The notes below the pieces were generated by a model that searched no databases, was not told the origin of the DNA, and was given only the letters and a program-made list of their open reading frames with translations. 64,000 bases of DNA from Paroceanicella profunda (GTDB lineage Bacteria; Pseudomonadota; Alphaproteobacteria; Rhodobacterales; Rhodobacteraceae), in NCBI RefSeq assembly GCF_005887635.2, contig NZ_CP040822.1, positions 73,472 through 137,471 on the forward strand. Reading direction: 5' to 3'. The translations under genes and the position numbers were made by a program. Shown here piece by piece: positions 1-64,000 of this stretch (position 1 is the first letter of the stretch; each line of letters starts with the position of its first letter).

Positions 1-896
1 CGGGCCGTCGCCTCCGGGAGGGCGACGTCGCGCAGCTCGAACGCGGCGGCGAGGCGGCCGCCCTCGAGCATGCCGGAGCCCTGGCCGATGTCCATGTCCC
101 GGCCGTTGAGGGTGAGCCCGGAGAGCCCGCCGGAGGCCAGGGTCATGTCGGCGGTGATGGTGGCGGTGCGCTCGAAGCCCAGTTCAAAGGCGCGGCCGTC
201 GAGCAGGGTGGCCCCGCCGGCGGAGTAGAGCGCCACCTGGTCATTGCGGCGCGCGACGCGCAGCGGGATGATCTCGTTCACCTCGTCGATCAGGCGCTGG
301 CGCTCGTCCTCGAGGGCGGCGGTATCGGCGCGGGCGGAATTGCGCACCAGGATCTCGCGGTTGAGATCGGCGATGGCGGCAAGGTTGGTGTTCACGGTGG
401 TCACGCCGGCGTCGATGGCGCCGTCGGCCTCCTCGCGCAGGGCGCGGGTTTCGGCGGCGGCGGAGTTCAGCGCGCCGGCATAGGCGCGGGCGGTCTCCAG
501 CAGGGTGCCCTGCAGGGTGGTGGATTCAGGAGTGTCGCCGAGGGTGGCGAGAGCGGTGCCGAAGGCGGTGGCGCGGGTGGCGAGGGCGCCGTCGGCCCCG
601 GGTTCGCCGATGACTTCGGCGAGGCGGGCGAGGGCGCTCGTGAGCAGGGCGCTGCCGCTTTCGAAGGCTTCGGCCCGGCGCCGGTCGGCGGTGGCGCGGA
701 GGTCCGTGGCGCGCGAGATGCCGTCGACGCGCACCCCGCCGCCGGAATTGCCCACCATCCGCGAGGACAGCGCGACCGACCGTCGGGCGAAGCCGTCGGT
801 CATCGCGTTCGCCACGTTGTCGGAGACCGCCCCGGCCCGCCGGGAACTGGCGACGAGGCCCGAGTAGGCGTTGTTGAGGGCCTGGCTGATGCTCAT
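1..896 (-). CDS. flgK: Flagellar hook-associated protein FlgK (C-terminus beyond the window)
   Basis: FlgK forms the first hook-filament junction zone outside the cell. About 298 N-terminal codons are visible and the gene runs off the left edge. The start reads MSISQALNNAYSGL, followed by the rod/hook-type signature with SDNVANAMTDGFARR, the usual N-terminal helix shared by axial proteins. The remainder is Ala/Glu-rich helical sequence, as in the D1 region of FlgK. The start lies 37 bp behind the flgE stop and on the same strand, so both are probably co-transcribed; flgL and flgI would be expected further left. FlgK is preferred over FlgE/F/G because of the long helical segment after the signature and its position after flgE. 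Confidence 0.88.
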   Translation of the reverse strand, partial: MSISQALNNAYSGLVASSRRAGAVSDNVANAMTDGFARRSVALSSRMVGNSGGGVRVDGISRATDLRATADRRRAEAFESGSALLTSALARLAEVIGEPGADGALATRATAFGTALATLGDTPESTTLQGTLLETARAYAGALNSAAAETRALREEADGAIDAGVTTVNTNLAAIADLNREILVRNSARADTAALEDERQRLIDEVNEIIPLRVARRNDQVALYSAGGATLLDGRAFELGFERTATITADMTLASGGLSGLTLNGRDMDIGQGSGMLEGGRLAAAFELRDVALPEATA

Positions 897-933
897 CGCT
901 CTGCTCCTTCAGGGACGCGGGCCGGCGGGCCGG

Positions 934-2223
934 TCAGCGCTTGAGATTGGTGGTTTCCTGCAGCATCTCGTCGACGGTCTGGATGACCTTGGCGTTCGAG
1001 GAATAGGCGCGCTGGGTCTGGATCATCTGGGTGAGTTCGGCAGCGATGTCGGTGGCCGATTCCTCCAGCGCGTAGCCGTTCACCTCGCCTGTCGGGCCGG
1101 CACCGGCGTCCCAGAGGTAGAACTGGCCCGATTCCTTGGTGACCGAGAAGGTCTGGTTGCTCTCGGCCTTCAGCCCGTTAGTGTTGGGCACCGAGACCAG
1201 GGGCACCTGGTAGATGGTGCGGGTGAAGCCGGTGTCGTAGATGGCGTTCAGGAAGCCGTTCTGGTCGATCTCGACATCGGTGAGCGTGCCGGCGGGCGCG
1301 CCGTCCTTGAAGATGCCCACCGGGGCGAATTCGGCGGCGAGCTGGGTGAGGTTGTCGGTATCGCCCGGCGCGCCGATGTCCACGGTCAGCGCGTTGCCCG
1401 AGGAGAGCGTGAGGGAGAGCTTGCCCGTGGTGATGTCATAATTGGTGAGCGGGGTCACGCTGAGCAGGGCGCCGCCCATGCCGGCGGTGTCATCGAAGGT
1501 GACGGTGATGGTGTCGAGCACGCCGCCCGTATCGGAGAATTCCACCGTCCACTCATTGTCCGCGGCCCCCGTGGGGGTGAAGGTGGTGGTGAGGGTCTGC
1601 GAGGCGCCGAGCGTGTCGTAATACTCGATGGGCAGTTCCAGCGTGTCGCCGGCGGTGCCCGCGGTGACCGCGTCCTGGGCGGCGGTGGCCGGCAGGTTCA
1701 CGCCGAGCTCGATCTCCGATGTCTCGCGCGCGGAGTAGCCGGAGGCGATCCGGATCGGTTCGAGCCCGCTGGCGCTGTCCCGGGAGTTGGACGGGATCGA
1801 GCCGTCGGTACTTGCCGCCCAGCCCATCAGGACCAGGCCGGAGGCGGTGGTCAGGTAGCCCTGTTCGTCGGCGCGGAACGAGCCGGTGGTGGTGAGCAGC
1901 AGCGGCGGGTTCAGCACGCCGGCGCCGATGGCCGAGATGGTGCTGACCGGCAGCATCCCGACGCCGGAGACCGCGATGTCGGTGGAATTCGTCGTGCCGA
2001 CCAGGGTGCTCTTGCCCGAGACTTCCCGATAGCTCTGTGCCCGCACGCCGCCGGCGGTGTAGCTGCCCGCGCTCTCGGTGAGCACGAGGGAGGAGAAGTC
2101 CGTGCCGGCGCGCTTGTAGCCGTAAGTGGCCGAGTTCGCGATGTTGTCGGAGATCGTCGCGAGGCGCGAGGCGTTGGCGAACAGCCCGGTCACGCCGGCA
2201 TTGAGCGAGGAGGAGATGGTCAT
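934..2223 (-). CDS. flgE: Flagellar hook protein FlgE
   Basis: This is the structural subunit of the extracellular hook (429 aa). The N-terminus MTISSSLNAGVTGLFANASR and the SDNIANSATYGYKR motif are the rod/hook signature. The middle is beta-rich and Thr/Gly-rich, as in hook domains D1/D2. The C-terminus (NAKVIQTVDEMLQETTNLKR) is the amphipathic helix that pairs with the N-terminus. The ATG is preceded by GAAGGGAAAG, a good ribosome site. It is the first gene of a flgE-flgK unit, with a CtrA-like box about 90-105 bp upstream. Confidence 0.95.
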   Translation of the reverse strand: MTISSSLNAGVTGLFANASRLATISDNIANSATYGYKRAGTDFSSLVLTESAGSYTAGGVRAQSYREVSGKSTLVGTTNSTDIAVSGVGMLPVSTISAIGAGVLNPPLLLTTTGSFRADEQGYLTTASGLVLMGWAASTDGSIPSNSRDSASGLEPIRIASGYSARETSEIELGVNLPATAAQDAVTAGTAGDTLELPIEYYDTLGASQTLTTTFTPTGAADNEWTVEFSDTGGVLDTITVTFDDTAGMGGALLSVTPLTNYDITTGKLSLTLSSGNALTVDIGAPGDTDNLTQLAAEFAPVGIFKDGAPAGTLTDVEIDQNGFLNAIYDTGFTRTIYQVPLVSVPNTNGLKAESNQTFSVTKESGQFYLWDAGAGPTGEVNGYALEESATDIAAELTQMIQTQRAYSSNAKVIQTVDEMLQETTNLKR

Positions 2224-2313
2224 GTCTTTCCCTTCGGCGGAAGCAAACGGCTCTCTGATGTGGCATGACCCCAGCGGGCCCGGCTCTGCCTTCCATCTCT
2301 GCCCCCCGAGCCC

Positions 2314-2328
2314 TTAAGGCTCTCCTAA
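2314..2328. promoter_or_regulatory. Candidate CtrA box upstream of flgE
   Basis: TTAA, seven bases, then CTAA (read on the minus strand as TTAG-N7-TTAA) differs from the CtrA consensus TTAA-N7-TTAA at one position. It lies in the 142-bp gap between the flgE start and the motB stop, about 90-105 bp upstream of the flgE ATG. TTAA words are rare in this GC-rich window, so a spaced pair is notable. Binding is inferred. Confidence 0.5.
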
Positions 2329-2365
2329 CCGTGAGGACGCGGGCCGGTGGGGAAATGCATCGCAT

Positions 2366-3226
2366 TCAAGGCGTTTTGCTGCGCTCGAGATCGGTGCGCA
2401 GGAAGGTGATGGCGATGCGGCGATTCTGCGGGGCGAGGGGGTCCTCCACGGCGGGAGAGCTGGCCCCGTGGCCGGTGATGCGGCGAAAGCGCGTGCTGGC
2501 GATCCCGTCGGATTCCAGCAGGCGGCGCGCGGCCTGGGCGCGGTCGGTCGAGAGCTCCCAGTTGCCGTAGCCCGTGCCGGCGAAGGGCAGGGCGTCGGTG
2601 TGGCCCTCCACCGCGATCGGGTTCTGCAGCAGGCCGCCCACCTCGGCCACCAGGTCGAGCAGGGCGCGCATCTTCACCGAGGGCTCCGCCGTGCCGGGGC
2701 CGAACAGCGGCGGGCCCTCGCGGTCGACCAGCTCGATGATCAGCCCCTCGTCGGTGACGCGGGTGGAGATGTGGGTGAGCAGCTCGTCCTCCACGTCGCT
2801 CTCCCCGCTGTCGCCGCGCAGGAGATTCTGGACCGCGGAGAAGGCCTGGTCCTCGTGGCTGGGATCGGCGCTCTCGTAATCCCTGTCCGGCTCCTTCTCG
2901 TCGTTGGTGCCGTCGCCGCGGTAATCCTCGCGCGCGCCGATGCCGCTTTCGGTGAGCTCGTCATCGGCGGCCACGGTCTTGCCCGCGAACAGCCCGTCAC
3001 CGCCGGAGGAGAGCCGCGAGATCGGGATGCTGGGGCTGAAATAATCCGCCAGGCCCTTCTTCTGGTCCTCCGTGGTGGCGTTGAGCAGCCACATGAGCAG
3101 GAAGAAGGCCATCATCGCGGTCACGAAATCCGCGTAGGCCACCTTCCAGGCGCCGCCGTGGTGACCCTCTCCCGCGACGATCTTCTTGCGCTTGATGATC
3201 GGTCGCGCGTTGTCTCCCTTGGCCAC
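2366..3226 (-). CDS. motB: Flagellar stator protein MotB
   Basis: MotB is the peptidoglycan-anchored half of the proton channel that drives rotation (286 aa). One transmembrane helix at about residues 31-48 carries the proton-binding Asp (D33 in YADFVTAMM). An OmpA-like peptidoglycan-binding domain fills the C-terminal third (GHTDALPF, NRRIAITFL). The start is GTG, chosen because GAGGAGGCGAGG sits just before it; there is no ATG between the helix and this position, and the open frame continues upstream without coding character. motB stands alone and divergent from fliM, while motA is 17 kb away behind fliL. Confidence 0.93.
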   Translation of the reverse strand: MAKGDNARPIIKRKKIVAGEGHHGGAWKVAYADFVTAMMAFFLLMWLLNATTEDQKKGLADYFSPSIPISRLSSGGDGLFAGKTVAADDELTESGIGAREDYRGDGTNDEKEPDRDYESADPSHEDQAFSAVQNLLRGDSGESDVEDELLTHISTRVTDEGLIIELVDREGPPLFGPGTAEPSVKMRALLDLVAEVGGLLQNPIAVEGHTDALPFAGTGYGNWELSTDRAQAARRLLESDGIASTRFRRITGHGASSPAVEDPLAPQNRRIAITFLRTDLERSKTP

Positions 3227-3475
3227 CCTCGCCTCCTCGCGATCCTCGTTCTGCCTGCAGGCTCGGGCGGAAAGCTTGCCAAGCGGTTGCCGCGCCGCCG
3301 CGCGGATCGCGACAATTCGAGAGGCTTTCGGCACGCGCTTAAGCCCTTGGCAATAGAGAGCGGCGAAAACTCCGGCCTCGTTCCCGGACCGCTGGTGTGT
3401 CCGGGCCCCGGAGATCCCCCTGGAACAGGTGCGGCCCCCCGGGTGGCGGAGAAGCCGTTCGAGGCAGGGGACCAG
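3227..3475. promoter_or_regulatory. Divergent motB/fliM promoter region with an 8-bp inverted repeat
   Basis: This 249-bp gap separates the two divergent genes and must hold at least one promoter each. An inverted repeat, TTGCCAAG at 3276-3283 and CTTGGCAA at 3346-3353, brackets a TTAA half-site at 3339-3342. No clear sigma-70, sigma-28 or sigma-54 element could be recognised. Confidence 0.3.
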
Positions 3476-4441
3476 ATGAGCGAAGCCGGGCAGACCATCG
3501 TTGCGCGAAAGATCAGCTCGGCGCGCGTGAGCCGCTCCCCGATTCCCCAGGTGGAGATGATCGGCGAGGATTTCGCCAAGCTGCTGGACGACCGGCTGCG
3601 CAGGCTGCTGCGCACCATCACCTCCTCGATCATCCTCGATTGCGAGGTGCGCAAGCTCTCCCGGGTGCTCGAGGCGATTCCGGTGCCGGCGATGCTGGGC
3701 GTGGTCGACGTGAAGAACTCGCCGGCCGCCGCGCTGGTCAACATCTCCAACGACCTGATCTATCACATCGTCGATCTGCGCATGGGCGGGGACACCGAGC
3801 AGTCCCCGGTGCCCACCGCGCGCTCGATCACGCCGCTCGACTGCGCGCTGTGCTCGGATTTCGTCAATGCGCTGATCGGCGCCTTCACCCAGGCGATCAG
3901 CATGTATCTCGGCGCGCCGGAAATGGAATGGATGTCGCTGCGCCAGTTCGAGCAGCACGTCACCATGGCCCGCATCGCCCCGGACAATGCCGACGTCCTG
4001 GTGCTCAACGTGAGCCTGGACATCGGCGAGGCGGCGCGTTCGGGGGATTTCGACATGGTGATCCCGCTCTCCGTGCTCGACAGTTTCAAGGCCGCCTCGC
4101 AGCGCCGCCCGCAGGACGCGGCGGAGCGCAACATGCTCGACCTGTGGTCGAACCGGATGAGCCGCGCGGCGCGCGAGGCCCCGGTGCGCATCACCTCCGT
4201 CATCCACCGCCTGCACCTCGACCTCGGCTCCATCCAGGCCTGGAGGGAGGGCGACGTGCTCGAGATCCCGGCTGCGGGCCGCAACCGCATCGAACTGATG
4301 CTGAGCGGGCAGGACGAGGTTCCCATCGCCATCGGACGGCTGGGAGCCTTCGAGGAACAGAAGGCGGTGAAGCTCACGCTCCCGCCCGACCCCGACTTCG
4401 TGAAGCACATCCGCAGCCTGACAGGAGAGCCCGGCGCATGA
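3476..4441 (+). CDS. fliM: Flagellar motor switch protein FliM
   Basis: FliM is the C-ring protein that receives phospho-CheY and links FliG to FliN (321 aa). The middle domain shows the CheC-like fold features of FliM (VPAMLGVVDVKNSPAAALVN; LIYHIVDLRMGG) and the C-terminus is the SpoA/FliN-like domain (GDVLEIPAAGRNRIELMLSG). The ATG follows AGGGG at a proper distance. The N-terminus lacks the usual CheY-binding LSQxEIDxLL motif, and none is found in frame upstream. The stop overlaps the STAS gene by 4 bp, starting a continuous chemotaxis operon. Confidence 0.9.
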   Translation: MSEAGQTIVARKISSARVSRSPIPQVEMIGEDFAKLLDDRLRRLLRTITSSIILDCEVRKLSRVLEAIPVPAMLGVVDVKNSPAAALVNISNDLIYHIVDLRMGGDTEQSPVPTARSITPLDCALCSDFVNALIGAFTQAISMYLGAPEMEWMSLRQFEQHVTMARIAPDNADVLVLNVSLDIGEAARSGDFDMVIPLSVLDSFKAASQRRPQDAAERNMLDLWSNRMSRAAREAPVRITSVIHRLHLDLGSIQAWREGDVLEIPAAGRNRIELMLSGQDEVPIAIGRLGAFEEQKAVKLTLPPDPDFVKHIRSLTGEPGA

Positions 4442-4713
4442 CACCGACACACACCTTCCCGCCCCGGCCGACCTTGCCGGCGGCGGAGGCCTTTCTGGCC
4501 GAGATGCGGGAGACCTCCGCAGCCCCGGTCATCGACGCGAGCACCGTCGAGGACCTGCCCACCGCCTTCGTCCTGGCCCTCACCGCCGTCGGGCGGGCGC
4601 TGGGCGAGCATGGCGACAAGATCAGCGTGATCCGGCCCAGCGCCGGGTTTGTCGATGCGTTTTCGGATCTCGGTCTGTTCCAGGACCTGATGAAGATGGA
4701 GTTCTGCCAATGA
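4438..4713 (+). CDS. STAS-domain protein of the chemotaxis operon
   Basis: This is a single-domain protein of 91 residues. The pattern VIDASTVEDLPTAFVLAL, followed by a C-terminal amphipathic helix (FSDLGLFQDLMKMEF), fits a STAS (anti-sigma-factor-antagonist-like) domain; the Thr of LPTA falls where SpoIIAA-type proteins carry the phosphorylatable residue. It overlaps fliM by 4 bp and cheY by 4 bp (ATGA), so translational coupling is likely. In chemotaxis operons such proteins are known but rarely characterised. A scaffolding or signal-modulating role is inference. Confidence 0.7.
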   Translation: MTPTHTFPPRPTLPAAEAFLAEMRETSAAPVIDASTVEDLPTAFVLALTAVGRALGEHGDKISVIRPSAGFVDAFSDLGLFQDLMKMEFCQ

Positions 4714-5069
4714 AACGGATTCTGGCCGTGGATGATGCCGTATCCCTGCGCAACATGTTGTGCGATTGCCTGCGCGGTGCCGGGCACGACGTCTATGAGG
4801 CCGGCAACGGCCAGGAGGCGCTGGACCAGCTCAAGGCGCACAAGCCCGACATCGTGATCACCGACCTCACCATGCCGGTGATGGACGGGCTCGATTTCAT
4901 CGAGGCGGCGCGCAAGGAGCCCGAAGGTCAGGGCCTGCCGATGCTGCTGCTGACCACCGAGACCGCGGACCGGCTCAAGCAGCGCGCCCGCGCCGTGGGG
5001 GCCACCGGCTGGCTCACCAAGCCCTTCGACCCCGACCAGGTTCTCAAACTGGTCGACCAGCTGACCTGA
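4710..5069 (+). CDS. cheY: Chemotaxis response regulator CheY (first copy)
   Basis: This is a single receiver domain of 119 aa. The acidic pair is D8/D9, the phosphoacceptor D52 (VITDLTMPVMDG), the switch Thr is in LLLTTET (about 82-83) and the conserved Lys is K104 (LTKPF). It would be phosphorylated by CheA and act on FliM or serve as a phosphate sink. Its start overlaps the STAS gene stop and it precedes cheA by 16 bp. A second cheY closes the operon. Confidence 0.93.
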   Translation: MKRILAVDDAVSLRNMLCDCLRGAGHDVYEAGNGQEALDQLKAHKPDIVITDLTMPVMDGLDFIEAARKEPEGQGLPMLLLTTETADRLKQRARAVGATGWLTKPFDPDQVLKLVDQLT

Positions 5070-5085
5070 ACGAAGGGAGCGTGAC

Positions 5086-7227
5086 ATGGCGATGGACGAT
5101 GCAGAAGACTATCAGGCGATCTTCTTCTCGGAATGCTCCGAGCTGCTGGTCGACCTGCAGGAACGGCTCGACGAACTGCTCGACGGGGGCGGATCGATGG
5201 ATACGGTGAACGCCGCCTTCCGGGCCGTGCACTCGATCAAGGGTGGCGCGGCGGCCTTCGGCTTCCGCGACCTCATCGCCTTCGCGCATGTCTTCGAGAC
5301 GGTGATGGACCAGGTCCGGTCCGAGACGCTCGAGCTCACGCCGGAAGTGTGCAGCATCCTGATGCGCGCCGGCGACGTGATCGCGGTGCTCGTGGAGCAT
5401 GCGCGGGACGGGGGCGAGCTGCCGGAGGAGCGCGTGGAGCGCGTCCTGGGCGAATTGCGCGAGCTGGGCAATCTCGAGGCCCCGGCGGAAAAGCCCGCCG
5501 AGGCGGCGCCCGCCCCCGTGGCGGAGGAGGTGCTCGAGGAGGGTGGCTTCCACGAGTTCTCCGTGACCATCACCATCAGTGACAACTTCCTGTTCTCGGG
5601 GCACGACCCGCTGAAGATGATCCGTGCGCTGAAGGCGCACGGGCTCTCCAGGGTCACGCCGCCCGAGACCATCGCGCCGCTGGCCGAGATCGATCTGCAC
5701 GCCGGCGGGCTGACCTGGACGCTCGACTTCGAGAGCGATGCGCCGGCCTCGGCGCTCGACGGGTTCTTCGACATCTACCGGCATGCCGCCGACATCGACG
5801 TGATCCTGCCCGCCCCCGAGGAGGGGGCGGATCCCGCGGGGGAGTCTGAAGCGCCGCCGGCAGCGGCGGCTCCTGCGCAGGCCCCGGCGGTAGCGGCTCC
5901 GCCCGCGGAGGCTGCCCCGGCCAGGCCGGCCGCGGCCTCCGGTGGCGGCGGGCGCGGTGCCGGCGCGGCCGGCGGCGGCAACGGCGGCGGGAGCAGCGGC
6001 GGCGACGGTGGCGAGCATCCGGTCGAGAAGCCCAAGATGGCCAAGTCGCTGCGCGTCGAGCTGCCGCGCATCGACCGGCTGGTGAACCTCGTGGGCGAGA
6101 TCGTCATCACCCAGGCGGTGATGGCCCAGAAGCTCTCGGAGATCGACACTTCCGGAAATCTCGAGCTCGGCCACGCGGTCGAGAGCATGACCCGCCAGAC
6201 CCGCGAGCTGCAGGAAAGCGTGATGGCGATCCGCGCGCAGCCGGTGAAATCGGTGTTCCAGCGCATGCCGCGCGTCGTGCGCGACCTGTCGGACACGCTG
6301 AAGAAGGAGGCGCGGCTGGTGCTCGCGGGCGAGCATACGGAGGTCGACACCACGGTGATCGAGGAGCTTGCCGAGCCGCTCACCCACATGCTGCGCAACT
6401 CGATGGACCACGGGCTGGAGGGCAATGACGAGCGCGAGCAGCTCGGCAAGTCGCGCATCGGCACCATCCGCCTTGCCGCCGAGCATCGCGGCGAGCGGGT
6501 GATCATCTCGATCGAGGACGACGGCCGCGGCATCAACCGCGAGCGGGTGCTCTCCAAGGCGATCGAGAAGGGGCTCGTGCAGCCCGAGGAGCAGCTCACC
6601 CCGGACGACATCGACAACCTGATCTTCCATCCCGGCTTCTCGACCGCCTCCGAGATCTCCTCGGTCTCGGGCCGCGGCGTGGGCATGGACGTGGTCAAGA
6701 AGAAGATCCAGACCCTCGGCGGCCGCTGCACGCTCAGGAACGTGCCGGGCAAGGGCCTGAAATTCATGATCACCCTGCCGCTCACCCTCGCGGTGCTCGA
6801 CGGGATGACCATCTGCGTCGGCGACCAGCGTTTCATCCTGCCGCTGTCCTCGGTGATCGAGGCGCTCAGGATCGAGGACGACCAGACCGAGGCCCTGCCC
6901 AATGGCGGCCGGGTGATGTTCCTGCGCGGCCAGTACCTTCCGCTGATCTCGCTGCGCCAGGCGCTGCGGGTCGAGGGGCCGGTGCACCACGAGGACATGG
7001 CCATCGTGGTCGACACGGAAACCAACGGCCTGGTGGCGCTGCTCGTCGACGAACTCATCGGCCAGCGGCAGGTGGTGCTCAAGAGCCTCGAGGCGAATTT
7101 CCGCCGCGTCGAGGGTGTCTCGGGGGCCACCATTCTCGGCGACGGCCGCGTCGCCCTCATCCTTGACGTTCCCGCGCTTGTAAGAGGCGGTCCCGGGGCG
7201 TCTTCCGGCATGGAGATGTACCATTGA
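5086..7227 (+). CDS. cheA: Chemotaxis histidine kinase CheA
   Basis: CheA autophosphorylates under receptor control and donates phosphate to CheY and CheB (713 aa). In order: an HPt domain with phospho-His H49 (AVHSIKGGAAAFG); a P2-like domain at about 150-245; a Pro/Ala then Gly-rich linker at about 250-312; a dimerisation helix pair at about 317-380; an HATPase domain with N-box H434/N438 (HMLRNSMDHGLE), G1 EDDGRGI and G2 GRGVGMDVV; and a CheW-like domain from about 570. All expected catalytic residues are present. The ATG follows GAAGGGAGCG. The stop overlaps the cheW TTG. Confidence 0.97.
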   Translation: MAMDDAEDYQAIFFSECSELLVDLQERLDELLDGGGSMDTVNAAFRAVHSIKGGAAAFGFRDLIAFAHVFETVMDQVRSETLELTPEVCSILMRAGDVIAVLVEHARDGGELPEERVERVLGELRELGNLEAPAEKPAEAAPAPVAEEVLEEGGFHEFSVTITISDNFLFSGHDPLKMIRALKAHGLSRVTPPETIAPLAEIDLHAGGLTWTLDFESDAPASALDGFFDIYRHAADIDVILPAPEEGADPAGESEAPPAAAAPAQAPAVAAPPAEAAPARPAAASGGGGRGAGAAGGGNGGGSSGGDGGEHPVEKPKMAKSLRVELPRIDRLVNLVGEIVITQAVMAQKLSEIDTSGNLELGHAVESMTRQTRELQESVMAIRAQPVKSVFQRMPRVVRDLSDTLKKEARLVLAGEHTEVDTTVIEELAEPLTHMLRNSMDHGLEGNDEREQLGKSRIGTIRLAAEHRGERVIISIEDDGRGINRERVLSKAIEKGLVQPEEQLTPDDIDNLIFHPGFSTASEISSVSGRGVGMDVVKKKIQTLGGRCTLRNVPGKGLKFMITLPLTLAVLDGMTICVGDQRFILPLSSVIEALRIEDDQTEALPNGGRVMFLRGQYLPLISLRQALRVEGPVHHEDMAIVVDTETNGLVALLVDELIGQRQVVLKSLEANFRRVEGVSGATILGDGRVALILDVPALVRGGPGASSGMEMYH

Positions 7228-7712
7228 GCGATTTCGGCCTCCAGCTCGACGATCCGCAGGCCCAGGGCAGCGGACGCTCGAAACAGTACGTGACCTTCCT
7301 GGTGGGCGACCGGGTATACGGCGTCGACATCAAGCAGGTGCGCGAGATCAAGCAGTGGTCGCCGACCACCGCCTTGCCCAACCAGCCGCATTTCACCCGC
7401 GGCGTGCTGAACCTGCGCGGCACGATCGTGCCCGTGCATGACCTGCGCGCGCGGTTCAGCGGCGAGATGACGGAGGCGACGGAGAACCACGTGGTGGTGA
7501 TCGTCGCGATCCGCGAGCAGACCGTGGGTGTGCTGGTCGATGCGGTCTCGGACATCGTCGCGGTGTCCTCCGACGAGATCCGGCCCGTGCCTTCCTCCGC
7601 CGGTGAGGGCGATACCAGCGCGATCTCGGGCCTGGTGAACACCGATGAGGTGATGGTTGCGCTGCTCGACCTCGCCTCGCTCTTCGGAACCCCGGGTTTC
7701 GAGACGCTCTGA
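7224..7712 (+). CDS. cheW: Chemotaxis coupling protein CheW (TTG start)
   Basis: CheW bridges receptors to CheA (162 aa). The CheW fold is clear: [16 protein letters not shown], the [16 protein letters not shown] core and LLDLASLF at the end. The start is TTG, overlapping the cheA TGA (TTGA), with GGAG about ten bases upstream. No ATG or GTG occurs before the conserved QYVTFLV strand, so a rare TTG start coupled to cheA termination is the best reading. Confidence 0.93.
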
Positions 7713-7744
7713 CCGCCCCGTCCCTTCGCCAACGGAACCTTGCC

Positions 7745-10723
7745 ATGCGCATATTGCCCTCTGCCCTGTCCCGGAGCATGAGAACCCAGCTCACCATCAT
7801 GGTGACGGGCCTGTGTCTTGTCATCGCCCTGGCGGTGGGCGGGATGAGTTATTTCAGTGCCCGGGACGCGGCACTCGCGCGGTCGGAGGCGGCTCTGAAG
7901 GCCAGGGCCGTGCGCGAGGCCGCGGCGGTGGCGGAGTATCTGTCCGGGGCCCGGTATGACCTGGAGTATCTCGCCGGCTCGGTGCGCGCGGGAGGGGGGG
8001 TGGCGGCCCTCCGGACGGGCTGGGAAACGGCAGACCCCGCCGCGATGCGCCGGCTCTACCTGGAGGGCAATCCCAATCCGGTGGGCAGCCGGCAGAAGCT
8101 CGACGATGCCGGCGACGGCTCGGCCTATTCGGCCGCCCATGCCCTCTGGCACCCGACCCTGCGCGCCTTCCAGCAAAACCGGGGGTATTACGACCTGTTC
8201 CTGATCGGGCCCGCGGGCCGGGTGCTCTACACGGTCTTCAAGGAGGCCGATTTCGGCGATGATCTCTCCAGGGCGCCACTGTCCTCCTCCGGGCTCGGGG
8301 AGGTCTACGCACGGGTGCGCGACGCCGGGCCCGGCGGCGGCGTGGCCTTCTCGGACTTCCGTCCCTACGCGCCGAGCGCCGGCGTGCCGGCAAGCTTCAT
8401 GGCGCTCGGAATCTGGGGCGATTCCGGCGCGCTGGAGGGGGTGATTGCGGCGCAGATTCCCTCCGACCGCATCGAGGCCCTGCTCAAGGCCGAGGATGAT
8501 CCGGACACGGGGCGCTACTCCTTCCTGATCGGCGCCGACGGCCTGCTGCGCAGCGACACGGACCTCACGACGCAGGACGACATCCTGTCCACCCGCTTCG
8601 ACACCAGCACCCTGGAGGGGGATATCGACGTCGTGCCGGGCCTTGCCGGCACGCTGTCGCATGTCGCCATTGCCCCGGTTCAGCCGGTGCCCGGCTTCGG
8701 GTCGGGCGGCGGCTGGAGGCTGGTTTCCCAGGTGCCCGAGGAGGTGTTCCTCGGCCCGGTGCGCCAACTGGGCATGAGGATCCTTGCGATCTCGGCGCTG
8801 CTCGTGCTCGTCGCGGCTGTGCTGGGCTTCCTGCTCGCGCGCAGCTTCACCCGCCCGATCCTGGGCATCACCCAGGCGGTAAAGGTGCTTGCGGAGGGCA
8901 AGACGACCGATGTGCCCGGCTCCGGCCGGTCCGACGAGATCGGCGACCTGTCGCGCTCCCTCTTCGCGATCCACGAGGCCTCCGCCGAGGCCAAGCGCGT
9001 GGGGGCCGCGGTCGAGAGTTCCTCGGCGCTGTTCCTGCTCGCGGACGAAAACCGCCAGATCGTCTATCTCAACGGCGCACTGAAACAGACGCTGGAGAGT
9101 TCCCGGCCGTTCTTCGAGAAGCAGATCCCCGGCTGGGACGGCAGCTTCATCGGTCGCTATCTCGACACGTTCGGCCGCGGCGGCGTGCTGGAGCGGCGCA
9201 ATCTCGAGGTGATGGATCATCCGATCTCCAGCGAGCTGAGCTTCGATGACCGGATGTTCGAGATGATCCTCGCCCCGGTCCTGCTCGATGACGGCACCCT
9301 GCTGGGCTATGTCACGCAATGGACCGAGCGGACCCGCCAGCGCCAGGCCGAACAGCAGATCGCGGCGATGATCGCGGCGATCGGCTCCGGGGACTTCTCC
9401 CGCCGGGTCGAGATCCAGGGCCAGGACGGCTTCATCCGCGAGGCGGCCCAGGGCGTCAACCGGATCGGCGAACTGGTGAGCGGCTTCCTCGGGGAGCTCG
9501 ACACCGTGCTCTCCGCCCTTGCCGAAGGGGACATGACCGGGCGCATGGACATGTCGCGGGGCGGCCAGTACCAGCGGCTTGCCGAGGTCACCAACCGCAG
9601 CATCTCCACCCTGAGCGACCTCGTGGTGCGCATCTCCGCGGCCCAGGGCCGGATGACCAGCACCAGTCAGGCCATCCTCACCGGGGCGACCGATCTTGCC
9701 AAGCGGGCCGAGGAACAGGCCGCCTCGCTTGAGGAAACGGCCGCGACCATGGAGGAGATGACCGCCAACGTGCGCGCCAGCGCCGAGAATGCCACCAAGG
9801 TGACCGGGCTTGCCCGCGATGCGGCCGGGCGCGCCAGCGAAGGCCAGGAAGTGGTGAGCAACGCGGTCTCGGCCATGGTCAAGATCGAGGAGAGTTCCGG
9901 CAAGATCTCCGACATCACCGCGGTGATCGACTCGATCGCCTTCCAGACCAACCTTCTGGCGCTGAACGCGGCCGTCGAGGCGGCGCGGGCCGGCGATGCC
10001 GGCAAGGGCTTCGCCGTGGTGGCCTCCGAGGTGCGCACGCTCGCGCAGCGCTCCAGCCAGGCCGCCCGCGACATCAAGGATCTGATCCAGGACAGCTCGG
10101 CCCATGTCACCCGCGGCGTGGACCTGGTCAAGGGCACCGGCACCGCGCTCACGGGCATCGTGGAATCGATCACCCGCGTGGCCGGGACCATCGAGGAAAT
10201 CTCCAATGCCAGCCGCGAGCAGTCGAGCGGCATCGAGGAAATCTCGAGCGTGGTCAGCAGCATGGACGAGCGCACCCAGGCCAATGCCCAGGTTGCGGAG
10301 GAGAGTGCCGGTTCCGCCCGCCAGATCAGCGAGGTCGCCGGCGAACTGGGCACGCTGATCGGGGTCTTCCGCACCGGCAAGACCGCGGCCACGGCCACGG
10401 TGTCCGGGCCTGCGCGGCGTCCGGCCTCGGCCCCCGCCTCCACCGGGGGCGAGCAGCATCAGGATGCGGAATGGGAGCGCCTCGCCCAGGCCCGGCGCGC
10501 CAGGCCGACCGCCTCTTCCACGTCGCCCTCGGCCAGCCCGGCAAAGCCGCCCGCCGCGCGCGCCGCCGCCAAGCCGGCAAAACCGGCCGCAGCGGCACGC
10601 CCTGCCGCCAAGCCGCCCGCACCGCTGCCGCGGGCCCCGCAGGCCCCCGCCGCCCGGCCGCGCGTTGCGGCGCCGGCTGCCCCCGCTGCGTCGCAGCGTG
10701 ATGACGATTGGTCGGAGTTCTGA
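7745..10723 (+). CDS. Methyl-accepting chemotaxis protein with HAMP-PAS-HAMP and a C-terminal CheR tether
   Basis: This is a large transmembrane chemoreceptor (992 aa). TM1 lies at about 15-35, followed by a periplasmic sensor of about 300 residues (dCache-sized), TM2 at about 343-365, HAMP, a PAS-like domain at about 420-535, a second HAMP-like region, and the methyl-accepting signalling domain. Its hairpin tip is conserved ([20 protein letters not shown], about 730-750). A Pro/Ala-rich flexible tail of roughly 100 residues ends in DWSEF. That fits the xWxxF pentapeptide which tethers CheR and CheB in enterobacterial receptors (NWETF), and cheR is the next gene. The ligand is unknown. Confidence 0.93.
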
Positions 10724-10725
10724 AC

Positions 10726-11589
10726 ATGTCGGTTGCCCCTCGCCCCTCCTCCACGCCTGCCACGACGGATGCCGGTCGCGAGGCAATTCTCTCCGAGGCC
10801 AATTTCCGCGCCATCAGCGAGCGGGTCTACCAGCTCACGGGCATCGTGCTGAAGGAGCACAAGCGCCAGATGGTCCATACCCGGCTCAGCCGGCGGTTGC
10901 GCGCGCTTGGCCTGCAGGATTTCGACAGCTATCTGCGCCTGCTCGACTCTCCGGAAAGCGCGACGGAGATCGGGGAGCTGATGAATGCCATCACCACCAA
11001 CCTCACCTCCTTCTTCCGCGAGAGCCATCATTTCGACCATCTGCGCCGCGAGGTGGTCGAGCCCTGCATGGCGCAGGGGGCGTCGCGCTTCCGCATCTGG
11101 TCGGCGGGGTGTTCGACGGGCGAGGAGCCCTACACGATCCAGATGACCATGCAGGCGGCCGGTGCGCTTGCCCATCGCTGGGATTACCGGCTTCTGGCGA
11201 CCGACCTCGACAGCAACGTCCTGGCCCGGGCCGCGGCGGGGGTCTATGCGGCCGACCGGGTGACGGGCGTGCCCCCTGCGGTGCTCTCCGCGGCGGCCAG
11301 CTCGCGGCCGGACGGGACGATCGAGATGCGCCCGGTGCTCAAGGCGCCGATCCGTTTCCGCCAGCTCAACCTGCTGCATCAATGGCCGGTAAAGGGCCCG
11401 TTCGACGCCATTTTCTGCCGCAACGTACTGATCTACTTCGACGCGGAGACCAAGCTCGGCATCGTTGATCGCTTCGCCGACCTGCTTGCCCCGCATGGGG
11501 CGCTCTACCTGGGACATTCGGAATCCCTTCTCGGCGAACACCCCAAGCTTCTGTCCTGCGGACGGACCACCTACAGGAGACGCGCATGA
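10726..11589 (+). CDS. cheR: Chemotaxis protein methyltransferase CheR
   Basis: CheR methylates receptor glutamates using S-adenosylmethionine (287 aa). The N-terminal all-alpha domain is followed by the methyltransferase fold with WSAGCSTGEEPYT (SAM-binding), LATDLDSNVL and FDAIFCRNVLIYF. The ATG two bases after the receptor stop is preferred over an in-frame TTG 18 bp upstream because CGGAG lies nine bases before it. It overlaps cheD by 4 bp. Confidence 0.96.
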   Translation: MSVAPRPSSTPATTDAGREAILSEANFRAISERVYQLTGIVLKEHKRQMVHTRLSRRLRALGLQDFDSYLRLLDSPESATEIGELMNAITTNLTSFFRESHHFDHLRREVVEPCMAQGASRFRIWSAGCSTGEEPYTIQMTMQAAGALAHRWDYRLLATDLDSNVLARAAAGVYAADRVTGVPPAVLSAAASSRPDGTIEMRPVLKAPIRFRQLNLLHQWPVKGPFDAIFCRNVLIYFDAETKLGIVDRFADLLAPHGALYLGHSESLLGEHPKLLSCGRTTYRRRA

Positions 11590-12182
11590 GCACTGCTGCC
11601 GACCGCGGCCGCCCGGGCCATTTCTGGGACCCCAAGATCAACGCGATGACCCAGACGGTCCTGCCCGGTTTCCATGCCGTGACCGACGAGAAGGACCTCG
11701 CCCTCGTCACGCTGCTCGGCTCTTGCGTGGCCGCCTGCATCCGTGACCCCCAGCTCGGGGTGGGCGGGCTCAATCATTTCCTGCTGCCCGGCGATACGAA
11801 CGGCGACCAGAAATCGGCCCGCTACGGCGTGCACGCGATGGAGGTCCTGATCAACGACATCCTCAAGCGCGGTGGCTCCAAGGGGCGGCTCGAGGCGAAG
11901 GTCTTCGGCGGCGCCAACGTGATCGACGTCTCCGCGGCCGAGACGGTGGGAGACCGCAATTCGCGTTTCGTCGCCGATTACCTGCGTCGTGAGGGCATCC
12001 GCATCACCGCCCAGGATCTCGGCGGTGACCGGGCGCGCCGGGTGTTCTTCTTTCCCGATTCCGGGCGCGCCTCGGTGCTGAAGCTGCCGATCGCGGACAA
12101 CCGGCGCCTGCGCAACGAGGAAATGGCGCTGCGCAGCAAGGCCCAGGCCGCGCCGAAGGCCGGCGGCGTGGAGCTGTTCTGA
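11586..12182 (+). CDS. cheD: Chemoreceptor glutamine deamidase CheD
   Basis: CheD deamidates receptor glutamines to create methylation sites (198 aa). The catalytic Cys is C47 in LLGSCVAAC and the His is H64 in GGLNHFLLP. The GGANV segment and the FFPDSGRASVLKLP C-terminal core are typical. Start and stop overlap cheR (ATGA) and cheB (TGATG), so the three adaptation enzymes are coupled. Confidence 0.95.
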   Translation: MSTAADRGRPGHFWDPKINAMTQTVLPGFHAVTDEKDLALVTLLGSCVAACIRDPQLGVGGLNHFLLPGDTNGDQKSARYGVHAMEVLINDILKRGGSKGRLEAKVFGGANVIDVSAAETVGDRNSRFVADYLRREGIRITAQDLGGDRARRVFFFPDSGRASVLKLPIADNRRLRNEEMALRSKAQAAPKAGGVELF

Positions 12183-13270
12183 TGATGCGGGGGGGGCGTC
12201 CGATCCGCGTCGTCGTTGTCGATGACAGCTCGCTGATGCGCGCGATGATCCGCTCGGCCCTCTCGGGGGAGGGCGATATCGAAGTGGTGGGCCTTGCGGC
12301 GCATGTCGGCGAGGGGCGGGAGATGATCCGCAACCTCGATCCCGATGTGATCACCCTCGATGTGGAAATGCCGGGGATGAGCGGGCTCGATTTCCTCGAG
12401 AAGATCATGACCTTGCGGCCGACGCCGGTGGTCATGGTCTCCTCGCTCACCGCCCGCGGCACCGAGACGGCGCTCGAAGCCCTGTCGATCGGGGCTGTCG
12501 ATGCCATCGCCAAGCCGGACAGCCCGCAAGCCACTGCGGCCTGGGGGCCGCTGCTGCGCGACGTGGTCCGGGTGGCCGCCGCGGCCCGGGTGCAACGCCG
12601 GGCCGTGCGCGCGCCGGTGGCGCGTGCCGCGGCGGCGCCCCCGGCGTCCGCCCGCCGGCCCGCCGCCGCGCCGACCGGGCGCCGCATGGTCGCGATCGGC
12701 GCGTCGACCGGCGGCGTGGGCGCGCTGGGCCAGCTCTTCCAGGTGCTCGGGAGACGCTGTGCCTTGCCCATTCTCATCACCCAGCACATGCCCGCCGGCT
12801 ACACCGAACGCTTCGCCGGCCGGCTCGCGACCGAGACCGGGCTCGACGTGGCCGAGGGCCGCGACGGGGAAATCATGCGGGCCGGAATGATCCGCATCGC
12901 CCCTGGCGACCGGCACATGACTGTCGCGCGCAGTGGCGCAGGCCTCATCGTGCAGGTCGGCGGCACGGAGCCGGTCTCCGGTCATTGCCCTTCGGTCGAC
13001 CGGTTGTTTCATTCCGTGGCCCAGGCTGCGGGGGAGCAGGCGCTGGGCGTCATCCTCACCGGCATGGGCCGGGACGGAGCCGACGGCCTCCTGGCAATGC
13101 GCCAGGCCGGCGCACGCTGCCTTGGCCAGTCCCCAGACAGTTGCGTCGTCTACGGCATGCCCAAGGCGGCAATGCAGCTCGGTGCGGTGGCCGAGGAACT
13201 CAACATCCCCGCTCTCGCGGAGCGGATCGCGGCGCAGGGCAGCGCCGGATCCGCCCGCCATGCCATGTGA
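12182..13270 (+). CDS. cheB: Protein-glutamate methylesterase CheB
   Basis: CheB removes receptor methyl groups after activation by CheA (362 aa). The receiver domain has VVVDDSSLMR and the phospho-Asp D60 (ITLDVEMPGM). A linker rich in Ala/Arg/Pro (about 135-165) leads to the esterase domain with the triad S175 (IGASTGG), H202 (TQHMP) and D298 (GMGRDGADG). Eight consecutive G follow the start closely (MMRGGR). It is coupled to cheD by a 1-bp overlap. Confidence 0.96.
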   Translation: MMRGGRPIRVVVVDDSSLMRAMIRSALSGEGDIEVVGLAAHVGEGREMIRNLDPDVITLDVEMPGMSGLDFLEKIMTLRPTPVVMVSSLTARGTETALEALSIGAVDAIAKPDSPQATAAWGPLLRDVVRVAAAARVQRRAVRAPVARAAAAPPASARRPAAAPTGRRMVAIGASTGGVGALGQLFQVLGRRCALPILITQHMPAGYTERFAGRLATETGLDVAEGRDGEIMRAGMIRIAPGDRHMTVARSGAGLIVQVGGTEPVSGHCPSVDRLFHSVAQAAGEQALGVILTGMGRDGADGLLAMRQAGARCLGQSPDSCVVYGMPKAAMQLGAVAEELNIPALAERIAAQGSAGSARHAM

Positions 13271-13291
13271 CCCCAAGCAAGGAGACCTCCC

Positions 13292-13672
13292 ATGCCCGCA
13301 GCCAAATCTCTCAAAGTCCTCGTCGTCGATGACCAGCAAACCATGCGGGGCCTCGCCCGGCAGGCGCTCAAGCATATCGGGGTGGTCGATGTGTCTCTCG
13401 CCGCCACCGGCGAAGGCGCGCTCGACGTGATGAACACCAAGATGTTCGACGTGGTGATCTCGGATCTCAACATGCCCGGGCTTTCCGGGCTCGACCTGGC
13501 GCGCAAGATCAAGAGCCATCCGGTGTTCAACCGAATCCCGGTCTTCCTCGCGACGTCCGATGCCTATCGCGACCAGGCGACGGCAGATCTCGTGGATCAG
13601 TTCGTGGCCAAGCCCTTCAGTGCCGCGGACATGCGCAAGGCGCTCGAGGCGCATCTCGGGGCGCTGAGCTGA
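13292..13672 (+). CDS. cheY: Chemotaxis response regulator CheY (second copy)
   Basis: This is a single receiver domain of 126 aa with D13/D14, phospho-Asp D58 (VISDLNMPGLSG), a conserved Thr in FLATSD and Lys in VAKPFS. The ATG has AAGGAG at optimal spacing. It closes the chemotaxis operon 21 bp after cheB. Having two CheYs fits the common alphaproteobacterial scheme of one motor-binding CheY and one phosphate sink; which copy plays which role cannot be told from sequence alone. Confidence 0.92.
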   Translation: MPAAKSLKVLVVDDQQTMRGLARQALKHIGVVDVSLAATGEGALDVMNTKMFDVVISDLNMPGLSGLDLARKIKSHPVFNRIPVFLATSDAYRDQATADLVDQFVAKPFSAADMRKALEAHLGALS

Positions 13673-13850
13673 GCCTCTCTCCGGGATGGTGGCACACGGG
13701 CCCTGACCGGGGGCCGTGAAGAGCAGGCGGGCAGGTGGCGATGAGCCTCTGCCGCCTTTCGGGAAGGCTGGATGGGCCCGGGGGCACCCGTCGTCCCGGA
13801 TCCCGGCCGCTGACAGGGGACGGAGGGACCGCAGGGTCCCGACGCGGATC

Positions 13851-13878
13851 CGGAGGCGGGGGGCAACGCCCCTCTCCG
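13851..13878. terminator. GC-rich hairpin between convergent cheY and fliG
   Basis: CGGAG pairs with CTCCG and an inner GGGG block pairs with CCCC around a short loop; outer GGATCC copies at 13846-13851 and 13881-13886 extend the symmetry. It lies in the 230-bp gap between two gene ends, so a bidirectional terminator is plausible. There is no U tract. Confidence 0.45.
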
Positions 13879-13902
13879 ACGGATCCGCTTCCCGTTCCGG
13901 GG

Positions 13903-14988
13903 TCAGTCCTCGTCCGAGGCCTCGGGCTGGTTGAGCCGGATCGCGCCGCGTTGCGAGAGGCCCTGAATCGCCTTTACCAGTTCGGCCTGGGCCGCCTCGC
14001 CTTCCTTCAGCGGCGGAGCCTGCATGGCGGCCAGATCCTCGGTCATGCGCTCCGAGAGGCGCTTGGAGAGATTGCCGAGGATGAATTCCACCACTTTCGG
14101 GTTGGTCTCCATGCCGGTCTTGAGGGCTGCCATGAGCACCGGCTCCTCCAGTTCGCGGGTGATCTGGGTGACGTCCCGCCCGACCACACGGCTGACGATG
14201 TCCCCGAAGGTGAACATCACGCGCTGCACCTCGGCGGCGAAGACCGGCTCGTCCTCCTCCAGCTGCGCGAGGAACTGCTCGCGCGCGGCGCTGGAGACGT
14301 GGTTCATCAGGCCGGCGAGCAGTTCGGCCGGCTTCTTCGTGCCGCTCTCGCGCTGGATGACGGAGAGGAACTCCTCCTCGATCACGCGCTTGACCTGCTC
14401 GAGCACCAGGTGGTCGACCCGCGGCACCCGGCTCATGCGCAGCACGATGATCTGGGCGATCTCGCCGGGAAGGCGTTCCAGGACGCGTGCCGCGCGGTCC
14501 GCGCGCATGCGTCCGAGGATCACCGAGCCGATCTGCGGGTGTTCGGCGGCGATGAAATTGGCCAGGGACCCCACCGGCGCATTGCCCAGCTTGTCCCAGA
14601 TCGACAGCCGGACATTGCCGTGCACATCCTCCATGATGCGGTCGTATTCTTCCTGGTCGAGGGCCTCGGAGAGGATCTTGCGCGCGGTGATGATTCCGCC
14701 GGAGACCTCATAGTCCCCGCCGAGTTCGGTGAGGAATTCATGGCTGACCTGGTCGAGCACCTGCGCCGGGATCCGGCCCATGGTGGAAATGGTGCGCGCG
14801 AAGCGCCGGACATTGGCCTCGCCGAGTTCCTTGAGCACGCCGGCCGCCTGCATCGGGCCGAGGGCGGCGATGATGATCGTCGCCTTCTGGGTCGGGGTGA
14901 GCTCCTCGGTGGCGCGTTCCTCGCCATCGATGCGCGCAAGGGCGAGGGACTGGCGCGCGAGCGCGGGGAGATTGTCCGGAGCGCTCAT
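13903..14988 (-). CDS. fliG: Flagellar motor switch protein FliG
   Basis: FliG is the C-ring torque-generating protein contacting the stator (361 aa). The N-terminal domain has TPTQKATIIIAALGPMQAAG (FliF-binding) and the middle contains HPQIGSVIL, the EHPQ motif that binds FliM. The C-terminal charged helix includes FTFGDIV and the RELEEPVLMAALK torque helix region. It is the last gene of fliF-fliH-fliN-fliP-fliG and overlaps fliP by 4 bp. Confidence 0.95.
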   Translation of the reverse strand: MSAPDNLPALARQSLALARIDGEERATEELTPTQKATIIIAALGPMQAAGVLKELGEANVRRFARTISTMGRIPAQVLDQVSHEFLTELGGDYEVSGGIITARKILSEALDQEEYDRIMEDVHGNVRLSIWDKLGNAPVGSLANFIAAEHPQIGSVILGRMRADRAARVLERLPGEIAQIIVLRMSRVPRVDHLVLEQVKRVIEEEFLSVIQRESGTKKPAELLAGLMNHVSSAAREQFLAQLEEDEPVFAAEVQRVMFTFGDIVSRVVGRDVTQITRELEEPVLMAALKTGMETNPKVVEFILGNLSKRLSERMTEDLAAMQAPPLKEGEAAQAELVKAIQGLSQRGAIRLNQPEASDED

Positions 14989-15767
14989 GTGCCGTAGCTC
15001 CGCACCAGGGCGCCGGCGAGCAGGCTCCAGCCGTCGGCGAGCACGAAGAAGCCCAGCTTGAAGGGCAGGGAGACCACTGCGGGCGGCACCATCATCATTC
15101 CCATCGACATCAGGATCGAGGCGACGGCGAGGTCGATCACCAGGAAGGGCAGGAACACCAGGAAGCCGACCTCGAAGCCGCGGGTGACTTCGGAGAGCAG
15201 GAAGGCGGGCACCAGAACGCCGAAGCTGACCGGCGCGTCCGGCGCGGTCTGCGCCAGGCGCTCGGGGGCGGCGGCGCGCATTTCGGCGACGGTGTCCGGG
15301 TCGACCCGCCCCTCCATGAACCGGCGGAAGGGCAGGGCGGTGGCCTGCAGGGCGGCCTCGGGTTCGACCGTGCCTTCGAGCAGCGGGGATACCCCGCTCT
15401 CCCAGGCCTCGGTGAAGACCGGTTCCATCACGAACCAGGTGAGAAACAGCGCGAGGCTCACGATCAGCATGTTGGGCGGCGCCTGCTGGACGCCGACCGC
15501 CTGGCGCAGGATCGAGAGCACCGTGACGATGAAGGGAAAGCAGGTCACCATGATGGCGATGCCCGGCGCGAGGCTCAGCAGCGTGACGATGGCGAAGAGC
15601 TGGATCGCCCGGCCGGTCAGCGAGGCGCCCTCCGCCCCTTCCGCGCCGAGATCGAGGGTGAACTGCTGGGCCGCGGCGGGCCCGGCGAGCAGCAGAAGCG
15701 CCAGGGTGCCGAGCAGCACTGCCCGCCCGGCCGGGAGCGGGCGGGGGCAGGAGGGGTCAGATGCCAT
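14985..15767 (-). CDS. fliP: Flagellar export gate protein FliP
   Basis: FliP is a core membrane subunit of the type III export gate (260 aa). A cleavable signal (LLGTLALLLLAGPAAAQQ) is followed by the FliP signatures ATCFPFIVTVLSILRQA-like (here VTCFPFIVTVLSILRQA), NMLIVSLALFLT and the C-terminal GFFVLADGW helix. The ATG at 15767 overlaps the fliN end by 11 bp and gives the normal length; a longer frame upstream lies inside fliN. fliO is not seen beside it. Confidence 0.95.
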   Translation of the reverse strand: MASDPSCPRPLPAGRAVLLGTLALLLLAGPAAAQQFTLDLGAEGAEGASLTGRAIQLFAIVTLLSLAPGIAIMVTCFPFIVTVLSILRQAVGVQQAPPNMLIVSLALFLTWFVMEPVFTEAWESGVSPLLEGTVEPEAALQATALPFRRFMEGRVDPDTVAEMRAAAPERLAQTAPDAPVSFGVLVPAFLLSEVTRGFEVGFLVFLPFLVIDLAVASILMSMGMMMVPPAVVSLPFKLGFFVLADGWSLLAGALVRSYGT

Positions 15768-16083
15768 TCGAGAGATCTTCGATTTCCGTGAGACGCACGC
15801 CGAGCCGGCCGCTGTCACCGTCCATTTCCTGCAGTTCGCCGCGCGCGATCAGCCGCTCGCCGATGTAGATCTCCACCGGGTCCTCGATCTTGCTGTCGAG
15901 CGGCAGCACCGAGTCGCGGCGCAGGTTCACCAGTTCGCTCACCAGCGGCCGGGCCTTGCCTACCGAGATGATCACCTCGATCGGCACGCCGAGCACCGCG
16001 CTCGAGCGGCGCCGGTTCTGCGCCGGCTCGGTGGTCTTGGCTGGCACGCCCGCGTCCGGGGTGAGGTCGTCCTGATCATCCAT
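15757..16083 (-). CDS. fliN: Flagellar motor switch protein FliN
   Basis: FliN is the lowest ring component of the switch, which also docks FliH (108 aa). An acidic N-terminus (MDDQDDLTPD) leads into the SpoA domain: VLGVPIEVIISVGKARPLVSEL, then DPVEIYIGERLIARGEL and RLGVRLTEI. The ATG lies inside the fliH end (8-bp overlap). Length and sequence are ordinary for the family. Confidence 0.93.
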   Translation of the reverse strand: MDDQDDLTPDAGVPAKTTEPAQNRRRSSAVLGVPIEVIISVGKARPLVSELVNLRRDSVLPLDSKIEDPVEIYIGERLIARGELQEMDGDSGRLGVRLTEIEDLSNGI

Positions 16084-16693
16084 GGGTCTGTTTCCTTGTG
16101 TCCTCGGCCGGGGGGGCTTCGGCGAGGAACCGGTCCACCGCCGTGAGGGCTCCGGCCATGCTGGCCTCGAGATCGATCTCGTCGAAGCCCGAGGCCCAGA
16201 CGATGCGGGCCTCCAGTGCCCGGCGTTCCGGATCGGGACGGATGTCGACGCCCGGCGCGAGCGTGCTGCGCAGCCGCTCGGCCATTTCGGGGGCAACGAG
16301 GATGGCCACCCGCTCCTGCGGGGCATGGCGCAGCGCCGCGTCGAGCCGGTCGGCGATTTCATGGGCGAGCCCCGCCCGGGCCAGGGCCGGGCTGATCGCG
16401 GCGGCGAAGGAGCGGATCAGCGGGTGGAGCGCGCGCAGCACCGCCGAGCGCGCCTCCTGCCCGCCGATGTCGTGGTCTGCCAGCGCTTCGGAGATCTGGC
16501 CGAGCAGCATCCGCAGCTCGGCATCGCCCGCCGCCATGGCCGCGGCCGCCCCCTCCTCGTAGCCGCGGGCATGGGCCTCGCTGCGCGCCCTGGTGAGGGC
16601 ACGTTCCATCTCGGCGGTGTCGACGGTGGGGCGCGGGGCCGGGCGCGGCGCGGCGGCGGAGAAGTTTTCCAGGGACATCACGGCCTGTCTCAT
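16076..16693 (-). CDS. fliH: Flagellar assembly protein FliH-like
   Basis: FliH is the peripheral regulator of the FliI ATPase (205 aa). An Arg/Ala/Glu-rich helical N-terminus (ARSEAHARGYEEGAAAAMAAG) carries the GxxxG-like helix of FliH; the C-terminal half (RVAILVAPEMAERLR, VDIRPDPERRALEARIVW) resembles the FliH/V-ATPase E-like domain. Position between fliF and fliN and ATGA overlap with fliF support the call. The sequence is diverged, as is usual for FliH. Confidence 0.8.
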   Translation of the reverse strand: MRQAVMSLENFSAAAPRPAPRPTVDTAEMERALTRARSEAHARGYEEGAAAAMAAGDAELRMLLGQISEALADHDIGGQEARSAVLRALHPLIRSFAAAISPALARAGLAHEIADRLDAALRHAPQERVAILVAPEMAERLRSTLAPGVDIRPDPERRALEARIVWASGFDEIDLEASMAGALTAVDRFLAEAPPAEDTRKQTHG

Positions 16694-18279
16694 GCGGCAT
16701 CCTCGCCCGGTTCACGGGTCTCCAGCCAGTTGCGCAACAGCAGCGTCGCCTCTTCCGAACGCTCGGCGATGGCCTCGCGCAGGGTGAGCAGGCGCGCTTC
16801 GGATTCGGGGGTGGGCCCGAGCACCTGCTGGGCGGCCTCCAGCGAGGCCGCGAGTTCCTCGGGGTTGATCATGCCCTGGCCGTCCTCCAGGGCATCCCCA
16901 TCGGCCTGCGTGAGGGCCACGGGCGGGGCGGCGAGCATCGGGCGCAGCACGAAGAGCCCGAGCAGCAGGGCCACGCCGGCCAGCACGCCGAGCTGGATCA
17001 GCGTCATCGCGTTCACCGCGAAGAGGTCGAACACTCCGGCTTCGGCGCGGGTGCCGAGCACCGGCTCGGGGGAGAATTCGAGGCTGTCGATGGTCACCAC
17101 GTCGCCGCGGGCCTCGTCGAAGCCGACCGCGGAGCGGACCAGTTCGCCCAGGGCCACGAGTTCGGCCTCCGGGCGCTGGGTCCAGGTGGTGGTGCCGTCC
17201 GCCGCGGTGGTGGTGAGGCCGTCCACCAGCACCGCGACCGAGAGCCGGCGCACGTCTCCGGGCATGCGCACGCGCTCGCGGCGCACTTCGGAGACCTCGA
17301 AATTCGAGCGCCCGCGGGTCTCGGAGCTGGAGCGTTTCGAGGTCTGCCCGCCCTGGCCGGCCTGGGCCGGGTCCGGGAGCTGGGAGGCGACGGTGACGCC
17401 GCCGGGCCCGTTGCCTTCGGAGGATTCGCTCTTCTCGCTGGTCTCCTCGGCGATGGCGACACGGCTGGCCGGATCGATCACCCGCTCGGAGACGGTCTCG
17501 CTCTCCATCACCGTGTCCACGGTGACCTCGACCACTGCCTTGCCGTCTCCGACACGCGCGGCGAGCAGGCGTTCGAGCTTGGCGCGCAGCTCCTCGGCGC
17601 GGCCGGTGCCGGAGAGGTCCTTCACCTGGGCGGGCGCATCGTCTCCGGCCGCGAGGATCACGCCGGCGACCGAATCGATCACCGTCACGTTGTCCGGGTT
17701 GAGCCCGGCCACGGCGGAGGCGACGAGATAGCGTGCGGCCCGTGCCTGGGTCTCGTCGACGGTGCCGCCGCCGGAGGTGAGAATCACCGAGGCCGTGGGC
17801 GCCTTGTCGCGCTCGAAGGGCCGGCGGACCGGGTTGGCGATATGCACCCGCGCCGCCCGCATGCCCGGGGCGGCGAGCAGCGTGCGGGCAAGCTCGCCCT
17901 CCTTCGCGCGCCAGTAGGTGGCGTCGAACATCTCCGCCGTGGTGCCGAAGCCCGACAGCCCGTCCAGCAGCTCGTACCCGGCGATTCCCGTGGCCGGCAG
18001 GTTTTCCGAGGCGAGGCCGAGCCGCACCCTGTCCCGTTCGTCCGTGGGCACGTAGATGGCCTGCCCCCGCAGTTCATAGGGCACGCCTTTCTGTTCCAGC
18101 GAGGTGATCACCTCGGCGGCGGCACGGGGCTCCAGCCCCGCGTAGAGGAGCGCCATGGAGGGCGCACTTGCGAGACGCGCGAGAGCGATGACGACGGCGA
18201 CGGTCGCCAGACCCGCCAGAATCGCCAGGATTCGCTTGCGCGCATCCATCTCCTTCCAGAGTGAGGCCAGTCGGTCCAA
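16690..18279 (-). CDS. fliF: Flagellar MS-ring protein FliF (TTG start)
   Basis: FliF forms the MS ring in the inner membrane (529 aa). TM1 lies at about residues 16-36, followed by the ring-building motifs (YAGLEPRAAAEV, VPYELRGQAIYVP, VRRPFERDKAPTASVIL), a low-complexity beta-collar loop at about 295-340, TM2 at about 430-450 and the C-terminal FliG-binding helices. The start is TTG; the next in-frame ATG (codon 11) has AAGGAG directly touching it, too close, and the TTG reading keeps the usual basic N-terminal segment. A stop lies just upstream in frame. Confidence 0.93.
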   Translation of the reverse strand: MDRLASLWKEMDARKRILAILAGLATVAVVIALARLASAPSMALLYAGLEPRAAAEVITSLEQKGVPYELRGQAIYVPTDERDRVRLGLASENLPATGIAGYELLDGLSGFGTTAEMFDATYWRAKEGELARTLLAAPGMRAARVHIANPVRRPFERDKAPTASVILTSGGGTVDETQARAARYLVASAVAGLNPDNVTVIDSVAGVILAAGDDAPAQVKDLSGTGRAEELRAKLERLLAARVGDGKAVVEVTVDTVMESETVSERVIDPASRVAIAEETSEKSESSEGNGPGGVTVASQLPDPAQAGQGGQTSKRSSSETRGRSNFEVSEVRRERVRMPGDVRRLSVAVLVDGLTTTAADGTTTWTQRPEAELVALGELVRSAVGFDEARGDVVTIDSLEFSPEPVLGTRAEAGVFDLFAVNAMTLIQLGVLAGVALLLGLFVLRPMLAAPPVALTQADGDALEDGQGMINPEELAASLEAAQQVLGPTPESEARLLTLREAIAERSEEATLLLRNWLETREPGEDAA

Positions 18280-18322
18280 GGCAGGGTGCTCTCATTGCTA
18301 ATCGCCTGAAGGGCCGTTCTGG

Positions 18323-18341
18323 CCCCCCTTCGCCTGGGGGG
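18323..18341. repeat. C6/G6 hairpin in the fliF-fliL divergent region
   Basis: CCCCCC at 18323-18328 pairs with GGGGGG at 18336-18341 around a 7-base loop. It lies 44-62 bp upstream of the fliF TTG, on the fliF side of the CtrA-like box. It may be a leader hairpin of the fliF operon or an operator. No function can be assigned. Confidence 0.35.
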
Positions 18342-18359
18342 ATATTCGCTGCCGCACAC

Positions 18360-18374
18360 TTAACATTAAGTTAG
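18360..18374. promoter_or_regulatory. Candidate CtrA box between fliF and fliL
   Basis: TTAA, CATTAAG, TTAG: one mismatch from TTAA-N7-TTAA. It lies 52-66 bp upstream of the fliL ATG and 81-95 bp upstream of the fliF TTG, so it could control both divergent operons. CtrA control of flagellar genes is established for this bacterial group; binding here is inferred. Confidence 0.55.
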
Positions 18375-18425
18375 TCCCTGCCGCGCTAGATGGGCCCATC
18401 GATCACTGGTTCCCGAGGATGCGCG

Positions 18426-18950
18426 ATGAGCGATGCGACGATGGATGCGGAGGCCGTGGCGGAGGGCGCGTCCGACGCCGACGCCGCGCCGAAGAAGAAG
18501 GGCAAGGGTCTGCTCATCGGGCTCGTGGCCGCGGTGCTCTTCGGGGCGGGGGGCTTCTACGCCACCTTCTCGGGCATGGTGTCGCTGCCCTTCGGCGGCG
18601 GGGAGGCCGGCCATGCGGCGCCCGGGGAGCCGGTGCCCGAGCCGCTCTCGCCCATGGCTTTCCTGCCGCTGGGGGACATCGTCATCACCCTCGGCGCCCC
18701 GGCGGGGGCGCGGCAGCTGCAGTTCACCAGCCAGGTCGAGGTGAATCCCGATTACCGCGCCGATGTGGAGCTCTTGCAGCCGCGGATGCTCGACGTGGTC
18801 AACACCTATCTGCGCGCCGTCGAGCTGCGCGACCTCGCGGATCCCGCCGCGATGGGGCGGATTCGCGCCCAGTTGCTGCGCCGCATCCAGATCGTCACCG
18901 GCGAGGGCCGGGTGCGCGACCTGCTGATCACCAACTTCGTGCTGAACTGA
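18426..18950 (+). CDS. fliL: Flagellar basal body-associated protein FliL
   Basis: FliL is an inner-membrane protein around the stator that supports torque (174 aa). A short cytoplasmic Ala/Asp/Lys segment precedes one TM at about 40-60 (GLLIGLVAAVLFGAGGFYA), then a periplasmic FliL domain with FLPLGDIVITLG and RDLLITNFVLN at the end. The ATG at 18426 follows GAGG; an in-frame ATG 36 bp earlier is less likely. It heads the fliL-DUF6468-motE-motA unit. Confidence 0.92.
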   Translation: MSDATMDAEAVAEGASDADAAPKKKGKGLLIGLVAAVLFGAGGFYATFSGMVSLPFGGGEAGHAAPGEPVPEPLSPMAFLPLGDIVITLGAPAGARQLQFTSQVEVNPDYRADVELLQPRMLDVVNTYLRAVELRDLADPAAMGRIRAQLLRRIQIVTGEGRVRDLLITNFVLN

Positions 18951-18990
18951 GGCGCCGCATGCCCGGCGGCAGAGACCCGAGGAGAGTGCC

Positions 18991-19824
18991 ATGGCGCTGA
19001 TCGCCGACGGATTGATGATCGTGGCCTCGCTGGTCGCGGCGATCTACTGCATCGTGCTGTCGAGCCGTGTGCGCGGCCTCACGAACCTCGACCAGGGGCT
19101 CGGCGCGGCCATTGCCGGGCTCTCGCGCCAGGTCGACGGCATGCAGGGGGCGCTGGAGCAGGCCAAGCGGGCCTCCGGCGCCTCGGTGCGCGAATTGCGC
19201 GAGATGACGGCCAGGGCGGAATCCGCCGCGGGCCGGCTGGAGCTGCTGCTCGCCGCCCTGCACACCGATGACGCGGCACGCCCGATCCCCTCCGACCTGC
19301 GCGCCACCGCCCGGGCGGCGGCCGCCGCGGCCCCCGTCACCGCACCTGCCGAGACCGCCCCCCCCGTCGCCGCGGCGCCCCCGCCGATGGAGGAGGCGCC
19401 GGCCGCATCCTGGCAGGCGGAGCCCGGACGACCCGCCGGGGCCTTCTCCGGGGATCCCGGGCCCGACCCCGAACCGGATGCTGAACCGGAGCCGGACGTT
19501 GCCGCGGATGTCGGGCCCCCGCCGGCCCCCCTGGCGGAGGAGGAACCTTCCCCGCCCGCTCCGCTGGCCGCGGAAATGGCGGACGCGCTGCCCGAGCCCG
19601 AAATTGCTCCCGAGCCCGAGCCCGAGCCCGAGCCCGAGATCCTTCCCGACCCCCCGGGCGGCGAGCGCCCGGCACCGGCCTCCAAAACCTCGGACAGGAT
19701 GGAGGAAAGCGAGGAGGGCGAGCTGGCACTTGCGCCGCCGCCCCCCCGGCCCGCTCCCGGGTCTCCCGCCGCCGAGAGCCTGCGCACTGCCCTTCGTGAC
19801 CTTCTGGGAAGGAGAGAGACATGA
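18991..19824 (+). CDS. DUF6468-type membrane-anchored flagellar accessory protein
   Basis: This protein of 277 aa has an N-terminal TM (about 1-24), a coiled-coil segment to about residue 90 (RQVDGMQGALEQAKR, REMTARAESAAGRLELLL), then a long Pro/Ala/Glu-rich tail including a run of Pro-Glu pairs (about 205-218). Its place between fliL and a motE-like gene matches a conserved but uncharacterised alphaproteobacterial flagellar gene (DUF6468). It overlaps the next gene by 4 bp. No enzymatic motif is seen. A positioning or stator-related scaffold role is a guess. Confidence 0.65.
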   Translation: MALIADGLMIVASLVAAIYCIVLSSRVRGLTNLDQGLGAAIAGLSRQVDGMQGALEQAKRASGASVRELREMTARAESAAGRLELLLAALHTDDAARPIPSDLRATARAAAAAAPVTAPAETAPPVAAAPPPMEEAPAASWQAEPGRPAGAFSGDPGPDPEPDAEPEPDVAADVGPPPAPLAEEEPSPPAPLAAEMADALPEPEIAPEPEPEPEPEILPDPPGGERPAPASKTSDRMEESEEGELALAPPPPRPAPGSPAAESLRTALRDLLGRRET

Positions 19825-20408
19825 GCCGCCCCCGCCGCCAGGCCGCGCCACGCGCGCTGATGCTCGTCGCCGTGTGTTTCGGCGGCTCGCTGGCCCTGCG
19901 CCTCACCGAACACGGCGAGGTGATCGCCGCGGAGCTTTCGGGACATGGCGAGGAGACTGTGGCCGGCGCCCCGGCCGTGACACCGGGCTGCAGCCCCGAT
20001 CCGGGCGCCAACGACCTTCTGGCCGCGATCCGTGACCGGGAGGCCCAGCTCGAGGCGCGCGAATCCGAACTGGCCGGGCGCGAACAGATGCTCAGCGTGG
20101 CCCGGGCCAAGATCGAGGAACAGATCGCCTCGCTCGAGGATGCCGAGCGCCGCCTCGCCGACACGCTCTCCATTGCCGACAAGGCGGCCGAGCAGGACGT
20201 GGCCCGGCTGGTCTCGGTCTACGAGACGATGAACCCCAAGGCCGCGGCGCAGATCTTCGCGACCATGGACGTGAGCTTCGCCGCCGGCTTCCTCACCCGC
20301 ATGCGCCCGGAAAGCGCCGCGGCGATTCTCGCCGGCATCGATGCGGACCGCGCCTATGCGATCTCCGCCACCATGGCCGGGCGCAATGCCCGCGCCCCCA
20401 CCCAGTAG
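19821..20408 (+). CDS. motE: MotE-like protein with coiled coil and MgtE_N-like domain
   Basis: This 195-aa protein has a signal/anchor at the N-terminus (about 10-28), a charged coiled coil at about 75-125 (EAQLEARESELAGREQML), and a C-terminal MgtE_N-like helical domain (SVYETMNPKAAAQIFATMD, AAILAGIDADRAYAIS). In Sinorhizobium MotE is a periplasmic chaperone of MotC needed for motor function. The location just upstream of motA fits. The exact partner here is unknown, but the protein after MotA is a candidate. Confidence 0.78.
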   Translation: MSRPRRQAAPRALMLVAVCFGGSLALRLTEHGEVIAAELSGHGEETVAGAPAVTPGCSPDPGANDLLAAIRDREAQLEARESELAGREQMLSVARAKIEEQIASLEDAERRLADTLSIADKAAEQDVARLVSVYETMNPKAAAQIFATMDVSFAAGFLTRMRPESAAAILAGIDADRAYAISATMAGRNARAPTQ

Positions 20409-20451
20409 GGACTGGATGGGCCTGCGCTTCGCAGTTTCTTAACCCCGGCGG

Positions 20452-20459
20452 GCCGATAC
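20452..20459 (+). promoter_or_regulatory. Sigma-28-like -10 element upstream of motA
   Basis: GCCGATAC matches seven of eight bases of the flagellar sigma-28 -10 box GCCGATAA. AGTTT lies upstream at 20433-20437, but 14 bases away rather than the canonical 11, so the -35 side is weak. A TTAAC half-site also occurs at 20439-20443. It is 65-72 bp upstream of the motA GTG. Confidence 0.3.
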
Positions 20460-20523
20460 TCGGCCCGGTCAGGATCAGGCGGGAAACCCGCTCCATAATC
20501 CCTCAGCAACCGGGAGAAGCCCA

Positions 20524-21393
20524 GTGATCGGAATCATCGGGATCGTGGTCATCCTTGTCATGGTCTTCGGGGGCTACATCGCGGCCGGGGGCAAGATGGC
20601 GATCATCATCCATGCCCTGCCCTTCGAGATGATCATCATCGGGGGGGCGGCGGTGGGAGCGTTCATCATCTCCAATGACGGTGCGGCCGTGAAGCAGACG
20701 CTCAAGGACATGGGCAAGGTCTTCAAGGGCGTGCGCTGGAAGGGCCAGGACTTTCAGGATCTGCTCTGCCTGCTCTTCGAGCTGATCAAGATCGCCCGTC
20801 AGAACCCTGTCGAGCTCGAAGGCCATATCGAGAACCCGCATGAATCGGCGATCTTCGGGAAATACCCCAAGATCCAGCACGACCATGCCGCCGTGGACAT
20901 GATCTGCGACACGTTCCGCAACGCCACGATGAACTATGACGACCCGAACCAGGTCGAGGAGGTTCTCGACAAGCAGCTCGACGCGGAAAAGCACCACGCC
21001 CTGCATTCCAGCCACGCCATGCAGCAGATCGCCGACGGCCTTCCGGCGCTGGGCATCGTCGCCGCGGTGCTGGGCGTCATCAAGACCATGGCCTCGATCG
21101 ACCAGCCCCCGGCCGTGCTGGGCGGGCTGATCGGCGGCGCCCTGGTCGGCACCTTTCTCGGCGTGTTCCTGGCCTACGGCATCATGGGGCCCTTCGCGGC
21201 CAAGGTGAAGACCGTCTGCGAGGCCGATCACCAGTTCTACGTCCTGATCCGCGAAGTGCTGGTGGCCAACCTGCACAACCACGCCCCCAACATCTGCATC
21301 GAGGTCGGCCGGCAGAACACGCCGCATTCGGTGCGTCCGAGCTTCAATGCCATGGATGAGGCGCTGCGCAACACCAAGGGGGCGGCTGCATGA
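20524..21393 (+). CDS. motA: Flagellar stator protein MotA (GTG start)
   Basis: MotA is the membrane subunit of the proton-driven stator (289 aa). Four TM helices are visible: IGIIGIVVILVMVFGGYI, the next at about 33-52, and the C-terminal pair (LPALGIVAAVLGVIKTM; LVGTFLGVFLAYGIMGPF). The cytoplasmic loop holds the torque residues region (about 70-150). The start is GTG with GGGAGAAG before it; no ATG lies before the first helix. The stop overlaps the following gene (ATGA). Confidence 0.95.
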   Translation: MIGIIGIVVILVMVFGGYIAAGGKMAIIIHALPFEMIIIGGAAVGAFIISNDGAAVKQTLKDMGKVFKGVRWKGQDFQDLLCLLFELIKIARQNPVELEGHIENPHESAIFGKYPKIQHDHAAVDMICDTFRNATMNYDDPNQVEEVLDKQLDAEKHHALHSSHAMQQIADGLPALGIVAAVLGVIKTMASIDQPPAVLGGLIGGALVGTFLGVFLAYGIMGPFAAKVKTVCEADHQFYVLIREVLVANLHNHAPNICIEVGRQNTPHSVRPSFNAMDEALRNTKGAAA

Positions 21394-24041
21394 GTGTGCA
21401 GGTCCGCTCCGGACACGGGCCGGCGCCCTCTCCGGGCCCGCAGGCCGCCGGGCTTCGGGCCCGCGCCGCGGCCCTGGCATGGTCGGTCCTGCTGCCGGCG
21501 CTGGTGCTCTGTGCGCTGATCCTGCCGGCGGCGGCCCAGGCCCCCCTGCTGCTGCGCGCCGGCGATCAGAGCCGGATGTCGCGCCTCGTGCTCGACCTGC
21601 CGCCGGGCACGCCCTGGTCCACGGACCAGGACGGGCGCACGGTCATGGTCCGCTTCCCGGGCATCGCGCTGGACTTCGACACCCGCGCCATCTTCCCCGA
21701 CCGGCGGGCAAGCCGGGTGCTCTCGGCCCAGGTCCGCAACGAAGTGACCGGGACCATCCTGTTCCTGACCCTGGCCTGTGACTGCACGGCCGAGAGCTTC
21801 GCGCTCGGCCCGCGCAAGCTGATCATCGACGTGCGCGACCGCACCAGCCCGAAGGACGCGGCCGAGGCGCCGCGTGCGCCCGAGGGCCGCGTCGAAGGCA
21901 ACGTCGCGGCCGAAGCGCCGTCCCGCGAGGCACCGCCGGCCGGGGCCGCACCTGCTGCGCGCACGGCGGCTGCTCCGGAGGCACAGGCCCCCGCCGGCAC
22001 CGCTCCCTCCGCGCAGGCCCCGGCGCCGCCTCCGCCAGCAGGCGCGGCCCCGCCCGCGGATCCGGCTGCCGCACTGGCCCATGCGCCGGACGGCGATGTC
22101 CCGGTTCCGACCCCCATGCCCCGCCCCGAAACCCGGCCGGCCCTGAAAGGCGACGATCTCGCCGCCATCGAGGCGGCCCGCAGCCGGCTGATGGAAAAGC
22201 TCGCCCGCGCGGCGGAGCAGGGCCTGGTCGAATTCCGGACCCCCGAGGCCGGCGCCGAGGCTGCGGAGGGCCAGGCCCCGTCTGCGGCCGCAGCGGCCGA
22301 GGCAGAGCCCGGCATGCCGGAGGAGACGGCCGGGGCCGACGGGGCGGACCAGCCGGCAGACGCGGCGCAGGCCACGGAGGGACCCGCGGCCGCCCCTTCT
22401 CCGGAGGATGGCCCTGCTCTCACGGTCACCACCGCGCGCGAGCGGGACCGGGCCGCGGACACGGAGGGTGCCGCCCCGCCACCGCCCTACTGCCTGCCCG
22501 AGGAAGCGCTCGACATCACCTCCTGGGCCAGCAGCGAGCCCGTCGTCACCCAGATCGCGGAGGCGCGTGCCGGGTTGATCGGCGAATTCGACCGCCCCGA
22601 TCCGGAGGCGGTGAGCCGGCTCGTGCGGCTCTACATCCACTACGGATTCGGGCTCGAGGCCCAGGATCTGCTGGACAACATGGGCACCCAGATCCCGCGC
22701 AGTGCCCTGCTGCGCGACCTGGCCCGGGTGGTCGAGGGCGGCACGCCCCTGCCGGACGGGCCGCTGGCCCTGCAGGTCGGCTGCCCGGGCCGGGCCGGGT
22801 TCTGGGGGTTGCTCGCGGCCACGGACCCGGAGACCGGCACGGTGCCGCCCGGGATCCCCGTGCCCGACACCACGACGCTGCGGGATGTATTCTCGGAATT
22901 CCCCGCCGTGCCGCGCCGGCTGCTCGGGCCGCGCATGGCGCTCGGTCTGCTGGACCTGGGGCGGGAAGCCGATGCCGGGCTCGTGCTGTCGCTCACCGCC
23001 GTTCACCCCGGCGATCCCGGCGATGCCTATGAATACGCCCGGGCCAAGCTGCTCGAGGCGCAGGGGGCGCCGGAGGCCGCCGAGGTGATCTATCGCCAGC
23101 TCATCGACGACAACCGCCCCAATGCGCCGGCCGCGATGATCGCCCTCACCGAGAGCCGGCTGCAACGCGGCCTGCCCCCGCCGGGCGCGATGGCCGCCGA
23201 TCTCGCCGGCCAGGCCCGGCAGGTCCGGCGCACCGAGCAGGGTCGCCGGCTGGAGGCTGCCGAAATCGAGGCGCGGGCTGCCAGTGGCGAACTGGACCGG
23301 GCGTTGCGCCTGATCGCCGACGATCTGGCCGAGACGCCGGGGCGCGGGGCCGAACTGCGCGAGGCGGCCGCGCGGGTTCTGGCCCGCAGCCGGGCGCCGG
23401 AGGCGGATCCGGCGAGCTATGCCGCGGCCGTCCTTGCGCATCGTACCCTGCTCTCCGAGGGGCCCGAGGCCGACCCTGCGCGGCTGATCGTGGCCGATGA
23501 GCTCACCCGCATCGGGCTGCCCAATGCGGCGCTCGACATCCTCGGCCCCACGCTGTCGCGCGGCGCACCCGAGGCCCGGCTTGCCGCTGCCCGCGCGCAT
23601 GACCTGCTCGGCGAATCCACCCCGACCCTCGACCTGCTCGAGGGCATGGCCGGCCCGGATGTGGCCCGATTGCGCGCTGCCGCCCTCGCCCGGAGGCAGG
23701 ATTATGCCGGCGCCCGCATCGCGCTCGCCGGCGCGGGAGACCGCCAGCGCGAAGCGACCCTGGCCTTCGCGGCGGGGGACTGGGCGGCCGCGCTGGAGGC
23801 ACCGGACCCGGTTGCCCGGACCATGGCCGCCTATATGGCCGGCCTCGGCCCCGAGGCCGCCAACCTGCCCGGCGCGGCGGATGTCGCGGCGCCGCTCGCC
23901 GCCTTCCTCGCCACGCCCGTGCCCGAAGACGAGATCAGCCTCGCCGGCGCCCGCCAGACCATCGACCTGTCGCGCAGCGCCCGCGCCCTCATCACCGAGA
24001 CCCTCGGTCTCCCGCCGCCCGCCCAGGCGCCGGGTGGCTGA
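21390..24041 (+). CDS. Large secreted AMIN-like/TPR protein coupled to motA, possible MotC analogue
   Basis: This 883-aa protein starts with a signal peptide (hydrophobic core at about 30-47, AQA before Pro). An AMIN-like beta domain at about 50-150 (MSRLVLDLPPGTPW, RKLIIDVRD) is followed by a long Pro/Ala-rich linker to about 365 and a C-terminal half of TPR-like helical repeats (about 380-870). It overlaps motA by 4 bp and precedes flgF by 17 bp. I do not recognise a named family. Periplasmic location, TPR content and coupling to motA/motE suggest a stator-stabilising role like rhizobial MotC, but this is inference. Confidence 0.55.
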   Translation: MSVQVRSGHGPAPSPGPQAAGLRARAAALAWSVLLPALVLCALILPAAAQAPLLLRAGDQSRMSRLVLDLPPGTPWSTDQDGRTVMVRFPGIALDFDTRAIFPDRRASRVLSAQVRNEVTGTILFLTLACDCTAESFALGPRKLIIDVRDRTSPKDAAEAPRAPEGRVEGNVAAEAPSREAPPAGAAPAARTAAAPEAQAPAGTAPSAQAPAPPPPAGAAPPADPAAALAHAPDGDVPVPTPMPRPETRPALKGDDLAAIEAARSRLMEKLARAAEQGLVEFRTPEAGAEAAEGQAPSAAAAAEAEPGMPEETAGADGADQPADAAQATEGPAAAPSPEDGPALTVTTARERDRAADTEGAAPPPPYCLPEEALDITSWASSEPVVTQIAEARAGLIGEFDRPDPEAVSRLVRLYIHYGFGLEAQDLLDNMGTQIPRSALLRDLARVVEGGTPLPDGPLALQVGCPGRAGFWGLLAATDPETGTVPPGIPVPDTTTLRDVFSEFPAVPRRLLGPRMALGLLDLGREADAGLVLSLTAVHPGDPGDAYEYARAKLLEAQGAPEAAEVIYRQLIDDNRPNAPAAMIALTESRLQRGLPPPGAMAADLAGQARQVRRTEQGRRLEAAEIEARAASGELDRALRLIADDLAETPGRGAELREAAARVLARSRAPEADPASYAAAVLAHRTLLSEGPEADPARLIVADELTRIGLPNAALDILGPTLSRGAPEARLAAARAHDLLGESTPTLDLLEGMAGPDVARLRAAALARRQDYAGARIALAGAGDRQREATLAFAAGDWAAALEAPDPVARTMAAYMAGLGPEAANLPGAADVAAPLAAFLATPVPEDEISLAGARQTIDLSRSARALITETLGLPPPAQAPGG

Positions 24042-24058
24042 CCGGAAGGAGCCGGACC

Positions 24059-24781
24059 ATGGATAATCCCAGTTACGTGACCCTCAGCCGCCAGAGCGGC
24101 CTGCAGAAGGCGATGACCGTCATCGCCAACAACATCGCCAACATGTCGACCAACGGGTTCCGCCGCGAAGGCGTGATCTTCGCGGAGATGTACGCGCCCA
24201 TTCCCGGCCAGCCGGACACCATGGCGATGACCGCGGCGCGGGTGCGCCTCACCGACATGTCCGCCGGGCCGCTCACCACCACCGGCGGCACGTTCGATTT
24301 CGCCATCGACGGGCCGGGGTTCTTCACCATCGAGACCCCTGACGGGCCGCGCCTCACCCGCGACGGCGCCTTCGCCCGCAACATCGACGGCGAACTGGTC
24401 ACCCTCGATGGCAACCGGGTGCTCGACGACGGTGGCGCGCCGATCTTCCTGCCCCCCGACTCGGCCTCGATCGCGGTTGCCGCCGACGGGACCATCGACG
24501 CCGATGGCCAGGCCCTCGGCGCACTCGGTGTCGTCGAGGTCGCCGACCCCAAGACCCTCATCCGCGAGGCCTCCGGCCTGTTTGCCACCGATGACGTGCT
24601 TCTGCCCTCCGAGACCAGCCGGATCCTGCAGGGCCGGCTCGAGCAGTCGAATGTCGACCCGGTGATCGAGATGACCCGGATGATCGAGGTCCAGCGCAGC
24701 TACGAACTCGGCTCCGGTTTCGCCGACCGCGAGGATGACCGGATCCGCAACCTCGTCCGCACCCTGGGCCAGCAGGTCTGA
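24059..24781 (+). CDS. flgF: Flagellar proximal rod protein FlgF
   Basis: FlgF is a proximal rod subunit (240 aa). The N-terminal signature is ANNIANMSTNGFRREG, the middle has DFAIDGPGFFTIETPDGPRLTRDG, and the C-terminus is NVDPVIEMTRMIEVQRSYE. The LSRQSGLQKAM beginning and the shorter length separate it from FlgG, which follows 19 bp later. AAGGAG precedes the ATG. Confidence 0.95.
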   Translation: MDNPSYVTLSRQSGLQKAMTVIANNIANMSTNGFRREGVIFAEMYAPIPGQPDTMAMTAARVRLTDMSAGPLTTTGGTFDFAIDGPGFFTIETPDGPRLTRDGAFARNIDGELVTLDGNRVLDDGGAPIFLPPDSASIAVAADGTIDADGQALGALGVVEVADPKTLIREASGLFATDDVLLPSETSRILQGRLEQSNVDPVIEMTRMIEVQRSYELGSGFADREDDRIRNLVRTLGQQV

Positions 24782-24800
24782 CCACGAAAGGAAGCTTCCC

Positions 24801-25586
24801 ATGCGCGCGCTCAACATCGCCGCCACCGGCATGCAGGCCCAGCAGATGCGGGTCGAGGTGATCTCCAACAACCTCGCCAACATGTCGACCACCGCCTACA
24901 ACACCCGCCGGGCCGAGTTCGCGGACCTGCATTACCAGCAGGTCCAGCGCGCCGGCACGGTGAACTCGACCACCGGGGTGCTGCTGCCCGCGGGGGTGCA
25001 GCTCGGTCTCGGGGTCCGGGCGTCCGCCGTCTCGATGAATGTCGCCCAGGGCGCGCTCATGCAGACCGGGGGCGAGCTTGACCTCGCCATCGAGGGCAAC
25101 GGCTATCTCGAGGTGCTGATGCCCAACGGCACCTCCTCCTACACCCGCGACGGGGCGCTGAAACGCGACCCGGACGGGCTCATCGTCACGTCCGACGGCT
25201 TTTCCGTGATCCCCGAAATCACCATCCCGCAGGACGCGACCGGCATCACCGTGAACGCGAACGGCGAGGTCTATGCCAGCTTTGACGACCAGGTCGACGA
25301 TCAGCTCCTCGGCCAGTTCAGCCTGGTGAGCTTCTCCAACCAGAAGGGGCTCGAGGCGCTCGGCGGCAATCTCTACCGCGAGACCGCCGCCTCCGGGCAG
25401 CCGGTGGTGGGCGACCCCGGGGTCGACGGGCGCGGCACGTTCCGCCAGGGCTACCTGGAGGAAAGCTCGGTCGACGCGGTGCGCGAGATCACCGAACTCA
25501 TCGAGGCGCAGCGCGGTTACGAGCTCAACGCCAAGGTCATCACCGCCGCCGACCAGATGCTCGGCGCCACGACCCAGCTCAGGTGA
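24801..25586 (+). CDS. flgG: Flagellar distal rod protein FlgG
   Basis: FlgG builds the distal rod (261 aa). The start MRALNIAATGMQAQQMRVEV is the family hallmark; SNNLANMSTTAYNTRRAEF, the LDLAIEGNGYLEV motif and the C-terminal SVDAVREITELIEAQRGYE are all present. The ATG is set by AAAGGAAG upstream; the open frame extends 66 bp earlier into flgF without support. Confidence 0.97.
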   Translation: MRALNIAATGMQAQQMRVEVISNNLANMSTTAYNTRRAEFADLHYQQVQRAGTVNSTTGVLLPAGVQLGLGVRASAVSMNVAQGALMQTGGELDLAIEGNGYLEVLMPNGTSSYTRDGALKRDPDGLIVTSDGFSVIPEITIPQDATGITVNANGEVYASFDDQVDDQLLGQFSLVSFSNQKGLEALGGNLYRETAASGQPVVGDPGVDGRGTFRQGYLEESSVDAVREITELIEAQRGYELNAKVITAADQMLGATTQLR

Positions 25587-25591
25587 GCGTG

Positions 25592-26023
25592 ATGGCAGGC
25601 CTGCTTCCCGTCCTGTTGCTCGGTTTTCTCGTGCCGGCCGCCCTGTTGGCCGGCGACAACACGCTGGTGGCCACCCGCGCGGTGCGCGCCTCCAGCGTGC
25701 TCGGCCCGGACGATGTCACGCTGCTGCCCGGCAGCACCCCCGGGGCCCTGTCCTCCCCCGAGGAGGCGATCGGGCAGGAGACCCGCGCCGCCCTCTATCC
25801 CGGCCGGCCGATCTATGCCGGCCAGGTCGGACCGCCGGCCCTGGTCGAGCGCAATGCCACCGTCATGCTGCATTTCCGCCAGGGAGCGCTGTTCATCTCC
25901 ACCGAGGGGCGCGCCCTCGACCGCGCCGGCGAAGGCGAAACCGTGCGGGTGATGAACCTCACCTCGCGCCAGATCGTGCAGGGCCGCGTCGCGCCGGATG
26001 GCAGTGTGGAGGTCGGCCGATGA
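25592..26023 (+). CDS. flgA: Flagellar P-ring assembly chaperone FlgA
   Basis: FlgA is a periplasmic chaperone for FlgI P-ring assembly (143 aa from this ATG). A signal peptide (LLPVLLLGFLVPAALLA) is followed by an SAF-type domain: VATRAVRASSVLGPDDV, LYPGRPIYAGQVGPPALV and the C-terminal VRVMNLTSRQIVQGRV. The ATG is chosen because AGGTGA lies at good distance; a GTG nine bases earlier overlapping the flgG stop is the alternative. It is short compared with enterobacterial FlgA but usual for alphaproteobacteria. flgI itself is not in the window. Confidence 0.9.
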   Translation: MAGLLPVLLLGFLVPAALLAGDNTLVATRAVRASSVLGPDDVTLLPGSTPGALSSPEEAIGQETRAALYPGRPIYAGQVGPPALVERNATVMLHFRQGALFISTEGRALDRAGEGETVRVMNLTSRQIVQGRVAPDGSVEVGR

Positions 26024-26778
26024 CCCGCGCCCGGATGCCGGTCCGGCTGCTGCTGCTCGGGGTCGCGCTGGCGGCCACGGGCTGTTCGCGGCTCGAGAAT
26101 GTCGGCAAGCCGCCGGAGATGACCCCGCCGGGCCGCCCGATGCCGGCCATGGCCCCGATCGCGGCCGAGCGCATCGCGCTGGCGACGCCGCGCCTGCTTC
26201 CGCCGCCCGAATCCTATGCGGCCGGTTCGCTGTGGCGCAATGGTCCGAGCTCGCTGTTCGGGGACCGCCGGGCCCAGACCCTGGGCGACATCGTCACCGT
26301 GGTGATCGAGATCGACGACAAGGCTTCGATCTCCAACGAGACCAAGCGTGACCGGACCGGCGACGAGAGCCTCAGCATTGCCGCCCTGCTCGGCCTGCCA
26401 TCGGTGGCTGACGCGATCCTGCCGGCGGGTGCGGGCCTCGACCCGGCGGCGAGCATTGCCTCCAGTTCCGGCTCCACGGGCAAGGGAACGGTGGACCGGA
26501 CGGAAAAGATCACCCTGCGGATTGCCGCCACCGTCACCGACATGCTGCCCAACGGGCACATGGTCATCACCGGCACCCAGGAGATCCGGGTCAATTACGA
26601 ATTGCGCGACCTGCAGGTGGCCGGCGTCGTCCGCCCCGAGGACATCACCCGCAAGAACGAGATCACCTATGACAAGATCGCCGATGCCCGGATCCTCTAC
26701 GGGGGCCGCGGCCAGATCACCGACGTGCAGCAACCCCGCTACGGCCAGCAAGTGGCCGACATCATCCTGCCCTTCTGA
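26020..26778 (+). CDS. flgH: Flagellar L-ring lipoprotein FlgH
   Basis: FlgH forms the outer-membrane L ring (252 aa). The lipobox LAATGC puts the lipidated Cys at residue 22. Family motifs follow: GSLWRNGPSSLFGDRRA, GDIVTVVIEIDDKA, LPNGHMVITG, DITRKNEITYDKIADARI and the C-terminal YGQQVADIILPF. It overlaps flgA by 4 bp. Confidence 0.96.
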   Translation: MTRARMPVRLLLLGVALAATGCSRLENVGKPPEMTPPGRPMPAMAPIAAERIALATPRLLPPPESYAAGSLWRNGPSSLFGDRRAQTLGDIVTVVIEIDDKASISNETKRDRTGDESLSIAALLGLPSVADAILPAGAGLDPAASIASSSGSTGKGTVDRTEKITLRIAATVTDMLPNGHMVITGTQEIRVNYELRDLQVAGVVRPEDITRKNEITYDKIADARILYGGRGQITDVQQPRYGQQVADIILPF

Positions 26779-26790
26779 GGAGATGCGCCG

Positions 26791-27315
26791 ATGAAGAAGC
26801 TCCTGCCCGTGATCCTGGTGCTGCTCGGCATCGGCGGAGGGCTGTTCGCCGGGCAGATGCTCAAACCGCCCGCTCCCGAGGAGGAGCAGGCCCATCTCGC
26901 GGTGACCGAACCTGCCCATGGCGATGCAGTGGATCACGCCGCCCCCGAGGGGGATCCGCTGGAGCCCACCCCGGTGAAGGTTCCCGAGGAGGGCTGGGAA
27001 TACAACAAGCTCGACAAGCAGTTCATCATACCGGTGATGAGCGAGACCCGGGTGCGGGCGCTGATCGTCATGTCGATCTCCCTCGAGACCGAACCGGGGC
27101 TCGACACCCAGATCGCGACCCGCGAGCCCAAGCTGCGCGACGCCTTCCTGCGGGTGCTGTTCGAACATGAGCGCAGCGGCGGATTCTCCGGGGTGTTCAC
27201 GGATCCGCGGACTCTTTCGGACTTGCGCATCAGCCTGCGCAAGGTGGCGCGCAGCATCGTCGGCCCCGGCGTGAACGATGTGCTGGTCACCGACATCCTG
27301 CGCCAGGACATGTGA
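26791..27315 (+). CDS. Second FliL-family protein
   Basis: This 174-aa protein has an N-terminal TM (LLPVILVLLGIGGGLFAGQ), an acidic Pro/Glu/His linker, and a periplasmic FliL-like domain ending in DLRISLRKVARSIVGPGVNDVLVTDILRQDM-type sequence. It differs clearly from the fliL at 18.4 kb and closes the flgF-flgG-flgA-flgH operon. FliL-family genes behind flgH occur in related bacteria. Whether it supports the stator or another basal-body step is unknown. Confidence 0.75.
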   Translation: MKKLLPVILVLLGIGGGLFAGQMLKPPAPEEEQAHLAVTEPAHGDAVDHAAPEGDPLEPTPVKVPEEGWEYNKLDKQFIIPVMSETRVRALIVMSISLETEPGLDTQIATREPKLRDAFLRVLFEHERSGGFSGVFTDPRTLSDLRISLRKVARSIVGPGVNDVLVTDILRQDM

Positions 27316-27322
27316 CAGGCAA

Positions 27323-27356
27323 GCCAGAAAGGCGGCCTGAGGGCCGCCTTTCTGGC
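27323..27356. terminator. Perfect 15-bp hairpin between convergent fliL-like gene and flgD
   Basis: GCCAGAAAGGCGGCC (27323-27337) is perfectly complemented by 27342-27356 around the tetraloop TGAG. It begins 7 bp after the stop of the plus-strand operon and lies about 65 bp before the flgD stop, so it likely terminates both directions. No U tract follows. Confidence 0.85.
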
Positions 27357-27420
27357 GCGATCCTGTCCGAACATCCCAGGCTTCTTCAGACCGACCGTGC
27401 CGGCGACAGCACGGTCGGGG

Positions 27421-28092
27421 TCAGCCCTCGGCCGCGCGCAGGATGGAAACATCCTCGCTGTCGATGCGGCTGCCGTCGGAGAGCACCAGGATGGTGCTGT
27501 CGCTCTCACGCCGGACTTCGACGACGGGGGCGAACACCTCCACGGCGCGGTTGTCGAGGAGAGCCCCGTCGAGATAGCTCTCGATGGTGAAGCTGTAACT
27601 GCCTTCGGGCAGGGTGCCGGTGGTGCTTTCCCCGTCCCAGACGATCTGCTCGGCGGAAGGGCTGACGGTCACGCGGCCGACCTCGGTGCCGGCCTCGTCG
27701 CTGACCACGAGCACCGCGAGATCGGCGCCGGAGACCGGGTCGGCATAGAGGGTGAGCGGTGCGTTGTCATAGGGGGCCGCGGCGTAGGCCCGGACTTCGG
27801 TGCCGATCCAGTCAGACAGGCCCGCGGCGGACCCGTTCGAGAGCAGTTCGGCGATGGCTTTGAGGCTCTCGTTCGCCTGCACCTGCTGCTCCACGGCCGA
27901 GAAGGAGGCGAGCTGTGCCACGAACTCGGTCGATTCCACCGGCTCCAGCGGATCCTGGTTGCGCAACTGGGTGGTGAGCAGGGTGAGGAAGGTCTCGAAA
28001 TCGGCGGTAAGGCCCCGGGTCCCGGTGCTGGTGGCCGCGGCTGCGGCGGAGGTGACCTGGGGGGAGGTGGCGGTTGTGCTGGGGATCTCCAT
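27421..28092 (-). CDS. flgD: Flagellar hook capping protein FlgD
   Basis: FlgD is the scaffold that caps the growing hook (223 aa). The conserved N-terminal block FETFLTLLTTQLRNQDPLEP, then ESTEFVAQLASFSAVEQQVQ, is diagnostic; the C-terminal half has the FlgD Ig-like/tudor segments (VWDGESTTGTLPEGSYSF). It sits 24 bp downstream of fliK, forming a hook-length/hook-cap pair. Confidence 0.95.
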   Translation of the reverse strand: MEIPSTTATSPQVTSAAAAATSTGTRGLTADFETFLTLLTTQLRNQDPLEPVESTEFVAQLASFSAVEQQVQANESLKAIAELLSNGSAAGLSDWIGTEVRAYAAAPYDNAPLTLYADPVSGADLAVLVVSDEAGTEVGRVTVSPSAEQIVWDGESTTGTLPEGSYSFTIESYLDGALLDNRAVEVFAPVVEVRRESDSTILVLSDGSRIDSEDVSILRAAEG

Positions 28093-28116
28093 GATCTGGC
28101 TCCATCGGGCTGGGGG

Positions 28117-29787
28117 CTAGAGGCGAATGTCGAGCGGTCCGTCGCGGCGCGGCGGTCCGGAAGGGGCCGGGCCGGCCTCTCCGGGAAGGGGGGAGGCGGC
28201 GGGGTCCGAGAAGGCGGAGAACCGTGCCGGCTGCCCCCCCGCAGGCGCGTGTTCGGACCGCTGTCCGGAAGAGCCGAAGGAAAGCTGGGCCCCCTGGAAC
28301 CCGGCATTGGCGAGTTCGCGCTGCAGCAGGTCCGCATGGCGGCGCAAGAGGTCGAGGGTCTCAGGCCTGTCGACGGTCACCACGGCCGTGGCGCTGCCAT
28401 CGTCGGTGGAGAGGCTGACGGTGACCCGGCCGAGTTCCGGCGGATCGAGGCGCAGTTCCACCCGGCGGCCGGCATCCCGACGGTCGATCGCGCTGACCAC
28501 CTGGGCCACGAGATCGGCCGGGCGGACCGGCAGCGGAAAGGCCGGCACGGCCGGGCCGGCGGCGGTGAGGAACCCGGCCATCCGCGGAGGGGGCAGGGTG
28601 GTGAACCCGGGATCCTCCAGCGCATCGGCCTCGGGCTCCATGTCCGGCACGGCGGTGCGCAGGACCTGCGGGGAGACCGTGGGCACTGCTGCCGGCGGAA
28701 CAGGGCTGAAAGCGGGGGCGGGTGTCGCGGCCCGGGCCACGTGCTCCGGGCCCGGGTTGCGCGGGCTGGCCTCCGGTGCGGGCGCGGGGTCCGGATCCTC
28801 GGTGGCCCGGGCGGCCTCGTGCGGGGGCACCGGTGCGCCTGCCATGACCGTTGCGGAGCCGGGCGAAGCCGGCGCGGGCGCGCGCCCGGGCAGGGTGGCA
28901 GCGGCACTGTCGCCGGAGGGACGAGGGTCCGGCCCGGCCCGCGGGGGGAGGGCGGGTTCGTCATGCTGATCTGCCGTGAGGCGGAAATCGGCGGGCGTGG
29001 CCGGACGCGCCGTGGCTGGGGCGGGTGTCGGGGTGCTGCCCGGCTCCGGCGCGGCGGTTGCGTCTTTCGTCGGGCCGGAACCGGACAGCGCCGGGGCAGC
29101 GACGGCCGAAGGCAGGGGCGCGGATGGCGGGGCGTCCTGATCGCCCGATGGCGCCGGGGTAGCGGCAATCGCCCCGGCAACCTGCCTGTCCGGGGCCCCG
29201 GCGAGGGGGACAGCGGCTGGTGGCGGCGCGGGCAGCCTGTCCGCCTGTGCAGGCGTGCCGGCGTCCTGTCGGGCGGCGAAAAGAGCCGAGATCGCGTCCG
29301 CGGCTGGCGGGCGCCCGTTCGGGGTGGCCGGCGCGGCTGGGGGAGGGCGGCCCGGAGAATCAGCGCGTCCGGCCTCGGCCGGTGCCGCGGCGCCGGCGGT
29401 TCGGAGCGGCGTGGCAACAGCCGCGGAGACCGTTTCCGCGGACAGGAGTTCCGCGAACTCTCCGGCGGGGGGGAGGGCCGCGGGAGGCAGGGTCCCCTGG
29501 GCCGCGGCGTCGGCGCCGATCTCCGCGTCGGGCCTGCGCCGGGCGGGCCGGCCGGTCCCGGCCTCCTGTGCTCCGGCGGCACCGTCGCGCGCCTGCTCCG
29601 GCGCGGCGGAGGCGCTGTCGGAGGCGGTATTTCGCGCGGCGCGGCGCGGGGTTTCGCGGCGCGCGGCCTGTTCCGTCCCGGCCTCCTGCGCGGCGGCGGG
29701 GCCGCGCGCGCCCCGCGCCTGCGTGCGGGACGGCCCGGCCGCCGTGCCGCCGGACGGCCCGGCAGATGGGAAGACGGGCACGCTCAT
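28117..29787 (-). CDS. fliK: Flagellar hook-length control protein FliK
   Basis: FliK is the secreted ruler that sets hook length and switches export specificity (556 aa). The first 420 residues are Pro/Ala-rich, low complexity. The C-terminal domain is conserved: RRVELRLDPPELGRVTVSLS, TVDRPETLDLLRRHADLLQR and LANAGFQGAQLSFG. The start at 29787 (MSVPVFPSAG) is uncertain because no strong ribosome site is visible; in-frame ATGs 72-81 bp upstream are alternatives. Confidence 0.88.
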   Translation of the reverse strand: MSVPVFPSAGPSGGTAAGPSRTQARGARGPAAAQEAGTEQAARRETPRRAARNTASDSASAAPEQARDGAAGAQEAGTGRPARRRPDAEIGADAAAQGTLPPAALPPAGEFAELLSAETVSAAVATPLRTAGAAAPAEAGRADSPGRPPPAAPATPNGRPPAADAISALFAARQDAGTPAQADRLPAPPPAAVPLAGAPDRQVAGAIAATPAPSGDQDAPPSAPLPSAVAAPALSGSGPTKDATAAPEPGSTPTPAPATARPATPADFRLTADQHDEPALPPRAGPDPRPSGDSAAATLPGRAPAPASPGSATVMAGAPVPPHEAARATEDPDPAPAPEASPRNPGPEHVARAATPAPAFSPVPPAAVPTVSPQVLRTAVPDMEPEADALEDPGFTTLPPPRMAGFLTAAGPAVPAFPLPVRPADLVAQVVSAIDRRDAGRRVELRLDPPELGRVTVSLSTDDGSATAVVTVDRPETLDLLRRHADLLQRELANAGFQGAQLSFGSSGQRSEHAPAGGQPARFSAFSDPAASPLPGEAGPAPSGPPRRDGPLDIRL

Positions 29788-29931
29788 GCCGAAACCGTGC
29801 TTTTGCCGTTCATGACAGGTACCGATTGCTCCGTTGCGGGGAAACTGCCCGGTCAGCATGCCGCGCAAGCCTTACCAATCATTTACCGAAACCGGCGAAA
29901 CTGGTGCGACGCATCGATGATGGAGCCGCGC

Positions 29932-30285
29932 ATGACCAGCCCGACCCTTGCAGCCCCGGCCTTTAGAGCCCCGGCCCCTGTGCCCGTCGCCCTGCCGGGC
30001 CCCGCCCTGCCCGGCGCGGCCGCCGGGGGGGAGGCGGCGGAGGCGCGCACTGCCCGGTTGCGCCAGGCCGCGCAGGAGCTCGAGGCGAGTTTCCTCGCGG
30101 AAATGCTCAAGGCCGCCGGGTTCGGCAAGGCGCGGGAGGGCTTCGGTGGCGGTGCGGGGGAGGATGCCTTCGCCAGCCTTCTGGTGCGGGAGCAGGCCGG
30201 GATGCTGGCGGCGCGGGGGGGTGTCGGCCTGGCCGAGCACATCTATCACGCCCTTGTCGCGCGTGGGGGAGGCGGGGATGTTTGA
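29932..30285 (+). CDS. flgJ: FlgJ-like rod-binding protein (single domain)
   Basis: This 117-aa protein is a scaffold or cap for rod assembly. The core ARLRQAAQELEASFLAEMLK and FASLLVREQAGMLAARGGVG matches the N-terminal rod-binding domain of FlgJ; the muramidase domain of enterobacterial FlgJ is absent. ATG chosen for GGAG seven bases upstream. A separate lytic transglycosylase gene at 39.2 kb may supply the missing activity, as Rhodobacter sphaeroides SltF does with its single-domain FlgJ. The stop overlaps the next gene by 8 bp. Confidence 0.82.
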   Translation: MTSPTLAAPAFRAPAPVPVALPGPALPGAAAGGEAAEARTARLRQAAQELEASFLAEMLKAAGFGKAREGFGGGAGEDAFASLLVREQAGMLAARGGVGLAEHIYHALVARGGGGDV

Positions 30286-30649
30286 GCGCCTGTCCTGGGG
30301 CCACCGGGCCCGCCGTGTGCTCTCGATGCTGGCCGAGGAACGTGGCCTGCTGCAGAGCGCGCGGCTGGCGGACCTTGTCAGCCTTTCGCAGAAGCGGGAC
30401 CGGCTGGTCGACGATCTCGCCAGCCGGCCGGGGCGGAGCGACGAGGACACCATCGCCATGCTGGAGCGCATCCGCAGCGAGGCCCGGCGCAACCAGCGTC
30501 TCATCGAGGCGTTCCGCAAGGGGGTGGAGGACGCGCGGACCCAGCTGGAGCGCATCGAGAAATCCACCACCGAGATCGGGCTCTACTCCTCCAGCGGCAG
30601 CCGCCTTCCCGACCCGCCGACCCGGGCCCGGTCCGACCGCCGCGCCTGA
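30278..30649 (+). CDS. flgN: FlgN-like export chaperone
   Basis: This 123-aa, mostly alpha-helical protein has heptad-like segments (LAEERGLLQSARLADLVSLS, EARRNQRLIEAFRKGVEDAR) and ends in a short polar tail with YSSSGS, as FlgN chaperones often do. FlgN guards FlgK/FlgL in the cytosol before export. Identity is low, so the call rests on helix pattern, size and translational coupling to flgJ (8-bp overlap). Confidence 0.6.
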   Translation: MFERLSWGHRARRVLSMLAEERGLLQSARLADLVSLSQKRDRLVDDLASRPGRSDEDTIAMLERIRSEARRNQRLIEAFRKGVEDARTQLERIEKSTTEIGLYSSSGSRLPDPPTRARSDRRA

Positions 30650-30697
30650 CCCGCTCCCCGCCCCGTGACGAGGCCGGGCGGGGGCGGGACGGCGCAC

Positions 30698-30761
30698 CGG
30701 CATGCGGGGCGCATGCCGCTTTCCGGCCTGGGCCGGAAAGGTGATCCGGGGACCGGATCAC
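30698..30761. repeat. Three contiguous perfect hairpins between flgN-like gene and sulfotransferase
   Basis: Three palindromes sit back to back: CGGCATGCG/CGCATGCCG (30698-30718, loop GGG), CTTTCCGGCC/GGCCGGAAAG (30719-30740, loop TG) and GTGATCCGG/CCGGATCAC (30741-30761, loop GGA). All stems are perfect and no base separates the units. The site lies between convergent genes, so transcription termination is the simplest role, but a triple array is unusual. Confidence 0.8.
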
Positions 30762-30809
30762 GTGCGCCCCGGCGCATCGCTCCGGCCGGATCTCCCGGGA
30801 GTGCCGGGG

Positions 30810-32261
30810 TCAGAGCCGCGGGCGCGCCCAGGCTTCGATCTGCTCCATGCCGCCGAGCGCCTCGATCAGCGGGTCGAGCCTGGTGCCGTAGCGTTTCCAT
30901 TTGTCCACCGACCGGTTGTTCACCCCCTCACGCACCTGGGCGGCCGATGCGGTGCGCACCGTGCGGGTGCTGCTGGCGGGGTCGAGGCAGGCCGGGTCCC
31001 AGTCGAGCTCCAGGAAGGCGATCAGCTCACGCACATGCGGCTCGAAATCCGTCACCATGTCCTCGTAGACGATCTCATGCATGCGCAGCGGCAGCACCTC
31101 GCGCCAATGCGCCATCACGCGCTGGTAGGCCCGGTACTGTCCGGCCAGCGCCTCAATGGTGTTGGTGTAGGAATACTGGACGTCGTTGAAGCGCTGGAAC
31201 AGGCAGGAGACGCAATTGTCGAGCGGGTGGCGGTGGATCACGATCACCCGCGCGTTCGGGAACATCCGCGAGATCAGCCCGAGCCGGAACACGTTCTCCG
31301 GCAGCTTGTCGATGAAGCGGCGGAAGGTCTGTCCGGGGGCGAAGCCGTGCACCTGGCTCATCAGGTACTGCGCCGCGACCTCCTCGACCTGGGGAACGAT
31401 GGTGCGCACGGATTCGAAGGCATTGGTGATCCGGGTGTTCTGGGAGGCCCAGTTCATCGCCAGGATCTCCGCGGTCCGGCAGCCCGAAAGCTCCCCCGCC
31501 GCCAGGATGTCCGGGTGGCGCGAGAGCACCGTCTCGGTGAAGGTCGTGCCCGAGCGCGGCATGCCCAGGACGAAGACCGGCGCCTCGCTCGGATCGCCCC
31601 CGCAGGGCTGCCGGGTCAGCGCCTCGCGGGTGTTGGCGCGGATGATGCGCTCCACGTTCTCCGAGTCGAGATTGCACTCCACCCCATAGGCCTCGCCGCC
31701 CAGCAGGGCATGGTCGAAGGCCTTGTCATACGCCTTCGCCCGATCGTAGACCTTGGCCAGCCCGTAATGGGCGAAGCTGCGCTCGACCCGGTTCAGCCCG
31801 CCTTTCTCGATCAGGCCGTGCAGGCGGTGCACGATCGGGTCGTCCGGGCCGGCATTGCTCATGGTGCAGTAGTTGTACATCGGGTTGATCTTCTCGGGCT
31901 GCATGTCGATGGCCCGAAGCATCATGCGGCTGGCCTCCTCCAGCTCCCCGGCGAAATAGAGAAAATTCGCGTAATTCCACCAGCGGCTCGGCTCGTCCGG
32001 CTTGAGCGACAGGCTCTCGCGCAGGATGCGCAGGCCGCGCGCCGTCTCGTCCATGTTGCACAGGCTGGCCCCGAGATAGAACAGCAGCCCGGAATTGCGC
32101 GGATCCTTCTTCAGCGCGCGCTCGAAACAGGCCACCGCCTCGGCATACTGGCCGCGGCCCATGTGCTTCACGCCTTCCTCGAAATGGCGCACGCCATAGC
32201 GATGCTTCTTGGAGACAGGCTGCGCCTTCACCTTCGGCTTCTTCTGCTGGATGACCCGCAT
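30810..32261 (-). CDS. TPR-repeat sulfotransferase adjacent to flagellin
   Basis: This 483-aa protein has TPR repeats at about 25-200 (QYAEAVACFERALKKDPRN, LRILRESLSLKPDEPSRWW) and a sulfotransferase domain from about 228. The PAPS 5'-phosphosulfate loop is VLGMPRSGTTF and a 3'-phosphate-type strand follows (RVIVIHRHPLDNCVSCLFQR). It would transfer sulfate from PAPS to a protein or glycan hydroxyl. The ATG at 32261 has GAGGAG upstream; an ORF extension of 39 codons lies in the fliC promoter region. It is divergent from fliC, so flagellin or its glycan is a possible substrate (inference). Confidence 0.88.
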   Translation of the reverse strand: MRVIQQKKPKVKAQPVSKKHRYGVRHFEEGVKHMGRGQYAEAVACFERALKKDPRNSGLLFYLGASLCNMDETARGLRILRESLSLKPDEPSRWWNYANFLYFAGELEEASRMMLRAIDMQPEKINPMYNYCTMSNAGPDDPIVHRLHGLIEKGGLNRVERSFAHYGLAKVYDRAKAYDKAFDHALLGGEAYGVECNLDSENVERIIRANTREALTRQPCGGDPSEAPVFVLGMPRSGTTFTETVLSRHPDILAAGELSGCRTAEILAMNWASQNTRITNAFESVRTIVPQVEEVAAQYLMSQVHGFAPGQTFRRFIDKLPENVFRLGLISRMFPNARVIVIHRHPLDNCVSCLFQRFNDVQYSYTNTIEALAGQYRAYQRVMAHWREVLPLRMHEIVYEDMVTDFEPHVRELIAFLELDWDPACLDPASSTRTVRTASAAQVREGVNNRSVDKWKRYGTRLDPLIEALGGMEQIEAWARPRL

Positions 32262-32608
32262 CTCGCGCTCCTCTTCCGCGCCCCTGTGGCGCGGGGGAAG
32301 GCTAGGGGCAAATCCTCGCCTCAGGGTTAACGGATCCTCTCGCCGAAGCCCCGGTATATCGTTGTAAGTTTTAAGCAATTCCCGGAGCGCGGTAAGACTC
32401 CGTTATGGATTCTGGGCGAGTTTCCGGACTGCGGCCCGGGATGGGTTGGCGCAGACCGGGCGAGGGCACGGCACGGACCGACAGAAGGTCGTGCCTGCGG
32501 ACCTCTCGCGGAACTGCACACGTCAGAATGGCGGCTCACGGGCCGGGAGCAAACCCGGCCACCCATCACATGGGGGTTAAAACGCCCCCCGCCAAAGGAA
32601 GACGAAAC
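32262..32608. promoter_or_regulatory. Divergent sulfotransferase/fliC intergenic leader
   Basis: These 347 bp contain relatively AT-rich patches (GTTGTAAGTTTTAAGC at 32361-32376; GGGTTAAAAC at 32574-32583) and isolated TTAA half-sites without a proper partner. An element GGTTAA-N11-GCCGAAGC (32325-32349) loosely recalls sigma-28 spacing but matches poorly. AAGGAAG before the fliC ATG is the ribosome site. No gene is seen. Confidence 0.4.
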
Positions 32609-33820
32609 ATGTCCTCGATCCTCACGAATACCAGCGCAATGGTCGCGCTGCAGACCCTGAACTCCACCAACAAGAACCTCGCGATGACCACGAACGAGAT
32701 CTCGACCGGCAAATCGGTCGCGACCGCGCGGGACAACGCCTCGATCTGGGCCATCGCCCAGACCATGCAGACCGACGTGGACGGCTTCTCGGGCATCTCC
32801 GACGGCCTGAACACCGGCTCCGCCGCCGTCGCCGTGGCCCGGACCGCGGCGGAAACCGTGACCGGCCTGCTCGGCCAGGTGAAGGAAAAGATCATTGCCG
32901 CGCAGGACCCCGCGTCCGACCGCGCCAAGCTGCAGACCGACATCGACCAGCTCGTGCAGCAGGTCGGCTCCGTGGTCGACGCCGCCCAGTTCAACGGCCT
33001 CAACCTGGTCGATGGCACCAACGGCAGCATCAACGTGCTCGCCTCGCTCAACCGCGACAGCTCGGGCAATGTCACGGTCGCGAACATCCAGGTGAGCGGC
33101 CAGGACCTCGGCTCTGCCGCCGGCACCGCGCCGACCGGCTTCTTCGCCGTCGGCAACGGCACGACCTCGGCCAATGGCACCAGCTTCGGCGGCATCATCG
33201 ACTCGGGCAGCGGCACCAACACGCTCGTGCTCGACTCGGCCAACTTCACCGCCGCCCTGGGCGGCGAGAAGATCTCGATCACCATCGCCGGGCAGACGGC
33301 AACCTACACCGTCACCGCCAATGACATGGACACCACCAACGGGTCGGACCCCAACACGGTGATCATGTCCAAGGTGGCCGACAAGATCAATTCGCTCGGC
33401 ATCACCGGCCTCGTGGCCACGATGGGCACCGGGGCGATCACGCTCACCAACACCGGAACGATCGACTTCGCCTTCTCCGGTGAGATCACGGCCCCCGGCG
33501 CGGGTGGCCTCTCCGGCCTCGCCGGCATCGATGTGAACGCGGATGCCGCCGGTGCGCTCGCCGCGATCGAACCGCTGATCCAGACAGCGATCGACGCCTC
33601 GGCCGCCTTCGGTTCGGCCCAGGCCCGCATCGACATCCAGAACGAATTCGTCGGCAAGCTGACGGACTCGCTCAAGACCGGCATCGGCGCACTGGTCGAT
33701 GCGGACATGGAAGAAGCCTCGGCCCGCCTGCAGGCCCTGCAGGTGCAGCAGCAGCTCGGCATCCAGTCGCTCTCGATCGCCAACCAGGCGCCGCAGAACG
33801 TTCTGTCGCTGTTCCGCTGA
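32609..33820 (+). CDS. fliC: Flagellin
   Basis: This is the filament subunit (403 aa). The N-terminal D0/D1 region has SSILTNTSAMVALQTLNSTN and SVATARDNASIWAIAQTMQ; the C-terminal D1/D0 has the FGSAQARIDIQNEFV-type motif and ends in QSLSIANQAPQNVLSLFR. The middle (about 150-320) is Thr/Gly/Ser/Asn-rich and variable, exposing many hydroxyls. FlaF and FlbT genes follow. It is the only flagellin gene in the window. Confidence 0.97.
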   Translation: MSSILTNTSAMVALQTLNSTNKNLAMTTNEISTGKSVATARDNASIWAIAQTMQTDVDGFSGISDGLNTGSAAVAVARTAAETVTGLLGQVKEKIIAAQDPASDRAKLQTDIDQLVQQVGSVVDAAQFNGLNLVDGTNGSINVLASLNRDSSGNVTVANIQVSGQDLGSAAGTAPTGFFAVGNGTTSANGTSFGGIIDSGSGTNTLVLDSANFTAALGGEKISITIAGQTATYTVTANDMDTTNGSDPNTVIMSKVADKINSLGITGLVATMGTGAITLTNTGTIDFAFSGEITAPGAGGLSGLAGIDVNADAAGALAAIEPLIQTAIDASAAFGSAQARIDIQNEFVGKLTDSLKTGIGALVDADMEEASARLQALQVQQQLGIQSLSIANQAPQNVLSLFR

Positions 33821-33830
33821 TCCGATGAGC

Positions 33831-33852
33831 GGGGCGGGCTCCGGCCCGCCCC
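33831..33852 (+). terminator. Hairpin directly behind fliC
   Basis: GGGGCGGG pairs perfectly with CCCGCCCC around CTCCGG, 10 bp after the flagellin stop. A second weaker stem (GGCGG...CCGCC) follows within 40 bp. It probably terminates or stabilises the abundant fliC mRNA while allowing some read-through to flaF. Confidence 0.65.
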
Positions 33853-33948
33853 GGCCTGACCGGCCGGCGGCTCCCCCGAGGGATCCGCCGCGCCGCCGGG
33901 CCTCCCCCGGGATCCGTCGCGTCACCTGAAGGAGCGAGGACCGAACGA

Positions 33949-34326
33949 ATGAACAGTGCTGCTTTCGCCCGGACCGGATACGATAGTGCCGCCCCCGCCC
34001 AGGGGACACCGCGGCGCACCGAATACCGGGCCTTTGCCCAGGCCACGCACCGCCTCTCGCGTGCCGGCCAGACCGATCCTCTCGATTTTCCGCGCCTGGC
34101 GGAAGCCGTGAGCGAGAACCAGCGCCTCTGGATCCTGCTCGCCGCCGACGTGGCCGACAGCGCCAACGGCCTGCCCGCCCCCCTGCGCGCCCAGATCTTC
34201 TACCTCGCGGAATTCACCCGTCTGCACAGCCGCAAGATCCTCGACGGGACGGCCACGGTCGCGGCCCTGATCGACATCAACACGGCCGTGATGCGCGGGT
34301 TGCGCGGCGGAACGGAGAGCGCCTGA
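33949..34326 (+). CDS. flaF: Flagellar biosynthesis regulator FlaF
   Basis: FlaF is required for flagellin secretion and translation in alphaproteobacteria (125 aa). Typical features: YRAFAQATHRLSRA near the N-terminus, LWILLAADVADSANGLPAPL in the middle and AALIDINTAVMRGL at the end. ATG preceded by GAAGGAGCGAGG. The stop overlaps the flbT ATG by 1 bp, giving coupled FlaF/FlbT expression, consistent with their opposing control of fliC mRNA. Confidence 0.94.
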   Translation: MNSAAFARTGYDSAAPAQGTPRRTEYRAFAQATHRLSRAGQTDPLDFPRLAEAVSENQRLWILLAADVADSANGLPAPLRAQIFYLAEFTRLHSRKILDGTATVAALIDINTAVMRGLRGGTESA

Positions 34327-34757
34327 TGCCCGGCCTCATCCTCAAGCTCACGCCCGGCGAACGCTTCATGGTCAACGGCGTGGTGATGGAAAACGGCGAT
34401 CACCGGGCGCGGATCTGCGTCGTGACCGAGAACGCCAATGTGCTGCGGCTGCGCGATGCCATTCACCCCGGCGAAGTGAACACGCCGGTGCGCCGGGTCT
34501 GCTACATCGCCCAGCTGGTGCTGGCCGGCGAGGCGGAGGAAAGCCTTGCCCGCCAGCAACTTCTGACCGGGATCGAGCAGCTCTCCCAGGTCTTTACCGA
34601 TGCCGACAGCCGCACCAAGCTGGACGCCGCCACCAGCCATGCGATGGAGGCGAAATACTACCCGGCCCTGAAGGCACTGCGCAGCCTGCTCTCGCGCGAG
34701 GCCCGGCTGATGCAGGCCATGCCTCGCCCGCCGTCCGAGACGAGGGTCGCACAATGA
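34326..34757 (+). CDS. flbT: Flagellin mRNA regulator FlbT
   Basis: FlbT binds flagellin mRNA and promotes its decay when hook assembly is incomplete (143 aa; known from Caulobacter). Diagnostic segments: LILKLTPGERFMVNGVVMENG, LRLRDAIHPGEVNTPVRRV and YYPALKALRSLL. It overlaps flaF by 1 bp and the next gene by 4 bp. Confidence 0.95.
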   Translation: MPGLILKLTPGERFMVNGVVMENGDHRARICVVTENANVLRLRDAIHPGEVNTPVRRVCYIAQLVLAGEAEESLARQQLLTGIEQLSQVFTDADSRTKLDAATSHAMEAKYYPALKALRSLLSREARLMQAMPRPPSETRVAQ

Positions 34758-35602
34758 GCTACACGCCTGTAATCCCCCTGACCGGCATGGCCGGCTGGCA
34801 GTTCCTGCAGCGCACGGCCGACACCCAGAAGGCCACCTTCAACCAGGATGTGCAGGTCCGCCGCGAAACCGAGTACTTCCTCGAGAAGATCGGGGAGGTC
34901 ACCAGCGTCGACCAGCTCATGGGCGACCGCACGCTGCTCAAGGTCGCTCTCGGAGCCTTCGGCCTGGAGGATGACCTGAGCAAGGGCGCCTGGGTGCGCA
35001 AGATCCTCGAGGAGGGCACCGAAGCCTCCGATGCCTTCGCCATGCGTCTCACCGACCGGCGCTATCGTGATTTCTCCGGCACCTTCGGCTTTGGCAACAT
35101 TCTCGGAGCGCGGACGGGGGACGAGGGGTTCGGCGACCTGATCGTGCAGAAATACAAGGACCACATGTTCGAGGTCGCCGTGGGCGAGGTCGACAACAGC
35201 ATGCGGCTTGCCCTCAACTACGCCAACAGCCTCCAGTCGCTCGTCGACCGCGGGCTGGGGGAGAATGCGGCCTGGTACACGCTGATGGGCGACCAGCCCC
35301 TGCGCACGGTGATGGAAGCCGCCCTCGGCCTGCCCGACAAGCTCTCCGCCCTCGATGTCGACAAGCAGCTGGTCTTCTTCAAGGACAAGGCAGCATCGGT
35401 CTTCGGCTCGAGCGCGCTTGGCGATCTCCTCTCGGAGGACAATGTCGAGAAGGCCATTCGAATCTACATGGCCAAGGTCCAGGCCGAGGCCGGACCGAGC
35501 GCTTCCACTCCCGGTTATGCCGCGCTCTCCCTGCTCCAGGGCGGCACGGCTTCCGCGCTCAGTTCCGCCGGCATCGCCAACCTGCTGCTGAGCCGGGCCT
35601 GA
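34754..35602 (+). CDS. DUF1217-family flagellar protein
   Basis: This 282-aa protein matches the DUF1217 family found in alphaproteobacterial flagellar loci: GWQFLQRTADTQKATFNQD, RETEYFLEKIGEVTSVDQLM, then repeated helical segments (YANSLQSLVDRGLGENAAWY, VDKQLVFFKDKAASVFGSS). It has no signal peptide or TM. Coupled to flbT by ATGA overlap. Its function is not established; similar proteins are thought to be exported or to aid flagellin assembly. Confidence 0.8.
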   Translation: MSYTPVIPLTGMAGWQFLQRTADTQKATFNQDVQVRRETEYFLEKIGEVTSVDQLMGDRTLLKVALGAFGLEDDLSKGAWVRKILEEGTEASDAFAMRLTDRRYRDFSGTFGFGNILGARTGDEGFGDLIVQKYKDHMFEVAVGEVDNSMRLALNYANSLQSLVDRGLGENAAWYTLMGDQPLRTVMEAALGLPDKLSALDVDKQLVFFKDKAASVFGSSALGDLLSEDNVEKAIRIYMAKVQAEAGPSASTPGYAALSLLQGGTASALSSAGIANLLLSRA

Positions 35603-35610
35603 AGGCTTCG

Positions 35611-35625
35611 GCCAGGCCCCCTGGC
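35611..35625. terminator. Short hairpin after DUF1217 gene
   Basis: GCCAGG-CCC-CCTGGC forms a perfect 6-bp stem nine bases after the stop, between convergent DUF1217 gene and fliI. No U tract follows, so confidence is limited. Confidence 0.4.
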
Positions 35626-35729
35626 TTCGGAATGCTTGCCGGGCGAGGTATCGCAAGCCCGTCTCCGGGCCGGGGACGGGCCCCGCCCGGCCATCGGGCT
35701 CCGCTCCGCACATGCGGGCGCGAGGGGCA

Positions 35730-35760
35730 GGACAGCACAGGACAGCACAGGACAGCACAG
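35730..35760. repeat. Tandem 10-bp repeat (three copies of GACAGCACAG)
   Basis: Three exact copies stand in tandem at 35731-35760, flanked by partial copies (GGGGCAG before, GGCAG after). It lies in the 313-bp gene-free gap between the DUF1217 gene and fliI. Copy number is likely variable by slippage. No other feature was seen in this gap apart from the hairpin at its left end. Confidence 0.9.
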
Positions 35761-35915
35761 GGCAGGCGTGACCGGGTCGGCGGGGCCGTGTCGGAGTACG
35801 GAGCATCCCGGGAACTCGTCTTCTGCAGGCGGAACCTGTGTGCAACGGCCCGGACGGTTCCGGTTCCTGCCTGAGGGATCCCCCCCACGGGCCCAGCGGT
35901 GGCCGCGCTGCGTCT

Positions 35916-37265
35916 TCAGGCGGGCTTCCGGCCGGGAGGCGGGGCGCCGAGGGCTTCGGCCAGGCCGGCGAAACTGTCTTCCACCGAAGCGCTGCGCCGG
36001 GCGAAGAGCGCGTCGAGGCCCTGGTGCAGGCGGATGGCCTCGTCGATCTGCGCATCGCTGCCCGCCGCATAGAGCCCGGTCTGGATCATCGGGAGCGCCT
36101 GTTCGTAGATGCCCAGCAGCCGCCGGGCGCGGGAGAGCAGCGCGTTCTCCGGCCCGCTCGCCACGCCCGGCAGGGCGCGAGACACTGAGCGGCGGATGTC
36201 GATGGCCGGGAACCGCCCGCGCTCGGCGATCTCACGGTCGAGAATCACGTGGCCGTCGAGGATGCCGCGGGTGATGTCGGCCACCGGCTCCTCCATGTCC
36301 GACCCCGCGACCAGCACGGTGAAGACGCCGGTGATGTCGCCCTGCCCGGCACGCGCGAGCCCGGGCCCCGCGCGCTCTGCAAGCCCGGCGATCAGCGCCG
36401 CGGTGGAGGGCGGGTAGGCGCGCAGGCTCGGCGGCTCGCCGGAGGTGAGCGCCACTTCGCGATGCGCCTCGGCGAAGCGGGTGAGCGAATCGACCAGCAG
36501 CAGCACATGCTCGCCCGCGTCGCGGAAGGCCTCGGCCACCGCCATGCCCATCCAGGCCGCCCGGCGCTTGATCAGCGGTGACTGGTCCGAGGTTGCCACC
36601 ACCACCACCGCCCGTGCCATGCCCTCGGGACCCAGCGTGTGTTCGATGAATTCGCGCAGCTCTCGCCCGCGCTCGCCGATCAGCACCACCACCACCCGGT
36701 CCGCCTCCACGCCGCGCGCGAGGTCGGCGAGCAGGGAGGATTTCCCGATGCCGGAGCCGGCGAAGACGCCGATGCGCTGGCCGCGCGCCAGCGGCAGCAT
36801 GGTGTCGAGCGCCGCGAGCCCGGTGCGCAGCCGCGGGCCGAGCAGGCGGCGCTCATTGGCCGGAGGCGCCTCGCGGCGCAGCCGCACCGGCGCCGGGCCC
36901 TGCGGCAGCGGACGGCCATCGAGCGGCATGCCGAACGCGTCGACCACGCGCCCCGCCCAGCCCGGCCCCGGCAGAACCGGCAGGTCCGGCTCCAGCCAGA
37001 CCCGCGCCCCCAGGGTGAGCCCGTCCGTCGGCCCGTAGGTCATCACCCGCGCGCCCTGTGCCGAGAGCGCCACGATCTCGCCGGGCACCCGCGAGGGCGC
37101 GCCGGCCGTGCCTGACGAGGCGCAGTCGATGGCCACCCGGTCTCCCAGCCCGGCGAACCCCTGCACCCCGGTCACCTGCAGCGACCCGGTGTCGACCGCG
37201 ATCACCGACCCCGCCCGGCGGTGCGGCGTGATCCGCGACAGGCTGTCCTCCAGCGTCTCGAACAT
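35916..37265 (-). CDS. fliI: Flagellar export ATPase FliI
   Basis: FliI is the export apparatus ATPase in the cytosol, related to F1-beta (449 aa). Walker A is FAGSGIGKSSLL, with the catalytic region IGERGRELREFIE and Walker B VLLLVDSLTRFAEAHRE; SLRAYPPSTAALIAGL and LDGHVILDREIAERGRFPAIDI are typical of the family. The ATG at 37265 (MFETLEDSLSRI) is preferred over a longer frame reaching into flgB. It stands alone, divergent from flgB; its partner fliH is 20 kb away. Confidence 0.96.
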   Translation of the reverse strand: MFETLEDSLSRITPHRRAGSVIAVDTGSLQVTGVQGFAGLGDRVAIDCASSGTAGAPSRVPGEIVALSAQGARVMTYGPTDGLTLGARVWLEPDLPVLPGPGWAGRVVDAFGMPLDGRPLPQGPAPVRLRREAPPANERRLLGPRLRTGLAALDTMLPLARGQRIGVFAGSGIGKSSLLADLARGVEADRVVVVLIGERGRELREFIEHTLGPEGMARAVVVVATSDQSPLIKRRAAWMGMAVAEAFRDAGEHVLLLVDSLTRFAEAHREVALTSGEPPSLRAYPPSTAALIAGLAERAGPGLARAGQGDITGVFTVLVAGSDMEEPVADITRGILDGHVILDREIAERGRFPAIDIRRSVSRALPGVASGPENALLSRARRLLGIYEQALPMIQTGLYAAGSDAQIDEAIRLHQGLDALFARRSASVEDSFAGLAEALGAPPPGRKPA

Positions 37266-37373
37266 CGACAGGGCTCCGGTTGCGCGGCCCGGTTCGGGCC
37301 CTCCGGAACTAAAACCTTTTATCAACAAAGAAGGGTTAAGCCCGAAAGGGATCGCCAAGGGAGAAGCCCTGAA

Positions 37374-37775
37374 ATGACACTCGATCTCGCCATCATGCGC
37401 CTTGCGGACCGTCTGGCCTCGTACGCTTCCGTGCGCCAGAGCGTGATTGCAGAGAACATCGCGAATGCCGACACGCCCGGCTTTCGCGCGCAGGACCTGT
37501 TGCCCTTCGCGGATGCCTACGCGGATGCCGCGCATGGCATTCCCGTGGCCGAGCCCGGCCGGCCGGGGCATTTCATCATCGGCAAGGACGGGTTCGCCGG
37601 CTTCGCGCTGGAGGAGGACGCCGCGCCCGGCGCCGTCAGCCCCAACGGCAATTCCGTCGCCATCGAGGACCAGATGATGCGTTCGGCCGAGCTGCAACTG
37701 CAGCATGACCTCGCCCTGGGGGTCTACCACAAATCCCTGCAGATCCTGCGGGCCGGCCTCGGCCGGATCCGCTGA
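37374..37775 (+). CDS. flgB: Flagellar proximal rod protein FlgB
   Basis: This is a rod subunit of 133 aa. The rod signature is AENIANADTPGFRAQDLLPF, and the C-terminus has DQMMRSAELQLQHDLALGVY and SLQILRAGLGR. The ATG has AAGGGAGAAG upstream. First gene of flgB-flgC-fliE-fliQ. The 108-bp gap to divergent fliI contains a relatively AT-rich stretch (37314-37340) where promoters probably lie. Confidence 0.94.
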   Translation: MTLDLAIMRLADRLASYASVRQSVIAENIANADTPGFRAQDLLPFADAYADAAHGIPVAEPGRPGHFIIGKDGFAGFALEEDAAPGAVSPNGNSVAIEDQMMRSAELQLQHDLALGVYHKSLQILRAGLGRIR

Positions 37776-37786
37776 GGAGGAAGACC

Positions 37787-38176
37787 ATGGAGAGTTTCTT
37801 CGGCAGCATGATCACCTCGGCCCACGGCATGGTGGCCCAGTCCACCCGGCTGCGGGTGACCTCCGAGAACATCGCCAATGTCGACACCCCGGGCTACACC
37901 CGCAAGATCGTGACCTTCGAGCAGCTCGCCACCGATGAGGGCACCGAGATCGTCACCACCGGCCCGATCACCTTCGGGAAGGAGGAGCACGCCCGCATCC
38001 GCGATCCCGCCCATCCGCTGGCCGATCCGGATGGCACCTACATGGGATCGAACGTCGACCTGATGGTCGAGATCGCCGATGCCCGCGAAGCGCAGCGCAC
38101 CTATGAGGCCAACCTGCGCATGTTCGACCAGGCCCGGCAGATGGCCTCGTCCTTCCTCGACCTGCTGCGCACCTGA
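37787..38176 (+). CDS. flgC: Flagellar proximal rod protein FlgC
   Basis: This is a rod subunit of 129 aa: TSENIANVDTPGYTRKIVTF near the N-terminus, YMGSNVDLMVEIADAREAQR and a C-terminal helix with RTYEANLRMFDQARQM. It follows flgB by 11 bp with a GAGGA ribosome site. Confidence 0.95.
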   Translation: MESFFGSMITSAHGMVAQSTRLRVTSENIANVDTPGYTRKIVTFEQLATDEGTEIVTTGPITFGKEEHARIRDPAHPLADPDGTYMGSNVDLMVEIADAREAQRTYEANLRMFDQARQMASSFLDLLRT

Positions 38177-38199
38177 CCACAGCCCCCACGGAGCCCGCC

Positions 38200-38496
38200 A
38201 TGGACACCCAGAACCTCATTTCCCAGCTCTATTCCCGGGCGCAGACCACCATGCCGCCGGCACCGGTCGCGCCGAAGGAGGCCGTCGCCGGGCCCGATTT
38301 CGCCGAGATCGCCCGCGGCATCGTCGATGACCTGCGCCGCAACGAGGCCGTGGCCCAGGCCGGGCTCGCCGGCCGGGCCGAACCGCAGTCGGTGGTGATG
38401 GCCCTCGCTTCCACCGAGCTGGCCATCGAGACCGCCGTGACCCTGCGGGACCGGGTGGTCGAGGCCTACCAGGAAATCCTGCGCATGCCCGTCTGA
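38200..38496 (+). CDS. fliE: MS ring-rod junction protein FliE
   Basis: FliE connects the MS ring/export gate to the rod (98 aa). The C-terminal helices SVVMALASTELAIETAVTLR and RVVEAYQEILRMPV are the conserved FliE core; the N-terminus is variable. Placement directly after flgC is standard. Confidence 0.93.
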   Translation: MDTQNLISQLYSRAQTTMPPAPVAPKEAVAGPDFAEIARGIVDDLRRNEAVAQAGLAGRAEPQSVVMALASTELAIETAVTLRDRVVEAYQEILRMPV

Positions 38497-38554
38497 CCCG
38501 CCCCCCGGGGCGCTTGCCATGACGACCCGCCCGCTTCGCAGGAGATCCGTTCCG

Positions 38555-38821
38555 ATGAGCGACACCCAGATCTACGACCTTCTGCGCGATGCGCTCTGGG
38601 TGGGCTTCCTCGTCTGCCTGCCGGTGCTCGGCGTGGCGCTGGCCATCGGCCTGCTCATCGGCCTGTTCCAGGCTCTCACCTCGGTGCAGGAGATGACCCT
38701 CACCTTCGTGCCCAAGCTGGCGGCGATGATGGCCGTCTACTGGGTGACGATGGGGTTCATGAGCGGGATCCTGGTCGATTTCTTCCACGACCGGGTGCTG
38801 CCCGCCATCGTCGGGTCCTGA
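38555..38821 (+). CDS. fliQ: Flagellar export gate protein FliQ
   Basis: FliQ is a small two-helix export gate protein (88 aa). TM segments are at about 14-38 (GFLVCLPVLGVALAIGLLIG) and 50-72 (FVPKLAAMMAVYWVTMGF); LFQALTSVQEMTLTFVPK is the conserved loop. The ATG at 38555 gives the family length and has AGGAG upstream; an earlier ATG would add 12 residues. Confidence 0.95.
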   Translation: MSDTQIYDLLRDALWVGFLVCLPVLGVALAIGLLIGLFQALTSVQEMTLTFVPKLAAMMAVYWVTMGFMSGILVDFFHDRVLPAIVGS

Positions 38822-39130
38822 GCGATGGCCGGACCCCGCCCCGCGCCCGGAGTGCGGCGCCACGGCCCCTCCGCGCTTTTGCCCGCCGCGCTTTTGTCCT
38901 GCGCGCGTTCGTCTTCCGGGCGCAGGATGCGGAGGCGCTCCGCCCCGGCCGGAAGGATCGGGCTGCCCGGGGCGCGCCTTGCCTGCCGGTTCCCCGCATG
39001 CCCCCCCCGGGCGTGCCCGGCCCCCGCCGCCGGGCCGAGCGCTGGGCGGGTCTCTCCGGCCCGGTCCCGACGCGGATCCCCTCATGCCCTTCCGTCCCGC
39101 GCCGGCAGGGGGCGGGCGGCGCGGACAGGT

Positions 39131-39196
39131 TCGGGGCCGGTGGGTCCGGGGCCGGTGGGGCCGGGGCGAACGGGAACGGGACGAACGGGAACGGGG
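39131..39196. repeat. Short GC-rich tandem repeats upstream of the transglycosylase gene
   Basis: A 14-base unit CCGGGGCCGGTGGG is nearly duplicated (39131-39160), followed by two copies of a 15-base unit CGAACGGGAACGGGR (39167-39181 and 39182-39196). These end 12 bp before the transglycosylase ATG, inside a 387-bp gap after fliQ (38822-39208) with no convincing gene. If an upstream start were used, they would encode a Gly/Thr/Arg/Pro repeat. Confidence 0.75.
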
Positions 39197-39208
39197 CGCG
39201 GCGGCGCG

Positions 39209-39973
39209 ATGAAGGCGAGGCAGGGGCCCGTCTTCGCCGGCTGGCCGCGGGCCCGCGCGTTCCTGGCGCATCTGCTCTGTCTCCTGCTGCTCGGGCTGCC
39301 GGCCCTGCCCGGGCGCGCCGCCGCTCCCCCGGAGGGAGAGAGCGCCCGGGCCACGGCGGCGATCTGCGACATCGTGGCCCGCGAGGCCGCGCAGGAGAGC
39401 GGCGTGCCGCTCGACGTGCTGCGCGCCATCACCCGCACCGAGACCGGGCGCAAGCTGGAGGGGGCCTTCCTGCCCTGGCCCTGGACGATCAACATGGAGG
39501 GCAAGGGGCTCTGGTTCGACAGCCCGTCCGAGGCGCTCGCCTATGCCCGCGCCCGCCATGCCGAGGGGGCGCGCAGCTTCGACATGGGCTGTTTCCAGGT
39601 GAATTTCCGCTGGCATGGCGAGCATTTCGCCTCGCTCGACGAGATGATGGACCCGCTGGCGAATGCCCGCTACGCGGCGCGGTTTCTCTCCGAGCTCTAT
39701 GCCGAGAGCGGTGACTGGGTGACGGCGGCGAGCCACTACCATTCCCGCACCCCCGAATTCGCCAGCCGCTACGGCGCGCGGTTCGCCCGGCTGCGCGCCA
39801 GCCTGCCGCCCATGCCCGAGGGGACCGGCTTTGCCGCCCTGCCGCGCCGGGCCTCCGAGGTGCCTGCCACCGTTGCCATGGTGGCGCTGCCGTACACCCC
39901 GGGGGCAGTTTCGCTGGTTCTTCCAGCTGCGAGCGGGGGCCTGCTGACGCCGGCGCGCCCGCTGTTCGACTGA
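39209..39973 (+). CDS. SltF-like lytic transglycosylase
   Basis: This 254-aa protein has a signal peptide (LAHLLCLLLLGLPALPGRAAA) and an SLT-type domain at about 45-200. The likely catalytic Glu is in LRAITRTETGRK, supported by FDMGCFQVNFRWHG, ANARYAARFLSELY and AASHYHSRTPEFA. It would cut peptidoglycan to let the rod pass. In Rhodobacter sphaeroides SltF does this together with a single-domain FlgJ, the arrangement seen here. The start is uncertain because the frame stays open 384 bp upstream through GC-rich repeats; this ATG places the signal peptide near the N-terminus. Confidence 0.85.
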   Translation: MKARQGPVFAGWPRARAFLAHLLCLLLLGLPALPGRAAAPPEGESARATAAICDIVAREAAQESGVPLDVLRAITRTETGRKLEGAFLPWPWTINMEGKGLWFDSPSEALAYARARHAEGARSFDMGCFQVNFRWHGEHFASLDEMMDPLANARYAARFLSELYAESGDWVTAASHYHSRTPEFASRYGARFARLRASLPPMPEGTGFAALPRRASEVPATVAMVALPYTPGAVSLVLPAASGGLLTPARPLFD

Positions 39974-39986
39974 AGGTCTGAAGTCC

Positions 39987-42077
39987 ATGTCCACCCGCGC
40001 CAGCTTCAGCCCCGCCATGCTCGCCCAGCCCACGGTGATGCTGGCCCTCGCCCTGATGGCGATCATCGTGATGATGATCCTGCCGATGCCGGCCTGGGTG
40101 CTCGATGTCGGCCTCACCGCCTCCTTCGGCCTCGCCATCCTGATCTTCACCGTGACGCTGTTCATCCAGCGCCCGCTCGACTTCTCCGCCTTCCCCACCA
40201 TCCTGCTCGCCTCGCTGATGCTGCGGCTCTCGCTCAACGTGAGCTCGACCAAGCTCATCATCGGCGAGGGGCACAACGGGCCCCAGGCCGCGGGCGGGGT
40301 GATCGAGGGCTTCGCCATGTTCATCATGGGCGGCTCGGTGGGGCTGGGCCTCGTGGTGTTCGGCGTGCTGCTGATCGTGAACTTCATCGTGATCACCAAG
40401 GGTGCGGGCCGCATGGCCGAGGTGGGCGCGCGCTTCGCGCTCGACGGCATGCCGGGCAAGCAGCTCGCCATCGACAGCGACATGGCCGCCGGCGCCATCA
40501 CCCACGAGCAGGCCCGCGAGCGGCGCAAGACCGAGCAGGAGGAGACCACCTTCTTCGGCTCGCTCGACGGCGCGTCGAAATTCGTGAAGGGCGACGCGGT
40601 GGCGGGGCTGCTCATCACCCTGCTGAACCTGCTCGTGGGCCTCTCCATGGGCATCCTCGTGCACGGCATGCCGGCGGGCGAGGCCTTCGAGACCTATGCC
40701 ATCCTCACCGTGGGCGACGGGCTCGTCACCCAGATCCCGGCGGTGATCATCTCCATCGCCGCCGCCCTGCTGCTCTCGAAGGGCGGCGCGCTGGGAACGG
40801 CGGACAAGGCGCTCTTCGGCCAGCTCGGCCGCTACCCGCTGGCGCTCGCCACCGTGGCCGGGCTGATGGGGCTGTTCGGGCTGATGCCGGGCCTGCCGGT
40901 GCTGCCCTTCGTCACCGGCGCCGCCATCCTGGGCGGCATCGCCTGGATCTCCGCCGGCCGGCAGGAGCGGGCGAAGACCGCCGAGCGGGTGGAGACCGAG
41001 GCCCCCGCCCCCGCGCCCGCGCGCCGGCTGGGCGACATGCTCGACCTCGACGAGATCCACCTCGAGTTCGCCCCCGACCTGGTCGCCACCGTGATGGACG
41101 AGGCCACCGGGCTCGACGGGCGCATCCTCAACATGCGCAACCACATCGCCCAGACCTGGGGGCTGATCATCCCGGAGATCCGCCTCACCGACAACGCGCT
41201 CCTGCCGCGCGGCACCTATGCCATCCGCATCCAGGGGGTGGAGATGGCGCGCGCCCGGCTCAAGACCGGCTTCGTGCTGGTGCTGCTCAACGAGGCGATG
41301 GGCGAGGCGCCGCCGGGCGAGGACGTGGCCGAGCCGGTCTACGGCGCGCCCGCGCGCTGGATCGCGGAGGCCGACCAGGAGGAGGCGGCGCTCAACGGGC
41401 TCTCGGTGGTCACCCCGGTGGAGGTGGTGGCCACGCACCTGATGGAGGTGCTCAAGCTCAACTTCGGCCGGCTGTTCAGCCGCCGCACCCTGCGCAAGCT
41501 GCTCGAGGAGTTCACCCGCGTCTCCGACACCGCCCGGGCGGAGGCGAACCGGCGCATCCTCGACGAGTTCATCCCCGACCGGGTGCCGGTGGACCTGCTG
41601 CAGCAGGTGCTGCGGCTGCTGCTGGAGGAGCGGGTGTCGATCCGCAACCTGCCGCTGATCCTGGAGGCGATCGCCGAGGCCAAGACCGTGGTCAACCATA
41701 CCGAGGCGATCTGCGAGCATGTGCGCCACCGGCTGGGCTTCCAGCTGGTCGCCGAGCTGATGGAGCCGGACGGGGCGCTGCCGCTGATCCAGCTCGCGCC
41801 CGAATGGGAGGAGACCTTCCTCGCCCACCAGATCGACGGGGCGGACAGCGGCGTGGACGTCGCGCTGCCGCCCACGGACTTCAACCGGCTGGCGCGGTCG
41901 GTGGCCGAGAAGCTGGCCAAGGCCGGCGCGGACGGGCGCTACCCGGCGATCGCCACCTCCACCCGGCGGCGGCGCTTCCTGCGCACGGTCCTGTCGGCCA
42001 AGGGGATCCGGAACCCGGTGCTCTCCTTCGAGGAGATCGGCACCGAGGTGAAGCCGGCCCTGCTCGGAGTGGCCTGA
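39987..42077 (+). CDS. flhA: Flagellar export gate protein FlhA
   Basis: FlhA is the large export gate protein with a cytosolic nonameric ring (696 aa). About eight TM helices fill residues 15-320; FHIPEP-family signatures include LLASLMLRLSLNVSSTKLI and TKGAGRMAEVGARFALDGMP. The linker (about 330-350) is Ala/Pro-rich and the cytosolic domain carries EIRLTDNALLPRGTYAI and RRFLRTVLSAKGIRNPVLSF at the end. Follows the transglycosylase by 13 bp. Confidence 0.97.
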   Translation: MSTRASFSPAMLAQPTVMLALALMAIIVMMILPMPAWVLDVGLTASFGLAILIFTVTLFIQRPLDFSAFPTILLASLMLRLSLNVSSTKLIIGEGHNGPQAAGGVIEGFAMFIMGGSVGLGLVVFGVLLIVNFIVITKGAGRMAEVGARFALDGMPGKQLAIDSDMAAGAITHEQARERRKTEQEETTFFGSLDGASKFVKGDAVAGLLITLLNLLVGLSMGILVHGMPAGEAFETYAILTVGDGLVTQIPAVIISIAAALLLSKGGALGTADKALFGQLGRYPLALATVAGLMGLFGLMPGLPVLPFVTGAAILGGIAWISAGRQERAKTAERVETEAPAPAPARRLGDMLDLDEIHLEFAPDLVATVMDEATGLDGRILNMRNHIAQTWGLIIPEIRLTDNALLPRGTYAIRIQGVEMARARLKTGFVLVLLNEAMGEAPPGEDVAEPVYGAPARWIAEADQEEAALNGLSVVTPVEVVATHLMEVLKLNFGRLFSRRTLRKLLEEFTRVSDTARAEANRRILDEFIPDRVPVDLLQQVLRLLLEERVSIRNLPLILEAIAEAKTVVNHTEAICEHVRHRLGFQLVAELMEPDGALPLIQLAPEWEETFLAHQIDGADSGVDVALPPTDFNRLARSVAEKLAKAGADGRYPAIATSTRRRRFLRTVLSAKGIRNPVLSFEEIGTEVKPALLGVA

Positions 42078-42138
42078 TGCGCGCGCCCTGCCTGCCGGCG
42101 CCGCCCTCCCGGCCGGCCGCCGCACCCCCGGCGGAGCC

Positions 42139-42173
42139 TTCTCCTCGGGGGGCATCGAGCCCCCGTCGGAGAA
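42139..42173 (+). repeat. Dispersed palindromic element, copy 1
   Basis: Outer arms TTCTCC/GGAGAA surround the core GGGGGGCATCGAGCCCCC and are followed by CGGCCCG. It lies in the 148-bp gap between flhA and fliR, where no gene is seen. Two further copies occur at 51344-51379 and, inverted, 52089-52123. Confidence 0.8.
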
Positions 42174-42225
42174 CGGCCCGCAGCGCGGGCCGCAGCGCCC
42201 CGCCCCCGGCCGGGACAGCGGGACG

Positions 42226-43056
42226 ATGACCGGGCTGGACGGGCTCATCGGCCTCTCCGCCGCACTGGAGGCGCTGGGCATCGCCGGCGGCAGCGGCCCG
42301 GCGATGGTGTTCACCTTCTTCGCCGTGTTCATGCGGGTGGGGGCGGTGGTCTCGCTGCTGCCGGGGATCGGCGAGCAGACCATGTCGATGCGCACCCGGC
42401 TGTGCGTGGCGCTGGCGCTCAGTGCCGCGCTCTGGCCGATGCTGGCGGAGCACGCGCACCTGCCGGGCGCGGACTGGGCCCCGGCTGCGCCGCAGCTCTT
42501 CCTCGTGCTGCTGGCCGAGACCGTGGCCGGGCTGGTGCTGGGGATCGCACTGCGGCTGATGCTCGTCGTGCTGCAGCTCGCGGGTTCGATCGCCGCCCAG
42601 TCCACCGCGATTTCCCAGATCGCCGGCGCCGGCGTGACCCCGGACCCGATGCCGGCGATGGGCAACATCCTGGTGATGGCCGGAATCGCCCTCGCCCTCA
42701 CCCTCGGGCTGCACGTGAAGGCGGCGGTCATGATCGCCTGGTCCTACGAGATGCTGCCCTTCGGCCGCTTCCCAGACGGGGCGGACATGGCCAGCTGGGG
42801 CACGGCGAGCGTGTCGCGCGGCTTCGCCCTCGCCCTGGCGCTGGCCGGGCCCTTCGTGCTGCTGTCCTTCCTCTACAACCTCACGCTCGGCGCCATCAAC
42901 CGGGCGATGCCGCAGCTCATGGTGGCCTTCGTGGGGGCACCCTTCATCACCGGGGCGGGGCTGGTGCTGCTGATGCTCGCCGGCCCGGTGATGCTGCGCA
43001 TCTGGGTGGGGGCGCTCGACGACGTGCTGGCCGATCCGCTGGCGGTGCCCCGATGA
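42226..43056 (+). CDS. fliR: Flagellar export gate protein FliR
   Basis: FliR is an export gate membrane protein (276 aa) with about six hydrophobic helices. Typical pieces: VFTFFAVFMRVGAVVSLLPG, LCVALALSAALWP, IAAQSTAISQIAG and LLSFLYNLTLGAINRAMPQL. It overlaps flhB by 4 bp. Confidence 0.95.
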   Translation: MTGLDGLIGLSAALEALGIAGGSGPAMVFTFFAVFMRVGAVVSLLPGIGEQTMSMRTRLCVALALSAALWPMLAEHAHLPGADWAPAAPQLFLVLLAETVAGLVLGIALRLMLVVLQLAGSIAAQSTAISQIAGAGVTPDPMPAMGNILVMAGIALALTLGLHVKAAVMIAWSYEMLPFGRFPDGADMASWGTASVSRGFALALALAGPFVLLSFLYNLTLGAINRAMPQLMVAFVGAPFITGAGLVLLMLAGPVMLRIWVGALDDVLADPLAVPR

Positions 43057-44144
43057 GCGGGGCGGACGACAGCAGCGGCGAGAAGAGTTTCGAGCCCACC
43101 GAGAAGAAGCTTTCCGATGCCCGGCGCCAGGGCGACGTGGCGAAATCGACCGATGTCTCGGCCGCGGCCGCCTATCTCGGCCTGCTGCTGGCCCTCTTCG
43201 CCGCCGGCGCCGCCCCGGTCGAGATCACCGGCGGCGCGCTGGCCCGCTTCCTCGGACGGGCCGACCAGCTGGAAGGCCGCATCCTGGGGCCCGGAGGGGC
43301 CGGGCTCGCCGGGGCGCTGATCGGCGAGGCGATGCTGGGGCTGCTGCCGCTCCTCGCCCTGCCCGCGCTCGCCGCCTTCATCGCGCTGCTCGCGCAACGC
43401 GCCTTCGCCTTCTCGCCGGAGAAACTGCAGCCGAAACTGTCGCGCATCGACCCGGTCTCGGTGGCCGGCAACAAGTTCGGGCCCACGGGGCTGATGGATT
43501 TCCTGCGCAACCTGGTGAAGATGTGCGCGATCGGCGTGGTGCTCTGGCTCTACCTCGCCTCGGAGAGCGACCGGATCATCGGGGTGATGCGCGCGCCCGC
43601 CCGGATGCTGCCCGGGGAATTGGTGCGGCTGGGCACCGGGCTGCTCACCGCCATCACCGCCATCGCGGTGGTGATCGCCGCGCTCGACCTGCTCTGGCAA
43701 CGCTTCAACCATGCCCGCCGCCTGCGCATGTCGCTCAAGGAAATGCGCGACGAGGCCAAGGAATCCGAGGGCGACCCCCATCAGAAGGCCGCCCGCCGCC
43801 GCCGGGGCGAGGAGATCGCGCGCAACCAGATGCTCGCCGACGTGCCGAAGGCCGATGTGGTGATCACGAACCCCAGCCATTACGCCGTGGCGCTGAAATG
43901 GTCGCGCAAACCGGGCGCGGCCCCGGAATGCGTGGCCAAGGGGGTCGACGAAACCGCCCGGGCGATCCGCGAGGCGGCCGCCGCCGCCGGTGTGCCCATT
44001 CACCCCGATCCGCCCACCGCGCGCGCCCTGCACGCGTTGGTCGAGATCGGCGAGGAAGTGCCGCCGGACCTCTACCGGGCCGTGGCCGCGGCCATCCGCT
44101 TCGCCGAGGCGATGCGCGCCCGGGCCCGGGCCGGTTGGACCTGA
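43053..44144 (+). CDS. flhB: Flagellar export switch protein FlhB
   Basis: FlhB switches export from rod/hook to filament substrates (363 aa). The N-terminus SFEPTEKKLSDARRQGDVAK is diagnostic; four TM helices follow and the cytosolic domain contains the autocleavage site as NPSH (ADVVITNPSHYAVALKW) instead of the common NPTH. The catalytic Asn-Pro pair is intact. It is followed by the fliJ-like gene after 3 bp. Confidence 0.95.
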   Translation: MSGADDSSGEKSFEPTEKKLSDARRQGDVAKSTDVSAAAAYLGLLLALFAAGAAPVEITGGALARFLGRADQLEGRILGPGGAGLAGALIGEAMLGLLPLLALPALAAFIALLAQRAFAFSPEKLQPKLSRIDPVSVAGNKFGPTGLMDFLRNLVKMCAIGVVLWLYLASESDRIIGVMRAPARMLPGELVRLGTGLLTAITAIAVVIAALDLLWQRFNHARRLRMSLKEMRDEAKESEGDPHQKAARRRRGEEIARNQMLADVPKADVVITNPSHYAVALKWSRKPGAAPECVAKGVDETARAIREAAAAAGVPIHPDPPTARALHALVEIGEEVPPDLYRAVAAAIRFAEAMRARARAGWT

Positions 44145-44147
44145 GGC

Positions 44148-44582
44148 ATGGCCGACACGCTTTCCCCCGCCGGCATCGCCCGGCTCACCGACCTGGCGGA
44201 CCGGGCCTTCGCCGCTCGCCGGGCGCGGCTGGGAGCGGCGGCCGCCGCCCAGTCCCTCGCCGAAAAGGCCCTCGCCGACCACCTCTCCCTGCGGGCCCCG
44301 GCGCTGCGCACGGCGGGCATCGACCAGCAGGTGCTCTCCGCCTGGCTGGTCTGGCATGGCCAGGAAATCCACCGCCGCCAGGCCCGGATCGATGCCGCCC
44401 GCCGCGACACCGCCGCCCGCCGGGCGGAAGCGGCCGAGGCCTTCGCCCGCTGCCGGGCCGTCACAATGCTCGCCAGACGCGCAGAGATCGAACGCCGCCG
44501 CAAGCAGGAGCGCGCCGACGAGCGGGCCCTGTCGATGCTGATGGCCGGCCGGAACGGGAAAATGTTTGGTCTCTTAGATTAA
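44148..44582 (+). CDS. FliJ-like coiled-coil protein
   Basis: This 144-aa protein is almost entirely helical and rich in Arg/Ala/Glu ([57 protein letters not shown]). Size, helix pattern and position at the end of the export-gate operon suggest a FliJ-type stalk of the FliI ATPase, since no other fliJ is near fliI. Sequence identity to FliJ is not evident, so this is a structural guess. A CtrA-like box overlaps its stop codon. Confidence 0.5.
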   Translation: MADTLSPAGIARLTDLADRAFAARRARLGAAAAAQSLAEKALADHLSLRAPALRTAGIDQQVLSAWLVWHGQEIHRRQARIDAARRDTAARRAEAAEAFARCRAVTMLARRAEIERRRKQERADERALSMLMAGRNGKMFGLLD

Positions 44583-44593
44583 TAGTGCGTTAG
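44579..44593 (+). promoter_or_regulatory. Candidate CtrA box upstream of a small membrane protein gene
   Basis: TTAA, TAGTGCG, TTAG: one mismatch from TTAA-N7-TTAA. It lies 53-67 bp upstream of the ATG at 44646, the same distance as the boxes before fliL and before the gene at 55237. It overlaps the last codons of the fliJ-like gene. Confidence 0.55.
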
Positions 44594-44645
44594 GGTGTGC
44601 ACCCTAGGGTTGTTGTACTCGTCCGGTATGCCTGGAGTGACACAG

Positions 44646-44915
44646 ATGCACGCGTTCCCCTTCCGGCTGTTGCTGAGTGCTTATGGCAGCGCTGCCATCC
44701 TGGCCCTCGCAAGCTGGTGGGTCGGGCTGCCCGGTCTGGCGGCCGCGCTGCTGTTCTGGCTGTCGGGGGCCGGGTTCGTCTTCCTGCTGCCGGTGGTCTT
44801 TCCCGACATCTGCCCGCCGCGCCGGGCCCGCAGCGCCGAGGATGGCGCGCCGCCCCTGGTGCCCCGGGGGGGCTGGGCGCCGCAGTCCGAGCCGGCTCAC
44901 AGGCCCGAGGGCTGA
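44646..44915 (+). CDS. Small two-helix membrane protein
   Basis: This 89-aa protein has two hydrophobic segments (about 5-25 and 28-50, with LLFWLSGAGFVFLLPVVFP) and a Pro/Arg-rich hydrophilic tail. ATG chosen for GGAGTGA five bases upstream; an ATG 18 bp earlier has no ribosome site. I do not recognise the family. A CtrA-like box 53-67 bp upstream hints at co-regulation with motility or cell-cycle genes. Confidence 0.6.
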   Translation: MHAFPFRLLLSAYGSAAILALASWWVGLPGLAAALLFWLSGAGFVFLLPVVFPDICPPRRARSAEDGAPPLVPRGGWAPQSEPAHRPEG

Positions 44916-44943
44916 GCCCGGGCGTCCGCTCCCGTCCGGCGTC

Positions 44944-45891
44944 TCAGGCCCGGATCTGCCACAGGCGGTAGCGCTTCTGACCTGAAATTTCCCGGATGAG
45001 CCCCATCTCGGCGAAGCGTCGCAGGACGGCATTCGCCGCCTGCTGGCTCACCCCCAGCCGGTCGCGCAGCAGGTTGGCGGAGACGAGGTGCTCGGCGGCC
45101 AGAACCCCTGCCGCGGCTTCCGCAAGCTGCCCCGGCAGGGCCGCCACGCGCAGCCGTGCCGTGTCGGCCCAGTCCGCCCGGCGGGCGAGAGCGGCGAGAA
45201 CCGGTTCGATCCGCGCCTCGGCCCGGGCGAGGAAGGCCTCGAGCCGGGCCTCCGGCCCCGGCCCGGCGGCCCGTGGTGCGGCCCCGAGCGGCAGGAAGCG
45301 CGCCCGGGCCTGATCCGCCGCCGCGATCCGGGCGGCCAGCACGCCCCCTTCCAGAACCGCGCCCGGCCCGCCCAGCCCATGCCCGTGCCACAGGGCCAGC
45401 GCGGCGGCCCCCCGGGTGAGCGGGTGAAGGCCGGCGAGCCCGGTCATCTCCTGCGACCAGGCCGCCGCCTCGGCATCCCAGTCGGCCCCGGTGGGCCGGC
45501 GCAGGAGCGGGCGCAGGGCGAGATCGGTCTCGCTGCCGTCATGTCCGAGAAACTGCCGCAGGCCGGCGGCACCGGCCTCGGGGTCCGGCGCCGCCCCGGT
45601 CAGCCGGCGCGCCGCCCAGCCGGCCGCCAGCAAGGCCCCGGGCGCCGTGCTGCCCGCCGGGGCCCCGTGGCGCCAGAGCAGGAAGGCTTCGAGCCCGAGC
45701 CGGGCGCCATCGGCGCGGGTCAGCGCGACGGCTTCCTCCTCGGCCAGCCGCGCCGGGGCGGCGCCGCTGCCGGCCAGGCGTTCGTCGAGCCGGGCCAGTA
45801 GGGCCGCGACCCGGGCCAGGCGTCGCGGCATCTGCCGCTCCGCCGCCGCCCAGGCCTCCGGGTCTGACAGGTCTGCATCCCGATCGGCCAT
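44944..45891 (-). CDS. Helix-turn-helix protein of unknown function (DUF1612-like?)
   Basis: This 315-aa Ala/Arg-rich protein is mostly helical. The last 60 residues form a winged HTH: LVSANLLRDRLGVSQQAANA, then VLRRFAEMGLIREISGQKRY. The N-terminal region (LARVAALLARLDERLAG; TRADGARLGLEAFLLWRHG) recalls DUF1612/RHE_PE00001-type proteins of alphaproteobacteria, which also pair an unknown domain with a C-terminal HTH; this likeness is from memory and uncertain. It is not obviously part of the flagellar locus. Confidence 0.6.
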   Translation of the reverse strand: MADRDADLSDPEAWAAAERQMPRRLARVAALLARLDERLAGSGAAPARLAEEEAVALTRADGARLGLEAFLLWRHGAPAGSTAPGALLAAGWAARRLTGAAPDPEAGAAGLRQFLGHDGSETDLALRPLLRRPTGADWDAEAAAWSQEMTGLAGLHPLTRGAAALALWHGHGLGGPGAVLEGGVLAARIAAADQARARFLPLGAAPRAAGPGPEARLEAFLARAEARIEPVLAALARRADWADTARLRVAALPGQLAEAAAGVLAAEHLVSANLLRDRLGVSQQAANAVLRRFAEMGLIREISGQKRYRLWQIRA

Positions 45892-46070
45892 TGCCCCGCC
45901 TTCCTTCCGCCCCGCTCCGCGAAATCATAGAGCGGAACGCGGGGGGCGGGCCAGCCCGTGCGGGCCGGCCGGGCGCGCCCGATCCCGTGCGGCGCCCGGT
46001 TGCGGTTGATTGCGCGGGGCCGTCGGGTGGTCCCGCGCAGGGCAGGTTGTCGGCCCCGCGCGCGAGACGG

Positions 46071-49000
46071 TCAGTCGGTTCCCGCCGGTGCCGGATCGGG
46101 CGATGCGGCGGGGCCGGGTGCGCCGGTGACGACCCGGCGCGGCAGGCCCTCGCCGCCCGGCTGCAGCCGCGAGAGATACTCCGACAGGATGAAGGAGATC
46201 TGGTCGAGCCGGGCGCGCAGCTCGGGATCGGGCGGGGGCGCGGTGACGCGCCCGAGCTCGTTGAGCGCGGTGCGCATGCCGCCCAGCATCAGGCGCAGGT
46301 TGCCGATCTCCCCGAAGAACCGGGTTTCCATGCGCGCGATGTCCTGCGCGGCGGAGGGAGCTTCCGCCGACGGGCCGAGCGCCGCGGCGAGGGCCGGAGC
46401 GAGGGCCGCGGCCAACGCCTCGGGGTCGCCGCCTTCGGCCGGCGCCGTGTCCGCGAGGGCCCGGGCCAGCCCATCGAGGCGGGTTTCGAACCGCGCGAGG
46501 GCGGCCTCGACGGAGGCGGTGGTGTCCTCCCCGGGTGCGGGGCGGGCTCCGGCCAGCTCCTCCGCCAGGCCGTCAAACCGGGCTTCGACCCGGGCGAGAC
46601 CCTCGGCGAAAGTGTCCGATCCGCCGGCTGCCGGCGCTGCCGCAGCGGCGGTGGCGAAGCTGTCCGCCAGGCTTTCGAGCCGGCTGTCGAGCCGGGCGAG
46701 GGTTTCTTCGAGCCCCGAGAGGTCGGGTGCCGCGCCGCGGCCTTCCTCCCCCCCACCGGTTTGCAGGTGTTCGGCCACGGCCTGCAGCGAGAGCACGATG
46801 CCCTGGAGCCGCGCGCGTTCGGGGCCGATGCTCTGGCCGACCACCGCCGCGCGGGTGGCGAGGCTCTGCAGGGTCTTCTGCATCCGGTCGATGCGGCGGG
46901 TGAGCGGCTCGAGTGTATCTTCCGCGCTGACGGGCAGGGCCATGATCCGGGTGGAGAGCGGTTCGAGGCGGGCCTCCGCTTCGGCCTGTCCGGCGCGGAT
47001 CTCCTCGGCCAGCGCCGTGCGCAGGCTGTCGAGATCGGGCGGCGGCGGCAGGGCGCTCGCCAGGGTGGATATCTCGCGGCCGAGGGCGGCCAGGGGCGAG
47101 GCGAGCTCGGCGGCCACCCCCGGCGCGAGGCCGGACAGTGCGTCGGAGAGCTGGGCGGAGAGGGTTTCGAGCCGGATTTCCAGCGGGGCCAGGTCCACCG
47201 GATCGGGCGTGGCCTGTGCCGTCAGCGCGCCGAGCCGGCCGAGGCCTTCCTCGAACCCCGTTGCGAGGTCCTGTTTCAGGGCCGCGAGATCGGGCGCTTC
47301 GGGCAGCGGCCGCGCGGCGAGGGCCTCGATGCGCTCGGTGAGCGCCGTGAGCCGCGATTGCATGACCTCGACATGGCGGGCCATGGCCTTCTCGCTCAGC
47401 GGGGGGTCCGACCGGCGGGAGATTGCGGCATCGCCGAAGCGCATCAGCGCATGCTCGATGACCCCGAGACGCTCGTCGAGGTCGACCGTGCGGCTCTGGC
47501 GATCCTCCTCGCGGGCGAGCAGGCGCGAGAGGCTTTCCTCCAGCTCCGCGGCATGGGTGTCGAGGCGGCGCTGCGTGTCGCGCAGGCTGGCGGCGAGGCG
47601 CCCGGCATCCTCCTGCCCGGAGGGCTGGGCGAGGGCGGCGAGATGCGTCTCGATCGCATCCAGCCGGCGCGCGACCCCCTCGGAGAGGGAGGGCGGCGCC
47701 GGGGGCAGGGCCGCGATCACGGCCGGGGCGAGCTCGGCGGCCAGCCGGGCGGAGAGGCTGTCCGCCAGGGCCTCGGCGAGGGTGCGGGTGAGGGTCTCGG
47801 GATCGGCAGGTTCCGCCGGCGCGGGCAAGGCCTCCGCGACCGCGGCCTCGACCCGGGCGGTGAGCAGGCCTGCGAGCGCTTCGGAATCCGGCGCCGGGGG
47901 CAGGGCCGCGACCAGCGCCGGCGCGAGGGTTGCGGCCAGCGTGGGGCCGAGGGTGGAAGCCAGGGCTTCGGCCAGGGCCTCGGGGGCCATCGGTTCCGCC
48001 GGCCCGGGCAGGGCGGCGAGGGCGGCGTCGAGGCGGGCACCGAGGGCTTCGGAGAGGGCGTCCGCGTCCGGGCCTGCGGGGAGGCTGGCGGTGAGGGCGG
48101 GGAGGAGGGCAGCCGTGAGGGCTTCTGCCAGGGCCTCGGGGGCCATCGGTTCCGCGGGTGCGGGGAGGGCGGCGAGGGCTGCGTCGAGGCGGGCGCCGAG
48201 GGCTTCGGAGAGGGCGTCCGCGTCCGGGCCTGCGGGGAGGCTGGCGGTGAGGGCGGGGAGGAGGGCAGCCGTGAGGGCTTCTGCCAGGGCCTCGGGGGCC
48301 ATCGGTTCCGCGGGTGCGGGGAGGGCGGCGAGGGCTGCGTCGAGGCGGGCGCCGAGGGCTTCGGAGAGGGCGTCCGCGTCCGGGCCTGCGGGGAGGCTGG
48401 CGGTGAGGGCGGGGAGGAGGGCAGCCGTGAGGGCTTCTGCCAGGGCCTCGGGGGCCATCGGTTCCGCGGGTGCGGGCAGGGCGGCGAGGGCTGCGTCGAG
48501 GCGGGTGCCGAGGGTTTCGGAGAGGGCGTCCGTGTCCGGGCCTGCGGGGAGGCTGGCGGTGAGCAGCGGCGCGAGGGCTTCGGCGAGTGCGGTGACCCGG
48601 GCCGTGTCGGTTTCGGCCGCGCCATCGGGAGCGGGGAAATGCGTGGCCAGCGCCGCGGCGAGCTCGCTGGCCAGGGTTGCCGCGTCGACCGGCGGATCGG
48701 AGGGCGCGGAGAGCGCCTCCTGCAGCGCCGCGAGCCGCGGGTCGAGCCCGGCGATGGCCGCGGCCACGCTCTCGGACAGCGCCTGCGGGTCGGTCTCGCC
48801 GATCCGGGCCTCGATGGCTTCGAGGCGCTCCACGAGCCGGGCGCCTTCCTCGGAGGCCGGGACGGCGACGGGGGCGGGGATGATCGCGCGCACCCGTTCG
48901 GCCACGCCGGAGAGGGCGGCGTCGACCAGTTCGGTGATCCGCCCGGCGGTGAGCCGGGCCGCGGCGATGGCATAGCCCGCGTCGAGCACCGAGCGCACGC

Positions 49001-49400
49001 CGGGCCCGGCGGCGGTGCGTGCCGCATCCTGCAGGGCGCCGACGAGGATCAGCGCCTGGTCGTCGAGCGAGGGCAGGGGCTCGCCCGGCGGCGAGAGCGG
49101 TTCGACATGCACCGCGCCGAACCCGGCCGATGCGCCCAGTGCCTCCGCGAGACCGGCGGCAAAGGCCTCCTCCCCTTCCTCCGGCGCGGCCTGCACGCCG
49201 TAGGAGAAGGCGCCGAGCCGGAAGACCTGGCCGGCCACGCGTTCGCAGATCGCTTCCAGCAGGGCCGTCTCGAGGCCGGGGTCCCGGGCGCCGGCGACCG
49301 CGTTCGGGTCAAGTTCTATGCGATGGGTGATCAGGCCGGCACGGGCAAGCCGCTCGGCCATGTCTCCGGTCATGTCTTCGGGAGATCCGCTTCCGTCCAT
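46071..49400 (-). CDS. Very large repeat-rich coiled-coil protein (1109 aa)
   Basis: I do not recognise this protein. Residues 1-170 look globular (ERLARAGLITHRIELDPNAV; LLEAICERVAGQVFRLGAFS). Residues about 280-560 contain tandem 52-residue repeats, three nearly identical, with PMAPEALAEALTAALLPALT and ALSEALGARLDAALAALPAP. The rest is Ala/Leu/Glu-rich coiled coil, with a final conserved-looking block (RMETRFFGEIGNLRLMLGGM; ELRARLDQISFILSEYLSRL). There is no signal or TM. ATG chosen for GGAGCGGAGC upstream; the open frame continues 59 codons earlier. It could be a cytoplasmic scaffold or polarity factor. Confidence 0.8.
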   Translation of the reverse strand: MDGSGSPEDMTGDMAERLARAGLITHRIELDPNAVAGARDPGLETALLEAICERVAGQVFRLGAFSYGVQAAPEEGEEAFAAGLAEALGASAGFGAVHVEPLSPPGEPLPSLDDQALILVGALQDAARTAAGPGVRSVLDAGYAIAAARLTAGRITELVDAALSGVAERVRAIIPAPVAVPASEEGARLVERLEAIEARIGETDPQALSESVAAAIAGLDPRLAALQEALSAPSDPPVDAATLASELAAALATHFPAPDGAAETDTARVTALAEALAPLLTASLPAGPDTDALSETLGTRLDAALAALPAPAEPMAPEALAEALTAALLPALTASLPAGPDADALSEALGARLDAALAALPAPAEPMAPEALAEALTAALLPALTASLPAGPDADALSEALGARLDAALAALPAPAEPMAPEALAEALTAALLPALTASLPAGPDADALSEALGARLDAALAALPGPAEPMAPEALAEALASTLGPTLAATLAPALVAALPPAPDSEALAGLLTARVEAAVAEALPAPAEPADPETLTRTLAEALADSLSARLAAELAPAVIAALPPAPPSLSEGVARRLDAIETHLAALAQPSGQEDAGRLAASLRDTQRRLDTHAAELEESLSRLLAREEDRQSRTVDLDERLGVIEHALMRFGDAAISRRSDPPLSEKAMARHVEVMQSRLTALTERIEALAARPLPEAPDLAALKQDLATGFEEGLGRLGALTAQATPDPVDLAPLEIRLETLSAQLSDALSGLAPGVAAELASPLAALGREISTLASALPPPPDLDSLRTALAEEIRAGQAEAEARLEPLSTRIMALPVSAEDTLEPLTRRIDRMQKTLQSLATRAAVVGQSIGPERARLQGIVLSLQAVAEHLQTGGGEEGRGAAPDLSGLEETLARLDSRLESLADSFATAAAAAPAAGGSDTFAEGLARVEARFDGLAEELAGARPAPGEDTTASVEAALARFETRLDGLARALADTAPAEGGDPEALAAALAPALAAALGPSAEAPSAAQDIARMETRFFGEIGNLRLMLGGMRTALNELGRVTAPPPDPELRARLDQISFILSEYLSRLQPGGEGLPRRVVTGAPGPAASPDPAPAGTD
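47988..48560 (-). repeat. Tandem 156-bp coding repeats
   Basis: The marker CCATCGGTTCCGC recurs at exact 156-base spacing (CAT at 47988, 48144, 48300 and 48456). The units at about 48144-48455 are almost identical at the nucleotide level; flanking units are diverged, and more degenerate versions continue on both sides in the protein. Each unit encodes 52 residues, so copy number changes keep the frame. Confidence 0.92.
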
Positions 49401-49768
49401 GCTCCGCTCCGCTCTGGGGTCCGGGACCCGGGGCGCCCGCCGCCCCCGGAGCCGCGCACCCCGCCGCGGCCCGACACCGGACCTCGGGGCGTTCTGCCCT
49501 GGGAGCCGGGCAGGGCCGACTCGAAATGCGGTCTCTCCCCGACCAGGCCGGGGGCGCCGCGGGAGGGACGCTAGCAAGCAATTGCTGACGATCCATTAAC
49601 CTCGACCGGCCCCCGGCTCCTGCGCCGCGCACGGGTTCCGTTCGCGCCGCGAACCGGATAAACAGGCCGCGGAAGCCTCAGGACCCCCCGGTGCATCAGC
49701 AGGATGCGGGCCCGGGGGCCGGCCGGAGCCCCGGTGCGCGGGGTCTCCCCAGAACAAGGATGACGGCC
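49401..49768. other. Divergent gap between repeat protein and ugd
   Basis: These 368 bp contain no convincing gene. A TTAAC half-site at 49596-49600 has a poor partner (CTGA eleven bases upstream). AAGCAATTGCTG at 49576-49587 is a short near-palindrome around CAATTG. Promoters for both divergent genes must lie here. Confidence 0.5.
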
Positions 49769-51085
49769 ATGCGCGTGGCAATGATCGGTACCGGCTATGT
49801 GGGCCTGGTCTCGGGGGTGTGTTTCTCGGATTTCGGCCATGACGTGACCTGCGTGGACACGAATGCCGAGAAGATCGCCCAGCTCACCCGTGGCGAGGTG
49901 CCGATCTTCGAGCCCGGGCTGGAGGCGCTGCTGGCCAAGAACGTCGCCGCCGGGCGGCTGAGCTTCACCGGCGATCTCGCCAGCGCGGTGGCCGGGGCGG
50001 AGGCGGTGTTCATCGCGGTGGGCACGCCCACGCGGCGCGGCGACGGCCATGCCGACCTCACCTACGTCTATGCCGCCGCGCGCGAGGTGGCCGCGGCGCT
50101 CTCGGGCTACACGGTGGTGGTGACGAAATCGACCGTGCCGGTGGGCACCAACCGCGAGGTGGCACGCATCATCGCCGAGGCGAACCCGGAGGCCGATTTC
50201 GACGTGGCCTCCAACCCCGAGTTCCTGCGCGAGGGGGCGGCCATCGACGATTTCATGCGCCCGGACCGGGTGGTGGTGGGTGTCGAGAGCGCGCGGGCCC
50301 GCGAGGTGATGGGCGCGCTCTACCGGCCGCTCTACCTGCGCGAGGCGCCGATGGTCTATACCGGGCTCGAGAGCGCGGAGATGATCAAGTATGCCGCGAA
50401 CGCCTTCCTCGCCACCAAGATCACCTTCATCAACGAGATCGCGGCGCTGTGCGAGAAGGTGGGCGCCGACGTGAAGGCGGTCTCCAAGGGCATGGGGCTG
50501 GACGGGCGCATCGGCAACAAGTTCCTGCATGCCGGGCCCGGCTATGGCGGCTCCTGCTTTCCCAAGGACACCAAGGCGCTGGCGCGCATCGGCCAGGACC
50601 ATGCCTCGCCGATGGAGATCGTGGAGACGGTGATCGCGGTGAACGAGGCGCGCAAGCGGGCGATGGTCGACAAGGTGCTCGACCTGTGCGGCGGCCGGGT
50701 GGCGAACAAGGTGATCGCGGTGTTCGGCGTGACCTTCAAGCCCAACACGGACGACATGCGCGACAGCCCCTCGCTGACCATCGTGCCGGCGCTGGTGGGC
50801 GCGGGGGCCACGGTGCGGGTGGTCGACCCGGAGGGGCGCAAGGAGGGCGAGGCGCTCTTGCCCGGCGTCACCTGGATGGACGATCCCTACGAAGCGGCCT
50901 CGGGCGCGGTGGCCGCCGTCATCCTCACCGAGTGGAACGAGTTCCGCGCCCTCGATCTCGCGCGGCTGGCCGGTGCCATGGCCGAGCCGCGGCTCGCGGA
51001 CCTGCGCAACATCTATTCCCCCGAGGACGCCGCCCGCGCCGGGCTCTCCTATGTCTCGGTGGGCCGGGCGCCGGTGGGGGCCTGA
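49769..51085 (+). CDS. ugd: UDP-glucose 6-dehydrogenase
   Basis: This enzyme oxidises UDP-glucose to UDP-glucuronate with two NAD+, a precursor of acidic exopolysaccharides (438 aa). The N-terminal Rossmann motif is MRVAMIGTGYVGLVSGVCFS; the catalytic Cys is C263 in GYGGSCFPKDTKAL, with KYAANAFLATKITFINEI in the central helix and VFGVTFKPNTDDMRDSPS in the C-terminal domain. ATG chosen because AAGGA lies nine bases upstream and the protein then starts like its relatives; an in-frame ATG nine bases earlier is possible. Confidence 0.96.
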   Translation: MRVAMIGTGYVGLVSGVCFSDFGHDVTCVDTNAEKIAQLTRGEVPIFEPGLEALLAKNVAAGRLSFTGDLASAVAGAEAVFIAVGTPTRRGDGHADLTYVYAAAREVAAALSGYTVVVTKSTVPVGTNREVARIIAEANPEADFDVASNPEFLREGAAIDDFMRPDRVVVGVESARAREVMGALYRPLYLREAPMVYTGLESAEMIKYAANAFLATKITFINEIAALCEKVGADVKAVSKGMGLDGRIGNKFLHAGPGYGGSCFPKDTKALARIGQDHASPMEIVETVIAVNEARKRAMVDKVLDLCGGRVANKVIAVFGVTFKPNTDDMRDSPSLTIVPALVGAGATVRVVDPEGRKEGEALLPGVTWMDDPYEAASGAVAAVILTEWNEFRALDLARLAGAMAEPRLADLRNIYSPEDAARAGLSYVSVGRAPVGA

Positions 51086-51507
51086 GGCGGGGCGCGACCG
51101 GGCCGTCGCCTGCTGCCTTGCTGCCGGTCCGGAGGGCGGGGAACGGTGCGAGGCGTTCGCGGCACCCTGCGTCTCGGGAGGCTGCCCGGGGCTTCGGGGC
51201 GCCCGCCAGGGCCGTCCGGCCGCCGGGGGGGAGACCGCCAGGGGCCGCGCCGGGGGGGTAATTCCGGCGGCCCCGGGCGATCTTGCCGCCGGGGCCGCCG
51301 ATCCGGCCGTCTGCAGTCCCGCAGTCCGGCCGTTGCGCGGGAACTCCCCTTGGGGGGCATTGAGCCCCCGCGCGGGGAGCGGCCCGTCTTCGCGTGCCGG
51401 TCCCGGCCCCGGCCGGTCGCCCGGGGCGCGCCTGCCTCCCCCGGCCCCTTCCGCGGGGGCCGGCCCGTTCTCCCGGCGCCCGAGGCGCCCGATCCGGAGC
51501 CCTTGCC
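51086..51507. other. Gene-free gap between ugd and the DUF3291 gene
   Basis: These 422 bp are very GC-rich and show no gene on either strand. They hold copy 2 of the dispersed palindrome (51344-51379). Confidence 0.6.
51344..51379 (+). repeat. Dispersed palindromic element, copy 2
   Basis: Outer arms CTCCCC/GGGGAG surround the core GGGGGGCATTGAGCCCCC and are followed by CGGCCCG as in copy 1. The arms differ from copy 1 by paired changes that keep base pairing. Confidence 0.8.
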
Positions 51508-52053
51508 ATGGCCCTCGCGCTCTACACGTTCGGACAGTTCGCCCGCCCCTCGGCGGACCCGGCGAATGACGGGTTCCACGACCGCAACGACCGCAACTTC
51601 CGCGCCGCGGAGCACAGCTCCGGCTTTCTCGGCCGCTCCGGCTATCCGGACGAGCCCGGCCCCGCGCCCTGGGGCGTGCAGGTCTACCCGCGCTTTCACG
51701 TGGAGAACGGCGACGGCTGGGCCCCCTCCACCCTGTCGCTCTGGGAGAGCCCGGAGGCGGCGATGGCCTTCACCTGGCATTCGGAGATCCACCGCGAGGC
51801 GCTGCGCCGTGGGCGGGAGTGGTTCGTGAAACCCGCCTGGCCGCCCTACGTGTTCTGGTGGGTGGCCGAGGGCCATGTCCCGGACTGGGCGGAGGGTGTT
51901 GCCCGTTTCGAGCAGCTGGCCGACCAGGGGCCGGGCCCGCAGGCCTTCGACCACGCCGCGCTCTTCGATGCGGACGGCCAGCCCCGCCGGCAGGACCCTG
52001 CCATCCTCGCCCGGCACGTGGCCGCGAACGCCACCCGCCTCGCCGGGCTCTGA
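51508..52053 (+). CDS. DUF3291-family protein
   Basis: This 181-aa protein resembles the DUF3291 family, a dimeric alpha/beta-barrel-like (ABM-type) fold: ALYTFGQFARPSADPANDGF at the start, AAEHSSGFLGRSGYPDEPG, STLSLWESPEAAMAFTWHSE and PYVFWWVAEGHVPDW with many aromatic residues. The biological role of the family is unknown. The open frame extends upstream through GC-rich non-coding sequence; this ATG gives the conserved N-terminus. Confidence 0.8.
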   Translation: MALALYTFGQFARPSADPANDGFHDRNDRNFRAAEHSSGFLGRSGYPDEPGPAPWGVQVYPRFHVENGDGWAPSTLSLWESPEAAMAFTWHSEIHREALRRGREWFVKPAWPPYVFWWVAEGHVPDWAEGVARFEQLADQGPGPQAFDHAALFDADGQPRRQDPAILARHVAANATRLAGL

Positions 52054-52088
52054 GCGCAACAGGGCCGTGCAGGCCGGCCCCGCCGGCC

Positions 52089-52123
52089 CTTCCCCGACGG
52101 GGCTCGATGCCCCCGAGGGGAAG
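52089..52123 (-). repeat. Dispersed palindromic element, copy 3 (inverted)
   Basis: On the minus strand it reads CTTCCCC, GGGGGCATCGAGCCCC core, GGGGAAG. It lies between the DUF3291 gene and the mutase gene, which converge. It carries its own compensated arm sequence. Confidence 0.8.
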
Positions 52124-52244
52124 ATCCCCCGGCCTCGCGCTGCAGGTGGCGCCTGGCCCCCCGGCCGGCACCCGGGGGGCAGGCGCCGGAAGTCCCCCGG
52201 CGCGCCCGGGCCGGCACCGCGGAGGGCCCCTGCGCCTGCGGGGC

Positions 52245-53627
52245 TCAGAGCAGCGCCACGATCTCTCCCACCAGCGGCTCCACGCGCGCCGCGTCGCCGC
52301 GGGTTTCCAGGTTGAGGCGCACCAGCGGCTCGGTCTGGGAGCGGCGCAGGTTGAAGCGCCAGTCGGCGAATTCCATGCTCAGCCCGTCCGACCAGTCCAC
52401 CGCCAGCGCCGCACCGGCATGGGCGGCGAAGACCCGGGCCAGCGCCGCCTCCGGGTCGGCGATGGTGAAGTTGCGCTCGCCCGAGCCGGGGAATTTCGCC
52501 AGCCGCTCGGAGACCAGGGTGGAGAGCGGCCGCCCGGCGCGCGAGACCAGCTCGGCGATCATCAGCCAGGGGATCATGCCGCTGTCGCAGTTCATGAAGC
52601 CGGCGAAATAGTGATGCGCGCTCATCTCGCCGCCGTAGACCGCGCCCTCCCGGCGCATCGCCGCCTTGATGAGCGCGTGCCCGGTGTTGGACTGCACCGC
52701 CCGCCCGCCGGCCGCCCCCACGATGTCGAGCGTGTTCCAGGTCATGCGCGGGTCGTGGATGATGGTCGCCCCGGGGGCGAGGGTGAGCGCCTGCTGCGCC
52801 AGCAGCCCGACGATGTAGTAGCCGTCGATGAAGGCGCCGGTCTCGTCGAACAGGAAGCAGCGGTCGAAATCCCCGTCCCAGGCCACGCCGAAATCCGCGC
52901 CATGCGCGCGCACGGCCTCCGCCGTCACCGGCTGGTTCCCGGGCAGGAGCGGGTTGGGGATGCCGTTGGGAAAGCTGCCGTCGGGGGTGTGGTGGAGCTT
53001 CACGAAGGTGAGCGGCGCGCCGGCGGCGGCAAGGGCGGCCTCGATGGCGTCGAAGGCGGGGCCCGCGGTGCCGTTGCCGGCGTTCACCAGGATCTTCAGC
53101 GGCCTGAAGGCGGAGAGATCGGCGAAGGAGAGCACCTTCTCCACATAGGCCGCGCGGGTGTCAGCCTCGCGGTAGCTGCCGCGCACCGGGGCGGGGGCGG
53201 GCCCGGCCTCGGCCAGGGCGCGGATGGCGCCGAGCTCGGCCCCGGGGTCGAGCGGGCGCGCGCCGGCCGCGACCAGCTTCATGCCGTTGTAGTCGATCGG
53301 GTTGTGCGAGGCGGTCACCTCGATGCCGCCGCCGCAGCCCAGGTGCGCGGTGGCGAAGTAGATCTCCTCGGTTCCGCAGAGCCCGAGGTCGATCACGTCG
53401 GCGCCGCCGTCGCGCAGCCCCTCGGCGAGGGCGGCCTTCAGCGCGGTGCTCGAGGCCCGGCAGTCACCGCCGACCACCACCGTGCCGGGCAGCATCACCC
53501 GGGCGAAGGCGAGGCCGATGCGCCGGGCGATGGCCTCGTCGAGGTCGATCCCCAGCCGGCCGCGGATGTCATAGGCCTTGAAACAGGTGAGCGGGGCGGA
53601 GGGGAGGGAGAGATCCGACGCGGGCAT
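52245..53627 (-). CDS. manB: Phosphomannomutase/phosphoglucomutase
   Basis: This enzyme interconverts hexose 6- and 1-phosphates for nucleotide-sugar synthesis (460 aa). The phosphoserine is S107 in GIEVTASHNP; the metal loop is GVAWDGDFDRCF and the sugar-specificity loop GGEMSAHHYF, the pattern of bifunctional PMM/PGM enzymes such as AlgC/CpsG. ATG chosen for AAGGA upstream; an ATG 15 bp earlier is the alternative. With ugd nearby it can feed GDP-mannose or UDP-glucuronate pathways, possibly for the glycan island to the right. Confidence 0.92.
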   Translation of the reverse strand: MPASDLSLPSAPLTCFKAYDIRGRLGIDLDEAIARRIGLAFARVMLPGTVVVGGDCRASSTALKAALAEGLRDGGADVIDLGLCGTEEIYFATAHLGCGGGIEVTASHNPIDYNGMKLVAAGARPLDPGAELGAIRALAEAGPAPAPVRGSYREADTRAAYVEKVLSFADLSAFRPLKILVNAGNGTAGPAFDAIEAALAAAGAPLTFVKLHHTPDGSFPNGIPNPLLPGNQPVTAEAVRAHGADFGVAWDGDFDRCFLFDETGAFIDGYYIVGLLAQQALTLAPGATIIHDPRMTWNTLDIVGAAGGRAVQSNTGHALIKAAMRREGAVYGGEMSAHHYFAGFMNCDSGMIPWLMIAELVSRAGRPLSTLVSERLAKFPGSGERNFTIADPEAALARVFAAHAGAALAVDWSDGLSMEFADWRFNLRRSQTEPLVRLNLETRGDAARVEPLVGEIVALL

Positions 53628-54565
53628 GGCAATGTCCTTCATTGGAAAGCGCGATGGGAAAATGGCTCGTCTGCCCGCCCCCGCGCCGGCCACCCCCGGG
53701 CGGCCGCCCCGGCGGGCGGGGTCATCACGGCCCGGGAACGGCGGGGAAAATTCCCGTGCGCCCGCAGGCGCGCCCGCGGACCGCAGCGCCGAGTTTCGGC
53801 GCAAAGCCCGGTCACATCAAGCACCTTTCCCGCACCCGCCGGCGGCGCGGCGCCGGTCCCGGCTCCGCGCGCTCCGGCGCCCGGGCCCCGTCATCCCGGC
53901 CCTGCCGCGGCTTTCCCGCCATTCCCCCTGCCGCCCGCATCCCCCCAGGAGGCACGGCCGCCTCTCGCGCCCGCCGCTGCACCGCCTGTCCGGTCCCGGC
54001 TCCGCGCCCTACCCCATGCGCCCGGGCCTCCGGTCCGCGCCCCTCCCCGCTGTCCCTCCCGGCAAGGCCGGCCTTCCGGGGCCGGGCCGGCGTGCCACCC
54101 GCGGCCCCGGCCGGCCCGGCCCAGCACTGGTGTCCCCGCGCCGCCTCCGGCCCGGCACGCGCCTCGCCCTGCCACCCCGCGCCCGCCCTGCCGCCGCGGC
54201 ACGTCCCGCCCTTCCGCCGCGCGGCACGCGCGGCCCGGCCCAAAGCGCAGGAGACGCGCCCCGCGAGGGGCGGGTCGAGGGAGCACGGGAGCCCCCCTCC
54301 GGCCAATGGCCTTGCGGCCTGGGGGCTCCCGTGCTGTGGCCACCTGTCGGTGTCCGCCGCTTTGGGCCGGGCCGGGCGCTGCGCGCCCGGCACCAGTGTC
54401 GCCCCCCGCGGCTTGCCAAGCCGCCGGGAGCGTCGCAGGATCGGCGGCATCCGCCCGGGACCGGCATGGCCCCCGCTGTCCCCGCCATCCGCCTCCAGCC
54501 TCGGGAGACCCGATCCAGATGCCCAAGCTCCGCCTGCCCCCGGCCCTCCGCCCCGGAGATGCCAC
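53628..54565. other. Long GC-rich gap with nested inverted repeats
   Basis: These 938 bp show frames open on both strands but no recognisable protein, and the coding look is an effect of GC content. A nested inverted repeat lies at 54231-54374 (separate entry). The ribosome site and start of the HdeD-like gene end the gap. Confidence 0.6.
54231..54374. repeat. Nested inverted repeat
   Basis: Outer arms: CGGCCCGGCCCAAAGCG (54231-54247) is perfectly complemented by 54358-54374. Inner arms: AGCACGGGAGCCCCC (54282-54296) is perfectly complemented by 54321-54335. The loop holds GGCCAATGGCC. In RNA or as a cruciform this would form a two-tier stem about 140 bases long. Confidence 0.8.
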
Positions 54566-55159
54566 GTGAGCGTCTCCGTCCCCGCCGCCGCCGCCATCCT
54601 GCGCGAGGCGATGCGCGAGAGCGTCCGCCGCCATTCCTTCTGGTACCTAGTCCAGGGCGGGATGATGACCCTCGCGGGCCTCTGCGCCCTGCTGTTCCCG
54701 GTGTTCTCCTCGCTCGCCATCACCCTGGTGCTGGGCTGGCTGCTGGTGATCGGCGGGGTGATGCGCGGCATCGGCCTCATCGCCAGCCGCCACCTGCCGT
54801 ATTTCTGGCTGCAGGCGATCTCGGTGCTGCTGTCGCTGCTCGTGGGCCTGTTCATCCTGCGCAACACCGGCGAGGGGCTGCTGATGCTCACCCTGCTGCT
54901 GATCATCCTGTTCCTGATCGGCGGCATCTCCCGGGTGATCTTCGCCCTCTCCATCCGCCCCTTCCCGAACTGGGGCTGGGTGCTGCTCAGCGGATCGGCC
55001 TCGGTGGTGCTGGCCTTCTTCCTCTATGCCAGCCTGCCGGTCACCGCGCTGTGGCTGCTGGGCGTGTGCCTGGGGATCGAACTGGTCGGCGAAGGCGTCT
55101 CGCTGAGCTGGCTGGCCTGGAAGGTGCGCACCGCAAGGCGCCCGGTCACCACGCCCTGA
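54566..55159 (+). CDS. HdeD/DUF308-family membrane protein (GTG start)
   Basis: This 197-aa protein has about six hydrophobic helices (GGMMTLAGLCALLFPVFSSL, LVLGWLLVIGGVMRGIGLIA, FWLQAISVLLSLLVGLFIL, LTLLLIILFLIGGISRVIF, LLSGSASVVLAFFLY and a last one). The repeated GGxxR-type turns fit the HdeD family, linked to acid stress in Escherichia coli but of unclear general function. The GTG is set by CGGAG eight bases upstream. Confidence 0.85.
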   Translation: MSVSVPAAAAILREAMRESVRRHSFWYLVQGGMMTLAGLCALLFPVFSSLAITLVLGWLLVIGGVMRGIGLIASRHLPYFWLQAISVLLSLLVGLFILRNTGEGLLMLTLLLIILFLIGGISRVIFALSIRPFPNWGWVLLSGSASVVLAFFLYASLPVTALWLLGVCLGIELVGEGVSLSWLAWKVRTARRPVTTP

Positions 55160-55173
55160 CCCGGGCTTCGCCC

Positions 55174-55188
55174 TTAACTGGCTGTTAA
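55174..55188 (+). promoter_or_regulatory. Perfect CtrA box
   Basis: TTAA, CTGGCTG, TTAA matches the CtrA recognition sequence at all eight fixed positions, 49-63 bp upstream of the ATG at 55237. It is the only perfect match noticed in the window. Confidence 0.7.
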
Positions 55189-55236
55189 TCCTGACGCGCG
55201 ACTCTCGGGTCTTCCTTCCGAACGGGAGACCCGCCG

Positions 55237-56310
55237 ATGCCCGACCAGCCGCATTTTCCCATCGCCCTGCTGCCGCTCGGCCCGGCCGACCTGCTGCTGG
55301 CCCTGGCCACCGTGCTCGCAGCGCTGTTCTGCGGCCTGCTCGCCTGGCGCCTCGCGCGGCAGGAGAAGGCGGGTGCCGCCGCCCTGGCCGGGCTGAGGGT
55401 CGAACTCGCCGGGCTGCAGGAGCAGATCGCCGCCGCGATCGCGCTGCAGGAGACCAGCGCTGCCGCCGAGCGCGACAGCACCCGCCAGTTCGTCGAGGAG
55501 ACGGTGCGCGACGCCGCGACCATTACCGCGACCGAAGTCATCAGCCATGCGCGCGAGGAGATCGACACCCGCAGCACCGCCCTCTCGGAAGAGATCCGCG
55601 ACGCGATGTCCGAGGCGCTCGCCCGGCACGGTGCGGAGCTGCGCGGCGAAATCACCCCCACGGTCGAGGAACTGCTCGCCGAGCTGCTGCCCCCGGCAAT
55701 CGAGGCGGCTTTCCCGCCCGCCTTCGAAGCCGCGTTCCCGGATGCCTTCCCGCCCGCCTTCGCCGAGGCTTTCACGGAAGCCTTCGGCGCGGCCTTCGAC
55801 GCCCGCTTCCCCCCGGCCTTCGCCGATGCCTTCGAACCGGCGCTGGACCGGGAGCGGCTGGCGGAGGAGATGGTCGGACTGCTCTCCGGCCCGCTGGCCG
55901 AAACCTTCGCCGAGGCCTTCGCGACCCGGATGGAGGAGACCGTCTCCGCCGCCGATGCCGCGGCACGCGAGCGGATCGAGGCCGAAATTCCGGGCCTGCG
56001 CAGCTCCCTTACCGAGGCGCTGACCCCGGTTCTGGAAGAGCGCATCGCCATCCAGGCCGGCGAATTCCTCACCGAACGGCTGCAGGGCGAGATCGGCGCA
56101 CGGCTCGCGCCGGCGGTCGAAACGGCAATGGAACGGGCCGGAAAGCTCCTGGCCGCCGACTTGCACGACATGGCCGAGGCGGAACTGGCCAGGGCCGCGG
56201 CCGACCGGCCTCCCGCCTCCGACCCCTCGCCTGCGGATCCCGCCGGCCCCGCCGCGCTGCCGCACCGCAGCGGAGGCCTTATCTCCGTGCATTCCGGACG
56301 CCGCCGCTGA
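55237..56310 (+). CDS. Membrane-anchored coiled-coil protein under a CtrA box
   Basis: I do not recognise this 357-aa protein. One TM lies at about 17-38 (LLLALATVLAALFCGLLAWR), followed by coiled-coil helices (about 40-145), then a Phe-periodic amphipathic segment at about 158-204 in which F recurs mostly every third to fourth residue (AAFPPAFEAAFPDAF, AEAFTEAFGAAFDARF), and more helical sequence to a Pro-rich tail. The topology suggests a short periplasmic N-terminus and a long cytosolic rod. The rhythm resembles the large repeat protein at 46-49 kb. The CtrA box suggests a role in motility, polarity or division. Confidence 0.75.
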   Translation: MPDQPHFPIALLPLGPADLLLALATVLAALFCGLLAWRLARQEKAGAAALAGLRVELAGLQEQIAAAIALQETSAAAERDSTRQFVEETVRDAATITATEVISHAREEIDTRSTALSEEIRDAMSEALARHGAELRGEITPTVEELLAELLPPAIEAAFPPAFEAAFPDAFPPAFAEAFTEAFGAAFDARFPPAFADAFEPALDRERLAEEMVGLLSGPLAETFAEAFATRMEETVSAADAAARERIEAEIPGLRSSLTEALTPVLEERIAIQAGEFLTERLQGEIGARLAPAVETAMERAGKLLAADLHDMAEAELARAAADRPPASDPSPADPAGPAALPHRSGGLISVHSGRRR

Positions 56311-56992
56311 CCCGGTTCCGGTCCGCCTGAGGGATGCACGAGATCCGGACACTGCACCGAACCATACGGAAATGAGGCCACCCCGGCCATCATCGCGAAG
56401 AAACCCCGATTGCCCGAGGCGTGAACGGTCCGATATCGGAGCCATCCGCCGCCGCCTGGAACGGCAGCCGCGGAAGGGGCCCGGAAATCTGCCCGGGGTC
56501 ATGAGCGACGGTCCGATACCGTGGGCCCGGATGGCTTACCCGCAAAGACCGCTACGCCGTGCCATGTCTGCCCGCCTGATCCGGAAAGTCCCGAGCGAAG
56601 GGTCCCGGAGGCCCCGCGCTTCGCCGGCGCATTCAGGCCAACGGCGCCATGTTGCACTGCGAAGGGGGATGGGCCACGGCCGCCCCGGCGCCGGCCCCGA
56701 GGCGCGCGGAGCGGACATCATCCGGCATGAGCGCGACCTTCGCAATCACCGTGCCATCCCCGGCTGCGCCTGACGCCGGCGCAGCCCTGCCGCCCGTTCC
56801 TCGCAACCGCACAATGCAGGCAGCGCCGTGCACTCCCGGAGCAGCACACCCGCCAGCCCCGCACCGGAAATGGAAGCACCGTCACGCGAAGCCGAACCCC
56901 CGGCATCCGGGCGCGGCAGATCGCCCCGAAGTCGCCTTCCCCCGACCGCGAGGCCCCATCGGCACAGCCCCCCCGGGCCGGGACCCGTTGGC

Positions 56993-57014
56993 GCAGACCG
57001 GAATTCCGGTCTGC
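56993..57014. repeat. Perfect 22-bp palindrome
   Basis: The half-site GCAGACCGGAA is followed directly by its exact reverse complement, centred on GAATTC, about 440 bp upstream of the glycosyltransferase start. Length and symmetry suit a dimeric DNA-binding protein or a terminator. Confidence 0.7.
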
Positions 57015-57085
57015 CCGGATCATCCTGGTGCTTGCCGAACAGTGCAAAAAAATGGAAAGTCAGTACCGAAACGCGGCCCGTGCCG

Positions 57086-57099
57086 GATGTCATGACATC
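57086..57099. repeat. Perfect 14-bp palindrome
   Basis: GATGTCA is followed by TGACATC, flanked by CCG and CCGG. It lies about 350 bp upstream of the glycosyltransferase and is a possible operator. Confidence 0.55.
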
Positions 57100-57451
57100 T
57101 CCGGCATGAGACCCCGAGCGCGGGCCTCGCCCCGACGGCGCACCCGGCCCCGATTCCGGCTGCAGAAGCCGGCGCCATGAGGGCGGGCGGAGAGGCCTGC
57201 CACACATCTCCGGCAACATCCCTCAACCTCAGCTAGAAAATTATGTTGCACTGCAAGGAGGGCGAGTAAATAGCCTTGCAAGCAGAATTGGAACATGGTC
57301 CAACAGGCTGTCCCGGATCTCGGAGCGACAGCCCGAGGTTCGGCAACGACATATAGGACGCCAATGAGCAAGCACGCGAACGACAGACACGAAGGCTGAC
57401 CGCTCAGTTCGCGCATCGAATACGTCACAACATCAAGTTCCTGGGTAAAGC

Positions 57452-59641
57452 ATGATCAAAAAAATTGGATTTATCATTCCAAGCATTGGGGTCGGTGGCG
57501 CTGAACGGGTGGTTGTCAGTCTTGCCAATGCTCTTTCTACGTATTTTGAGTGTGTAATTTTTGTTCAGCCAGGGTCTCAGAGACATTATCAGATCGATGT
57601 GGACGTTCTGGAAATAGACTTCACGAAAGAGGGAATACTGAACGCGGTCAAGGAGCATAAGATTGACCTCCTGTCGGATCACTTCCACTGGGAAGCGGAC
57701 CACGTCAAAGTTATCGCCGAGGTTGCCGACGAGGGCGTGAAAGTCGTCCTGACCGAGCACAATTCGTACTATTATCCCCTGTTCCAGTTCGCGCGTGACC
57801 GGAAGGCCGGGTATGACAAGTGGTTCAATGACCGCTACGATTTCTACAAGAAATTCACCGGCGTCATCCTGCTGAACGAAGATACTCACAAGAGCTTCCG
57901 GCAGCATCTGGACAATATCTACACCATCCCCAACCCGGTTCCCTATGATCCCTCGGGTGTTGCGGATTACAATTCGAAGCGTGTTCTGTCTGCTTCACAC
58001 TTCTTCAAGAAAGCCAAGCGGATCGACCTGCTCTACGCCATGCAGGCGAAATTGCAGGACATGGTTCCCGAATCTGTTCTCACAATTCTCGGGAATTACA
58101 GCTGGACTCAGGATCAGTACTATCGCCGGGCCACGGGGTGTCGGCCGGACGCGGTGCGCAGCCCCGGCCGGACCACGCGCGTGGAAGACTATTACAACAA
58201 GGCGTCCGTATTCGTCATGACGTCGGAGATCGAAGGCCAGCCGATGGTCCTGCTGGAGGCCGCGATGCATGCCCTCCCCCAGGTGTGCTTCGATATCCCC
58301 GGCCTTCGCGACCAGATCGTGGATGGCGTGACCGGGCGGCTCATTCCGTACGGCGATGTCGATGCTCTCACGGCCTGTGTCTCCGAACTGCTCGAAAATC
58401 CGGACAGGATGCGGGAAATGGGGCTCGCCGCGCGCAAGTTCGTTCAGGAGCAGTTCTCCGAGGAGCGCGTTGTCGATATCTGGATCGACCTGATTGCCGA
58501 AATCGACAAGACGGGTCGCATAACGGCGCCGGAGTATGAGCAGACCGAAGAAGAAAAGGAAAGCGACCTGAAGTGGAAGGACTACTGGAAGGGTGCGGCA
58601 AACAACGCGGCCAGCCATGTGGACCCGAAGATCAGCTTTCTTGTTCCCGTATACGGCACCGAGGCCGTTCTGGGCCGATGCCTTCGCAGTATTCAGGACC
58701 AGACTCTCGAAGAATTCGAATGTATCGTGGTGGATGACGCCTCTCCCGGAGATGTGGAAGCCGTGATGCGCGAAGCCATCGGCGATGACGCCAGGTTCCG
58801 GATCATTCATCACGCCCAGAACCGCGGTCTTTATCAGGCGCGCTCCACTGCGGCAGACGATGCGTGCGGCCTGTTCTTCGCGAATATTGACAGCGATGAC
58901 TATATCCACCCGTCATTCGCGGAAATCATGTTCGACAAGGCCATTCTGACAGACAGCGAAATCGTCGAATGCCAGGCGATCGAGCTTCACGCCGATGGAC
59001 GGCCCATCCGGTTCAACGATATTCAGCAGGTTGACCCGATCGATGGTGCCGAGGCGAACAGGGCCTTCCTCAACAATACTTTTAGAAACGTGGTCTGGAA
59101 CAAGATATACGCCCGGGACCTCTGGCGGCGGGTTCCGGAGCACAATTCCATCGACGTGGGCCTGTCCATCACGGAAGATCTGCTCCGGAACAGCTTGCTG
59201 TTCCCGGCCTGCCACAGATATACGGCCGTCCAGGACTGCCTGTACTATTATTGTCGCCGGCCGACCTCGGTCGTCACGGGTGGGGATATCATCCGGCTGG
59301 ACAAGAAGCTGAAGGATATCGAGTACTCCTATCGGAAGGCGAAGGCCCAGTATGTTTCGGAGGACTCCGAACAGTTCTGGAAAAAGCTGGAGCACCGAAG
59401 AATTGAGGATATCTCCTGGTATGTCTCGGAGTACCTGAAGCGTACCGAACTCAGTGCGGTGTGGTCCGAAATCTGGGAGAAGGATGTCGACCCGTCCCTG
59501 TCCCTGATCATTTCGCTTGTAGCCAACAACGCCAAGTTGGATGTTGAGCTGCAGCATCGCTGGAACGCCTGGCGCTGGGAGCTGAACAGAGCTACCCGCC
59601 TGGAAAACAAATTGACGGAAGCCCGGAAGACTCTCTCTTAA
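57452..59641 (+). CDS. Two-domain glycosyltransferase (GT4-like plus GT2-like)
   Basis: This 729-aa protein fuses two glycosyltransferases. Residues 1-360 are GT-B/GT4-like: IGFIIPSIGVGGAERVVVSL at the start and the E-x7-E motif EGQPMVLLE at about 261-269. From about 392 a GT-A/GT2 domain begins with ISFLVPVYGTEAVLGRCLRS, VVDDASPG at about 427 and the metal-binding NIDSDDY at about 479. The last 130 residues are helical. It probably adds two successive sugars to a surface glycan in the cytosol. Composition is visibly less GC-rich than the flagellar genes, suggesting acquisition. Confidence 0.9.
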   Translation: MIKKIGFIIPSIGVGGAERVVVSLANALSTYFECVIFVQPGSQRHYQIDVDVLEIDFTKEGILNAVKEHKIDLLSDHFHWEADHVKVIAEVADEGVKVVLTEHNSYYYPLFQFARDRKAGYDKWFNDRYDFYKKFTGVILLNEDTHKSFRQHLDNIYTIPNPVPYDPSGVADYNSKRVLSASHFFKKAKRIDLLYAMQAKLQDMVPESVLTILGNYSWTQDQYYRRATGCRPDAVRSPGRTTRVEDYYNKASVFVMTSEIEGQPMVLLEAAMHALPQVCFDIPGLRDQIVDGVTGRLIPYGDVDALTACVSELLENPDRMREMGLAARKFVQEQFSEERVVDIWIDLIAEIDKTGRITAPEYEQTEEEKESDLKWKDYWKGAANNAASHVDPKISFLVPVYGTEAVLGRCLRSIQDQTLEEFECIVVDDASPGDVEAVMREAIGDDARFRIIHHAQNRGLYQARSTAADDACGLFFANIDSDDYIHPSFAEIMFDKAILTDSEIVECQAIELHADGRPIRFNDIQQVDPIDGAEANRAFLNNTFRNVVWNKIYARDLWRRVPEHNSIDVGLSITEDLLRNSLLFPACHRYTAVQDCLYYYCRRPTSVVTGGDIIRLDKKLKDIEYSYRKAKAQYVSEDSEQFWKKLEHRRIEDISWYVSEYLKRTELSAVWSEIWEKDVDPSLSLIISLVANNAKLDVELQHRWNAWRWELNRATRLENKLTEARKTLS

Positions 59642-59659
59642 GTATGGGAAACCTTAGCT

Positions 59660-60346
59660 ATGAGTAAAACTACACAGCTCCTTTCGGTTCTTGGCGAAAT
59701 TCGCGGACGCCTTGACGAATTAGAGGAGATGGTTCGTTTTCCGGACAAGTATGTGGTTGGGATGCCGCAGGGATTTGAGGATGATGACGTCGAAACCCGT
59801 ACGCCTCAGGCATGGCTGGACATCAACCAGCACGGATTGACCGAGGCCACGCGCGCGCATCCGTTCGAGATGGTGTCGGGCCTCATGCAGTTCGGCTGCC
59901 CGGATCCGAACGCGGTCTGCACGTTCTCGACCTTCGAGCTGTCCAATCTCCACCAGAACGCGTCCGAAACGCGATACGGACTGCGCGCGAATCCGACCGG
60001 CGAGAAGAACTCCTGGTTCACCTACGAACTGGCCCTCGACGAGCCGAACCTGCAGGACTACGAGTGGCTGGAGTGGATCATCAAGGTGTCCTCGGACACG
60101 CCGGTGGACATCTTCTTCCAGATCATCTGTGACGGGCTTTCCGAAGACACTCGGATCGATGTCGGGCGGCGGAAGGTCAATGAATTTTCCAGCTTCCAGC
60201 ACATACTGCTCCCCCGGCAGCAGGTGGAGGACCATAATGCGCTGGCTTCCGAGAGGATAAGGCTAATAATTGGTACGGACGGATCACCCGTGCCGCTGAA
60301 CGTGTACGCGCTGGGTGTTTACGCAAAACGAACTAATTCAAACTAA
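59660..60346 (+). CDS. Unknown beta-rich protein in the glycan operon
   Basis: I do not recognise this 228-aa protein. A short helical N-terminus (LLSVLGEIRGRLDELEEMV) is followed by beta-strand-rich sequence with many aromatic residues (VCTFSTFELSNL, SWFTYELALDEPNL, EWLEWIIKVSSDTPVDIFFQ, RIRLIIGTD), suggesting a jelly-roll-like or carbohydrate-binding fold. No catalytic motif stands out. It lies 18 bp after the glycosyltransferase and 13 bp before a sulfotransferase, so it likely serves the same glycan. Confidence 0.7.
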   Translation: MSKTTQLLSVLGEIRGRLDELEEMVRFPDKYVVGMPQGFEDDDVETRTPQAWLDINQHGLTEATRAHPFEMVSGLMQFGCPDPNAVCTFSTFELSNLHQNASETRYGLRANPTGEKNSWFTYELALDEPNLQDYEWLEWIIKVSSDTPVDIFFQIICDGLSEDTRIDVGRRKVNEFSSFQHILLPRQQVEDHNALASERIRLIIGTDGSPVPLNVYALGVYAKRTNSN

Positions 60347-60359
60347 GGCGGCTCAAAAC

Positions 60360-61133
60360 ATGACGAAGAGCTTCGGTAAACCGGCACTTCTATTCGCTGC
60401 TACACAGCGTAGCGGTTCAACAATGGTCGTGGATGACTTCCAGAATATCACGGGAAGGTCGCGCACTGAGAGTGAAGCATTCTACAGGCAGGTCATCGCG
60501 GCTGAACGGTCGTCTGAGGACTGGGATGTCACGGTCGAGAAGGTAAAGGCATTTCGCGACAAAGAAGTGATTTTCTTCGACAAGATCATGTTCCATCAGA
60601 TGACTGTCCTGTCCGAGATGATCGATCCGGAAAGGCACACGCCTGCGTGTCTGCCGTTTTTCGAGTACTTCCGTGATGCGACCTGGGTCTACATCCGCCG
60701 CGCGAATGCCTTCGAGCAGGTGGTGTCGAAATATATCGCCGAGGCGCTGAACGTCTGGGACAAGGCCGATGCCAAGTCCGACGATTTCAACTCGAAGTTC
60801 GAGTTCAACATCGAGCTCGCGAAGGTGCATCTGCGCAGCCTCCTCAAGGAGGACGAGCAGTGGCAGGTGTTCTTCCGCCGTCACAAGATCTCCCCCATCG
60901 AGATCTATTATGAAGACGCGGTTTCGAACTTCCCGAACTACCTGGCTCCGGTTCTGGAGAAGATCGGCGTGTCGGCCAATCTCGAGCAGACCGGCGAGCG
61001 CAGGATGCGGAAGCTGGGGAACAGCCGGAACGAAAACCTGGCCAACGTTCTCATGCACATGATGATGCGTGAAAACATCCAGTCCGGTTTCGAGTTCAAG
61101 CAGTTCATCAGGAACGCAAAAGCCAACCAGTAA
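60360..61133 (+). CDS. Stf0-like sulfotransferase
   Basis: This 257-aa protein begins with a PAPS-binding loop ATQRSGST (14-21) after a hydrophobic strand, and has TWVYIRRANAFEQVVSKYIA as the second PAPS contact and PIEIYYEDAVSNFPNYL in the C-terminal half. This layout fits the Stf0 family, known from mycobacterial trehalose sulfation. ATG chosen for AAGGCGG upstream. It probably sulfates the glycan made by the neighbouring glycosyltransferase (inference). Confidence 0.85.
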   Translation: MTKSFGKPALLFAATQRSGSTMVVDDFQNITGRSRTESEAFYRQVIAAERSSEDWDVTVEKVKAFRDKEVIFFDKIMFHQMTVLSEMIDPERHTPACLPFFEYFRDATWVYIRRANAFEQVVSKYIAEALNVWDKADAKSDDFNSKFEFNIELAKVHLRSLLKEDEQWQVFFRRHKISPIEIYYEDAVSNFPNYLAPVLEKIGVSANLEQTGERRMRKLGNSRNENLANVLMHMMMRENIQSGFEFKQFIRNAKANQ

Positions 61134-61299
61134 GCCTGGTGCAGGCAAACGCATGAGGGAGATGGCCTCCGGCTGCCCTGGCTGTCTCAGACGCAGGGGA
61201 GCCGAGTGGGCATTCCAATGGTCTTCAGGCTTGCGACCGCCTGGTCGTGAGAAGCGATCAGGTTCCTTACGGGCCGCAGAGGAATAGGAAGGGCCGAGC

Positions 61300-61911
61300 A
61301 TGTTGGCGTTTTTTGAACCAAAAATTGTTGTTCTTGCCGTTCCAAAGACCGGTACTTCCGCGCTGAACAGGTATCTGCGCAAGATCGCGGATATTGCTTA
61401 TATCGGAGTAGAGGGCGAAAAGGCGGGCAAGCACACGTCTGTCTCTGACTTCAGGGGAAAGGTCGAACCCGATCTTCTCAAGCAGGGGCATGGCCCCTTC
61501 GAATGCGTGGCGGCCTTCCGGGAGCCCGTGAGCTGGCTGAACAGCTGGTACCGGTTTCGCCGGCGTGACTCCCTGGACGGAAAGCCGCAATCGACGAAGG
61601 ATCTGACTTTCGATGAGTTCGTGCAGGCTTTCTGTTTGCCAGACCGGAAAAAGCCGCTATGTGCAAATCTGAAGCCGCAAAGCTGGTTCGTGTGCGACAA
61701 GGCAGGGGCGATCGCTGTCGATCACCTTTTCAAGTATGAGCTGGAAAACCGTGAGATCAGCAAGTTCCTTGCCGACAGGCTGAACGTGGAGATCAAGCTG
61801 GATCAGGTGAACGTGTCTCCTGTTCGGACCGGGTTCGACCTGAGCGAGAAGACACTGAGGTTGTACCGGCGCGCCTTCGCATCGGATTTCGAGATCTACG
61901 ATTCTCTGTAA
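61300..61911 (+). CDS. Second sulfotransferase, distinct subfamily
   Basis: This 203-aa protein has the PAPS loop VLAVPKTGTSALNRYL (about 11-26) and a 3'-phosphate-type segment CVAAFREPVSWLNSWYRFRR (about 69-88). It is smaller than and clearly different from the Stf0-like enzyme upstream. It is separated from it by 166 bp, where no gene was seen. A second sulfation position or a different substrate is possible. Confidence 0.82.
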   Translation: MLAFFEPKIVVLAVPKTGTSALNRYLRKIADIAYIGVEGEKAGKHTSVSDFRGKVEPDLLKQGHGPFECVAAFREPVSWLNSWYRFRRRDSLDGKPQSTKDLTFDEFVQAFCLPDRKKPLCANLKPQSWFVCDKAGAIAVDHLFKYELENREISKFLADRLNVEIKLDQVNVSPVRTGFDLSEKTLRLYRRAFASDFEIYDSL

Positions 61912-62155
61912 GACGCAGTTTTATAAGCCCTTTTGACAAGGCACGGCTGAAACTGGGGAGGGTCGGCTGTTAGAATGTCCGTCCGGAGCGCCGAGTATGC
62001 TTCGATGTGACGTACGGGGAAATGCCGCGCCTCAGCGGTGAAAAAATCAGAGATATGACAGAGACCCGCTCTCCTGGGGAGAGCCGTGGTGTTGCGGCCT
62101 GTGGTTCCGGAGGGAGCATCTGGTCTGGTGTAAATTCAACCGTGGTTGAGGGTAA

Positions 62156-63229
62156 ATGATGAACCTCACTTCGCAGATCATTTATCAGGGTGAGGGCTAC
62201 CTGGTCGAAGCTCTCGGGACGCTCGAGCATGACGTGACGATCGTCGGCTTCGCGTCCAGAGGGGCATCGGCACGCTACAACCCGGTGACACCTGCAGATT
62301 TTGACCGGCGCTTCCTGAAGGCGTCGCTCCTGAAGTGGAACCTTCCGGTCAATTTCGTCAATTTCACGAGCAACAGGAACTGCTGGTTCATGCTGCCGGA
62401 GATCGTGGAGGCATGCTCCGCTCTCCGCAAGCGCCTCGGGGGGCAACGGCTCATCACCTACGGAAGCTCCATGGGTGGGTTTGCAGCGATCAATTGCTCC
62501 ACCTTCCTCGATGCCGATTACTTCCTGGCGCTGTCGCCCCTGTACTCGATCTTCGATCCGTTCATGAAATCCATCAGGGACACCCGGTTTCGCGAGGAAC
62601 GTGAAGCGCTGAATGACGCCTTCGATGGTATATCGAAGGGCTGGCATGCCGGGCGGACCGGGCTGGTTGCCTATGATGATCGGCACGAGCGGGATACGCG
62701 GCATGCGCAGGAGATCCTGAAGCAGACGTCCGGCCATGAGCTGAAGGTTCCGTTCGCCGGACATCCCGTCGGCCCCTCGCTGAACCGGGCATATTCCCTG
62801 AAGAAGATCCTTGTTCAGAGTATATCCGGGCCCATCGATGTCGACGAGGTTCAGAAGGTTGTCCATTCCAACCTGGAAAATTCGGCAGGGGCCCTCGCTG
62901 CCGATGGTGACGGGTTGCCGGAGTTTCTGAACCTTGTGCGACAGGGGCAGCGCTCGGTGGATCCGAGTGCCTGGGTGTCCGCCAGCCAGACGCTGGTTGA
63001 TCTGGCGAAGAAGGAAAGCATAGACGAGGACGTGCTCGGTGCATTGTGCAGCTCGTTTCCGGATAACGAGTTCTGGGCCGGTGCCCCCAGCAAGCTTGTC
63101 CAGTGTGCCTGGGGATTTTGCCGGGCGCTCGAGGAGCTGGGTGATCTGTCCCGCGCGCGCGAATTCGCGGAGGAACGGATGCCGGAGCCCCAGCGGAGCA
63201 GGTTCCTGGCACGGGCGTCCACTGACTGA
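62156..63229 (+). CDS. Alpha/beta-hydrolase-fold protein of the glycan island
   Basis: This 357-aa protein has a nucleophile elbow YGSSMGGFAA with S105, preceded by a hydrophobic strand (LITYGSS). VTIVGFASRGASARYNPV near the N-terminus may form the oxyanion region; His residues around 230-240 (FAGHPVGPSLNRAYS) could complete a triad. The last 100 residues are helical (REFAEERMPEPQRSR). Similar proteins occur beside surface-glycan genes, perhaps as esterases or deacylases. Two ATG codons overlap at the start; GAGG precedes them. Confidence 0.75.
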   Translation: MMNLTSQIIYQGEGYLVEALGTLEHDVTIVGFASRGASARYNPVTPADFDRRFLKASLLKWNLPVNFVNFTSNRNCWFMLPEIVEACSALRKRLGGQRLITYGSSMGGFAAINCSTFLDADYFLALSPLYSIFDPFMKSIRDTRFREEREALNDAFDGISKGWHAGRTGLVAYDDRHERDTRHAQEILKQTSGHELKVPFAGHPVGPSLNRAYSLKKILVQSISGPIDVDEVQKVVHSNLENSAGALAADGDGLPEFLNLVRQGQRSVDPSAWVSASQTLVDLAKKESIDEDVLGALCSSFPDNEFWAGAPSKLVQCAWGFCRALEELGDLSRAREFAEERMPEPQRSRFLARASTD

Positions 63230-63250
63230 CTTGCCTCCGTGGGACCTGTC

Positions 63251-63289
63251 GCTCCCGTTGCCGGCACCTTGACGGCCGGTAACAGGAGC
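63251..63289 (+). terminator. Imperfect hairpin after the hydrolase gene
   Basis: GCTCC pairs with GGAGC, GTT with AAC and CCGG with CCGG, interrupted by two symmetric mismatches, about 20 bp after the stop. A probable end of the glycan operon. Confidence 0.5.
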
Positions 63290-63364
63290 GCCTGAAGCGG
63301 TCCGGGAAAGCGCTCGCTCCGGCCGGGGCTTTCCTGCATTGATGACAGTCGCCGCTGACCACTG

Positions 63365-63409
63365 AATATATGAGAAAGGTGCGCTGCGCGACCTTTACGA
63401 ATATATATT
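63365..63409. repeat. AT-rich inverted repeat upstream of the protelomerase-like gene
   Basis: AATATAT (63365-63371) pairs with ATATATT (63403-63409), and AAAGGT (63375-63380) pairs with ACCTTT (63391-63396); the centre is GC-rich (GCGCTGCGCG). This is the most AT-rich stretch noticed in the window. It may be the promoter, an operator or a recombination target. Confidence 0.6.
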
Positions 63410-63452
63410 TTGCATATATCCTTTCCGTCATCCAGGTTGCGGGAGACGGCAG

Positions 63453-64000
63453 ATGACCGGCACTGAGCAGACACCCCCGAAGCGCCGCCGCAGCTATGCT
63501 CTCAGCGATGCGCTTGAGGCATTCGTGGGGGAGGTGGTTCCTCTTGTCGTTCCCGAGATGTCGAGCCACTGGAAACGGCGCATCCTCGTGCTCTGGGACC
63601 AGGAGCAGCAGGCTTTCTCCGACAAGACGCCCAGCACGCAGAAGCTCTATACCTCGAAGTTCCGCAAGGCGCTGCGCGAAGGGCTGGAACGAGCGGAGGC
63701 GGACCCGGATCGACGCAAGCAGGTCGCGGCCAAGCTTATGGAGATCATCCGGCAGGACCCGGAGGCCGTCGAGGGGATCAATGCCCAATACCGGCGCCGG
63801 GTGGCGGAGCGGCACAACAATATCTCGATCATCCCGCACTGGAAGGGGCTGGTGGAAGAGTTTCGCCTGCTCCTGAACCATTCAGATGCACGGGTGAAGG
63901 CGATCGCGCTCATGGCGCTCACCGGGCGACGCTTTATCGAGATCGTCCGCGTCGGGTCTCTATCTCCTTTGATTGAGATTGTTGGTCATGGCCGGATCAC
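63453..64000 (+). CDS. Protelomerase (telomere resolvase)-like protein, C-terminus beyond the window
   Basis: About 182 N-terminal codons are visible. After a basic start (PPKRRRSYALSDALEAFV) come helical segments (LYTSKFRKALREGLERAEAD; INAQYRRRVAERHNNISIIP) and ALMALTGRRFIEIVRVG. The TGRR-x-x-E motif after a hydrophobic helix is how the catalytic domain of telomere resolvases and their tyrosine-recombinase relatives begins, with the second Arg catalytic. Known family members cut palindromes and reseal them as hairpin ends. The ATG follows GGGAGACGG. The active-site Tyr and the rest lie outside, so a divergent phage-type integrase cannot be excluded. Confidence 0.55.
   Translation, partial: MTGTEQTPPKRRRSYALSDALEAFVGEVVPLVVPEMSSHWKRRILVLWDQEQQAFSDKTPSTQKLYTSKFRKALREGLERAEADPDRRKQVAAKLMEIIRQDPEAVEGINAQYRRRVAERHNNISIIPHWKGLVEEFRLLLNHSDARVKAIALMALTGRRFIEIVRVGSLSPLIEIVGHGRI

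What the first reader, a model, noticed from the sequence alone, without database searches (positions are those of the whole stretch)
63453..64000. Telomere-resolvase-like gene at the right edge
The visible N-terminal part carries a TGRR-x-x-E motif behind a hydrophobic helix and an N-terminal basic/helical region like protelomerases (TelA/TelK/ResT type). These enzymes maintain linear replicons with hairpin ends and are rare. A copy next to a motility locus and a glycan island would suggest a linear chromosome/plasmid or a linear prophage.
Basis: partly seen in the sequence, partly recalled or inferred. Interest (0 to 1): 0.8.

Follow-up and report, generated by a model that had tools for sequence, protein, structure and literature searches.

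The report
Linearised flagellar plasmid with telomere resolvase
The gene at the edge is a real telomere resolvase, an enzyme that caps linear bacterial DNA with hairpin ends; it sits at the very end of a flagellum-and-sugar-coat plasmid that looks linear here, although a sister species appears to carry the same plasmid as a ring without the gene.

Summary
Window 63453-64000 encodes the N-terminal part of a TelA-type telomere resolvase. The window ends where its contig (C5, 137,471 bp) ends. The rest of the gene, with most of the catalytic domain and the tyrosine, lies on the opposite strand at the other end of the same contig (C5:448-2). The last 49 bases of C5 are the exact reverse complement of C5:417-465, so the ends are inverted, not overlapping. 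The five other plasmid contigs have long direct end overlaps (circles), and the chromosome's two ends abut in a relative.

In the one same-genus genome searched, which has no telA, the C5 right arm runs into the C5 left arm within one contig, as in a ring. In the window's strain the ring is open at that place, between two lower-GC terminal arms; the right arm carries telA.

Best reading: a circular ParAB-type flagellar/exopolysaccharide plasmid became a hairpin-ended linear plasmid by acquiring telA and telomeres; the terminal inverted repeat starts inside telA. The resolvase is shown by sequence, linearity is strongly inferred, and hairpins were not seen. Hairpin linear plasmids are a known kind; new are the lineage, the ring-to-line comparison and the repeat edge inside telA.

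The parts
63453..64000 (+). N-terminal part of the telomere-resolvase gene (telA-like), open at the contig end; holds the first catalytic Arg (second R of TGRR). The remainder is at C5:448-2 (-), outside the window, at the other end of the same contig.
   Evidence: partner piece; both pieces adjacent and collinear on P0009
63952..64000 (.). First 49 bases of the inferred terminal inverted repeat (TIR): exact reverse complement of C5:417-465 at the other end of the contig. The left copy runs on for at least 465 bases (C5:1-465). The repeat edge lies inside telA.
56191..64000 (.). Right terminal arm: G+C 0.588 against 0.72 in the core. Its stretch 56197-63450 gave no match in the sister genome. 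Glycosyltransferase, sulfotransferase and telA genes. The left arm is C5:1-2940 (G+C 0.644), outside the window.
   Evidence: genes
54400..56190 (+). Last stretch of the core shared with the sister (83% identity). In sister contig G001:C51 it is followed, after 2135 bases, by the counterpart of C5:2941-5935 (left arm of the core).
57452..59641 (+). Glycosyltransferase (GT1 and GT2 domains) in the right arm
60315..61133 (+). Stf0-type sulfotransferase in the right arm
61300..61911 (+). Sulfotransferase-family gene in the right arm
934..43056 (.). Flagellar/chemotaxis island of the core: eight C5 proteins were tested, among them FlgE-type, CheA, FliF, MotA, FlhA and FliR in this stretch, and FlgI just left of the window

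Best explanation
C5 is a linear plasmid with covalently closed hairpin ends, maintained by a TelA-type telomere resolvase encoded at its right end. Mechanism by analogy with TelA: replication proceeds from the internal replication/partition module, runs round each hairpin and leaves inverted telomere junctions; the resolvase cuts each palindromic junction with its tyrosine, refolds the strands and seals two hairpins. The two ends share a terminal inverted repeat that starts inside telA: the right end carries the whole gene (the assembly stops 49 bases into the repeat), the left end carries a 5'-truncated copy (C5:448-2). The plasmid descends from a ring, still found in the sister species, opened between two conserved genes by gain of two lower-G+C arms, one with telA. 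SHOWN by sequence: the resolvase halves, the 49-bp inverted end match, no direct end overlap, the ring-like adjacency in the sister, no telA in the sister. INFERRED: intact telA in the cell, the TIR beyond 49 bp at the right end, the hairpins, the enzyme's activity, the direction of change from ring to line.
For: Resolvase: PF16684 in both pieces, solved TelA matches 1.2e-6 and 1.2e-23; pieces adjacent and collinear on one full-length relative, N piece on P0009 4-172 and C piece on 164-309. Only these two PF16684 places exist in the genome. Ends: 49-bp exact inverted match; C2, C3, C4, C6 and C7, five of five other plasmid contigs, have direct end overlaps of 6.8 to 12.3 kb at 99.5-99.8%, C5 has none; C1 ends abut at G001:C27:70772/70773. 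Sister: G001:C51 = C5:127871-129661, 2135 bp, then C5:2941-37801 on one strand, no N at the junction; G001:C37 = C5:38476-127314; ParA 95% identical; no PF16684. The sister's junction holds a tyrosine-recombinase gene with no match in G000. Precedent: Rhizobiaceae linear plasmids whose contig joins the same end of one short TIR contig at both ends, TIR about 1.1 kb (PMC13293297); Phaeobacter pS26_106 with telA and a 148-bp inverted end repeat.
Against: No raw reads: no fold-back reads, read depth or gel. The right end shows only 49 bp of the repeat. No hairpin palindrome is visible at either end. GC skew is not decisive. The sister is a 110-contig draft; its contig breaks near C5 38 kb and 127.6 kb leave open that it is linear there, though it has no telA. 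Absence of the arms from the rest of the sister genome rests on searches that scored 40 of 1374 and 40 of 978 candidates. The TelA residues Tyr201 and Arg205, needed for hairpin refolding, align to Val and Asn in a gapped stretch. topA, lnt and Dot/Icm genes typical of other telA plasmids are not on C5.
Confidence: 0.85

Rival explanations
1. C5 is a ring in the cell, and the assembly broke at a large inverted repeat in which telA and a second 3' copy of it face each other; the resolvase is decayed or works elsewhere.
For: The arms would join at a palindrome, which assemblers handle badly. Agrobacterium biovar 1 keeps its resolvase gene on a circular chromosome (PMC13293297 section 21). The sister plasmid looks circular.
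Against: Five of five other plasmid contigs closed with 6.8-12.3 kb direct overlaps in the same assembly; the visible inverted identity is 49 bp, which long reads would cross. A ring with a telomere junction and an active resolvase would be cut. No other replicon of this genome looks linear, so the enzyme would have no target.
Confidence: 0.09
2. Chimeric contig end: C5:1-465 was wrongly attached to the left end, and telA is intact inside an ordinary linear or circular replicon.
For: The left telA piece has no 5' part; contig ends are the least reliable part of an assembly.
Against: A fold-back artefact would copy the right end whole, telA N part included, not join the 3' part to unrelated sequence. 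TIRs that take in subtelomeric DNA are the rule in Rhizobiaceae linear plasmids.
Confidence: 0.05
3. A phage-type or Xer-type tyrosine recombinase, not a telomere resolvase.
For: Telomere resolvases are related to tyrosine recombinases (established knowledge); the sister has a tyrosine recombinase at the opening site.
Against: Pfam scans of the two pieces list PF16684 and no integrase family (E up to 10, up to 1). The solved matches over the C piece are TelA, ResT and TelK only.
Confidence: 0.01

Closest known systems
TelA, telomere resolvase of Agrobacterium (linear chromid)
   Same: Catalytic domain (PF16684), nucleophile Tyr405 and Arg255 positions, start of the N-terminal region (residue roles from passages of PMC3558466).
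   Different: Far below the TelA equivalog cut-off (99.2 and 27.8 against 800 bits). Here the gene lies on the linear replicon itself, cut by its TIR edge. Tyr201 and Arg205 are not recovered in the alignment.
Linear hairpin plasmids pLin of Rhizobiaceae (PMC13293297)
   Same: Protelomerase on the plasmid, TIR at the ends, one contig with the same repeat at both ends.
   Different: Those carry topA, lnt and dot/icm genes and are mostly hypothetical genes; C5 has none of these by tblastn and instead a ParAB module, flagellar and glycan genes.
Phaeobacter piscinae pS26_106 and a near-identical Aliiroseovarius TelA; Paracoccus sp. TOH p2
   Same: TelA-family gene on a plasmid or plasmid-like contig of the Rhodobacterales, 41-43% identical to the C piece; pS26_106 is deposited as linear with a 148-bp inverted end repeat.
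   Different: telA is 21 kb from the end in pS26_106 and sits with lnt, ssb or topA; in C5 it is the last gene.
Linear chromid of Agrobacterium arisen by a single protelomerase acquisition (Ramirez-Bahena 2014; title seen in a reference list)
   Same: A ring made linear by gaining a resolvase.
   Different: Old and shared by a clade there; here seen in one species of a genus, on a plasmid.
N15 TelN/telRL and E. coli chromosomes linearised with it (recalled; only listings seen)
   Same: Adding a resolvase and its site opens a ring.
   Different: Engineered, phage enzyme.

Membership tests
Telomere resolvases (protelomerases, PF16684) | ResT/TelK catalytic domain | tested here: met
   Profile 7-42 in the N piece and 51-181 in the C piece; both over the cut-off
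Telomere resolvases (protelomerases, PF16684) | Tyrosine nucleophile with Arg, Lys, Lys/Arg and His set | tested here: met
   TGRR aligned to TelA Arg255; invariant K23, K102, R105, H133, Y144 of the C piece in A2, four sequences; Y aligned to TelA Tyr405. The set is spread over two contig ends.
Telomere resolvases (protelomerases, PF16684) | TelA residues Tyr201 and Arg205 for strand refolding | tested here: inconclusive
   Aligned residues are Val and Asn in a gapped stretch; roles
Telomere resolvases (protelomerases, PF16684) | Makes hairpins from a palindromic telomere junction | not testable with these tools
   Needs the enzyme and the end sequence
TelA of Agrobacterium (NCBIfam equivalog NF052462) | Score over the curated cut-off of 800 bits | tested here: not met
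   99.2 and 27.8 bits for the two pieces; even summed far below. Not filed as an orthologue of that TelA.
Hairpin-ended linear plasmids | Protelomerase gene on the replicon | tested here: met
   Two pieces on C5, no other PF16684 place in the genome
Hairpin-ended linear plasmids | Terminal inverted repeat | tested here: met
   49 bp exact, inverted, at both ends; at least 465 bp present at the left end. Full length unknown.
Hairpin-ended linear plasmids | No direct end overlap, not circular | tested here: met
   20 kb against 20 kb, only the 49-bp inverted match
Hairpin-ended linear plasmids | Reads folding back at covalently closed ends | not testable with these tools
   No reads held
pLin-type telA plasmids (topA, lnt, dot/icm) | topA, lnt and Dot/Icm genes on the replicon | tested here: not met
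   11 proteins by tblastn against C5, C6, C7: on C5 only telA matched
Phage integrase family (PF00589) | Match to the integrase profile | tested here: not met
   Not among the hits

The most novel reading that the evidence does not exclude
A natural ring-to-line conversion caught within one genus: a plasmid carrying flagellar and exopolysaccharide genes, circular and without telA in the sister species, was opened in place of a resident tyrosine-recombinase gene by gain of a telomere resolvase and telomeres, and the ends were then made alike by end exchange that copied the 3' half of telA onto the other end.
Probability: 0.6. Interest if true: 0.75.

Novelty: new variant of a known kind. Interest (0 to 1): 0.66.

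Why it matters
Resolvase-made linear plasmids were reported in Alphaproteobacteria only in 2025, in Rhizobiaceae (PMC13293297). If C5 is linear, a motility and surface-glycan plasmid of another alphaproteobacterial group is too, and the pair of species gives a before-and-after comparison: what a plasmid needs to become linear, where it opens, how TIRs form, and what linearity changes for replication and gene order. It is also a warning that linear plasmids hide in finished-looking assemblies as contigs whose gene halves sit on both ends.

Tried and rejected
Insertion sequence at the edge: first guess for the 49-bp second copy; rejected because it is inverted telA sequence, present at only two places. 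Circular closure of C5: tested by end comparison, no direct overlap. Linear chromosome: C1 also lacks a long overlap, but its ends abut in a sister contig. Telomere palindrome: the 25 best palindromes of C5 do not lie at its ends; near telA and at the repeat edge only short or imperfect ones turn up, so no target site is claimed. GC skew: one minimum near 36.7 kb beside the ParAB module, not decisive. Close relatives of this TelA: best 51% (Neomegalonema); in the tree the C piece stands alone on an unresolved fork (22 rows of 23 gathered; the G706 row gave no match and dropped out; P0005, P0006, P0008, L031, L033 and L035 were not put in). Protein search with the Neomegalonema relative: 8 proteins, with only the 7994 candidates sharing most words scored. 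I took the gene at window 55237-56307 for rmuC while working; no Pfam or NCBIfam family supports that, so it is not named. No structure prediction was run. Species of the window not determined.

Full report
What was seen. The ORF at window 63453-63998 is the N-terminal part of a telomere resolvase. The window is C5:73472-137471 of a 5.47-Mb genome in 7 contigs, and its right edge is the end of contig C5. Searching the genome with the window's last kilobase gave a second place: the last 49 bases occur exactly, on the other strand, at C5:417-465 (the reverse search gives the same pair only). The reading frame beyond them, C5:448-2 (-), is the rest of the catalytic domain: PF16684 profile positions 51-181 of 181, E 5e-29, while the window piece covers 7-42. 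PF16684 has no other place in this genome.

One gene in two halves. On the full-length relative P0009 the window piece aligns to residues 4-172 (40% identity) and the left-end piece to 164-309 (43%); the overlap is just the shared 49 bases. Against solved structures the left piece matches TelA (1.2e-23), ResT (1.9e-4) and TelK (7.1e-4) and nothing else up to E 10. The second Arg of TGRR aligns to TelA Arg255 and the Tyr of SYM to Tyr405; I took these roles from passages of PMC3558466 and counted positions, allowing for the 20-residue tag offset. Lys23, Lys102, Arg105, His133 and Tyr144 of the left piece are invariant in four sequences. Relatives run on past the contig end by some 50 to 60 residues, so the last part of the gene is in neither end.

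Topology. I compared the ends of the contigs (first 20 kb against the last 12-20 kb). C2, C3, C4, C6 and C7 overlap directly by 6762, 8387, 9323, 7943 and 12271 aligned bases at 99.5-99.8%, as untrimmed circles do (for C7 only the last 12,235 bases were compared). C1 has no long overlap, but its two ends map to adjoining bases of one sister contig, G001:C27:70772/70773, so it is a trimmed circle. C5 alone has no direct overlap and an inverted end match. This is the picture that Kuzmanovic et al. [quoted passage not shown]). The assembler stopped 49 bases into the repeat on the right and at least 465 bases into it on the left. The repeat edge falls inside telA, so the left copy lacks the 5' part.

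The sister. G001 is the one same-genus genome among those searched and has no PF16684 match. It has the C5 plasmid: ParA 95% identical, C37 matching C5:38476-127314 in reverse order at mostly 82-94%, and C51 matching C5:127871-129661, then 2135 bases of its own, then C5:2941-37801, all on one strand. There are no N at that junction; the one N run is at 35128-35152. So the two ends of C5's core are neighbours in the sister, as in a ring. C5 itself bridges the two places where the sister's contigs break (near C5 38 kb and 127.6 kb); the sister could be open there, but it lacks a resolvase. The junction of the sister holds a tyrosine-recombinase gene (PF00589, E 1.5e-7) that has no match in G000.

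The arms. C5 right of 129661 (window 56191 on) has G+C 0.588 and C5:1-2940 has 0.644, against 0.72 between them. The tested parts, window 56197-63450 and C5:466-2940, gave no match in G001 (the tool scored 40 of 1374 and 40 of 978 candidates, so a weak match elsewhere could have been missed). They hold glycosyltransferase, sulfotransferase and pyruvyl-transferase genes. The core holds a module matching plasmids annotated ParA, replication initiator protein A and ParB (ParA and ParB domains) and flagellar genes: of eight proteins tested, seven are FliF, FlhA, FliR, FlgI, FlgE-type, MotA and CheA, and one a Wzz-like chain-length protein.

How common. PF16684 was found in 2 of 195 relatives (G000 itself and G023), 3 of 394 genomes of the family (G000, G023, G706) and 1 of 390 of the order (G000 itself). 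The control set rang in one of 14 genomes, Synechococcus elongatus. By tblastn the left piece matched 10 plasmid records and 3 phage records, the window piece 3 plasmid records; a genome-contig scan gave 13 loci. Related plasmids show linear features: Phaeobacter pS26_106 has a 148-bp inverted end repeat at 95%; Agrobacterium deltaense pEL101-131, deposited as a circle, contains two palindromes of about 38 and 34 kb, as when an assembler reads round hairpins, with telA on both sides of one centre. Unlike those plasmids C5 has no topA, lnt, ssb or Dot/Icm match (11 proteins against C5, C6 and C7; lnt-like matches on C6 only).

Most likely working. The enzyme resolves replicated telomere junctions into hairpins, as TelA does. 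The route from ring to line is inference: gain of a telA-telomere segment at or next to the tyrosine-recombinase locus, immediate opening by the enzyme, then exchange between ends that copied the right end, telA 3' part included, onto the left. That telA is absent from all but 3 of 394 family genomes favours gain in this lineage over loss in the sister.

What is not shown. Hairpins, reads, depth, the telomere palindrome, enzyme activity, the full TIR, the species name. A Rhodobacterales host is inferred from the plasmid module and the related records. Residues matching TelA Tyr201 and Arg205 were not recovered. The protein is not an orthologue of Agrobacterium TelA by NCBIfam's cut-off.

In print. 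Full-text searches for telomere resolvase with linear plasmid and Rhodobacter (3 papers, listing only), linear plasmid with Roseobacter and telomer (none), protelomerase with Alphaproteobacteria (10), linear plasmid with Roseobacter (17) and protelomerase with rhodobacter (2) gave no listed title about resolvase-made linear plasmids in this group; most listed papers were not opened, and subscription journals are largely missing from the library. Two papers mention a linear plasmid in Roseobacter litoralis without end type in the passages seen (PMC3176799, PMC4103551).

Noticed in passing
NZ_CP143887.1 (loci L052, L053): Agrobacterium deltaense pEL101-131, deposited as a 131-kb circle, holds two long palindromes (about 38 and 34 kb), so it is probably a hairpin linear plasmid read round both ends; the two centres share about 585 bp at 97%.
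   Followed up: partly
NZ_CP098363.1 (loci L018, L019): Paracoccus sp. TOH p2, deposited as circular, carries two different telA genes about 130 kb apart, each in an lnt-ssb-topoisomerase-SPOR-telA-nrdH run.
   Followed up: no
L023:9290-10711: The closest TelA relative (Neomegalonema, 51% over the C piece) lies on a 1.5-Mb scaffold just before an ORF that looks like KDO-8-phosphate synthase (recognised by eye), so perhaps a chromosomal resolvase.
   Followed up: no
G001:C51:2756-3973 (L089): Tyrosine-recombinase gene at the place where C5 is open; one copy in the sister, no match in the window's genome.
   Followed up: partly
window 63365-63419: Upstream of telA: AAAGGT/ACCTTT with 10 bases between, flanked by ATATAT runs; could be an operator, too short to call.
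   Followed up: no
C5:459-480 (L002): The TIR edge coincides with an imperfect AT-centred palindrome (11-base arms, 82% complementary); unexplained.
   Followed up: no
window about 47960-48560: Tandem 156-base repeats (96-98% alike) seen in the end comparison.
   Followed up: no
PMC13293297 against PMC3176799 and PMC4103551: The 2025 paper calls its linear plasmids the first in Alphaproteobacteria, while earlier papers mention a linear plasmid in Roseobacter litoralis.
   Followed up: partly
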